Positions 1-35,714 of a stretch of 35,714 nt of DNA are shown piece by piece (within the stretch, counting starts at the first letter, position 1; each line of letters opens with the position of its first letter). A program made the position numbers and the translations under genes. Location of the stretch: assembly GCA_016872925.1 (NCBI GenBank), contig VGYR01000006.1:1-35714 (forward strand), given 5' to 3'. The notes below the pieces were generated by a model. It searched no databases, was not told the DNA's origin, and saw only the letters and a list, made by a program, of their open reading frames with translations. This stretch comes from Planctomycetota bacterium (GTDB lineage: Bacteria > Planctomycetota > Planctomycetia > Pirellulales > UBA1268).

Positions 1-61
1 TGACGTGTGATCGTGGGTCCGGCAGGAGGGCAAACTCCTCGAGAATGCCTTTGACATCCAT
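1..61 (-). CDS. ISAs1-family transposase, N-terminal fragment (continues beyond window)
   Basis: An ATG at 61 opens a frame reading MDVKGILEEFALLPDPRSHV, which is still open at the window edge. The LPDPR motif about 15 residues from the start is the hallmark of the DDE_Tnp_1-associated N-terminal domain of ISAs1/H-repeat transposases. A GTG further upstream in the same frame (about position 91) is an alternative start. Only some 20 residues are visible, so the catalytic DDE core cannot be judged. The element sits directly against the end of the neighbouring methyltransferase reading frame. Confidence 0.55.
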   Translation of the reverse strand, partial: MDVKGILEEFALLPDPRSHV

Positions 62-129
62 GTCCAGAACGGCTTCGGTATCCTTTGGCACAGCTGTATC
101 TCCAAGGAAGGCTTTGACAAAAAATCCTG
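1..129 (-). mobile_element. Inner end of an ISAs1-type insertion sequence (partial, runs off window)
   Basis: The minus strand from about 129 to 1 reads like the left terminus of an ISAs1/H-repeat element. It has a CAGGATTTTTTG-type end at 129, a leader of roughly 70 bases, and then the start of a transposase gene that leaves the window. Ends beginning CAGG are my recollection of this family. The boundary is placed by eye and could be off by several bases, because an inverted repeat (110-116 against 131-137) straddles it. The other end and any target duplication lie outside the window. Confidence 0.5.
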
Positions 130-137
130 ACAAAGCC
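110..137. repeat. Short inverted repeat at the IS/methyltransferase junction
   Basis: GGCTTTG at 110-116 is the reverse complement of CAAAGCC at 131-137, with a 14-base A-rich loop. TGACAAA also occurs as a direct repeat at 115-121 and 128-134. This structure lies exactly where the insertion sequence seems to end. It may be part of the terminal inverted repeat, or a hairpin that the element targeted. Confidence 0.45.
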
Positions 138-139
138 GA

Positions 140-871
140 TCATCGCAAACACGGGCTTGCCGCGCCAGCCCAGATTACCCAGAGTGCGCGCCGGCCCTGC
201 GGTCGCAATACCCTCCTTACCTCCCGCAGAGCCGCCTGCGGGTCAGGCAAGTGCTCAAAAACATCGGTTGAGTACACCAGGTCGAAGGAGCCCGTATCGA
301 ATTCCAGGCACGTGGCGTCCATCGCCATCTGCCGGTAGGCGGGCCAGGCAGAGATCGCCCGCTGCCGGCAGAATTCTCGCCGCAGCGCTCGGTTGATGCC
401 AGAGAGTTCGCGGCCCGCCGTTTTAAGAGCGCGCATCGCACCGTTGCGACGGTAAAGCCGCCAGTACCCCGCTACATCCAATAATCCTTGCGGCATGGTC
501 TCGAGGTCAATCCCCGTGACGTCGTTGCCGAGTGATGCCATGTAGCCGATCAGTACCTGAACCTGACCGTGGCCGATCTCGAGCGCTCGCAGGCCGCGCA
601 GCGTGAGGCCTGTTAGGCTGCTGATGGAGGCGGCGATACCGTCGAGGTCACGAAGCAGGTTGGTGACGTGCGGCCCGATGCGGCGCGCCTGCTGCCGCAC
701 TGAGCGCAGCTGGTGATAGCCATCTACGAGCACCCGCCAGGGGGGTACCCCGGTCGTTGTATAGGACTGCTTCTGAACCACGGAGCACCCATTTAGACTG
801 GACTGAAGCCCGACCTGTCGCAACGCGGATCGCCTCAGTATCAGTGTCGGTGCAGCGTCGACGACTGTCAA
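140..871 (-). CDS. Class I SAM-dependent methyltransferase, probably truncated at the C-terminus
   Basis: This is a Rossmann-type methyltransferase, likely modifying a sugar or glycolipid. Motif I is seen as ALEIGHGQVQ, followed by the acidic post-I strand VTGIDLE. Later come FDLVYSTDVFEHLPDP and EVRRVLRPQG, the usual Methyltransf_11/23 signature. After that the frame degenerates into a Trp/Ala-rich tail and stops at 140. The C-terminal strands expected in this family are missing, and an insertion sequence begins within about ten bases. The start chosen is a TTG at 871, with AAGGAG five bases upstream. A longer frame reaching 1021 would read antisense through an IS3 remnant and is not credible. 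The first 40 or so residues look poorly conserved. The gene could be a pseudogene. Confidence 0.6.
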   Translation of the reverse strand: MTVVDAAPTLILRRSALRQVGLQSSLNGCSVVQKQSYTTTGVPPWRVLVDGYHQLRSVRQQARRIGPHVTNLLRDLDGIAASISSLTGLTLRGLRALEIGHGQVQVLIGYMASLGNDVTGIDLETMPQGLLDVAGYWRLYRRNGAMRALKTAGRELSGINRALRREFCRQRAISAWPAYRQMAMDATCLEFDTGSFDLVYSTDVFEHLPDPQAALREVRRVLRPQGRRALWVIWAGAASPCLR

Positions 872-956
872 CCGTTCTCCTTCAGACCGGCCTGCCTTGG
901 AAATCCTGATCCAAGCAAAATGAAGGTCTACTGCCCAACGGGCAAGGAGACTTTCA

Positions 957-1290
957 ATGACCAGACGACGAAAGAAGCATCGTCCCGAGGACATGGTCGC
1001 GAAGCTCCCAATACAACTCAACGCGGACTAGGATCTCGCGGCCGTGCTGCCGCCGTTGGACATCCAGATGCTGAGGCTCCTTTCAGGGGGAAACTGGTAC
1101 GCCCTTCCCGGAACCAAGCGGCCGCTCTTGCCGCTCAAACCCTACGTCGCTGGCTCAAGCACGTTGATCCTGCAAAGCTGAACGTCGAGCCGGCCTGCGA
1201 TTGCGAGAACGGCCATGCGGAGCGCTTCCACGGGCGGCTGCGGGATGAGTTAACCGCTCGCTGCTGGGAAGCTATACGGAGCCCCCCTAA
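957..1290 (+). pseudogene. Decayed, internally deleted IS3-family element (orfA start fused to orfB end)
   Basis: From the ATG at 957, preceded by AAGGAG, the frame reads MTRRRKKHRPEDMVAKL, a typical IS3 orfA beginning. It then hits an in-frame TAG and continues as DLAAVLPPLDI, recognisable as the orfA helix-turn-helix region. About 40 bases later a different frame reads TLRRWLKHV, then ENGHAERFHGRLRDEL. This is the C-terminal part of the IS3 orfB integrase core (normally ENGyaESFhgrLRDE), including the last catalytic glutamate region. Roughly 900 bases of the normal element are missing. Similarity fades after about 1290. The element cannot move by itself. Confidence 0.75.
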
Positions 1291-1579
1291 CGCGATTCAT
1301 CCGCACCGCGGCATGTCGCGCCGTCTCGGCGACGCATTACTTCTCGTGCCGGCATCTGCCCTGCCTAGGCGCCGCGGGTTGTCGACTCACCCCACCCAAG
1401 CCACGCCCTGATGGCCAAGCGCACATCTGCTCATCTCGCGCTCCCGCCATGGCGGCAGGCTCCCTGGGAGCCTCCTATACGCTGCATCGCCGCAACGAGA
1501 GACACTGCCTGCGGAGCGTCGCATCGCGCGTTGGCACCTCGTCTTAAAAGAACGCGCGGTCTACCTACTGCGGCGACAA
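1291..1579. other. Intergenic stretch, no supported gene
   Basis: About 290 bases lie between the IS3 remnant and the stop of the GMC oxidoreductase. Short frames exist on both strands, but none has a ribosome site or recognisable motif. The first part may be further degraded IS3 sequence. No clear intrinsic terminator was seen. Confidence 0.5.
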
Positions 1580-3175
1580 TCACGATCGCAGTTTTCCGAT
1601 CAGGTGCCGCGCTAGCCGCGCGGTAAGCGCCAGATGTGTAAACCCTGGATTGGCACTGCCTGCCGAGGGAAAAACGGCGGTCGAACTCACGTAACAGTTC
1701 GCCGACGCCCACAAACGCAGATCACGATCCACAACCGAGGTTGCATGACTCGCACCCATGCGGACCGAGCCCGTGGGGTGGTACACATCGTAGAGCGACT
1801 CGAAATCGCCGAGGGCTTGATCGTCAACTGCATCAAGCGAGGCGGCCGCCGACATGCCGCAGCCCATCCATCGTTGCGTCGTCAGACGCGTTACGGAGCG
1901 AATCGCGGCGAGGTCTTCTGGTGAGATTCGCCAATCGACCACGAGCCGCCTTCGGCCATGCGCGTCGCGGTCGTCAGCCAAGTACAGCCTGCTGGCGGCA
2001 TTCGGAACTTGCTCGATGTCGACCTGCAGCAAAACAGCGGCGTGCCGAGGTATCCACAGTCTTCTGCGACCATATCGCCAATAGGCCATCTCCGCCACGT
2101 CTCGGAGGACGCTCCCGCTCTTCGTCAGAGAGAACCCGAGCGGATGCGACTCTCCCTGCCGTCGCCGCAGGTAGCTGCGAACAACATCAAACCCGGAGTC
2201 ACCGTTCGTCTTGAAGGTGACATGCGCGAACGCGCTGGGAAGACGGTTCCTCAACTGCGACTCGAAAGACAACTCCAGACGCGGCGTCCGCATGAGTCCG
2301 TGGCGAAACACAGGCCCGACGACCGCATTGAACGCCCCGGCGGCATGCCGCCGGAACGTGCCACAAGTCGCGGAGAGATGGTCGGTAAAGTAACGGCCGA
2401 GCGGCGCCCCTGCGGCAGTGATGCTCCCTTCGGAATGCAGGTCGTGCTCGAGCAGGATTCTGGTCGTCTCCAGAGCGCCCGCGCACAACACAAAATACTT
2501 CGCAGAGACCCGGAGCGTGGCCCCGCTCTTAGCCTTCGCGGTAACGGACCCAAGAAAAGGCTGGCCCGTGTCGGGCGCCGCGTCGAGTGACGTCACGGAG
2601 GCATTCAACCATACAGTCACCTTGTCGTCGCGATCCAGCAACGCCGCGAACTCCTGCGCGAAGTTGCGCGACCGAAAGGGCAGCCACGTAGACACACGGA
2701 CGTCGAAGTCCTCCCGCATCGCCGCAAGGCCGCCGAAACACCTCTTTATCAAAGCCTCGTCGGTGGCTACCGAGGGCATCGCGGCGGTGATTCCTAAGGA
2801 CGCCGCGACCACGGGGTAGAAGGGCGCCACGTCCTCGTTCGTGATTGGCCACGCGTCGATGCCACACCACGGCCGCGACCGCATATCGCCAGGCGTGAGC
2901 GGGATCATCTGCCCTCCCCACAGCACCGACGTGCCGCCGAGGCCGAACGCACGCCCGTTGTCGGCTCCCCGATACCGCACACCATCCTGCTTCACCCGCT
3001 CCTGCCGCGCCTCAGGTCGCTGTACGCTCTTTCCTCCGGCTTCGACGATCACGACGGTCGCGCCGCTTCTTCGCAGTTGCGACGCCAAGAAGATCCCCGC
3101 GGTGCCAGCCCCAACGATGCACACGTCGGTCTGCACCAATACATTGTCCGACACCGCCTGGAGGTCTTGAATCAT
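1580..3175 (-). CDS. GMC-family FAD-dependent oxidoreductase (copy 1)
   Basis: This is a 531-residue glucose-methanol-choline oxidoreductase, a flavoenzyme that oxidises an alcohol, probably on a sugar or polysaccharide precursor. The N-terminal dinucleotide fold is CIVGAGTAG at about residues 18-26, ending in the acidic VIVEAGG. The FAD-contact segment LGGTSVLWGGQ follows near residue 100. The C-terminal GMC signature carries the expected catalytic His in YHPTGSVRMG (about residue 465) and the Asn in SANPGF (about 508). No signal peptide is seen, so it is probably cytoplasmic. The ATG at 3175 lies 3 bases after the stop of the aldo/keto reductase, with GGAG upstream, so the two are co-transcribed. 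A paralogue sits at 12005-13573 next to a second aldo/keto reductase. The substrate is unknown. Confidence 0.9.
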   Translation of the reverse strand: MIQDLQAVSDNVLVQTDVCIVGAGTAGIFLASQLRRSGATVVIVEAGGKSVQRPEARQERVKQDGVRYRGADNGRAFGLGGTSVLWGGQMIPLTPGDMRSRPWCGIDAWPITNEDVAPFYPVVAASLGITAAMPSVATDEALIKRCFGGLAAMREDFDVRVSTWLPFRSRNFAQEFAALLDRDDKVTVWLNASVTSLDAAPDTGQPFLGSVTAKAKSGATLRVSAKYFVLCAGALETTRILLEHDLHSEGSITAAGAPLGRYFTDHLSATCGTFRRHAAGAFNAVVGPVFRHGLMRTPRLELSFESQLRNRLPSAFAHVTFKTNGDSGFDVVRSYLRRRQGESHPLGFSLTKSGSVLRDVAEMAYWRYGRRRLWIPRHAAVLLQVDIEQVPNAASRLYLADDRDAHGRRRLVVDWRISPEDLAAIRSVTRLTTQRWMGCGMSAAASLDAVDDQALGDFESLYDVYHPTGSVRMGASHATSVVDRDLRLWASANCYVSSTAVFPSAGSANPGFTHLALTARLARHLIGKLRS

Positions 3176-3178
3176 GTG

Positions 3179-4024
3179 TCAACTCCGCATCGACGCGAGC
3201 CGCGCAAGATCGACCACTCGCGACGCCGAGCGCGTCGACACGATGATCGCGCCGAATGGATTGCGTTCGAAAGCTGCCTGCATGACGCCTGCTGCGTCGA
3301 CCGGCTCGGCTTGGGACACTCCTCGCTCGCGATGCATGGTACGAAAATAGCCGTACGTGATCTGGAGCGGATAACCGGCGCTCAACACTGCATCCGCATC
3401 GCAACCTGCAAGCGAATCCTCGACCTGCAGGATATCGAAGACGTCTGGGACCCGTCGCGCGAGCGTCGCCGCATCTGCCGCGTGGCCGGCGAGCCCGATG
3501 TAACGGGCTCTGCCGCCGCGCCTCTGCTGCATGCACCAAGCGGCCACGTCCTCGATCCGATCAGCCTCCTCCACCGTGGGCTCGTGGACGAAAAGGATGT
3601 CCACATAGTCCGTTCCCAGCCGGCGAAGCGAACCGACGAAGCATGACTCGAGGCTGCTTGCCGCCAACTCGCGCCGCCGCTTTGCCGGAACGGTCACTCC
3701 CATTCGACGCATCCCGCCCTCGACCGTCTTCCGAAGGTACATGAGCGGCGGCACCGTCATCGAAAAATACCTCGGCGGAAAGCCGACTTTTGTCGCGACC
3801 GTCACGCTGGAACGGGAATTACTCGCGAGGAGCGCTCCCAGCGTTCTCTCGGCCATCCCCTCGCCGTACATTGGCGCCGTGTCGAAGTGAGTGATGCCGT
3901 GTGCAACGCACGCATCGAGCAACCGGAGCCGTTCCCGTGCGGACGTGAGATGATGTACGGAGGCGGTGCCGAACGCAATCCGCGAGGTCACGAGCGAGCA
4001 ACGCGGTATCGGGACCTGCCTCAT
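3179..4024 (-). CDS. Aldo/keto reductase (copy 1)
   Basis: This is a 281-residue NAD(P)H-dependent aldo/keto reductase, which interconverts a carbonyl and an alcohol. The complete catalytic tetrad is visible: Asp48 (FDTAP), Tyr53 (MYGEG), Lys79 (VATKVGFP) and His147 (LFVHEP). The length is somewhat short for the family (about 280-330) but it has the normal barrel order. I start it at the ATG at 4024, because the longer frame to a GTG at 4072 would overlap the upstream glycosyltransferase and lacks a ribosome site. It is followed after 3 bases by the GMC oxidoreductase. The pairing suggests sequential redox steps on one hydroxyl of a sugar, which is inference. Confidence 0.88.
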   Translation of the reverse strand: MRQVPIPRCSLVTSRIAFGTASVHHLTSARERLRLLDACVAHGITHFDTAPMYGEGMAERTLGALLASNSRSSVTVATKVGFPPRYFSMTVPPLMYLRKTVEGGMRRMGVTVPAKRRRELAASSLESCFVGSLRRLGTDYVDILFVHEPTVEEADRIEDVAAWCMQQRRGGRARYIGLAGHAADAATLARRVPDVFDILQVEDSLAGCDADAVLSAGYPLQITYGYFRTMHRERGVSQAEPVDAAGVMQAAFERNPFGAIIVSTRSASRVVDLARLASMRS

Positions 4025-4040
4025 TGCGTCCACACCAAGC

Positions 4041-4823
4041 TCAACGTGCCACTTCAGCGTCTCTACGGACACGCCGTGCCGAAAAGAACTGAGTCAAACG
4101 GGACGCTACCTTCGTCACCATGAAAAACGGGCTCACACCAAAGCCATGCCTGCGGCATGCGGTGTACGACTCCCAATTTCCGCGCAACACATTCTTGATG
4201 CTTCGATTGCTCGCGCCCCCCATTCTCATACGAACCCAAGTCCGCGGCACATAAGTCGTCTTGATTCGTCGCAACTCCATGAATCGCATCGTGAGCTCAA
4301 AGTCAGCCTGAAGTTTGAGGCGTGTGTCGAACAAGCCGTGCTCTGCATACACATGCCGCCGGACGAAGAACGTCGGATGCGCAGGCATCCAGCCCCACAG
4401 AAAGAGTCCGGGCTTGTAGTCGCACGAACGCCAATACCTCAGCACCCGGCCTGTGTCATCCGCCGCGACATATACTAGATCCGCATAACAGGCCTCCACC
4501 TCCGGATCACTCATCGCTTTGGCGACCTGCGTGAGAACGGTATCGTCGGCGTAGAAGTCGTCGGCGTTCAGCGTGCCAATCACGTCTCCCTGAGCGGCCT
4601 TGATCCCCTTGTTCATGGCATCGTAGATGCCACGATCGGGCTCTGAGACCACCAGGGCGAGCTTGTCCCGATACTTCGCGATGATGTCGAGCGTGCCATC
4701 GGTGGACCCGCCGTCAATGATGATATGCTCGATATCGCGGTACGTCTGACCTGCGACGGAGAGGATCGTCTGTTCGATCGTGGATGCGTTGTTGAATACG
4801 ACCGTGACGATGGAAATCCTCAA
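4041..4823 (-). CDS. Glycosyltransferase family 2
   Basis: This 260-residue GT-A fold enzyme transfers a sugar from a nucleotide donor to the growing lipid-linked oligosaccharide at the inner membrane. It begins RISIVTVVFNN, then has DGGSTDGTLD near residues 37-46, and the metal-binding NADD at about 86-89 (a DxD equivalent). EPDRGIYDAMNKG is typical of the WcaA-like subgroup. The start is a TTG at 4823 with a perfect GGAGGA six bases upstream. It overlaps the stop of the carbamoyltransferase (TTGA), implying translational coupling. An upstream in-frame start at 4892 would extend 70 bases into the previous gene and lacks homology. The acceptor and donor sugars cannot be told from sequence. 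Confidence 0.9.
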   Translation of the reverse strand: MRISIVTVVFNNASTIEQTILSVAGQTYRDIEHIIIDGGSTDGTLDIIAKYRDKLALVVSEPDRGIYDAMNKGIKAAQGDVIGTLNADDFYADDTVLTQVAKAMSDPEVEACYADLVYVAADDTGRVLRYWRSCDYKPGLFLWGWMPAHPTFFVRRHVYAEHGLFDTRLKLQADFELTMRFMELRRIKTTYVPRTWVRMRMGGASNRSIKNVLRGNWESYTACRRHGFGVSPFFMVTKVASRLTQFFSARRVRRDAEVAR

Positions 4824-6583
4824 GCTGTCTCCTCCCGCGACAGGTACCAGTCGCCCAGGACGAGGACGTCCATGCGCGTTCGCAGAAAGCAATCAAGCGC
4901 CTCGACCGGCCTGCAAACAACCGGCTCGTTCTCGTTAAACGACGTGTTGAGGATGACCGGTACACCGGTATTGGCCTGAAAAGCGCTGATCAGTCGATGG
5001 TATCTCGGGTTCTGTTCCTTCGTGACGGTCTGAAGACGGCCGGAGCCATTCACATGGGTGACCGCAGGGATCGTGGACCGCTTCTCTTCACGAATCTGGT
5101 ACACCTGAAGCATGAAGGGAACGTCGTAATCGGTCTCGAACCATTCCGACACCGTCTCGCGAAGAATCGAGGGCGCGAACGGGCGAAACGACTCGCGACG
5201 CTTGATCTTGAGATTCAGAATGTCCTTCATGTCGCCGCGTCGCGGATCACCCAGGATGCTGCGATTACCGAGCGCCCGCGGCCCCCACTCCATCCTCCCT
5301 TGAAACCATCCCACGACCTTGCCTTGAGCGATGGCCTCGGCCGTGCGCCTGCACAGCTTGTCCTCGCAGTCAACTCGCTCGCGCACGCAATTGGCTGCGC
5401 GCAAGTCATGCTCGCGATCCTGAAGTAGGCCACTGATCTCGTCTTCTCCGAAGGACGGGCCCAAATACGCGTGATCCATGACGAATGATCGCGGCTTTAG
5501 GAGCGACTCGTGCCAGACCGCGAATGCAGCGCCAATGGCGCCCCCGGCGTCGCCGGCGGCCGACTGGATGTAAATGTCCTGGAATGGAGTTTGCTGAAAC
5601 ACCTTGCCATTGGCGACCGAGTTCATCGCACACCCGCCGGCAAGGCACAGCCTACGGCTGCCCGTCGCCTGCTGCACGTGGTTCAGGATGTGGAAAAAGG
5701 CCTTCTCGTACATCGCCTGCATCGAAGCAGCAAGATCCTTGTGATACTGCGTGAGTGGCTCATCTTTGCCGCGGACCGGCCCCAGCAAGCCCACCAGCCG
5801 GTCGTCGAAGACGCGCCCGATCGTCGGCTCGCCGCCCTCCCACACCATCGACACCCCTTCGGTGTGGTGAACAAAGTAGTCGAGGTCCAACTCAAACCGC
5901 CCGCCCGGCTTGAGCCGGACGATGCTTTGCATCTTGTCGAGGTGGAGGGGAGTGCCATAGGGCGCCAGACCCATCACCTTGTACTCATCGCCGTAATGCG
6001 GGAACCCCAGAAACTGGGTCATGGCCAGGTAGAAGAGGCCCAACGAGTGGGGGAAGGCCACCTCGTCGGCGACAGCGATCCGAGTCGCCTTTCCGTGGCC
6101 CCACATGGTGCTGACGAAGTCGCCAAACCCGTCAACCGACACCACTGCTGCTTCCTCGAACGGCGACACGTAGAACGCGCTGGCGAGGTGGGCTCGATGG
6201 TGCTCAATAGCATGAAACGTAGCGCGCAGTTCACTCCGCGATGTGCCGGTGGCGGCACTGAATGCGTCCTCCAGGCTCGCCACCTTCGCTGCATTCTTCA
6301 GCCGATTTGCAACGGCCTCCAGCGAGGGCCGCTTCGAGAATGCGAATAATGCCTTCTGAAGAAGGTTGGCGCTCGGCCTGCGATTCACGGCCACGTGGTC
6401 GACATCCGCCGCCCTCACACTACCGACGGCCAGGCAGTGCTTGATCGCCTCACTCGGAAACCCGGCCCAATGCTTGATGCGACGAAATCTCTCCTCCTCC
6501 GCCGCCGCCACCAATACTCCATCCTTGACTAGACACGCGGACGCGTCTCCGTGATAGGCGTTGACCCCGATAATGGTCGTCAC
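4820..6583 (-). CDS. NodU/CmcH-family carbamoyltransferase
   Basis: This 587-residue O-carbamoyltransferase uses carbamoyl phosphate and ATP to carbamoylate a sugar hydroxyl, as NodU does on Nod factors. The N-terminal Kae1/actin-like domain starts IIGVNAYHGDASACLV and carries EEERFRRIKH, the His in EHHRAHLASAF, and VSVDGFGD. Then come LAGGCAMNSVANG and SAAGDAGGAIGAA. The C-terminal YrdC-like domain starts with EWGPRALGNRSILGDPR (near residue 430), followed by RESFRPFAPSIL. The length is typical. The start is a GTG at 6583, one base after the stop of the ALG13-like gene, with GAGG upstream. Its position inside a glycosyltransferase operon indicates decoration of the polysaccharide repeat unit. 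Confidence 0.95.
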   Translation of the reverse strand: MTTIIGVNAYHGDASACLVKDGVLVAAAEEERFRRIKHWAGFPSEAIKHCLAVGSVRAADVDHVAVNRRPSANLLQKALFAFSKRPSLEAVANRLKNAAKVASLEDAFSAATGTSRSELRATFHAIEHHRAHLASAFYVSPFEEAAVVSVDGFGDFVSTMWGHGKATRIAVADEVAFPHSLGLFYLAMTQFLGFPHYGDEYKVMGLAPYGTPLHLDKMQSIVRLKPGGRFELDLDYFVHHTEGVSMVWEGGEPTIGRVFDDRLVGLLGPVRGKDEPLTQYHKDLAASMQAMYEKAFFHILNHVQQATGSRRLCLAGGCAMNSVANGKVFQQTPFQDIYIQSAAGDAGGAIGAAFAVWHESLLKPRSFVMDHAYLGPSFGEDEISGLLQDREHDLRAANCVRERVDCEDKLCRRTAEAIAQGKVVGWFQGRMEWGPRALGNRSILGDPRRGDMKDILNLKIKRRESFRPFAPSILRETVSEWFETDYDVPFMLQVYQIREEKRSTIPAVTHVNGSGRLQTVTKEQNPRYHRLISAFQANTGVPVILNTSFNENEPVVCRPVEALDCFLRTRMDVLVLGDWYLSREETA

Positions 6584-6584
6584 G

Positions 6585-7082
6585 TTACCGTTCCTCTCCT
6601 AGTGATAACTCTTTCAGCACGGCCTGGATCCGAGCGATAATCGGCGGTGTTGACGACGCCAACGGCCCCGAGGTCCGCTCCATTAATGCACATTCGATGG
6701 CGCGCCGCAACTCGTCCGCGTCCTTCGCCAGCCACGCCTTCCCTGCCGCCGACATGGCCTCCGCGAACTCGACCTGGTGGTCGTTGACATGCTCGCCGAA
6801 GGCCGCGAGGCGGGGCATCACGATCGGGCGTTTGCCGGCAGTGATAGCGTGAATCATCGCCCCGGCCCCCGCGTGCATGATCAGCAGATCGGCCTCCCGG
6901 ACTCGGTCGGCGAATGCTTCCATGCCGATGAACGCAACCGTTTCGAGCGAGCCTGCGGGACTGGGAGTGTGGCCATGTTGAACCAGCACCGGCTGCGGAA
7001 GCAGCGGCGCGTTTGCGACCACAGCCTCCAACAGCCTGGTGAACGGCTGCTTCGCATTGCCAACCGTGACGAACGTCTTCAC
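6585..7082 (-). CDS. ALG13-like glycosyltransferase subunit (GT28 C-terminal domain; PssE/EpsF-like)
   Basis: This 165-residue protein is the nucleotide-sugar-binding half of a split GT-B enzyme. It begins KTFVTVGNAKQPF, the bacterial counterpart of the ALG13 start (vTvGt..FdrLi). It has the donor-binding stretch DLLIMHAGAGAMIHAITAGK and then RPIVMPR, followed by the conserved NDHQ. The family normally works only as a complex with a membrane-bound ALG14-like partner, which is the adjacent upstream gene. The GTG at 7082 overlaps that partner's stop as GTGA. In eukaryotes the pair adds GlcNAc. In bacterial exopolysaccharide loci, related pairs add glucuronic acid or galactose, so the donor here is open. 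Confidence 0.88.
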   Translation of the reverse strand: MKTFVTVGNAKQPFTRLLEAVVANAPLLPQPVLVQHGHTPSPAGSLETVAFIGMEAFADRVREADLLIMHAGAGAMIHAITAGKRPIVMPRLAAFGEHVNDHQVEFAEAMSAAGKAWLAKDADELRRAIECALMERTSGPLASSTPPIIARIQAVLKELSLGEER

Positions 7083-7522
7083 ATCACTTGCCCGCTGTAC
7101 TCACCCTTCGGAAAGTATGGACGCAGGCTGTCCCACTGAAAATAAAACTTGTCCGCGAGATGCTTCATGATCTTGCCGGTGAGCGACGGCGCATGGATTT
7201 TGGTGATCGTCTCCACGTAGATCACTCGTACCCCGAAGAGCATTCTGCCAACAATCGCGAACGGCACGACGGGGCCGGCCCCCGTGCTGACGATGACCTT
7301 CGGCCGCTCGCATCGGAGGATACGGTATGCCTCCCAGAGATTGAGAAGGAACTTCCAGTCTCGCTCAGAATGCGCGATGGTGTACGTCTTGCCGACCATA
7401 TCCGGGGGTAGAAGGGCACGGTCATTCAAAACGTAAAAGTGTTCATATTCCTCGTACGCGGGGCGGAGTTGCCGCACCTCCGTCAGGTGCCCTCCGACGG
7501 ACGACACGATGCAAATCTTCAT
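7079..7522 (-). CDS. ALG14-like membrane subunit of a split glycosyltransferase (PssD-like)
   Basis: The 147-residue ALG14/PssD homologue anchors and completes the ALG13-like subunit. It starts MKICIVSSVGGHLTEVRQL, the conserved SSGGHL-type acceptor-binding motif. It continues with STGAGPVVPFAIVGR and VIYVETITKI, both conserved in ALG14. The C-terminus ends YFPKGEYSGQVM, similar to the family's YPGaeY.G.iL ending. The start is the ATG at 7522, whose first base is the last base of the preceding GT4 stop (TGATG). A longer frame to 7636 would intrude into GT4 and is rejected. Fewer membrane segments are visible than in eukaryotic ALG14. Confidence 0.88.
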   Translation of the reverse strand: MKICIVSSVGGHLTEVRQLRPAYEEYEHFYVLNDRALLPPDMVGKTYTIAHSERDWKFLLNLWEAYRILRCERPKVIVSTGAGPVVPFAIVGRMLFGVRVIYVETITKIHAPSLTGKIMKHLADKFYFQWDSLRPYFPKGEYSGQVM

Positions 7523-8739
7523 CACGTACACGACTCGCGAGTGGCCACCATAACCGAGCCGCAATGGGCGGGCCGTGCGTTCTCCGCGATTACACTCCGA
7601 TACAGCTCTTCGACTTTCGTAGCGATAGCGTCCCAACCGAACTCGTTCTCAACCGCCTCGCGCCCGCGGCGCCCCATCTCCCGCGCCGATTCCTCGTCAC
7701 CGAGAATTGACGACAGTGCGCGTGCGAGCAGGGAAGGCTCGCCGTCTGCGACCAGGCCAGCGCGGGTATCCCGCACGACACTGGCGAGGCCCACCTCCGG
7801 CGTCACCACCACAGGGCATCCGCATGCCATCGCCTCCAGAACCACGTTCCCGAAGTTCTCCGAATACGATGGCAGAGCGAGTACCGACGCATTTCTGAAC
7901 AGTGCCGCCTTCGCACGCCCGTCTACGGGCCCGGTGAACACGACACGATCGACAACTCCGCACTCCCTGGCAATGGCATCAACGTCGGCGCGGTAGCCGC
8001 CTTCGTCGTTGCCCGCGATGACGAGTCGCACGTCCGGCGACACGAGTGCCATGGACTTTACGAGTCGATCGAGCCCCTTCTTCCAGTTGATCCTGCCGAC
8101 GAACAACACGTATCGCCCAGGCCCGATCACGTCGTCGCAGTTTTCTGAAGTTGCGGTCGCGAGATCCGACGCTTCCATCGTCACGCCGTTGGCAATCACT
8201 GCAAATCGCGGCCATTTCAGACGAAATCGAAGTGCTTCGTCGGCCTCCAGCTTGGACGTCGCATGGATGGCGCTCGCGTTTGCGAGCGTGCGCTTCTCGC
8301 ACAGATAAAACCAGAGCCACTTGAGGACTCGCCGTTTTCTCGCGAATAGCTCCTTCACCAGCATCCCCCGCGGAGCGGCGACGTAAGGCACACCTCGTCG
8401 CTCAGCCTCCCGGGCGGCGGCCATCGTTGGCCAGAGGAATATCGAATGCAGGTGCAAAACATCGAATTCGGCGACTGTCTCCTGCAGCTTGTTGCCCAGC
8501 GTCCTCGAGTACCATAACGGCCGAAACTGAACCGGGAAGTACCAGACCTTTACCCCGTCGCGATCTATCGGCACTCCCGTCGGCAGATCAAGCGTGTCCG
8601 GGCCATCCACGTTCGTCGTGTAGACGTGCACATCATGGCCATGCCTGGCGAGCGATCTGCAGAGTTCATGCACGGAGCGTATGGGGCCGCCATAGCGCCA
8701 AGCCGGCGCGTACGCCGGAACGACATGGAGGATTCTCAA
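7522..8739 (-). CDS. Glycosyltransferase family 4 (first gene of the left operon)
   Basis: This is a GT-B retaining glycosyltransferase of about 405 residues. It begins LRILHVVPAYAPAWRYGG and has FVGRINWKKGLDRLV at the start of the donor domain. The catalytic EX7E motif is ENFGNVVLE within SYSENFGNVVLEAMACG. I start it at the TTG at 8739, immediately before the conserved first strand. The upstream in-frame TTG at 8775 lies inside the -10 box of a strong predicted promoter and would not be in the transcript. A GTG at 8766 is possible but would give almost no leader. No obvious Shine-Dalgarno precedes 8739, so the exact start is uncertain. The downstream genes follow with overlaps, so this gene leads the operon. 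Confidence 0.88.
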   Translation of the reverse strand: MRILHVVPAYAPAWRYGGPIRSVHELCRSLARHGHDVHVYTTNVDGPDTLDLPTGVPIDRDGVKVWYFPVQFRPLWYSRTLGNKLQETVAEFDVLHLHSIFLWPTMAAAREAERRGVPYVAAPRGMLVKELFARKRRVLKWLWFYLCEKRTLANASAIHATSKLEADEALRFRLKWPRFAVIANGVTMEASDLATATSENCDDVIGPGRYVLFVGRINWKKGLDRLVKSMALVSPDVRLVIAGNDEGGYRADVDAIARECGVVDRVVFTGPVDGRAKAALFRNASVLALPSYSENFGNVVLEAMACGCPVVVTPEVGLASVVRDTRAGLVADGEPSLLARALSSILGDEESAREMGRRGREAVENEFGWDAIATKVEELYRSVIAENARPAHCGSVMVATRESCT

Positions 8740-8774
8740 TGCGGCACCAGTATCACGACCAATCACAGCTCTCA

Positions 8775-8802
8775 ATTATACGATGTCTCGGTGCGCGTCC
8801 AA
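8775..8802 (-). promoter_or_regulatory. Sigma70-type promoter for the left minus-strand operon
   Basis: On the minus strand TTGGAC (8802-8797) is followed after 16 bases by a perfect TATAAT (8780-8775). The predicted start point is near 8768, giving a leader of about 30 bases to the TTG start of the GT4 gene. It would drive the seven-gene block down to the GMC oxidoreductase. No operator-like dyad overlaps it. Confidence 0.65.
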
Positions 8803-9105
8803 GGGGTAACTCACCCTGCTCAAGTGTCGGCGGACTGGTCCGTCTCTTGCCCCGCGTTAAACCACCCTCAACTTCCTGCGAGGGCGACGTGCGGGGTCGA
8901 GTTCTCACCGGCCTCGTAGGGGCGGTCCCGAATCAGGCGCGTCTCTTGCAAGGGCCAAGGCACCGGAGTGGTTTGATGCTAAACCACCTACATCGACGGG
9001 CCCTTGCGATCCGCTCCGAGGCCGTACACTCAAGGACTGCGGCTCCTAACGCGTGAGCGATGCCGCGATGCGATTCCAGTCGAGGCACCCAGGCCGGGAT
9101 GAATC
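8803..9105. other. Divergent intergenic region between GT4 and flippase
   Basis: About 300 bases lie between divergently oriented genes, with no coding sequence. Beyond the minus-strand promoter, it holds a nested inverted repeat at 8948-9007 and a weak possible plus-strand promoter (TTGCGA at 9004, TACACT at 9025, spacing 15). CGCGTGAGCGATG at 9050-9062 recurs at 33247-33259. GGGA seven bases before the flippase ATG is a plausible ribosome site. Confidence 0.5.
8948..9007. repeat. Nested inverted repeat (cruciform or structured RNA candidate)
   Basis: The outer arms GCAAGGGCC (8948-8956) and GGCCCTTGC (8999-9007) are perfect 9-base complements. Inside them GTGGTTT (8968-8974) and AAACCAC (8981-8987) form a 7-base stem with a 6-base loop. 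It lies upstream of the plus-strand flippase, between divergent genes, so it is unlikely to be a terminator. A regulatory DNA site, a 5' leader structure or a remnant repeat are all possible. Confidence 0.55.
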
Positions 9106-10335
9106 ATGCAGTTTGTGCGTCGATACGCTGCGAGATTTGAGTCCATTTTGCCAGGCGCTGCGAGAAGCGTTGGATGGGAGGCTCTTCTCGCGATCATCGG
9201 CTTCCCGGCATCACTACTGCTAAATCGTGCACTTGGCGCAGAACAGCGGGGGGTTTTCGCACTAGCCACATTAGTTCCGACGACGATTTTTGTCCTTGGT
9301 TCCTGTCAATGGGATCGCATCGCGAGAGGGATGGTCACGAGTCGCGCGATTTCGTCGAATGAGGCCTGGAGACGCACTTTGTTCTATTCATTGCCGCTCA
9401 GCTTAGTCTTCATTCCTGTTGGTATCGCGGCCAGCGCCGTATACCCGGGCTTGCCGAGCGAGGCGAGACTTTACAGTTCAATCTATTGCTTGAACTTCCC
9501 CATCTACTTCCTCGGCGGCACGCTGCAGACAGTGTTTCTGGCTTCTGGCGGCCTCGACTCACAGTATTGGACACGGCTGAGCATGCAAGGCTCCTACCTT
9601 GCTCTGCTGCTTTTCATGCTTGCCCGCGGCTGGATTTCGGTTCCAGCCATGGTCGTGTTGTACTTTGTGACACATGCAATCTCGCTAATGGTCGCCATGG
9701 CCCTTCGATCACATGTGCTGGCTGGGCCAGTCGAGAAGGAGCCGCCGCCCATCGCTCCGCTCGTCCAGGCGCTCCCGCCATTAGTAGCGGAGTCCGTCGC
9801 GGCGAAGGCCGACGTCTGGGCTTTTTCCCTGGTAGGAAGCCTTGCGATACTCGGGCAGTACTCCGGCTTGTCCGCGATGATGCTGCCGCTTGGCCTCGTT
9901 TCCAACGCCATGCTGAGTTCTAGCACCGCAAGGCTCGATTGGAGGGACAGCAAGGCGGTGCATCGCTACCTGCTGCGTGCCACCGGAGTCCTAGGTGTGC
10001 TGTTCTTGGCGGTGAGCATTTCGGGAGTCTGGCTCGGCCCGGTACTGCTGCGGATGCTCTTGGGCACCAGTTTCGTAGACGGCGAATGGATGGTGCCATG
10101 GATAGCGGTCGTTGTCGCCGTCCAGTCACTGAGCAATCAGTTTCACGCGTCGGTCCAACTCTCCGGAAGAACAGCCGCATTCCTGCGGATTCAGACAGGA
10201 GACTCCGTGATTCGGCTCGCCTTGACGCTCGGCGCGGCGGCATTTTTCGGTGTGACCGGCATCCTCGTCGGACTGATCGTGGCCTCGATCATCAAGATCG
10301 CTTGGAGCAGCTATGCGCTCGGGCAACTCGCGTAG
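9106..10335 (+). CDS. Wzx-like oligosaccharide flippase (MATE/MOP superfamily), copy 1
   Basis: This is a 409-residue polytopic membrane protein with roughly twelve hydrophobic segments and little soluble sequence. It resembles the polysaccharide transporters that flip undecaprenyl-linked repeat units. The N-terminal region contains LLNRALGAEQRGVFALAT, the usual Wzx pattern of a helix, then LG..e.G.falat. The middle contains ESVAAKADVWAFSLVGSLAILGQYSG, again typical. The start at 9106 has GGGA seven bases upstream. It is alone on the plus strand between divergent and convergent minus-strand genes, and the sequence looks less GC-rich than its neighbours, suggesting separate acquisition. A second flippase sits at 27801-29327. 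Confidence 0.85.
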   Translation: MQFVRRYAARFESILPGAARSVGWEALLAIIGFPASLLLNRALGAEQRGVFALATLVPTTIFVLGSCQWDRIARGMVTSRAISSNEAWRRTLFYSLPLSLVFIPVGIAASAVYPGLPSEARLYSSIYCLNFPIYFLGGTLQTVFLASGGLDSQYWTRLSMQGSYLALLLFMLARGWISVPAMVVLYFVTHAISLMVAMALRSHVLAGPVEKEPPPIAPLVQALPPLVAESVAAKADVWAFSLVGSLAILGQYSGLSAMMLPLGLVSNAMLSSSTARLDWRDSKAVHRYLLRATGVLGVLFLAVSISGVWLGPVLLRMLLGTSFVDGEWMVPWIAVVVAVQSLSNQFHASVQLSGRTAAFLRIQTGDSVIRLALTLGAAAFFGVTGILVGLIVASIIKIAWSSYALGQLA

Positions 10336-10409
10336 TCGTCATGCATGGTGGTTGGGAAACCAGCCGTCCGGTTCGGCGGCTACTGGTCTGATGGCCGCCA
10401 ACAGCGCTG

Positions 10410-11111
10410 TCACCGATCACGCAGGAACGTGAAGTCAGCGCCCCGCTTATATACGATGCGGAATCCCGCACTCCGCAGCATGCTAACCGCTCGCGAGGTT
10501 TGCCTCGCTGTATGGCCTGGCAGAAAGTGATGAAACTCCACGCATAGTTGGTGAATCACGATTCCCGAGTCCAAGACATCGTCGAGCACCTCGTACTCAA
10601 AACCCTCGATGTCGAGTTTGAGGAGGTCGATCTCAAGATGTCCGCGCTGAGAGGCTTGCTCAGCAAGGCGCACGCACGTGAAGTTTACGGCGTCCTGCTC
10701 GGTCGCCTGCTTCCGAAACGATCCTTCTTCTGCCCGCCTAGGCGGAGCGAACACATGCGTCCCTGCGCGACCCGCAAGACCAAGTGGCTCGTACGTCAGC
10801 CGCTTATGCTGATTCCGCGAACTCCGCATCGTCTCCTGCCCCGTTGGGCTAGGGTCATAGATGAAGATGCGACAAGAAAACGCATTGAGCAGTTCTAACT
10901 CGGTTGAGATGTCCTTCCCGACGCCGCCCGAGTAAACAACTGGCTCTCGCCCAGCCCATCCATCCGTGTAGATATACCACACGTTGTCTTTGCCATACGG
11001 ACGAATGTCCTTCTCAGACGCGCAGAACGGCGCATCGAGCACCAGACGCGCGAAGCGGCGGAATGACGCAATACTTGGACGGGACACCGCAGTGAGCGCT
11101 CTCAAGTACAT
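10410..11111 (-). CDS. FkbM-family methyltransferase (copy 1)
   Basis: This protein of about 233 residues has the FkbM signature: EIDLLKLDIEGFEYEVLDDV, then VIHQLCVEFHHF, and a C-terminal GFRIVYKRGADFTFLR. FkbM-type enzymes O-methylate hydroxyls using S-adenosylmethionine, commonly on glycans. The usual N-terminal motif I is less clear: VVYSGGVGKDISTELELL occupies that place. That is typical of a divergent FkbM branch in which the aspartate-glycine loop reads GGVGxD. I start at the ATG at 11111, with AAAGG seven bases upstream; a GTG at 11144 is possible. It converges with the flippase end at 10335 and follows the aldo/keto reductase in the same direction after a short gap. Confidence 0.8.
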   Translation of the reverse strand: MYLRALTAVSRPSIASFRRFARLVLDAPFCASEKDIRPYGKDNVWYIYTDGWAGREPVVYSGGVGKDISTELELLNAFSCRIFIYDPSPTGQETMRSSRNQHKRLTYEPLGLAGRAGTHVFAPPRRAEEGSFRKQATEQDAVNFTCVRLAEQASQRGHLEIDLLKLDIEGFEYEVLDDVLDSGIVIHQLCVEFHHFLPGHTARQTSRAVSMLRSAGFRIVYKRGADFTFLRDR

Positions 11112-11168
11112 TCCGTTGCCTTTCGTAGAAGTATTATCAGGCACCTGGCTACGAATCTTCCGTCTATG

Positions 11169-12008
11169 CTAAGCATCCAAAGCGGCAGCTTTGGCGATTT
11201 GCCTGAGCCTGTGCGGCGTGGATGCGGATACGATCAGAACTGACGCGGGCGCCAGTGCCGCAAACTGTCTCATCCGCCATTCGAGATCGGCGTCCGTAGC
11301 AAGACAGGGTACACCGTCGCGATAACGCAGGGCTCCATGAAACACATGCATAACGTCGCTTCCGCTTCCTGACCAAAGACAGCCGGGCCAACCAGACTGC
11401 CAGACGTTTCCGAACACCACTGGGCTCTCGCCCATCGCACCGACTGCAGCTCCGTAGCATCGCGCCAGACCATCCTTCACCGCATCAGCAAAGTGCTGGG
11501 CTGTCTCGGGCGTGAGATCCTCCGGCACCGGTTCGTGCGCCAGAAATACATCTACGGAGCTTCGCCTGAGGAGTCGGAGACTCGTATCGAGCGATTGCCG
11601 GATCGCAGTTGCGGAGAAGTCATGCCTCTCCGCCAATAACCCCGAGGGCCGGGCCTGGGAACGCACCCGGCGGACCAAGTGACGGAAGGATTGGCTTCCA
11701 TCGAGAATCGGCTTGGCGAGCCGCCGAACGCGCTCGTAGATTGGCCGGTACGGCGGCCGTGGAATGCCGTGCTTCGTTGCGATGACAACCTCCTGCGAGT
11801 CGCCGATCACGTGGCCCAACACCTCCTCGGCGGTGCCTCCGCCGTAGCTGGGCGCCACGTCGAAGTAGCGGACGCCGAGTTCCAACGCAGTTTCAACGAG
11901 TCTCGCGCTGCGAGCGAGGCTGCCGCGCCCACTTAGCGTGCCGCACCCAAAGCCGAGGAATGGCACGGTACGCCCCAAGGGGCGAAGCTCTACGGCCCGA
12001 AGCGTCAT
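11169..12008 (-). CDS. Aldo/keto reductase (copy 2)
   Basis: This 279-residue NAD(P)H-dependent aldo/keto reductase keeps all four catalytic residues: Asp50 (YFDVAP), Tyr55 (SYGGG), Lys79 (IATKHG) and His158 (FLAHEP). It resembles the copy at 3179-4024 in length and motif spacing, but the two are clearly divergent in sequence. The ATG at 12008 overlaps the stop of the upstream GMC oxidoreductase as ATGA, so the pair is translationally coupled. In the other copy the gene order is reversed. It is likely to act on a keto sugar or aldehyde in the same pathway as its GMC partner, which is inference. Confidence 0.88.
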   Translation of the reverse strand: MTLRAVELRPLGRTVPFLGFGCGTLSGRGSLARSARLVETALELGVRYFDVAPSYGGGTAEEVLGHVIGDSQEVVIATKHGIPRPPYRPIYERVRRLAKPILDGSQSFRHLVRRVRSQARPSGLLAERHDFSATAIRQSLDTSLRLLRRSSVDVFLAHEPVPEDLTPETAQHFADAVKDGLARCYGAAVGAMGESPVVFGNVWQSGWPGCLWSGSGSDVMHVFHGALRYRDGVPCLATDADLEWRMRQFAALAPASVLIVSASTPHRLRQIAKAAALDA

Positions 12009-13573
12009 ATGCCGACCAAGTGCCTCTTCAGCCTCATAGCAAGCGCCATCGCCGAAAACGTGGTGTTCGCATTTCCCGATGATCGAAACACACTCGCCCC
12101 TAAGACGTACAAGTTCCGGGTCCCGAATACCCGCAAGTCGCGATCGACAACGCCGGTCTCAGGGCTCTCGCCCATGACGCACCCGCCTGCTTGATGCCCG
12201 GTTTCATAGAGTCCGTCGAGGAACTCGGTTCGGCCCGCCGCCAACTCGGGCACGATCACAACGTCGGCGATCGGCGCGAGTGCGACTGCGACGCGCTCTG
12301 CGAACTGCTTGATCTGTGGCAGTTCGATCTGCCCCACGCGCCAGTCAAGAATCACCTTCGGCAGGCCGTAGACGTCGCGGCATGTGGTGTCGATCGTGAT
12401 GCGACTCTCGTCGAGGGGAACCGTTTCGCTCTGCACATGGAGCGAGATCTTGGCTGATCCCGGTATCAGCAGCCTGTGCTGTACCGCGTAGTTCCACATC
12501 AGCGGTAGGAGGTAACGAGAGCAAGCGATCGAGTTCTTCAGCAACGCCTTGAGCGACCCAACACGTCGACCGTACAACGCCGCCTTGACGAACTGCTTGA
12601 GAAACACAAGGTTCTCGGAGATGCTGCTCTCGAATGCCAGCATCGCCTGAATATTGAGATTTCCCGGTTGCCCTACAAAGTCGTTCGTCGTGCGAATCTT
12701 TGGCTGAAGCTTGTCTCCCTTCACAACGAGTGTGGCAAACGCTCGCGAGAAGTCGCGCATGGCGTGGGGCTTGATGTCGGCGATCCGGCCGCCCAAGTGA
12801 TCCTGAAACCGTCTGCCCACCATCCTGTTGTGTCGCCAGGGGCAGTCAGCCACAGTGGCACCGTGGAGCAGCAATCGCACGTTCTCGACGGTGCCCGCAG
12901 CCAAAACAAACCGCTGTCCGCGAACGCGAACGCGACGCCCCTGCCCGTCGCACACCTCCACGGCGGCGATGCGATCCCCGTCGAACGTGAACCCGCACAC
13001 TGTGGCGTCCGTCGCTACCAACAGATTGGAATCCGTCTCGATCTCTCGCGAGAACAAGACTGCCAGGTTTGGCATCCGCATCCATCGCGTCAGGAACACC
13101 TCAAGTCCCTGGCCCAACTGGGGCCGGGGCGTGCCAAGCCACTCCCAGACAGCGGGATCCTCGATGATATCGTCTGGCACACCCAACGCCTGATACGTCT
13201 CGCGGAAATGAGATGCCAACTCTTCATACCGAATGGGCCAAGCCTCGCCGCATGGCCACTCCCGTCGCTGGAGGTCTGCCGGCATGAGTTCCACGAGCTG
13301 CCCGCCCCAGAGATTCGTGGTGCCCCCAAGGGATCGACTGCGGCTGATCTGAATACCCTGATGCCGCCGTCCTACGCACTCGAAAGTTGTGTTAGCGAAG
13401 CCACCCAGAGTGCGGCCGCCTGCCTCAAGCACCAAGGCTCGCACGCCGACTCGCGCAAGCAAGACACCGAGGAACAGCCCCACGGCACCGGAGCCTACGA
13501 TCACCACTGGCGGCGCGTCGTCGCTCTCGCTCATGCGCGATAGGTCATCGAGGGCTATCTGCATATCGCCCAA
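12005..13573 (-). CDS. GMC-family FAD-dependent oxidoreductase (copy 2)
   Basis: This 522-residue GMC oxidoreductase has VVIVGSGAVGLFLG as its FAD Rossmann loop, with the acidic end LVLEAGG. SLGGTTNLWGGQLVEL follows at the flavin contact. At the C-terminus a His in GHQAGGCVMG (about residue 460) and an Asn in SSGNANTTF match the catalytic pair. No secretion signal is seen. The TTG at 13573 is the longest start. The ATG at 13564 or the ATG 39 bases below 13573 could equally serve, since no clear ribosome site distinguishes them. Its closest analogue in the window is the protein at 1580-3175. Coupled downstream to an aldo/keto reductase, it may oxidise a sugar hydroxyl to a ketone that the partner then reduces. 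Confidence 0.88.
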   Translation of the reverse strand: MGDMQIALDDLSRMSESDDAPPVVIVGSGAVGLFLGVLLARVGVRALVLEAGGRTLGGFANTTFECVGRRHQGIQISRSRSLGGTTNLWGGQLVELMPADLQRREWPCGEAWPIRYEELASHFRETYQALGVPDDIIEDPAVWEWLGTPRPQLGQGLEVFLTRWMRMPNLAVLFSREIETDSNLLVATDATVCGFTFDGDRIAAVEVCDGQGRRVRVRGQRFVLAAGTVENVRLLLHGATVADCPWRHNRMVGRRFQDHLGGRIADIKPHAMRDFSRAFATLVVKGDKLQPKIRTTNDFVGQPGNLNIQAMLAFESSISENLVFLKQFVKAALYGRRVGSLKALLKNSIACSRYLLPLMWNYAVQHRLLIPGSAKISLHVQSETVPLDESRITIDTTCRDVYGLPKVILDWRVGQIELPQIKQFAERVAVALAPIADVVIVPELAAGRTEFLDGLYETGHQAGGCVMGESPETGVVDRDLRVFGTRNLYVLGASVFRSSGNANTTFSAMALAMRLKRHLVGI

Positions 13574-13985
13574 CTACCCAGAAGCAAAAACAACGCACTT
13601 TTACGGCTGCTAGGACGTCCTGCGGCACGACCCAGAACATGGTCACACCGGAACGCAAATACGTGTAGTGTCAAGTCTATTGCATCGATGGACCGGTACT
13701 CAAAACGCCTTTCGCACAGACATTCCTTTTGTGATACGCGGGAAGATCGACCCGATCCTACGGACTCGTCGCGCAGCCGCCACAGGCTCCTTACGCATTT
13801 GGTTAGCTTGCTTATTGACCATAAGCGAACACGCTCCCTTGCTTCAGAGATCCGCAGCATCGATTGCAAAAGATTGACACGCGGTCCAAGCATTAATCAG
13901 ACAACCCATACGATCCGATTGGAAGTGCCAACCAAGGCAAGCGTACGCTTCCTGCGAGGGAGTCAAGTCTGCATATTTTATGGGG
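13574..13985. other. Long intergenic region, no supported gene
   Basis: About 410 bases of relatively AT-rich sequence lie between the GMC oxidoreductase and a CgeB-like gene, both on the minus strand. Frames of about 100 codons exist on both strands, but they lack ribosome sites and recognisable motifs and are rich in Arg and Ser as random frames are. TTGACA occurs on the minus strand near 13668 and on the plus strand near 13875, each without a convincing -10. It probably carries the promoter for the GMC/reductase pair and may be a recombination junction. Confidence 0.4.
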
Positions 13986-15017
13986 TCACGTAGCCAGACC
14001 CGCAGCCCGTAGAGCATTGAGGATAACCGAATAGGCGGCGGCCGCTCGGTCCGCATACGAGTAACCTGAACAGAGTGATCGCTCCCGGGCTGCGACACGT
14101 ATGCGGGACGCGGACACCCGGTCTAATGCCAAAAGACGCCGTATCTGCTCGAACATTCTCAGCTCTGTGTCATAGCAAATGATTTCGGTGCCGGACTCGA
14201 AAAACTCTCGCTGCTCGGCGGTATCGGGGGTGAGCAAGATGCCACCGGCCGCTGGCACTTCAAAGGTCCGCTGATTGTGAGAGCCGCGGTTGTGTGTGCG
14301 AAACAAATTAATCTGAACGCGATATGAACGAAGCACTCGCCAAAAGTCAGGGCCGTACACCTCGTCGAACAATCGGATGTTGGCCTCTCCGCCGAGTTGT
14401 CTAGCGTGTCTATTCAGCGGGCCGTGCACATCCAAGGGCACGCCGCTTCGCCCAAGCCACGCTAGGGTCTTAACCCTAGTAGCATCAATGGTGCCTAAGA
14501 AACATGCTCGTGGAATCTCCTCAACGGCTTCGATCAAGTGAAAGAGGTGATTCGGCAAATGGAAACCAAATGGCAGCCAAACACCAGTCTTGGGAAGGCT
14601 GCGGACCAACTCCCGATGGTACGAGAGATAGATGTCGTAGAGCGGCACGCACTCCGCGACATTGCCTCCGCCGTGTGTGACCGACGTGCGGATGTAGGGA
14701 TGATCCGGGTTGTAGTTCGCAACGAGCACCCCCATCCTCTTGAGTCCGAGGATCGTTTCGGGCATGATTTCGATGCCTTTGAACACCCAAACCACGTCCG
14801 GCCTCGTCGTGCGACATTCCTGGAGCAGACACTCGTTGACGCGTGTGTAGAGAGTCCGGTCGTGAAGGCGTTGACGCACGCGGGTGACAAAGCCATCCGC
14901 GACATGCTGGCTGGGGTCGAACAGCGCGACGTCGCAACCGAGATCCGTCAATGCACTCGTGAAGAAGTTTTCGATGGCCCCGGCACTTTGAGACCCTACA
15001 AGCAAGAGGCGTGGCAT
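13986..15017 (-). CDS. CgeB-like glycosyltransferase (Glyco_trans_1_2 type), copy 1
   Basis: This 343-residue protein resembles the CgeB/DUF3880 GT-B group that appears in surface-glycan and spore-coat loci. The N-terminus LLLVGSQSAGAIENFF forms the first Rossmann strand. PDVVWVFKGIEIMPETIL is characteristic of the family, as is VANYNPDHPY. Near the C-terminus QRTFEVPAAGGILLTPDT followed by EFFESGTEIICY is the conserved donor-site segment. The ATG at 15017 lacks a strong ribosome site. It is divergent from the GT4 gene at 15138. The related protein at 21115-22188 shares the same C-terminal pattern. Confidence 0.8.
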   Translation of the reverse strand: MPRLLLVGSQSAGAIENFFTSALTDLGCDVALFDPSQHVADGFVTRVRQRLHDRTLYTRVNECLLQECRTTRPDVVWVFKGIEIMPETILGLKRMGVLVANYNPDHPYIRTSVTHGGGNVAECVPLYDIYLSYHRELVRSLPKTGVWLPFGFHLPNHLFHLIEAVEEIPRACFLGTIDATRVKTLAWLGRSGVPLDVHGPLNRHARQLGGEANIRLFDEVYGPDFWRVLRSYRVQINLFRTHNRGSHNQRTFEVPAAGGILLTPDTAEQREFFESGTEIICYDTELRMFEQIRRLLALDRVSASRIRVAARERSLCSGYSYADRAAAAYSVILNALRAAGLAT

Positions 15018-15137
15018 GTCAGTCGATGGGAGTCGCGGGGAGTGCGGTTATCGCGCGATGGCAGGGTGTCGAGATGAGCCCGATGAGCGCGGTGCGGCAT
15101 CAAGACGAGACCAATTGCAGCAGTTTAAGAGGTCGCC

Positions 15138-16298
15138 ATGAAGGTGTGCGTTGCCTGCTATGGACGGTTTCACGCTTACAATCTAGCCGACCAGTTGTTC
15201 GCGCATGGCCATTTGCACTCGCTGATCACCGGATACCCCTATTTCAAAGCCCGGCAGCACACGTCGTTGAGCCGCAGCCTCGTGAGAACGTTGCCGCACA
15301 TAACGGCACTGGGCCACCTGGGCCGTCGCCTGCCGAAATGGGCCGCATGCGGCCTGGATGAGGAACGAGGCCTGACACATGCGTGGGACCAGGCCGTAGC
15401 CCGTAGGATTCCCGAAGGCATCGATATTCTCGATACCTACGCGGGGATGTCGCTCCAGACGATTCGACGAGCGCGTGCGAAGGGCATCAAGACGGTTTTG
15501 GAACGCGGCAGTTCGCATCGGGCCTTTCAGATGAGCATTCTGGAAGAGGAACACCGTCGATTCGGCATGCCATTTGAGCACGATCCCGCCATGATGGAGA
15601 GGGAGCTTCGTGAATACGAGGAGACTGATGCGATCGCGATTCCCAGCAGCTACGTTCGCAAGTCGTTTCTTGAGCGGGGTGTGTCTTCGACGAAGTTACT
15701 ACAGGTTCCTTACGGCGTCGACCTGAGCCGTTTTCGGCCGGAGCCCAAGAAGGATGATGTTTTTCGTGTGATCTTTGTCGGAGGCTTCTCGCTCCGCAAA
15801 GGCGTCCAATATCTTCTCGACGCATGGCGACGTCTCTCGCTTTGTGACAGCGAACTCTGTTTCATCGGGGGCCATGACCCCAAACTGCTGGAGCATCTCG
15901 GGTTCTCTAACATCCCTCGCACGCGGTTCCTCGGCCCGGTGCCAAACGCCGAACTTCGACACGCGATCTCTCAAGGTGACATTTTCGTGCTGCCTTCGAT
16001 CGAGGAAGGATTGGCGCTCGTGATGGCTCAGGCCATGGCCTGCGGCCTCCCCGTCATCCATACCACAAACACCGGCGGTGCCGACCTCGTCCGACACGGC
16101 ATTGACGGCTTCGAGGTCCCGATTCGGGACGCAGACGCCTTGGCTGAGAAGATTCAAATCTTCCACGACGATCGCTCGCTGGCGCGGTACATGGGTCAGA
16201 ATGCTTTGGAGCGGGTGAAGTCTTTGGGGGGCTGGTCGGACTATGGCGTCCGGACGATTCAGGGATACAAACGACTGCTCGGGCATGCTACCGGGTGA
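15138..16298 (+). CDS. Glycosyltransferase family 4
   Basis: This 386-residue GT-B glycosyltransferase starts MKVCVACYGRFHAYNLADQL. It has LERGSSHRAFQMSILEEE in the acceptor domain and PYGVDLSRFRP at the interdomain junction. The donor domain begins FVGGFSLRKGVQYLLDAW. The catalytic region reads SIEEGLALVMAQAMACG, so the second glutamate of the usual EX7E is a glutamine; several GT4 groups carry this change and it does not by itself imply loss of activity. AGAGG seven bases before the ATG is a good ribosome site. It is one of three plus-strand genes interrupting the minus-strand locus. Its 3' end faces the lyase-like gene with an 18-base gap. Confidence 0.92.
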   Translation: MKVCVACYGRFHAYNLADQLFAHGHLHSLITGYPYFKARQHTSLSRSLVRTLPHITALGHLGRRLPKWAACGLDEERGLTHAWDQAVARRIPEGIDILDTYAGMSLQTIRRARAKGIKTVLERGSSHRAFQMSILEEEHRRFGMPFEHDPAMMERELREYEETDAIAIPSSYVRKSFLERGVSSTKLLQVPYGVDLSRFRPEPKKDDVFRVIFVGGFSLRKGVQYLLDAWRRLSLCDSELCFIGGHDPKLLEHLGFSNIPRTRFLGPVPNAELRHAISQGDIFVLPSIEEGLALVMAQAMACGLPVIHTTNTGGADLVRHGIDGFEVPIRDADALAEKIQIFHDDRSLARYMGQNALERVKSLGGWSDYGVRTIQGYKRLLGHATG

Positions 16299-16316
16299 AC
16301 CTCGGCCCGAAGCGGA

Positions 16317-19300
16317 CTATTCAACACGAAATCGATGCTGCCCATCCGGCACGTCGAACCGGACCCGGCCGGTTGCCTGTTCTTGACGCTCGGCAGGCGT
16401 GCCCCCGATCGCCACACGACCTTGCGGAACCCTCGCCGACTCGATCCGAACTCCGCGGGTGCCACCTCGAGTCTCCCCGTAGAGCGATTGCGCTTCGAAG
16501 ACGATTTCGACGAAGCCCGATGGATCTCTCGCACCTTCGAGGGCCACGGTGTCTCCTTCGGCTTCCACGCGATCTAGGCCTCCGAAGATCGCGATGCTCT
16601 TGACCTGGGCTGCTTCCCGAACCAGGGCCATTCCATCCACCCGCGACGAGATGGCATGCGTCTCGTCCGCCAGCCGGCAATGCATCCCGCCGGACTCCTC
16701 GTCGGGAATCACCTCGGGTGGCTTCTCCCCCTGTCGCCATGGATAGAGAAGCGCGGCGTAGGTCCGATGCGTGGAGGGTAGCCGCACCTGGAAGAGCTGT
16801 TGGCGATAGTCGCCCGCAAAGCTCTGAGTGGGACCGTAGGCTCCCGTCACGACCTCACCTCCCTGCAGCAGCGGGATCACCGCAAGATTGACGCCGAACT
16901 TTCCTGTAAAGAACGCGCCGTGTTGCGTGACTTGCTGCCGAAGCGACAGGCACCAGATGTTCCAGTCCCATGGAACCGACGCCCGCACGTCGTCGCGGAT
17001 CACCACGTAGGGTACGCCGCCGTCGCTGCTCGGCTTTACGAACAGCATCTGACGACGCCACCGAACCGGCGAGTCCGCCGTGAAAGAGCCCCCTCGTCCG
17101 GAGTTGCCAATCTCGCGAGGCGATGACAGGACCAGCCGATCAGGGCCTTCGAGCGGCTGCGGCAATGGGAGCGCCTCAAATCGGCTAAATGCCCACTCCG
17201 CGCAGGCATAGTCGGCGCCAGGGCTGGGTATCCAACCGCGGATTCTTCCTGTACCCGCGTCCTGCTCGGAGCTCTCGGCGAAACTGGGACGATTGGCCAT
17301 CCATCGCTGCCGGGTGACGTTCGACTGTCCCCCATTCTTCTCGACATCGTAGCCCCGGATGCCCGGAATCAGGCTTATCGGGGCTCCAAGGGCGTGAAAG
17401 TGAAGCCCGCCCTCCGCGTTGAAGGACGCCAGACCTCCCGGCTTTCCCGCCTCCATCGCAAGAAAGGTCTCGTCCCCTGTGCCGCAATCATGCCGGAAAA
17501 TCACACCCCAACCGTCGAGAAGGAGGCTCGTCAACTGCGGATTGCGAGGAGTGATGGAGTCGTCCGTCATCGCAAGCGTTGTCATCCCGATCCCATCTGT
17601 CGGCAGAAACTTCAGCGTCAGGGGCCGACCTGCCCGCGCCCAATACCACGCCATGCGGCCAGCAAACTCCGGGTCGTCGCGGCCAATCGCTGCAGCCGCT
17701 ATGCCCCATTGCGCCGAGCGATTCCACTGGGCCTGACCCATCCCAAATGGCGCGATATAGCCGAAGCCGTATCGAGGGTCCGGAGGAACGAGCAGTTGGC
17801 CGTAGAAGTCCAAGCCGTCACGTAGCCTTGAGTCGTTAAAAAAGTCGCGATCGCCAGACCTCTTGAGCAAGGTGGCCGACCAGACGCATAGGTCAAGCGT
17901 CAGATGACCGTACCACTCGTCCTGGCTCAAAGCCGGCAGGTGCTCTCGAGAATCAAGCACGTGATCGATTCGAGCGACTGCGACCGCCCTCCACGAAGCA
18001 GCCTTCGGGTGCGCCGGCAACAGGCAGCCGATCGCCCCCACCATGACATCACGACACGCGACCATGTCGGTATTGCCGTTGTTGCGCCCCAGCGGCTGGT
18101 AGTCGGCGGAGGTGAGCAACTCCGCCCAGAAGGACAGGAGTGCGCGGATACTCGCTTTGCAGGCAGGCGAGACGCTCGGTAACCCCAGCACGAGGTCCGC
18201 TTCGCGAATCGCCCGCGGAAGAACATCGATCGCGACGTGGAACATGCCGTAGCTGTGACCGAGCCTGTAGCCGCTCGTTCCCCCGCCCCATTTCACCTGA
18301 TGGACATGGTAATGCAGGCTAGCCTCGAGGAGAACTGCCAAGGGCGCGGCATACCGCTCGTTTCCCGTGGCAAGAAAGAGATCGTCGAGCATCATCGACG
18401 TAGAAAGCCACGCGGAGTGAAAAGGGTAGTTGGCGTCCCGCTTTGCCTCGTAGCCGGACCATGCGTTGGCCGCAGATCGAACTCGCTCGATGATCTGTGG
18501 GTTCGCAGCGGCCCTGGCCCGGAGATCCTGCCACTTTGCTCGGCGAGCGAATAGCAGCGGATACGTCAGTCCCGGAGGATCTGCGTAGTCCGGTGCCCAG
18601 TTTCTGACAGAGTCCAACGGTAGCAATCCGTATTTCATCGCGGCGACTTGCGGCGGTCGGGCCTGCTCGCGGCCGGGCCGCTCCGCGGGCTTCGGTTCTT
18701 CGGCCAGCGGCCCGGCGGCCTGCGAGGCCTTCGATCCGTAGATCGCCCAGCGCCGCGCTCCTGTGGTCACCGGGAGCACTGCTTGGACCGTGCCTTCGGG
18801 CGTCTTCTCGACGACGATCGCGTTCTCATCCAGCGCCTTCCATGCGCCAGCGCTAAGCGCAAGGATTCCCACGTAAGGCTCGAGGCCGCGGCGATAGAAC
18901 CCAGCCCAGGAACTCGCATTCAGCCACCACTCTCCGTGGGCCGGATGCAGGGTCATGATCGGTCCCGAAGAGGCCGGGACCGGAAAATCTCCCCAGGTCG
19001 CCGGGTCGCTTAAGCTGAGCGGCCATGTGCTCGCCAACGGCTGCCACGCGATGCGATCGGCCGCCACGCATCCACCTACGCCCAGAGCCCAGTAGGTTCC
19101 CTTGTCTCGCAGACGGTCGCCATACGACTTCATCACGTAGTTGCCTTCAGGCGTGCCTGCGGGCCTCACGTTCTCGAGCAGGCCGGCCGCCGGCTGTAGG
19201 TTGAACTGCTCCGAGATGAGCACAACCTCCTGGCCCGCGATCGCCTCGAGGCTCACCGTCCACTCGCCCCCGCCCTGAAATTGATAGCGAATTTGAATCG

Positions 19301-19871
19301 TCGCGCTGACGGGCCCCTTCTCCACCACGCGCGAGTCGAGCGATACCACTGCGGCTTGGCCGACCAGGTGACCGGCTTCGGCCCAATCAGCGCCTCCGAG
19401 TGAAATGGCCACCACCGGCGGACTGACGTCTGCAACAGGCACGCCTCCCTCCCAGGTCCACTCACCCAACGGGCAGAGAACGGCGATGCGGCTCGTGCCG
19501 AGCGCTACCTGAGTGCCTGACTCCTCGACGAAGAGGTCGCTGGCAGGCATACGCTGCGGCGGTGCACCCAGTTCCCACGTCTTGTCCTCGAACGCCGCGA
19601 CGCTGCCGACGAAGCTCACCACACCCCTGCGACTCCCGGGAGCCTCAGGCTTAAACTGGGCCGGCGACCACGTGCCGGAGGCATTCACGGCCAGCGCCGT
19701 CGGCTCGAGTCCCTCGGGAAGAGTGACGGCAAACCGCAGGCGCTCGTCCGTCCAGTCCTCGCCTAGCCGCTCCGTCAGCCTGAAGGATAGCCCTTCGGCA
19801 ACGAGTATTTCACTGGACGATGCGAGCGCCAGGAACGAGATGAGCACAAGGAATCGCACGACGATCTTCAA
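16317..19871 (-). CDS. Large secreted heparinase II/III-like protein (putative polysaccharide lyase)
   Basis: The protein has 1184 residues. The first 25 form a Sec signal peptide (Lys/Arg followed by VLISFLALASSS), so it is exported. Residues up to about 390 are beta-rich. About 430-760 look helical, consistent with an alpha/alpha toroid, with SYGMFHVAIDVLPRAI (near 540) and RNNGNTDMVACRDV (near 595) as candidate active-site segments. The C-terminal part is beta-rich and contains GLHFHALGAPISLIPG, which resembles the heparinase II/III sheet motif (H/D..sF.l...G..ll.dpG). The family cleaves uronic-acid polysaccharides by beta-elimination. Its ATG overlaps the upstream GT4 stop (ATGA), tying it to polymer synthesis. 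Trimming, release or recycling of the polymer is inferred. The family assignment rests on remembered motifs and the length exceeds most members. Confidence 0.65.
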   Translation of the reverse strand: MKIVVRFLVLISFLALASSSEILVAEGLSFRLTERLGEDWTDERLRFAVTLPEGLEPTALAVNASGTWSPAQFKPEAPGSRRGVVSFVGSVAAFEDKTWELGAPPQRMPASDLFVEESGTQVALGTSRIAVLCPLGEWTWEGGVPVADVSPPVVAISLGGADWAEAGHLVGQAAVVSLDSRVVEKGPVSATIQIRYQFQGGGEWTVSLEAIAGQEVVLISEQFNLQPAAGLLENVRPAGTPEGNYVMKSYGDRLRDKGTYWALGVGGCVAADRIAWQPLASTWPLSLSDPATWGDFPVPASSGPIMTLHPAHGEWWLNASSWAGFYRRGLEPYVGILALSAGAWKALDENAIVVEKTPEGTVQAVLPVTTGARRWAIYGSKASQAAGPLAEEPKPAERPGREQARPPQVAAMKYGLLPLDSVRNWAPDYADPPGLTYPLLFARRAKWQDLRARAAANPQIIERVRSAANAWSGYEAKRDANYPFHSAWLSTSMMLDDLFLATGNERYAAPLAVLLEASLHYHVHQVKWGGGTSGYRLGHSYGMFHVAIDVLPRAIREADLVLGLPSVSPACKASIRALLSFWAELLTSADYQPLGRNNGNTDMVACRDVMVGAIGCLLPAHPKAASWRAVAVARIDHVLDSREHLPALSQDEWYGHLTLDLCVWSATLLKRSGDRDFFNDSRLRDGLDFYGQLLVPPDPRYGFGYIAPFGMGQAQWNRSAQWGIAAAAIGRDDPEFAGRMAWYWARAGRPLTLKFLPTDGIGMTTLAMTDDSITPRNPQLTSLLLDGWGVIFRHDCGTGDETFLAMEAGKPGGLASFNAEGGLHFHALGAPISLIPGIRGYDVEKNGGQSNVTRQRWMANRPSFAESSEQDAGTGRIRGWIPSPGADYACAEWAFSRFEALPLPQPLEGPDRLVLSSPREIGNSGRGGSFTADSPVRWRRQMLFVKPSSDGGVPYVVIRDDVRASVPWDWNIWCLSLRQQVTQHGAFFTGKFGVNLAVIPLLQGGEVVTGAYGPTQSFAGDYRQQLFQVRLPSTHRTYAALLYPWRQGEKPPEVIPDEESGGMHCRLADETHAISSRVDGMALVREAAQVKSIAIFGGLDRVEAEGDTVALEGARDPSGFVEIVFEAQSLYGETRGGTRGVRIESARVPQGRVAIGGTPAERQEQATGRVRFDVPDGQHRFRVE

Positions 19872-21034
19872 CGCGAAAGCGCCCGTTCAAAGGCCTCCAA
19901 GAGCTTCGTGGCCGTTACCGCGGAGCGGTACGACTCGGCGTGCTTCCGTGCCTCGCCGCCCATGGCGGTGAGTAGAGCAGGGTTTTGAACAAGCTGCTCC
20001 AGCCGAGCAGACAAGGCGGCCGCATCGTTCCATGGGTGCACAAACCCCGTTTGGCCCTCGATCACCAGATCATGATGCGATCCGGCTCGATCAGACACGA
20101 GGCAAGGCAACCCCCAGTGCATCGCCTCGTTGACGACGAGGCCCCACGTGTCATAGGCGGAGGGGAGGCAGAAAATATCGGCGGCGGCGAAGTATCGCCC
20201 CAACTGCGATTGATTCACGAATCCCGGCATGAGGAGCCTGCTACCAAGGATCGGGCGGAGTTTGGTCTCGACACGATCCTGTTCTTCTCCCGCCCCGAGA
20301 AAGCATACCGCCACCCGGTCTTTCGAGGGCAGTCGGGCGATGGCCTCGGCTAGCAACAGCGGCTGCTTCCTCGGGATCAGCTTGCCGCTGAAGAGGATGA
20401 GCCGAGTCGAGTCATCGACCCCGAGCACCGCGCGGTTCTGCACACGGTCGGAGACCGCCCTCTGCTGCTCGATGAGTGTGTCATCAACGCAGTACGGCGC
20501 CACCACGATGCGATCGGGAGAGATGCCATGCTGCATAAGATGCGCCGTGGAATCCTTGCCGATCGACGCAAATACATCGACATGCCTGTACAGCTGGCGG
20601 AGGTAAATCGGCCTCAGGACAGCCCGCCACGCCGGACTGGCCGGATCACGCTTGGTGGCGAACTCGCCCCTCATGACCAATCGATAGGCGTTCGCATTAC
20701 GGTATCGCACCAGTTGGCGGCTGTAGGCCGCCGCGTAGCCGTGCACCATCACGGCATCCAGGCGCTCCCTGGCCAGGAATCCCGACAGATCCGGGATGAC
20801 CGCCTGACGGATGCCGCTGATCGACACTCGGGAGATAAACTCATGGTCGTATCCGTCCAGCAAGGGAACGTCCCAGGCAAACGCCTGGCCGAACCCTTGA
20901 TCCATGCGGCTCACGATCCCATGATCGCTGATAAAATAAACTTTTGTGGCCACCGACTTCTCTCGCGCCAGAATCCGCCACACCGGCGCCTGGTATTGGA
21001 TGGGGTGGGTCGTGAAGATGCCGATTCGTTTCAT
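19868..21034 (-). CDS. Glycosyltransferase family 4
   Basis: This 388-residue GT-B enzyme starts MKRIGIFTTHPIQYQAPVWR, the HPIQY start common to a GT4 subgroup in exopolysaccharide loci. The junction reads VVAPYCVDD, followed by LFSGKLIPRKQPLLLAEAI. The catalytic motif is DTWGLVVNE in SAYDTWGLVVNEAMHWG, with Asp at the first acidic position as in related enzymes. AGGA lies directly against the ATG, so initiation may be weak. It is coupled to the downstream lyase-like gene by a 4-base overlap, and diverges from the CgeB-like gene on the plus strand. Sugar specificity is unknown. Confidence 0.92.
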   Translation of the reverse strand: MKRIGIFTTHPIQYQAPVWRILAREKSVATKVYFISDHGIVSRMDQGFGQAFAWDVPLLDGYDHEFISRVSISGIRQAVIPDLSGFLARERLDAVMVHGYAAAYSRQLVRYRNANAYRLVMRGEFATKRDPASPAWRAVLRPIYLRQLYRHVDVFASIGKDSTAHLMQHGISPDRIVVAPYCVDDTLIEQQRAVSDRVQNRAVLGVDDSTRLILFSGKLIPRKQPLLLAEAIARLPSKDRVAVCFLGAGEEQDRVETKLRPILGSRLLMPGFVNQSQLGRYFAAADIFCLPSAYDTWGLVVNEAMHWGLPCLVSDRAGSHHDLVIEGQTGFVHPWNDAAALSARLEQLVQNPALLTAMGGEARKHAESYRSAVTATKLLEAFERALSR

Positions 21035-21114
21035 TCCTGTCGCACCTGCATTGATTCAGTCGCTTTCGCATGCCGGCCTACCTCATGCCCGTGCTGAATT
21101 TGGCGTCGACCACC

Positions 21115-22188
21115 ATGCCTGATCACCGGAAGGTTCTCTACATCGGCGAGGTGGGCGCCGGCACCACGTGCGCCATGCGCGCTGAGGCGCTCCGGCAGCT
21201 TGGATACCTCGTCGATGCCATCTCGGTGATCCCGGCCGCACGACCGAATCCGCTGCTGGATCTCTGTCGCCGTGTGGGCAATCGCCTGCGACGCCCCCTG
21301 GATCTGAACGGCGTCAACCATGCGCTCCTCAAACTGGCCGCGGGCTACGACATTCTCTGGATCGACAAAGGAAATCTGATCTCGCGACGAACGCTGCTGT
21401 GCGTCAGATCGCACACGCCTCGGCCCGTCATCATCGGATTTAGTCCGGATGACATGGAGCAACTGCACTGCACGTCGGTGTGGTTTCATTCGACTCTGCC
21501 GCTCTACGACGCCTACATCACCACCAAGAGTTTTCAGGTTGCCGAGCTCACGCAACGCGGCTGCCCGCTGGCAGTGTTCACCGACAATGCGTACGATCCG
21601 GCCACGCATCGGCCGCTCGCCGTGACCGAAGCCATGCACCAGGCCCACACAGGGGCCGCAGGATTCGTCGGCTATCACGAGCATGAGCGGGAGCGGTCTA
21701 TCGCACATCTCGCCGAGGCCGGCGTTGCCGTTCACGTGTACGGGCCCGGATGGGACCGGGCACGGCGACGGCTGCCGGCAGCGGTGCGAATCCATCCGCC
21801 GGTGTTTGGCGACGACTACGCTCGCGTGCTCTGCGCCACTCCCATCAATCTTGGTTTTCTCCGAAAATGCAACCGTGATCTCCAGACTACGCGAAGCATC
21901 GAGATCCCAGCGTGCGGCGGCTTCATGCTCGCCGAACGGACGACGGAACACCAGCGGCTCTTCATCGAGGGAGCAGAAGCCGACTACTTCACCGACAACG
22001 ACGAACTCGTACGGAAGACGATGCATTACCTAGCGCACCCGGCCGAGAGGCTCGCCATTGCCAGCCGTGGCAGGTTGCGCTGCCTGACCGACCGATACTC
22101 CTACGCTGAACGGCTGAGCGATGCCCTGAAGGTGATTGGTCAACAGATGTCCTCGGGCATCGCGCCCGCGCCGCGGATCCAACGGTAG
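21115..22188 (+). CDS. CgeB-like glycosyltransferase (Glyco_trans_1_2 type), copy 2
   Basis: This is a protein of about 357 residues related to the one at 13986-15017. It begins KVLYIGEVGAGTTCAMRAEA, a glycine-rich first loop. DILWIDKGNLISRRTLL matches the acceptor-side motif of the other copy. TRSIEIPACGGFMLAERTTE followed by LFIEGAEADYF is the donor-site pattern. I start at the ATG at 21115, just ahead of the first strand. In-frame ATGs at 21070 and 21085 would add 10-15 residues, and none has a clear ribosome site. Its 3' end overlaps the convergent GT4 gene by 49 bases. The acceptor and sugar are unknown. Confidence 0.8.
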   Translation: MPDHRKVLYIGEVGAGTTCAMRAEALRQLGYLVDAISVIPAARPNPLLDLCRRVGNRLRRPLDLNGVNHALLKLAAGYDILWIDKGNLISRRTLLCVRSHTPRPVIIGFSPDDMEQLHCTSVWFHSTLPLYDAYITTKSFQVAELTQRGCPLAVFTDNAYDPATHRPLAVTEAMHQAHTGAAGFVGYHEHERERSIAHLAEAGVAVHVYGPGWDRARRRLPAAVRIHPPVFGDDYARVLCATPINLGFLRKCNRDLQTTRSIEIPACGGFMLAERTTEHQRLFIEGAEADYFTDNDELVRKTMHYLAHPAERLAIASRGRLRCLTDRYSYAERLSDALKVIGQQMSSGIAPAPRIQR

Positions 22189-23258
22189 GCGGCAAGCATT
22201 CGCTCAGCCACCCGTGGCCACGTGTATTCGGCCATCATCCATTCGCGGCCGGCATGGCCCATCTCCTCGCGTGTCGAGTCGGATAGCATCATGGCCTGAT
22301 CGAGCGCTGCGGCGAGCGAGTCAACGCCGTTTGGCACCCACCAGCCGCATCCGCGCCCCGGCAACCCGCTCCATGGGGTGCCCGTGCTGGCCACCACTGG
22401 CACGCCATGCGCCAACGCCTCCGCGACCACCATCCCGAAGTTCTCCGCATGGCTTGGCAGCACGACGATATCGCATGAGCGATACCACGCCGACATATCC
22501 GACCCGGCCACGCCCGCGCCAAGCGTGACGCGAGGCAATCCCGCTGCCATGTCAGCCAACGAGGCCGCCACGCCCCCATCAGGGCCACGGATCGACAGTT
22601 CCCACTCTGGATGCTTGGCGGCGATCGCGTGCCATGCCTCGAGCAACCTGTCGACGGCCTTGATGCGGTGCAGCCTTCCCGCAAACCCGACTCTTCGACG
22701 TCCCGCCCTCTGGCCGCGGCTCACCAGCGACGGAACATCAACCCCGCATGGCACCACCACGATGGGCGCGCGAATCCCCGCTTCGCGACAGTGCCCCGCC
22801 TCCTCGATCGATGTGGCATGCAGCAGGTCCGAGCGGCGGAGCGTCGCTCTTTGGCCCATCGTCCACACGAGCCTCTTCTTCGCCCGCCCCACGGCACGTG
22901 ACTGCGGATGAAGCGCGCCGTGTATCGAATGCACCAATCTGCATTCGGTGCCCGCTGCAGCGCGCGGCGCCGTCACCCCCACGTCGGTCCAGAGATTGTG
23001 CGTGTGGAGGATGTCGGCCGTTGGTGCCGCTCGATCGATCGCGGCTCTGAGTTGCGAAGACCGTGCCCACGCGACGGGCCAGCAGCGGTCGCGAGGATAG
23101 AAGTGCGGAATGGCCTTGCTAAGCATGGCGCTCGGCAGCAAAGCATGCACATGCACCTGCTCCCCGGTCGCCGCCTCCGCGTCGGCCAGACCGCGCACCA
23201 ACGTCGCCACTCCATTCGCAGGGTCAGCCGCGTTTGCCACGCAGTGATGAATGATCAC
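22140..23258 (-). CDS. Glycosyltransferase family 4
   Basis: This 372-residue GT-B glycosyltransferase starts IIHHCVANAADPANGVATLV. ADILHTHNLW and LVHSIHGALHPQS lie in the acceptor domain. VVVPCGVDVPS precedes the donor domain, which begins RVGFAGRLHRIKAVDRLLEAW. The EX7E motif is ENFGMVVAE within SHAENFGMVVAEALAHG. Initiation is at a GTG at 23258. Its last 49 bases overlap the plus-strand CgeB-like gene tail-to-tail. It follows the FkbM methyltransferase in the same direction after about 55 bases. It shares the general architecture of the other GT4 enzymes here, and nothing specifies its sugar. Confidence 0.92.
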   Translation of the reverse strand: MIIHHCVANAADPANGVATLVRGLADAEAATGEQVHVHALLPSAMLSKAIPHFYPRDRCWPVAWARSSQLRAAIDRAAPTADILHTHNLWTDVGVTAPRAAAGTECRLVHSIHGALHPQSRAVGRAKKRLVWTMGQRATLRRSDLLHATSIEEAGHCREAGIRAPIVVVPCGVDVPSLVSRGQRAGRRRVGFAGRLHRIKAVDRLLEAWHAIAAKHPEWELSIRGPDGGVAASLADMAAGLPRVTLGAGVAGSDMSAWYRSCDIVVLPSHAENFGMVVAEALAHGVPVVASTGTPWSGLPGRGCGWWVPNGVDSLAAALDQAMMLSDSTREEMGHAGREWMMAEYTWPRVAERMLAAYRWIRGAGAMPEDIC

Positions 23259-23312
23259 GGCATGCCCCGTAGTGGTCGGCCCGGGTGAGCTGGAACAGTC
23301 TCGGCGTGGTCA

Positions 23313-24062
23313 TCAGAAAAAACGGTCATCCGAAGACGGCAGCAAACCTTCCTTGACAAACAGCACATCGCTCTGCAGCAGCGCAGCATCGCGGGCCCGT
23401 TGGGAATAGGTACAGATATCCGCGATTCGGAAATCCCGCTGTCCGAGAAATGCGATTACCTCGTGGGCCAAAGGCTGGTCGGCATACAGCCGCCGAAACG
23501 ACAGTTCGACGAGAAGAACCTGCGCGTGCTCGAGCACCGAAGCGGCCCCGCGAAGCACTTCGAGCTCATAGCCCTGGACGTCGAGCTTCACGAGGTCAGG
23601 CCGCAGCAACTCGCCTGTGACGACGAGCGAGTCGAGGGTGCGGAGGGGAACCTCCCGATCGGAGCCGCGAAACTGGGCGTCATTCGCCACGAGCATGCTC
23701 GACTGGTCGCCATGACACCGGATCGCGACAGTGCCGTCGGTCGCACCAACGGCACCCGACCAAACCCGCACGCGCGGAATCCTGCGAGCCAAATCCGCGA
23801 GTCCGGCGGCGTGATCGGGGAGCGGTTCGATGAGTAGATATGCCGCATCAGGAAAAACCCGTCGGCACTCGATAGTCCACTCGCCCCGAGCGGCACCGAC
23901 GTCGACGACTTGGCGAGGCGACCAGCCCGCCCTGCGAATCTTCCGCACGGAATGACTGAACCCAACCGGCCCCCACGAGGCGTTCACGCAACGCAATCCC
24001 AGCGCTGCGAATCCACGATTCAACAGTTCGCGAAGCCGCGCACCTGCAACTTCACCAATCAT
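23313..24062 (-). CDS. FkbM-family methyltransferase (copy 2)
   Basis: This 249-residue SAM-dependent methyltransferase has clear FkbM features: VVDVGAARGEWTIEC as motif I, YLLIEPLPDH as the second strand, and VPLRTLDSL. The diagnostic RPDLVKLDVQGYELEVLRGA follows. It is better conserved at motif I than copy 1. It probably O-methylates a sugar of the repeat unit. The ATG at 24062 lies about 50 bases after the stop of the Wzy-like gene in the same orientation, so it is likely in the same transcript. The C-terminal stop is 55 bases from the next GT4 start. Confidence 0.88.
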   Translation of the reverse strand: MIGEVAGARLRELLNRGFAALGLRCVNASWGPVGFSHSVRKIRRAGWSPRQVVDVGAARGEWTIECRRVFPDAAYLLIEPLPDHAAGLADLARRIPRVRVWSGAVGATDGTVAIRCHGDQSSMLVANDAQFRGSDREVPLRTLDSLVVTGELLRPDLVKLDVQGYELEVLRGAASVLEHAQVLLVELSFRRLYADQPLAHEVIAFLGQRDFRIADICTYSQRARDAALLQSDVLFVKEGLLPSSDDRFF

Positions 24063-24113
24063 GCCAGGCGGGCGGCCGCCACCGACCGTTCGGAGATGCC
24101 GCCGCGCGATACT

Positions 24114-25667
24114 TCACGCTGACCGCAACCGCTTGAAGGGCGGAACATTGCCGAGAACACGCACTAACATGTAGATGCAGAATCCAACGGGAATGGTGTA
24201 GGCCAAATCGTGCAGTAGCGACGGCACACCTTCGGTCGTTGCCCCAACGGCGCGGTCGACCCCGACGGCCAACAGCATCGTCGCAAACTGCGGAGAACTG
24301 CCGAAAATGAGTTCGACCGCTCTGACAAATAGGGCAAGCACCAGGCCCGTCAGCGCTCCAACGCCCAACTCGGCGGCGAATCCTCCCATCTCCCATGCGG
24401 CACCGACACAGTAGCGCTCTACGCTGTGCTGCTTATGCACGAGTCGGTAGCCGAAGGCGATCAGGCTACTCTTCTCCTCATACACCGGAACGACCAGCGC
24501 CGTCGCCAAGCCGCGCGGAAGAAACCCTTGCGTGGCCACCTCCAACAGATACTGCGGTAGCGAAAACGGTTTGTAGGCTACCGTCTCCGGCATGAACGTG
24601 ACCGTCTGAAATCCCCCGAGGGTGAACAGGCGGCCGAACAACTTATCGCCCAAACTCTCCCGAGCCTCCGCCAGCGCTTCGGTGCTCTGCGACATTTTAT
24701 CAACTCGGTCGGCAAGACTCTCAAGACCGCCGCGCCAGATACCCATGTTTAACTGTCGGCCGAAATCGCCCAAGATCATCACGCTCAGAAACAACACAAG
24801 AACGACAGCGAAGGCCTGCATCTTCCTAAAAGCGGAGATATCGCCCAGAAAGAGCACGCCGAACCCGTAAAAGAGTACCGGAAAGAATCCGAAAGAGCGA
24901 TTGTTAGTGAGGATATTGAGACCCGCATTCGCGACCAGAACACCCATGACGATTGCTCGGTCCCTCCACGATCGCCGCCGCCACGTCGCCCCGCACAGAA
25001 GCGGCAGCCCTAGGCAGTAGCGAAACATGCCGTAGACGAGGTATCCACCATAAGATTCCTCGCTGATGTTGATCAGCCGCAGCACGAGCAACGCCAGAAC
25101 AATCAACGTAAATGCCCCGAACGCCGGCATGCAGACTGCATCAGCGGCATCGCTCCAGGCGCGATACGAGCGGGTTGAAGACGCCGCCACCGACCTCGGC
25201 GATAGCAGAAACCATGCGGCGCTCAGGGCGACTACGTAGACCGAGGCCGCAAGCTGGAACCGCCAGTTCATGAGCAGGATCGGAACCGATTCCAGCTGGA
25301 TGTAGATCAAGAATCGCGGATTGAAGTAGCAGAAATACAGCGTGGACAGCGCCACCTGCACGCCTATCGGCAGAAGGTACGCGGCCAGCAGGGTTCCAGA
25401 CACCGGATTCCTTCTCAGTGCCGCCCACGTTAAGCCACCCGTCAGAATTAGATTCCCGATCGCACAGACTGCCGTGAACAGATCCTCTCGCTCGGTTCTC
25501 ACGATCATGAGGATTGCGGATGCGACGAGGACGCTGCCGGCCGACACGAACCATCGGTACGAAGGCGCCGCGCCTTGAAGTTGCGAGCGCCCTCTGCCGG
25601 ATCGCTGGGCGAACCGCGGCTCCTCGTGCGGCATCGAGCCCGGTGTGACCGCATCCGCTAGCGACAT
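24114..25667 (-). CDS. Wzy-like O-antigen/capsule polymerase (polytopic membrane protein)
   Basis: This protein of 517 residues has about eleven to twelve hydrophobic segments and a large hydrophilic loop around residues 300-390 (NMGIWRGGLESLADRVDKMS onward). That topology fits Wzy polymerases and O-antigen ligases, which are too divergent to identify by motif. It lies among the flippase, glycosyltransferases and initiating enzymes, and no other candidate polymerase is in the window. The ATG at 25667 has GGAG eight bases upstream. A TTG at 25682 in the same frame is less likely. About 45 cytoplasmic residues precede the first membrane segment. An O-antigen ligase role cannot be excluded. Confidence 0.7.
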   Translation of the reverse strand: MSLADAVTPGSMPHEEPRFAQRSGRGRSQLQGAAPSYRWFVSAGSVLVASAILMIVRTEREDLFTAVCAIGNLILTGGLTWAALRRNPVSGTLLAAYLLPIGVQVALSTLYFCYFNPRFLIYIQLESVPILLMNWRFQLAASVYVVALSAAWFLLSPRSVAASSTRSYRAWSDAADAVCMPAFGAFTLIVLALLVLRLINISEESYGGYLVYGMFRYCLGLPLLCGATWRRRSWRDRAIVMGVLVANAGLNILTNNRSFGFFPVLFYGFGVLFLGDISAFRKMQAFAVVLVLFLSVMILGDFGRQLNMGIWRGGLESLADRVDKMSQSTEALAEARESLGDKLFGRLFTLGGFQTVTFMPETVAYKPFSLPQYLLEVATQGFLPRGLATALVVPVYEEKSSLIAFGYRLVHKQHSVERYCVGAAWEMGGFAAELGVGALTGLVLALFVRAVELIFGSSPQFATMLLAVGVDRAVGATTEGVPSLLHDLAYTIPVGFCIYMLVRVLGNVPPFKRLRSA

Positions 25668-25683
25668 GTGTGCGCTCCGCAAC

Positions 25684-26568
25684 TCACGAGGAAATGGTGA
25701 TCCACGGCGAAGGAACTGTGAAATCCAGGTTCATGATACCCCGGCTCGCCGCGGGCGCCACAGCCAAGGCCGAAGGCGATTTTCCCAACCACGCCGCCCA
25801 CCAACTGTACGTGCTATTGGCCACGATGAAGTGACGGCACTGCGTCATCAGCCAGAAGTCGGCGATCGGCGAGCCGGAGGATCCGCCGTCTCCCGCAAGC
25901 CGGCAGCCGCACGCGATGAGGTTGGCGACCAGTGGACAGTTTGGCGTTTCTGTGAAGACATGAAACACGGGGTCGGGAACGTCGCGGCGAATGCGATTCA
26001 TCGCCTTTTCATAGTAGGAAAACGGCAACTCCCCTGCCTCGCCGCCGGAAGGCGTCGGCGATGTGGCGAATCGTCGCACGTGGACGCACACGCTCGGTGA
26101 TTCGTGGAACCGCGATCCCAACTCACGCAAGGCGGCGCCCGGCTGCCACGAGAAGGTCAAGTCACCCCGCAGCACGTCGGCAATCGCCTCTGCGTGTTCC
26201 GCCTGCTGCCAGTAGCCTTCGACATACACGCTCCCTGCCGTCGGCCGCTCGACGACCCGAGCGTCGTATCCCTGACTTTCCTCGTGCAAGTACCAGCGAC
26301 GCCCTGCGGGGAGCCGCTTGTTCGCAATCCTCGTGGCCATGCGTCGTGGCACGCCAAGCCGGTCGGCATATGACTCCCAGCGGGTTGCAGCACGACCCGC
26401 CACATGAAAATGATGCAGAGCATAGTGGCGACGGAACGGGTCGCGGGTGAAACCCGAGGTGGTGTCGAGCACCAGATCGGCAGCGTGGGCGAGCGCGAGA
26501 CGTCGTGCAAACGCATACATGAAGAGTTGGTTGCCGAGCCCGCCATAGATCCGAGCGATCACCTGCAT
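25684..26568 (-). CDS. Glycosyltransferase family 11 (alpha-1,2-fucosyltransferase-like)
   Basis: The 294-residue protein starts MQVIARIYGGLGNQLFMYAF, the GGLGNQLFqYA signature of GT11. SVCVHVRRF aligns with the HxRRgDY donor-binding motif but lacks the usual Gly-Asp after the two arginines. Near the C-terminus come HFIVANSTYSWWAAWLG (family: hnIisNSTFSWWaAWL) and FWLMTQCRHF. Characterised members transfer L-fucose from GDP-fucose in alpha-1,2 linkage, but no GDP-fucose synthesis genes are in the window and other 6-deoxy sugars are possible. The ATG at 26568 follows the upstream GT4 stop by about 40 bases. The Wzy-like gene begins soon after its stop. Confidence 0.9.
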   Translation of the reverse strand: MQVIARIYGGLGNQLFMYAFARRLALAHAADLVLDTTSGFTRDPFRRHYALHHFHVAGRAATRWESYADRLGVPRRMATRIANKRLPAGRRWYLHEESQGYDARVVERPTAGSVYVEGYWQQAEHAEAIADVLRGDLTFSWQPGAALRELGSRFHESPSVCVHVRRFATSPTPSGGEAGELPFSYYEKAMNRIRRDVPDPVFHVFTETPNCPLVANLIACGCRLAGDGGSSGSPIADFWLMTQCRHFIVANSTYSWWAAWLGKSPSALAVAPAASRGIMNLDFTVPSPWITISS

Positions 26569-26610
26569 TCATGGCACTCGTGCTGACGCAAATGAAATCA
26601 CAGCGTGCTC

Positions 26611-27804
26611 TCAGGCCGCCAGGCTCAGGAACATGCGCTCATATGCCGCCACCAGCGTTGGCTGCGCGTATCGTGCCGTGACGTAGTCGATGATCGCCTG
26701 CGGAGGCGGCAGTTCGATGGACTTCTGGAGCACCGCGGCGACCAACTCCCCGAATCTCGCATCCGCCCCGGGCGGAACGAGCAACTGCGGCATGATCGGC
26801 GCGAGCATCTCCGGGATCGCGCCAACGCATGTCGCCACCAACGGCAGCCCTACCGCCATGGCCTCCTGGGCGATCACACCAAAGCACTCCAGGGCTCTGG
26901 ATGGGAGCAGGAACACATCTGCGGCCTGATAGGCTAGGCGGAGCGTGTCATCGGGAACTCGCCCGTGGAAGGAGACGCCCCCTGCAAGGCCCAACTCCCA
27001 GGCAAGCCGCTCCAGGCGGAGTCGCGACTCTCCATCGCCTATCACGTGGAACTCGCATGCGCGGCTTCTCACCAGCGAACTGACGCCGCGGACCGCACAC
27101 TCTACCCCGTACCGTGGTCGCAGCTGCCGCACCGTCAAGACAACGGGAGACTCCTCACGCCACCCAAGCACGCGGCGTGCAGCCCGCTGGTCGGTGGTGC
27201 GACACCATCTGCGATCGATCCAATGCGGGATCAGGATCCACGGTTTTTCACACGCTCGCGGATACAGACTTTCGATGCGCGATCGGGTGTATTCGGAAAG
27301 CGAGTGGCAGATGGACGCGGCCCCCAACGCCGCGCTCTCCAGCCTGCGAATCGTCGCCAAACCCGGCAACTTCAGCGCGCCGCCGAGCCCCTCGTGCGTC
27401 CAGTTCCAGAGCTGCTCGAGATACGCGGGGGAGTGAATCGTTTGCACGATCGGGACATGCCGGTCCGTGGCTTCCGCCGCGGCAAGCACGCCATAGATTC
27501 CATGACCATGGACCACGTCCCAGCTCCGCGGGTCGCTGATCGCGGTGATGGCTGCCCGATAGTGCGCGATCCGGACCGACGGATTTCGTGGGTCAAAAGC
27601 CGACACTCGCGGTTGCGCGAACCGCCAAACCTGCACGTCATCGACTCGCTGCGGCTCAAGGTCCGACGAACCAAGGAACGCGGGACACAGGAGGTGAACA
27701 TCGTGCCCCTGCCTCGCCATGGCACGACACACGTCCCACGCGACACGGGCCAGACCCGTGGGATACTCGGGAAAAAACGTCTCGGCGATGGCCAGCAACC
27801 TCAT
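26611..27804 (-). CDS. Glycosyltransferase family 4
   Basis: This is a 397-residue GT-B enzyme starting MRLLAIAETFFPEYPTGLAR. VVHGHGIYGV and PIVQTIHSPAYLEQ lie in the acceptor domain, and VVLTVRQLRPRYGVECAV opens the donor domain. ECFGVIAQE within SRALECFGVIAQEAMAVG is the EX7E motif. The ATG at 27804 overlaps the flippase stop as ATGA. The open frame extends a further 148 codons upstream to 28248, but that part is antisense-like, Arg/Gly/Ser-rich, overlaps the flippase entirely and has no homology; it should not be annotated as coding. Confidence 0.92.
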   Translation of the reverse strand: MRLLAIAETFFPEYPTGLARVAWDVCRAMARQGHDVHLLCPAFLGSSDLEPQRVDDVQVWRFAQPRVSAFDPRNPSVRIAHYRAAITAISDPRSWDVVHGHGIYGVLAAAEATDRHVPIVQTIHSPAYLEQLWNWTHEGLGGALKLPGLATIRRLESAALGAASICHSLSEYTRSRIESLYPRACEKPWILIPHWIDRRWCRTTDQRAARRVLGWREESPVVLTVRQLRPRYGVECAVRGVSSLVRSRACEFHVIGDGESRLRLERLAWELGLAGGVSFHGRVPDDTLRLAYQAADVFLLPSRALECFGVIAQEAMAVGLPLVATCVGAIPEMLAPIMPQLLVPPGADARFGELVAAVLQKSIELPPPQAIIDYVTARYAQPTLVAAYERMFLSLAA

Positions 27805-29327
27805 CGAAGCCCACCCCGCCGACCGCCGCTTACGGGAATCATGCGGATTGCGAGGCTCCTGAGCTCGCCTGAGCATCCGAGAAGACACGTGGCATAGACC
27901 ACTGCAAAGGCACTGCAGGTGATAGCCAAGCCGAGGAAATCGCGGGCAACGAGCGTGGTCGCCGCTGCCGCTGCCGCCGCCGCTAGCGCTGCTGCTGCGC
28001 ATGCTTTCACGGCATCGATCGCCAAACCCGACCACCGACCACGATCCCAGGCGGAATGCGACCCGATCACCTTCGGCAGCAGCCACCAGGTCGTCAAGGC
28101 CCCCGCAAACAGCGGGGACGCAAGAAGCCCCACCATTCCGAAGAGCCAGGCCCCGATCGCCCCGATGCAGATCGCCAGCATGCTCTTCGCCAGGAGCGCC
28201 CGTCCGCTCACCGCATACAAACCCATCGCTGCACAGACATTGATGCACGTGGTCTCCAGAGTCCCGGCCAGCAGGCCGATCGCGATCAAGGCATTCGGCT
28301 CATCCCCCGCGTAAAACTCGCCACCCGCCCACAGCCTGACGAACGATGGGTTCAAAAGCATCGTCGCCATCGCGGCGGGAACGGCAATCCAGATGGCCGC
28401 GCGAACGACCGCGGCCATGGCGGCCGCGGAGTTGGTGCCTCCCCTTTCGGCATCGATAACGCTCAGTACCGGAGTGGCGGCGTGAGAAACCCGCTCCGCG
28501 AGCATGCGCAGCATCAGCGGAGCACGCTGGGTGACGTTTAGCGCCACCGTCGGAGCAGCACCGAGAAACCACGCGGCCATGATCATGTCGGAGTTCGACG
28601 CCAAAGCGGAGCCAGCGCGGCCAAGGAAAACACCGCGGCTCTCGCGGACGAGTCCTCCGACGCCGTCGAACGATCTCCGGGTCGGCCAGCCGGTCGCGGG
28701 CATCGTCAGGCTCGCATACGCCAGATTTCCAGTCAGGACGACGATCGCCTGCGCCAACAATCCTATGGGCAGCGACACGATGCCACGGCCGCCCCGAAGG
28801 AGCATGATGACAAGGGCCAGATTCACCATTTGCCCCACCAGCGCGATCACCCCATGAGCCGCAGGAGCCTGGGTTCCGAGCGTGACCACCGCCGCCCCAT
28901 ACGAGACGACGAAAACGGCCATCGCCACGGCGGCAATTAGGTACGCCACTGCGACCTGAGTTGTCTGCTCACATCCGATCCGCTCCACGAGCACCGCATG
29001 GAGGGGCAAGGCGAGGACCGCGGCGGTCAGTGTCACCATGGCAAATGCGCCGGCAAGAACGTAGGCCTGGACTCGCAGTCGGTTGATCGCCTGCAGATCC
29101 TGATGCGCGTGCGCCGCGGCGATGCGCTGCTGGATCACGAGATGCACCCCTGGATCAAGAAGGCCGACCCAACCAAGCAAGTTTCCAGTGACGAGCCATG
29201 CCCCGAACGTGGCTTCCGGCACATAGGCGAGACACATCGGCGTGATGATCAATCCTTGCACCAGATGCACCGCGATCTGGAGGTAGGCAAAGGCGACACC
29301 AACAAACGTGTTTCGCAGATGCCCCAC
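27801..29327 (-). CDS. Wzx-like oligosaccharide flippase (MOP superfamily), copy 2
   Basis: This 508-residue polytopic membrane protein has about fourteen hydrophobic segments, larger than copy 1. The N-terminus FAYLQIAVHLVQGLIITPMC with TFGAWLVTGNLLGWVGLLDPG is typical of polysaccharide flippases in exopolysaccharide loci. LARAGSALASNSDMIM-like sequence in the middle (GRAGSALASNSDMI) matches the second half-repeat. It probably translocates the undecaprenyl-linked repeat unit. Initiation is a GTG at 29327, about 55 bases after the NeuD-like gene. It is coupled to the downstream GT4 by an ATGA overlap. Having two flippases raises the question of whether two polymers are made. Confidence 0.88.
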   Translation of the reverse strand: MGHLRNTFVGVAFAYLQIAVHLVQGLIITPMCLAYVPEATFGAWLVTGNLLGWVGLLDPGVHLVIQQRIAAAHAHQDLQAINRLRVQAYVLAGAFAMVTLTAAVLALPLHAVLVERIGCEQTTQVAVAYLIAAVAMAVFVVSYGAAVVTLGTQAPAAHGVIALVGQMVNLALVIMLLRGGRGIVSLPIGLLAQAIVVLTGNLAYASLTMPATGWPTRRSFDGVGGLVRESRGVFLGRAGSALASNSDMIMAAWFLGAAPTVALNVTQRAPLMLRMLAERVSHAATPVLSVIDAERGGTNSAAAMAAVVRAAIWIAVPAAMATMLLNPSFVRLWAGGEFYAGDEPNALIAIGLLAGTLETTCINVCAAMGLYAVSGRALLAKSMLAICIGAIGAWLFGMVGLLASPLFAGALTTWWLLPKVIGSHSAWDRGRWSGLAIDAVKACAAAALAAAAAAAATTLVARDFLGLAITCSAFAVVYATCLLGCSGELRSLAIRMIPVSGGRRGGLR

Positions 29328-29382
29328 GAACTATCGCGGCTCATCCAGAGCGTTGTCGCGGCCTAGGACTCGAGCGCTCACC

Positions 29383-30150
29383 CTATCGACTCACATCGAG
29401 ATCGACGCGCGGCGAGATACGGCCCGGCACGCCGTATACCAGAGAGTCGGGAGGAACCGCCGACAGGGCGCATGAGTTCGCGCTGACTTTGCTACGCGAT
29501 CCTACCGAAACACCAGGCCCCACCGAGGCGTGAAGCCCGAGAAACACATCGTCGCCAATCGACGCGGCACCGCCGAGTGTCGAGTAAGGCGAGAGCACAG
29601 CATACGCGCCAGCTGTGGCATCATGCCCCAGTGACGCGTGGTAGTTGACAAGCACGCACTCGCCCAGCGTGCTCGAGTCGCTGACCACGGCATGCGGGCA
29701 GACAATCGATCCCGCCCCGACGGAAGACGTCTCGCTCACGGACGCAGAGGGATGCACAAGGCTGATGAACGTTGCCCCGCGCTGCCGTAAGTGCTCGGCC
29801 ACAGTGCGCCTCGCATACGCAACTCCGATCGCCAACAGATACGCGGTGCCAGCTTCCGGCCAGTGGTCTTTCACCGTGCCCAGTATTTGGGGCATCAAGC
29901 GGAATCCGTTCAGCCTCGTCAAATCGTCCGAGAGAAACCCTGCAATCAGGCCATCCGACTCAGGCCAAGCATCGGAGGCCCACTGGACGACTTCGCGGCC
30001 AAAGCCGCCGGCTCCGACGACCAAGACTCGTCGAATCTCAGGAGACGGCTGAAAACGATGCTGCTGCCACGAACGTCGTGAAGCGCCGGCAGCGAGCGTG
30101 CTCTGCCAGATGTCGTGCCAGCCTCCAATCTGAGGTCTGCGACTGTTCAT
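29383..30150 (-). CDS. NeuD/PglD-like sugar O-/N-acyltransferase (left-handed beta-helix)
   Basis: This is a protein of about 255 residues. An N-terminal nucleotide-sugar-binding domain starts RRVLVVGAGGFGREVV. It is followed by hexapeptide-repeat coils (VSETSSVGAGSIVCPHAVV, then IGDDVFLGLHASVGPGVSVG) and a closing VYGVPGR. The His in NYHASLGHDA is where PglD/NeuD enzymes keep their catalytic base. They transfer an acyl group from acyl-CoA to an amino sugar. Here an acyl carrier protein, ligase and reductase sit immediately upstream, so an acyl-ACP donor is conceivable. The start is uncertain: the ATG at 30150 follows the SDR stop by 17 bases, and a GTG at 30177 overlaps it. About 38 residues precede the conserved domain, which is longer than usual. 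Confidence 0.88.
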   Translation of the reverse strand: MNSRRPQIGGWHDIWQSTLAAGASRRSWQQHRFQPSPEIRRVLVVGAGGFGREVVQWASDAWPESDGLIAGFLSDDLTRLNGFRLMPQILGTVKDHWPEAGTAYLLAIGVAYARRTVAEHLRQRGATFISLVHPSASVSETSSVGAGSIVCPHAVVSDSSTLGECVLVNYHASLGHDATAGAYAVLSPYSTLGGAASIGDDVFLGLHASVGPGVSVGSRSKVSANSCALSAVPPDSLVYGVPGRISPRVDLDVSR

Positions 30151-30166
30151 GCCGGAGGCTGGGGTC

Positions 30167-30895
30167 TCAGGATCCACCGTCGACTCCGACCACCTGCGAG
30201 GTCACAAACGACATGCCGGACCCTGAAACGGTCGAGACGACCCCTGCGACATCGGCCGTCGTCCCAAGACGCTGCATGGCCAGCCTTCGCGAGATACGCT
30301 CGCGATTTTCCATCGCCAGCGACGCCGAAAGATCGGTGTCAAGGAAGCCCGGCGCAAGTGCGTTGACTCGGATTCCACGAGGGCCCAGCTCCCGAGCAAG
30401 GCAAATGCAAAAGCCCTCCAAAGCTGCTTTGGTGGCCGCGTAGACGGAGAGACCTGGCGATCCACGTGACGCTACCACCGACGAGATCAGGGTGACCGAG
30501 CGATCCCCGTCAGCGGCGACAAGCATCTGGCGAACGCACTCTCGAACAAACACGATGGTGCCGGTCACGTTTACAGCGACCATCGACTCAATCTCATCAT
30601 CGCGCATGGTCGCGAGTACGCCCTCGTGAGCGATCGCGGCGTTGGCGACGCAGTGGTCGATTTGGCCGAACCGCGCAGCCACGCCAGCCACGAACTCACG
30701 GATCTGAAGCAGACTTGCCGCATCCGCACGGGCTGCATGAAGACACTCAGGATTCGCCGCCAATAATGCGTCGAGCTGCGGAGAAGTTGATCGCGAGAAC
30801 GTGGCCACCCGATCGCCGCGGGCGAGGAGCGACTGAACGATTGCAAAACCGAGCCCACGAGAGCCACCAGACACGACGGAAACGGGCGATGTCAT
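30167..30895 (-). CDS. Short-chain dehydrogenase/reductase (FabG-like)
   Basis: This 242-residue classical SDR has the cofactor loop SGGSRGLGFA (9-18), NAAIAHEG, Asn109, Ser138/139 and the catalytic pair Tyr152/Lys156 in VYAATKAALE. The C-terminus GVDGGS matches the FabG-type ending. Arg/Ser after the second strand (TFSRST) suggests NADP(H). The ATG at 30895 overlaps the ligase stop (ATGA). Next to a dedicated acyl carrier protein and ligase, the simplest role is reduction of a 3-oxoacyl group on the carrier to a 3-hydroxyacyl group, as FabG does. A sugar reductase is an alternative. No ketosynthase accompanies it here. Confidence 0.88.
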   Translation of the reverse strand: MTSPVSVVSGGSRGLGFAIVQSLLARGDRVATFSRSTSPQLDALLAANPECLHAARADAASLLQIREFVAGVAARFGQIDHCVANAAIAHEGVLATMRDDEIESMVAVNVTGTIVFVRECVRQMLVAADGDRSVTLISSVVASRGSPGLSVYAATKAALEGFCICLARELGPRGIRVNALAPGFLDTDLSASLAMENRERISRRLAMQRLGTTADVAGVVSTVSGSGMSFVTSQVVGVDGGS

Positions 30896-32253
30896 CGGAC
30901 GACGGCGGGACGGCGGGAGGTTTTGCCGGCGGACGTGGTTGTGATCCGCTTCACGAGATCGAGGATCCGAGGCACGCCATGCGGCTCGAGCGAATCGCGA
31001 CAGGCCGCGAGCGCCGCGGCACGGATGCCCTCGGGCGTGGATCCTGCAGGGAGCGGGTCGGCAAGGACGATCTCCGCGGCCACGAGCTCACCGGTGATCG
31101 CACTCGGCTGGCCATACACCCGGGCCTCCACCACCCCGGACACACCCCGCAGCACCTCCTCCACCCGCTTCGGAAACACCTTCGCGCCGCCTACCACGAT
31201 CACATCGCTGCGGCGGCCGGTGAACTCGAAGCGGTCGCCGCGCCGCTCGACCACGTCGCCCGTGGCGACTTCCGCGGAGTCGCGGGAGAGCTGCACGAGC
31301 AGCTCGCCGTCGCGGCGCGTCGAGATCCGCACGCCGCCGGGAAGCTCTCGCCCCAGCCACGCCGCGGGAAAGCCCGGCTGGCCATCGGCGACCCGAAACA
31401 CCTCGCCCAGCTCCGTGGTGGCATACACATGCGTGATCCGGGCTGCGGGAAACATGTCTCGCGCCTTGGCCAGCAACGGCCCGTCGGCCGCCTCGCCTCC
31501 GAGCGTGATCCGCTCCGGCTTTGCGGCAGCGAGCAGCCCAGGATCGGCCGAGGCCAGCAGCCGCCGCAGCAGCGTGGGCGTGGCCGGCAGAATCGCCACC
31601 CGCTCCTCGACGAGCGCTCGCGCGACGACGTCGGGATCCCGGGAGGCGGGCACCACGAGCCTCCCGCCCGTGAGCAGCGACTGCCCCCACACCTGGATGC
31701 CAGCCCAGCGCGTGGCGTCGTAGGCCAAAAGCCAGCCGAGCCCCTGCCACTGCTCGGCGAGTCGGGCGGCGGAAAGCACAGCATCCCACGTGCGCTGCAC
31801 GAGCTTTGGGGGGCCGCTCGTGCCCGACGTGGCCACGACCACGTGCGGCGGGCCGGAATAGAGGGCGTCGCGCTGGCGACCGCCCGCTGAAACGGCCAAC
31901 GAGTCGTCGACGACCAGCCAGTCGCGGAGCTCGCCGACAAGATCGCGGGCGTCGTCGGGCACGAGCGCGACCGGCACTCCCTGGCGACCGCACGCTGCCG
32001 CCACGGCCACGAGCGACTCGACTCGGCGAGCTCTGACAACGACCCCGGCCGGTCGCGCGGCGGCGAGGGCCGCTTCGACGGCCGAGATGCTCTTGGCCAG
32101 GTCGGCGTAGGCGACGGCTCTGCGGCTCGGGCCGCCCGCGTCGGCTACCACCGCGAGGCGGCTCGCGTCCTGACGGGCGGTCTCGTCGATCGCCACGGCC
32201 AGCCGCTCGGCGGCGGGCTCGGCGTGAACCCGCGAGAGGTCGAGGGAGGTCAT
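30892..32253 (-). CDS. AMP-forming acyl ligase (ANL superfamily), likely loading the adjacent carrier protein
   Basis: The 453-residue adenylate-forming enzyme has the phosphate-binding loop VATSGTSGPPK (140-150), YATTELGEVF as motif A5, and GDVVERRGDRFEFTGRRSD as the hinge region. PHGVPRILDLVKRI then AGKTSRR supplies the C-terminal catalytic lysine. It is compact compared with typical acyl-CoA synthetases (500-600), resembling small ligases in natural-product loci. The start is the ATG at 32253, overlapping the carrier-protein stop as ATGA. The open frame running on to 32808 crosses the carrier and sugar transferase in another frame and is not coding. It probably activates a carboxylic acid with ATP and hands it to the carrier or CoA. 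Confidence 0.88.
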   Translation of the reverse strand: MTSLDLSRVHAEPAAERLAVAIDETARQDASRLAVVADAGGPSRRAVAYADLAKSISAVEAALAAARPAGVVVRARRVESLVAVAAACGRQGVPVALVPDDARDLVGELRDWLVVDDSLAVSAGGRQRDALYSGPPHVVVATSGTSGPPKLVQRTWDAVLSAARLAEQWQGLGWLLAYDATRWAGIQVWGQSLLTGGRLVVPASRDPDVVARALVEERVAILPATPTLLRRLLASADPGLLAAAKPERITLGGEAADGPLLAKARDMFPAARITHVYATTELGEVFRVADGQPGFPAAWLGRELPGGVRISTRRDGELLVQLSRDSAEVATGDVVERRGDRFEFTGRRSDVIVVGGAKVFPKRVEEVLRGVSGVVEARVYGQPSAITGELVAAEIVLADPLPAGSTPEGIRAAALAACRDSLEPHGVPRILDLVKRITTTSAGKTSRRPAVVR

Positions 32254-32513
32254 GAGCGACTCACGGCCTCCGTGTAGATCGCGATCAGATCTCCCACCGT
32301 GCGGATCGAGGGCCGACCAGCCGCCTCCGCCCGAAACGGGTCGACGCCGAGCGATCGCTCGAGGAGCACGATCGTCTGGGCGAGATCGAGCGAGTCGAGC
32401 CCGAGATCGGTGGAGAGGAGCATGGCGGGCGCCACGTCTTTCGCGTCGCGGCCCGTGTCGTGGAGGACGGTTCGGATCGCCGTTGCGATCGCATCGGGCA
32501 CGGTCGGCTTCAC
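32250..32513 (-). CDS. Acyl carrier protein
   Basis: The 87-residue four-helix carrier protein has the phosphopantetheine attachment serine at Ser41 in DLGLDSLDLAQ, preceded by an acidic loop. The second half (VLLERSLGVDPF, then RTVGDLIAIYTEAV) matches helices II-IV of the ACP fold. It is a dedicated carrier embedded in a glycan locus, not the fatty-acid AcpP, which normally sits with fab genes. It starts at a GTG at 32513, overlapping the stop of the sugar transferase (GTGA). It overlaps the ligase by ATGA, giving stoichiometric coupled expression. The cargo is not known. Confidence 0.92.
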   Translation of the reverse strand: MKPTVPDAIATAIRTVLHDTGRDAKDVAPAMLLSTDLGLDSLDLAQTIVLLERSLGVDPFRAEAAGRPSIRTVGDLIAIYTEAVSRS

Positions 32514-33169
32514 GGCGCAAACTCCTGCATGGTGGCGGTGCCGGGGGCGGCGATGCCGCGGCCGGTGATCGCCTGAGCCACCATTTGAAACGCGGTGAGG
32601 CTCGCAATCCAGAGATCGGTGAGCACGGCCCCCGGCTGGCCGAGCATCTCGACGTAGCGGGCGTCGAACTCCAGCCGCTCGGGCCAGGCGACGGCATTGC
32701 GGCCGTGCACCTGCGCCCAGCCCGTGAGGCCAGGCCGCACCAGGAGCCGTGAGGCCTGGCGGGGGTTGTAGCGCGGCACATACCGCATGGGGAGCGGGCG
32801 AGGGCCAATCAGGCTCATGTCGCCGCGGACAACGCTAAAGAGCTGGGGAAGCTCGTCGAGGCTCGTCCGGCGGAGCACACGCCCAAACACCCCGAGGCGG
32901 GCAGCGTCGGGCAGCGGCTGACCCGACGCATCGGCGGCCTGAGTCATCGAGCGAAACTTGGCGATCTGGATTGGCACGCCGCCCATGCCGGCCCGCTCCT
33001 CGCGATAGAGGATCGGCGGACCGAGCACCACGAGCACGGCGAGGCCGGTGACCACCATCAGCGGGAGGGCGACGACGAGCGCGAGCGACGCAACCACGAG
33101 ATCGCAGAGGCGTTTCATGAAGCGGGCGTAGAGCGTGGTGGGCGCGGAAGGGATGCGGGATTCAATCAC
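32510..33169 (-). CDS. PglC/WcaJ-type monotopic phosphoglycosyl transferase (initiating sugar transferase)
   Basis: This 219-residue enzyme transfers a sugar-1-phosphate from a nucleotide sugar to undecaprenyl phosphate, starting repeat-unit synthesis. One N-terminal re-entrant hydrophobic segment (about 22-52) follows YARFMKRLCDLV. The catalytic domain has KFRSMTQAAD (71-80), the catalytic Asp-Glu in RTSLDELPQLF (101-111), RGDMSLIGPRPLPMRYVPRY, and PGLTGWAQVHGRN. It lacks the extra N-terminal membrane bundle of long WbaP/WcaJ types, so it is of the short PglC class. The start is the GTG at 33169. A later ATG at 33118 would remove the conserved Tyr-x-x-Phe segment. The upstream region carries repeats and may contain its promoter. 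Confidence 0.93.
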   Translation of the reverse strand: MIESRIPSAPTTLYARFMKRLCDLVVASLALVVALPLMVVTGLAVLVVLGPPILYREERAGMGGVPIQIAKFRSMTQAADASGQPLPDAARLGVFGRVLRRTSLDELPQLFSVVRGDMSLIGPRPLPMRYVPRYNPRQASRLLVRPGLTGWAQVHGRNAVAWPERLEFDARYVEMLGQPGAVLTDLWIASLTAFQMVAQAITGRGIAAPGTATMQEFAP

Positions 33170-33192
33170 GAAGCGAGAGACCGCGTGGTGCC

Positions 33193-33214
33193 GCCGTACC
33201 GCTTACGCGGTTAC
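33193..33214 (+). repeat. Palindromic repeat, copy 1
   Basis: A 22-base unit containing GTACCGCTTACGCGGTTAC can fold on itself (CCGC against GCGG). An identical copy lies 96 bases downstream at 33289-33310, and both are followed by near-identical bases (cttcc). It resembles short intergenic palindromes I associate with planctomycete genomes. Confidence 0.8.
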
Positions 33215-33238
33215 GCTTCCAGCCATCGGCATACGAAA

Positions 33239-33264
33239 GCCCCAATCGCGTGAGCGATGGGGGC
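33239..33264. repeat. GC-rich hairpin repeat, copy 1
   Basis: GCCCC, ATCGC, a 4-base loop, GCGAT and GGGGC form a stem of about ten pairs. On the minus strand it is followed by TTTCG, a short T run, so it may terminate transcription of the aminotransferase/WecA-like pair. A close copy in inverted orientation is at 35682-35705 on the other side of that gene pair. Confidence 0.7.
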
Positions 33265-33288
33265 CGTAGCTGATGCAGGCTCGCCATG

Positions 33289-33310
33289 GCCGTACCGCTT
33301 ACGCGGTTAC
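33289..33310 (+). repeat. Palindromic repeat, copy 2, overlapping a stop codon
   Basis: This is identical over 22 bases to the unit at 33193-33214. It overlaps the 3' end of the WecA-like gene, whose TAA stop (33309-33307 on the minus strand) lies inside the repeat. The two copies flank the hairpin at 33239-33264, so the 120-base gap between the genes is almost all repeat sequence. Confidence 0.8.
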
Positions 33311-34350
33311 CCTTCCTGGATGTGAACGAGGGTGAGGAGCAACCCGATGCCCACGAGAATCATCGCGGCGGCCAGGTGCGTGGCGGTCGGTTCGGGGCAC
33401 GCGCCGAGCAACGGCGCGACGGCGACGGCGGCCGCCATCGCCGACAGCCCGCCGTAGAGGCTCGAGACGGCTCGGTGCGACCACCCTGCGATCACCAGCC
33501 GCTGGTAGATGTGGCTGCGGTGCGCCTGGAAGATGTTCTCCCGACGGATGAGCCGGCGGCCGAGCGTGAACAGGGTGTCGAAGATGAAGGGCCACATCGT
33601 CACGGCCGTGATCGCCGTCACGCGACCGACCGCCGCGCTGCCGGTCGCCAGGGGCAGGGCGGCGATCATGAAGCCGCAGAAGGCGCTGCCCACATCTCCC
33701 ATGAAGATCCTGGCCGGCGGCCAGTTGCAGGCCAGAAACCCCGCCGCCGCGCCAGCGAACGCCAGGGCCACGGCGGCCACCGGCTCGACACCCGAGAACG
33801 CGGCCGCGGCGGCGATCGCACCGCCGGCCGCCGCCGCGGTGATTCCCGCGATGCCGTCGATGCCGTCCATGAAGTTGAAGGCGTTGGTCATCCCGATGAT
33901 CCAGATCAGGGTCAGCGGCCAGGCGGCCGCGGCCAACTCCAGCCGCCCAAAGGAGCCGAGGTCAACATCCCGCACGGGTGCGAGCAAGGCCGTGGTGGCG
34001 GCGGCGGCGGCAAGGTGCACGCCGAACCTCACCCGGTTGCGGAGGGGCTTGAGGTCGTCGAGCCAACTGACCGCCGCGATCGCCAGGGCGGGCACCGCCA
34101 CGGCCGCCAGGCCGCGGCGGCCGGCGGGCCAGATCACGGCGGCGATGATCGCCGCCCACGTGGTGATCGCCACGATCGAGATCCCGCCGCCCCGCGGCGT
34201 GGCACGCGTGTGACTGGAGCGATCGTTCGGGCGGTCGATCACGCCCAGCGAGGCAGCCCAGCCGACGAGCCATGCGGTGGCGGCGGCCGCTCCCACGTAG
34301 GCGGCCAGAAACCAGGCCGACCAGCCGACCGCAGACCCCGAGCTGATCAC
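33307..34350 (-). CDS. WecA/MraY-like polytopic phosphoglycosyl transferase
   Basis: This 347-residue membrane enzyme has about ten to eleven hydrophobic segments. It belongs to the polyprenyl-phosphate N-acetylhexosamine-1-phosphate transferase family. All family motifs are present: SHTRATPRGGG (46-56), WLDDLKPL with the Asp pair (about 97-104), NAFNFMDGIDGIAG (156-169), FMGDVGSAF (216-224), and AHRSHIYQRL (about 265-275). It would load HexNAc-1-phosphate on undecaprenyl phosphate. It starts at a GTG at 34350, overlapping the aminotransferase stop (GTGA). The frame continues upstream across that gene in another register, which is not coding. It is very Ala-rich, consistent with the high GC of this part. 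Confidence 0.93.
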   Translation of the reverse strand: MISSGSAVGWSAWFLAAYVGAAAATAWLVGWAASLGVIDRPNDRSSHTRATPRGGGISIVAITTWAAIIAAVIWPAGRRGLAAVAVPALAIAAVSWLDDLKPLRNRVRFGVHLAAAAATTALLAPVRDVDLGSFGRLELAAAAWPLTLIWIIGMTNAFNFMDGIDGIAGITAAAAGGAIAAAAAFSGVEPVAAVALAFAGAAAGFLACNWPPARIFMGDVGSAFCGFMIAALPLATGSAAVGRVTAITAVTMWPFIFDTLFTLGRRLIRRENIFQAHRSHIYQRLVIAGWSHRAVSSLYGGLSAMAAAVAVAPLLGACPEPTATHLAAAMILVGIGLLLTLVHIQEG

Positions 34351-35633
34351 GCCACCTGCTTGGCGTTGGCGATCACGTCGCAGACTTCCGCCACGATCGC
34401 CTCGTCGACGTGGGCGCCGATCGGCAGCGCGAGGCTGCGGGCGGCGAGCACGTCGGTCACCGGCAGGGGCCGCATCCGGTCGTGGAAGTGCTCGTAGGCG
34501 GTCTGGCGATGGCACGGAGGATCGTAGTACGCCCGCGTCTCGATGCCTTTGGCGCCGAGGGCTCGGCGGAGGGCGTCGCGGGTCATGCCGAACCGGGACG
34601 GGTCGATCGTGATCGAGAAATCCTTGTGGCTCGACCGGGCGCCGGCCATCGACTCCACGAAGCCGATGCCCGGCAGACCGCCGAGCTCCCGGCGATAGAG
34701 CGCGGCGAGTTCGTTCCGCCGATCCGACGCCTGGCCCAGCAGATCGAGCGACGCCAGGGCCGTGGCCGCGCTCAACTCGGGCATCCGGCCATTCACTCCC
34801 GGGAAGAGGGCGTCGTACGAGCCGTCGTTGCCGTATTCGCGCCCCAGGCGGACGAAGTGGGCCAGGCAGTCGCAGTTGGTGGCGACGATGCCCCCCTCGC
34901 CGGCGACGAGCAGCTTCGTGGGGGAGAGGCTGAACACCTGGGCCGTGGCGCCGGCACCGACGGGGCGGCCGTGGACGCTGGCCCCGAAGCCATGGGCGGC
35001 GTCGATCACCAGCGGCAGGCCGTGCTCGCTCGCCACCGCCTCGAGGGCCGGGATGTCGCACGGGTTGCCGAAGTTGTGGCAGGCGGCGATCGCCACCGTC
35101 CGGGGCGTGATCGCCAAGCGGATCGCCTGCGGCGTGACGTTGGTGGTCAACGGATCGACCTCGACGAACACCGGCCGGAGGTTGTTCCAGACGATGGCCG
35201 CCGCCGCCGCCAGGAACGTGAAGCTCGGCATCACGACCTCGCCGAGGGGCTCCGTCCGGGTGCCGGTGCGGGCCACGCCAAAGCGGGACAGCGGCTCCAT
35301 CGAGGCCACGGCACACGGGTCGACGGCCGAACGTCGGCTGCGGCAACTACCGGCCGAGAGGTCGAGCGCGCGGTAGACGAGTATCAGGCCCACGGTGCAG
35401 CTGCTCACGGCCACGGCGTGCCGCACGCCGAGCCGCTTGGCAATCGCCTGCTCGAGCCGCTCGCAGTAGGGCCCCTTCGTGAGCCGGCCGCTGCGGATGA
35501 TCTCGTCGAACGCGGGCTGGAGGATCTCGGGCGCAGGCAGGGCCGGACGGACGAACGGCACGCGAATGCCCTGCCGCGACGGGTCGCCGGAGGCATGCAC
35601 CTCGGGGATCAACTGGAGAGTGTCGCGCTTCAT
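34347..35633 (-). CDS. DegT/DnrJ/EryC1/StrS-family PLP aminotransferase with an internal insertion
   Basis: This 428-residue sugar aminotransferase acts on a nucleotide-linked keto sugar, as PglE does. It begins RVPFVRPALP. The cofactor region AVAVSSCTVGLIL, then HNFGNPCDIPAL, VIDAAHGFGA (Asp211) and the Schiff-base lysine Lys240 in SLSPTKLLVAGEGG are all present. EYGNDGSYDALFPGVNGRMP matches the family's closing motif. Residues 96-130 (SCRSRRS to RTEPL) have no counterpart in the normal layout, where SAG would run straight into EVVMPSFTF. The protein is therefore about 35 residues longer than expected there. The ATG at 35633 has GAGG nine bases upstream. TATAAC near 35651 could be a -10 box. 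Confidence 0.92.
   Translation of the reverse strand: MKRDTLQLIPEVHASGDPSRQGIRVPFVRPALPAPEILQPAFDEIIRSGRLTKGPYCERLEQAIAKRLGVRHAVAVSSCTVGLILVYRALDLSAGSCRSRRSAVDPCAVASMEPLSRFGVARTGTRTEPLGEVVMPSFTFLAAAAAIVWNNLRPVFVEVDPLTTNVTPQAIRLAITPRTVAIAACHNFGNPCDIPALEAVASEHGLPLVIDAAHGFGASVHGRPVGAGATAQVFSLSPTKLLVAGEGGIVATNCDCLAHFVRLGREYGNDGSYDALFPGVNGRMPELSAATALASLDLLGQASDRRNELAALYRRELGGLPGIGFVESMAGARSSHKDFSITIDPSRFGMTRDALRRALGAKGIETRAYYDPPCHRQTAYEHFHDRMRPLPVTDVLAARSLALPIGAHVDEAIVAEVCDVIANAKQVA
35244..35348 (-). other. 105-base in-frame insertion within the aminotransferase gene
   Basis: The segment encodes residues 96-130, which interrupt a strand-turn that is continuous in family members I know. The flanks carry imperfect inverted arms, GACCTC at 35235-35240 and GAGGTC at 35358-35363. 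It is rich in CGG/CCG triplets, encodes many Arg, Ser and Thr, and contains two Cys. It looks like a repeat element captured in frame, though this is inferred by eye without an alignment. Confidence 0.5.
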
Positions 35634-35681
35634 GGGTTCACCCTCGAGGCGTTATACGACAAGCGCACGGGCGGGACCATG

Positions 35682-35705
35682 GCCCCATCGCTCCGCGATT
35701 GGGGC
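35682..35705. repeat. GC-rich hairpin repeat, copy 2
   Basis: GCCCC, ATCGC, a 3-base loop, GCGAT and GGGGC pair as in the copy at 33239-33264, but in the opposite orientation. It lies about 50 bases upstream of the aminotransferase start. It may be the terminator of a gene beyond the window, or a REP-like element. Confidence 0.65.
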
Positions 35706-35714
35706 TTCCGCAGA

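Follow-up and report, generated by a model that had tools for sequence, protein, structure and literature searches.

The enzymes that supply the unusual N-acyl groups of bacterial sugars are often only guessed, although the groups themselves are known chemically. In antibiotic biosynthesis, priming cassettes of the mupirocin/thiomarinol type convert malonyl- or succinyl-CoA to an omega-hydroxyacyl-ACP. For mupirocin, MupQ, MupS and MacpD make 3-hydroxypropionate, as 3-hydroxypropionyl-ACP, from malonyl-CoA (available text of PMC10098928). The thiomarinol plasmid pTML1 carries an ACP-ligase-SDR-type trio before a polyketide synthase (PKS). We take its members to be the counterparts labelled TacpD, TmlQ and TmlS. 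No publication linking such an antibiotic cassette with a glycan module was found in the literature searched.

Close precedents for a module of the kind studied here exist in the Flavobacterium psychrophilum wfp locus, the Pseudomonas vio genes and the Aeromonas flagellar islands. The wfp product is Qui2NAc4NR with R = 3,5-dihydroxyhexanoyl, and a PglD homologue was proposed to acylate bacillosamine N4 from ACP (available text of PMC6519341). Amide-linked 4-hydroxybutyrate on amino sugars is also known, Idiomarina abyssalis KMM 227 being a strain for which it is reported (available text of PMC9912281). Here we analysed a planctomycete locus within a stretch of 35,714 nucleotides, referred to as the window.

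Layout and conservation of the locus

The five module genes are intact neighbours on the minus strand of the window. The first encodes a small initiating phosphoglycosyltransferase (PGT) that is PglC-like in size (32,510-33,169; 219 aa; PF02397, E 1.9e-49). It is followed by a dedicated acyl carrier protein (ACP; 32,250-32,513; 87 aa; PF00550, 28.6 bits, cut-off 20.8), an AMP-forming acyl ligase (30,892-32,253; 453 aa from the ATG; PF00501 and PF13193), a short-chain reductase (SDR; 30,167-30,895; 242 aa) and a hexapeptide acyltransferase of the NeuD/PglD/VioB family (NeuD; 29,383-30,150). The first four genes are joined by three 4-base overlaps (PGT/ACP, ACP/ligase and ligase/SDR), and NeuD comes directly after the SDR, both as described in the earlier note. 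NeuD lies just outside the interval 30,167-33,169; its ATG start at 30,150 is 16 bases past the SDR stop, and the alternative GTG start at 30,177 would overlap the SDR. The functional residues previously described as intact were confirmed: Ser41 of the ACP lies within LGLDSLDLAQ, the ligase core (S143, G144, G147, K150, E281, G332, D333, R347, E365, K444) is identical in 24/24 aligned sequences including that of the window, and the SDR retains the tetrad N109, S139, Y152 and K156.

Upstream on the same strand lie a WecA/MraY-type polyprenyl-phosphate sugar transferase (33,307-34,326, exact start uncertain; PF00953, E 9.5e-36), whose position is kept in relatives, and a DegT/DnrJ/EryC1 aminotransferase (34,347-35,633; PF01041, E 2.4e-89) with a probable PglE-like role. 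The latter adjoins a PglF-like dehydratase in relatives; in the window its upstream neighbour is lost to the contig end. A 40-residue stretch of DegT was considered as an inserted mobile piece and rejected, since several relatives share the loop and a search of the genome gave no second copy. Downstream, a candidate Wzx-like flippase (27,801-29,327, minus strand) weakly matches a model for O-unit flippase-like proteins, with E 0.00087 and 18.4 bits where the cut-off is 300. The PglF homologue of the genome lies on another contig (C126), ends 125 bases before the contig end and is 68% identical to the PglF of a relative's block. Homologues of PglF, PglE, PglC and PglD are present together with the dedicated ACP and the reductase, all except PglF being recognised by domain only. 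The PglF-like dehydratase and the aminotransferase in the conserved block point to a 4-amino-4,6-dideoxy sugar, and the set of Pgl homologues suggests one of the bacillosamine type. The genome has one PPTase match.

A search for the same gene order in other genomes, as proposed in the earlier note, revealed a recurring block, dehydratase-aminotransferase-PGT-ACP-ligase-SDR, with NeuD next in several relatives. Among 37 genomes of the same family, the own genome included, the ligase is present in 25, and the ACP was found in 22 of these as compared with 1 of the 12 without ligase. The arrangement of the module is more than chance, because 13 of the 15 same-family loci in which both genes were called (window included) show the 4-base PGT/ACP overlap. 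The other overlaps are less constant (ACP/ligase, -4 in 6 of 18 loci), and HicA or HicB-like genes lie between ligase and SDR in the stretches of five relatives. These small genes were considered as clues to the substrate and rejected, as they encode UPF0150/HicB-like and HicA proteins. When the best 80 of 204 relatives in a genome scan were compared, an SDR was found near 20 of the 21 high-scoring family ligases, an ACP near 16 and both near 15, whereas the lower-scoring ligases had an SDR nearby in 3/59 loci and both partners in 0/59. An SDR search at E 1e-60 misses SDRs that are present in G010, G015, G025 and G034 and was not used for absence. Two genomes (G001 and G006) have the ligase, and neither an ACP, an SDR nearby nor a cassette-type NeuD was found in them. 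NeuD partners first assigned to both from TIGR03570 scores were rejected and not counted, because they reach only 50 and 54 bits with the cassette HMM and gave no match to the window NeuD as query at E 1e-20. The conserved block and the co-inheritance of NeuD described below support the earlier view that the locus has an acyl module of its own, linked with the start of glycan assembly.

Families of the reductase, ligase and carrier protein

The reductase had been described as FabG-like, and FabG models are its best NCBIfam matches, below cut-off (TIGR01830, 166.6 against 297.75 bits); another gene of the same genome passes this model (312.2 against 297.75). The housekeeping FabG identity derived from this family search was rejected by a search of solved structures and by the tree. 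MupS (4yxf) was by far the best match among the solved sequences (E 1.4e-45; next 1.8e-35). In the tree, the SDR shares a 22-row clade (support 100/98) with MupS and its pTML1 counterpart, outside of which the genome's own FabG falls, and MupS and the pTML1 SDR are nested beside planctomycete rows (96/85). The same-family rows are the window and five others; L093_2, a fragment, was left out, as were L075 and L076, own SDRs that are partial. L055 and L087 represent one protein, counted as two rows in this and the ligase tree. A leave-out HMM for the window's family gave 222 bits for the pTML1 SDR, more than for E. coli FabG (173), and 175 bits, hardly above FabG, for the clade member L055 = L087. 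Two arginines of FabG have a role in ACP docking (available text of PMC8007833); Arg172 is kept in the SDR (R173), and Arg129 is replaced by Gly, as in MupS. Judged from the search of solved structures and the tree, the reductase is of the MupS type, grouping with MupS as well as with the thiomarinol counterpart, and therefore its substrate may be the CoA half-thioester of a dicarboxylic acid. Thus, from the earlier proposal that a custom acid is loaded and then reduced, a hydroxyacyl product remains likely, whereas the custom acid with a beta-keto group had to be amended.

The same evidence bears on a classical ketoreduction, in which the ligase would load a beta-keto acid such as acetoacetate, or the ACP would receive acetoacetyl from a housekeeping synthase, the SDR would yield 3-hydroxybutyryl-ACP and NeuD would transfer 3-hydroxybutyrate. 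The FabG models that head the NCBIfam matches, though below cut-off, would fit this route. In Pseudomonas syringae, genes for an ACP and a 3-oxoacyl-ACP reductase serve to make a hydroxybutyryl amino sugar, and a vioR deletion is without modified viosamine (available text of PMC3927599). However, the SDR falls beside MupS rather than FabG, it lacks Arg129 although Arg172 is kept, and no ketoacyl-ACP synthase was matched among the 31 window proteins scanned. It is thus unlikely, albeit a serious contender, that the module acts by ketoreduction.

The AF2 model of the ligase (pLDDT 88.9) has adenylate-forming ligases as its best fold matches. An exosortase A-associated acyl ligase (TIGR03098) was rejected at 44.4 bits against a cut-off of 592.35. 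In the ligase tree, the window falls in subfamily A (99/99) and the pTML1 ligase, which represents the thiomarinol side with MupQ left out, in the sister subfamily B (100/99). Since the two are joined only at 95/57, the substrate cannot be transferred from the pTML1 ligase. The tree contains seven same-family rows of the 25 genomes, L067 being outside the length filter, and as controls 16 rows from loci picked among the 59 low scorers. Because the first ligase HMM had been trained with cassette members, a leave-out HMM for the window's family was run; the pTML1 ligase reached 133 bits as compared with at most 91 for ordinary ligases, and L104, which has an SDR nearby, was among the ordinary ligases at 77 bits. 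As for the ACP, MacpD was its second-best match among solved sequences, a weak one (E 3.7e-05), and the corresponding leave-out HMM gave 34 bits for the pTML1 ACP and 14 for E. coli AcpP. The ACP is shorter than the MacpD chain (138 aa) and the pTML1 ACP (111 aa).

The acyltransferase and its possible donors

NeuD narrowly missed the TIGR03570 cut-off (152.3 against 160.8 bits), which the cassette NeuDs of G007, G011, G012 and G013 pass, and matched PglD_N (PF17836, 24.1 bits, cut-off 23.4) and Hexapep. It has the left-handed beta-helix fold (AF2, Foldseek), and the best matches of the model are PglB-ATD, PerB, VioB, WeeI and PglD, which are C4 N-acyltransferases. His176 (ATG numbering) aligns with the His replaced by Asn in PerB H141N, and His176-Asp177 is invariant in 16/16 sequences. 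The 'SANS' of planctomycete NeuDs in place of 'GAG' was considered as a marker of ACP use and rejected, because 'GAG' is retained by two cassette NeuDs from other families.

Among the 37 same-family genomes, cassette-type NeuD was found in 20 of the 25 with the ligase and in 0 of the 12 without (Fisher 3e-6, kinship ignored). This bears on whether the acyl module decorates a lipid, a protein or a glycan residue added later, NeuD using acetyl-CoA to give di-N-acetylbacillosamine. Such a division of labour would agree with the solved NeuD relatives, which are acetyltransferases crystallised with acetyl-CoA or CoA, with the distance of NeuD from the SDR (0.8-2.7 kb in three relatives), with the location of NeuD and ligase on different contigs in five (G012, G021, G026, G029, G034) of the 20 genomes carrying the pair, and with the 5 of the 25 ligase genomes in which cassette-type NeuD was not found. 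Nevertheless, cassette-type NeuD was never found without the ligase in these 37 genomes, the PGT/ACP overlap is conserved, and no second acyltransferase was found among the annotated recurrent neighbour clusters (export protein, dehydratase, NusG-like, TPR, glycosyltransferase, ABC and toxin-antitoxin; the small clusters c9 and c10 have no Pfam match). We consider this division of labour rather improbable, and the use of a hydroxyacyl-ACP by NeuD probable.

An AMP ligase and a carrier protein together follow the general logic of DltA/DltC-like systems. By this logic, the ACP would be loaded with an amino acid or with a preformed hydroxy acid, e.g. glycerate, and the SDR would have the sugar or something else as its target. 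Qui4N is known to occur with glyceryl amides (available text of PMC9912281), but the SDR is a near-constant partner of the ligase family (20/21 in the best 80 of 204 relatives) and that of the window falls in the MupS clade, which makes such loading very improbable. Least probable is that the ligase acts as an ordinary acyl-CoA synthetase beside an incidental ACP, since, although it resembles many acyl-CoA ligases and two genomes keep it without an ACP match, its scores are far below the curated cut-offs consulted and the ACP accompanies it both by genome (22/25 against 1/12) and by locus (16/21 in the best 80 of 204 relatives).

Proposed pathway and comparison with known systems

We tentatively propose that the cluster makes an N-acyl bacillosamine-type sugar via a short hydroxyacyl-ACP, a reading that as a whole falls a little short of an even chance. 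The PglF-like dehydratase from the other contig and the DegT aminotransferase would produce a UDP-4-amino-4,6-dideoxy sugar. The ligase would adenylate a short acid and load it on holo-ACP; the likeliest acid, as in the mupirocin/thiomarinol priming cassettes, is malonyl-CoA or succinyl-CoA, through its free carboxylate. The MupS-type reductase would convert the intermediate to a short hydroxyacyl-ACP, with 3-hydroxypropionyl or 4-hydroxybutyryl favoured; provided that NeuD uses a hydroxyacyl-ACP, omega-hydroxy chemistry is likely. NeuD would then acylate the C4 amine with the hydroxyacyl group of the ACP, and the PGT would put the N-acyl sugar on the lipid carrier as the start of a surface glycan. 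If the module works in this way, omega-hydroxyacyl amides would be predicted for other glycan loci that bear its three-gene signature, glycan decoration would be linked to antibiotic starter-unit chemistry, and an ACP-dependent PglD relative could be compared with acetyl-CoA enzymes.

A 4-hydroxybutyramido group is present in the O-antigen of Yersinia ruckeri O1. The O1-only genes BI323_13885/13890/13895, described as encoding a phosphopantetheine protein, an AMP-dependent synthetase and a 3-oxoacyl-ACP reductase, have the window's order, a likeness by description, and are listed apart from the legionaminic cluster (available text of PMC5552943). The Aeromonas group II polar-flagellin islands (orf1-orf2-orf3) likewise combine, by description, an ACP, a 3-oxoacyl-ACP reductase and an AMP-dependent synthetase in a pseudaminic-acid locus; they differ from the window in the nonulosonic-acid pathway and in luxC/luxE, and the available text mentions neither an initiating PGT beside the ACP nor roles for the single genes (PMC7874193). 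The Flavobacterium wfp locus shares pglE, pglF, a PglC homologue, a dedicated ACP and a PglD homologue with the window, and its reductase is a 3-ketoacyl-ACP one; it has two 3-ketoacyl-ACP synthases and no AMP ligase is mentioned in the available text (PMC6519341), whereas the window has the ligase and no synthase. The viosamine island of P. syringae and the glycosylation island of P. aeruginosa PAK share an ACP, a reductase (3-oxoacyl-ACP) and the VioB acyltransferase family, and yield a hydroxyacyl amino sugar; the former differs by the 3-oxoacyl-ACP synthase III VioS, by dTDP-viosamine and a flagellin glycan, with no AMP ligase among its seven genes in the available text (PMC3927599). The earlier suggestion of an unusual N-acyl sugar built from an acyl-ACP thus has close precedents in the acyl-ACP-derived N-acyl-bacillosamine proposed for Flavobacterium (PMC6519341) and the Aeromonas trio (PMC7874193). 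It is amended by the 4-amino-4,6-dideoxy sugar to which the conserved dehydratase and aminotransferase point; the ACP as acyl donor is a presumption on our part.

Like the window, the mupirocin/thiomarinol cassette has the genes for an ACP, an adenylating ligase and an SDR of the MupS clade side by side. The gene order differs (ACP-ligase-SDR in the window, ligase-SDR-ACP in pTML1), and the window ligase is of a sister subfamily. The antibiotic cassette has a C-terminally extended ACP and a following PKS, whereas the trio of the window, with its ACP of 87 aa, is surrounded by PGT, DegT and NeuD and followed by NeuD and the flippase-like gene. It is possible, although doubtful, that one trio of carrier protein, half-thioester-loading ligase and MupS-type reductase has been reused for antibiotic polyketides and for glycans. 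In these planctomycetes, an omega-hydroxyacyl-ACP made by the trio from malonyl- or succinyl-CoA would then take the place of acetyl-CoA as the donor for a PglD homologue, and the first lipid-linked sugar would bear an arm with a free terminal hydroxyl, at which extension or branching of the glycan could occur. The best reading at present is that the ACP-ligase-SDR trio resembles MacpD-MupQ-MupS and is a related module for making a short hydroxyacyl-ACP.

The cassette and its surroundings

The window is the entire contig C6 of our draft genome (G000; 4.5 Mb). On the minus strand, genes for a DegT aminotransferase and a WecA/MraY-type transferase precede a small PglC-like transferase (PGT), an ACP, an AMP-forming ligase and an SDR (30167-33169), which are followed by a NeuD/PglD acyltransferase (29383-30150), a flippase-like protein whose likeness to flippases is weak, and then glycosyltransferases. 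The gene calls confirmed the three 4-base overlaps and ACP Ser41 as described in the earlier note, and the cassette motifs reported there as intact were indeed intact. The module at this locus is real and conserved.

A short near-identical repeat pair (33193-33220 and 33289-33316) was observed around the gap that separates the PGT gene from the WecA-like one, and another such repeat (33234-33262 and 35683-35710) lies near this gap, with one inverted copy at the contig end of the window. The DegT protein contains a loop of ~40 residues (about 93-133; window 35235-35357) that is present in several relatives and absent in others; no second copy of this loop was found in its own genome. The same cluster contains two copies of a GMC-oxidoreductase and aldo/keto-reductase pair (1580-4072 and 11169-13573), and the window also has an open frame of 1184 aa (16317-19871) that scores well as coding but matches no Pfam family. 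A carbamoyltransferase (4820-6583, PF02543/PF16861) amid the glycosyltransferases suggests that the glycan is carbamoylated.

Recurrence and co-occurrence in the family

We searched the ligase against 60 genomes, 37 of which, including its own, belong to the same family. Matches over 500 bits were obtained in 24 of the 37 (own genome counted), and a contig-edge fragment in G024 with 74% identity raised this total to 25/37. The earlier note had suggested looking for the same gene order elsewhere, and clustering of gene calls by similarity revealed a recurrent order around these ligases: PglF-like dehydratase, DegT, WecA-like, PGT, ACP, ligase, SDR and NeuD. The WecA-like gene is absent from some of the relatives' stretches, and a Wza-type export gene lies on the far side of the conserved block in relatives. 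The dehydratase, DegT, PGT, ACP, ligase and SDR were called together in 10/25 same-family stretches (window included), many of which, the window among them, are cut off by contig ends; NeuD was also called in seven of these ten. The six-gene set was present in G031 and G034 too, once ACPs and other genes missed by the gene caller were added. The most constant junction was the 4-base overlap of PGT and ACP (13/15), and the ACP/ligase junction was -4 in 6/18. HicA or HicB/UPF0150-like genes were observed between the ligase and SDR in five stretches from relatives (L033, L034, L035, L037, L039). G017 carries a second ligase-SDR copy (L034, 1572-2942) with no ACP among the called genes and a partial NeuD alongside.

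ACP was detected in 23/37 same-family genomes (E 1e-8) and NeuD in 20/37, two of them partial (E 1e-20). Ligase and ACP were both present in 22 genomes and both absent in 11; three had the ligase only (one at a contig edge) and one had ACP only (contig edge). The corresponding numbers for ligase and NeuD were 20 with both, 12 with neither, five with the ligase only and none with NeuD only, and the two genes were on separate contigs in five of the 20. Fisher tests gave 5e-6 (ligase/ACP) and 3e-6 (ligase/NeuD), uncorrected for shared ancestry. G001 and G006 keep the ligase, and neither ACP nor cassette-type NeuD was found genome-wide in either, nor SDR within 20 and 11 kb around the ligase, respectively. 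At these loci (L047, L048), which have no PGT nearby either, the ligase adjoins a pyridoxamine-oxidase-like gene. This finding counts against the ligase being part of a strict unit, but it is consistent with ACP, SDR and NeuD occurring as a group.

Relationship to the mupirocin and thiomarinol trios

Among proteins of solved structure, MupS of mupirocin was the top homologue of the SDR (E 1.4e-45; runner-up 1.8e-35), and MacpD ranked second, weakly (E 3.7e-05), for the ACP. When plasmids were searched with the window ligase by tblastn, 711 records matched, including pTML1 of Pseudoalteromonas sp. SANK 73390 (29% identity). In this plasmid, which we take to be the thiomarinol plasmid, the ligase, SDR and ACP (presumably TmlQ, TmlS and TacpD) are adjacent and are followed by a PKS. 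A tree of 56 SDRs placed MupS, together with the SDR of pTML1, inside a 22-row clade (support 100/98) that holds the window SDR and cassette SDRs of Azospirillum, Rhodobacterales, Paraglaciecola, Nocardioides and Bradyrhizobium. Outside it lay the true FabG of the genome itself (L069), further SDRs and another group of cassette SDRs. The SDRs of the MupS clade have in common a Gly that corresponds to position 93 of E. coli FabG (38/38 rows). A second cassette type, mostly in the order ACP-SDR-ligase (L057, L058, L083, L085, L088-L092, L094, L096, L101), has SDRs forming their own clade outside the MupS clade.

In a tree of 55 ligases, 16 of them ordinary, the window ligase belonged to subfamily A (19 rows, 99/99), while subfamily B (20 rows, 100/99) contained that of pTML1; A and B joined apart from the ordinary ligases at 95/57 only. 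HMMs built solely from the window's family ranked the pTML1 ligase (133 bits) over ordinary ligases (91 or less), the pTML1 SDR (222) over E. coli FabG (173) and the FabG of the genome itself (155), and the pTML1 ACP (34) over E. coli AcpP (14). One MupS-clade SDR scored 175, barely over FabG, and ligase L104 (77) scored among the ordinary ligases.

In a genome-collection scan, the best 80 of 204 loci were split at a family HMM score of 290. A same-strand SDR no more than 2.5 kb away was found at 20 of the 21 loci scoring 290 or more and at 3/59 lower-scoring loci; ACP was found at 16/21 and 1/59, both genes at 15/21 and 0/59, and a glycan marker in 8/21 and 0/59 stretches. Three loci had PKS-gene context (L056, L063, L068), two Azospirillum loci (L064, L065) had pseudaminic acid synthase with flagellin, a Paraglaciecola locus (L078) had this synthase with no flagellin within the scanned stretch, and others had aminotransferase or NeuD-like genes. 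The ACP-ligase-SDR trio looks like a reusable module. In L056 (planctomycete) and L068 (Bradyrhizobium plasmid), a MupS-type trio stands immediately before large PKS-like genes, and both loci are candidates for polyketide pathways primed by such a cassette.

Predicted product and known systems

The PglF homologue of the genome itself, on contig C126, is 68% identical to PglF of a relative's block. Since it ends 125 bases from the end of C126 and the window ends 81 bases beyond the DegT start, the two genes probably lie next to each other, with a gap in the assembly between them. The combination of PglF, PglE-like, PglD-like and PglC-like functions points to a UDP-2-acetamido-4-amino-2,4,6-trideoxy sugar, although the exact sugar is inferred; PMC6519341 likewise assigns such functions to a sugar of this type. 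The best matches of the NeuD AF2 model (pLDDT 90.4) were PglB-ATD, PerB, VioB, WeeI and PglD, all of them enzymes that acylate an amine at C4.

In the mupirocin pathway, MupQ, MupS and MacpD together yield 3-hydroxypropionate from malonyl-CoA (PMC10098928). The window and pTML1 ligases are split between subfamilies, and therefore the substrate is not readable from homology. Mupirocin/thiomarinol-type trios reportedly proceed through a bis CoA/ACP thioester, and that of thiomarinol is said to convert succinyl-CoA to 4-hydroxybutyryl. We take the 'I.' of I. abyssalis KMM 227 to be Idiomarina. Its polysaccharide contains a Qui3N(4Hb) residue, and amide-linked 4-hydroxybutyrate occurs on pseudaminic acid, according to PMC9912281. 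Because of the antibiotic-trio chemistry together with these 4-hydroxybutyrate amides on sugars, our leading guess for the product would be an omega-hydroxyacyl amide, with 3-hydroxybutyryl as the next candidate. Least secure are two inferred points, namely which acyl group is made and its passage from ACP to NeuD.

Related acylations are described in earlier papers. In Flavobacterium psychrophilum, it was already proposed that a PglD homologue moves an acyl group from ACP to bacillosamine N4 before PglC-type transfer, and NMR revealed dihydroxyhexanoyl at 4N (PMC6519341). Viosamine acylation in Pseudomonas syringae depends on a reductase, as a deletion showed (PMC3927599). ACP, reductase and AMP-synthetase genes were noted in Aeromonas flagellin islands (PMC7874193), and Yersinia ruckeri has three consecutively tagged genes of these kinds that are specific to O1 (PMC5552943). 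No paper linking a MupQ-type cassette with glycans was found among the open-licence papers searched. The window shares with pTML1 the adjacent ligase, SDR and ACP, but the pTML1 trio is followed by a PKS, whereas that of the window is followed by NeuD/PglD. The reductase clade and this shared trio are the strongest new point of the present analysis.
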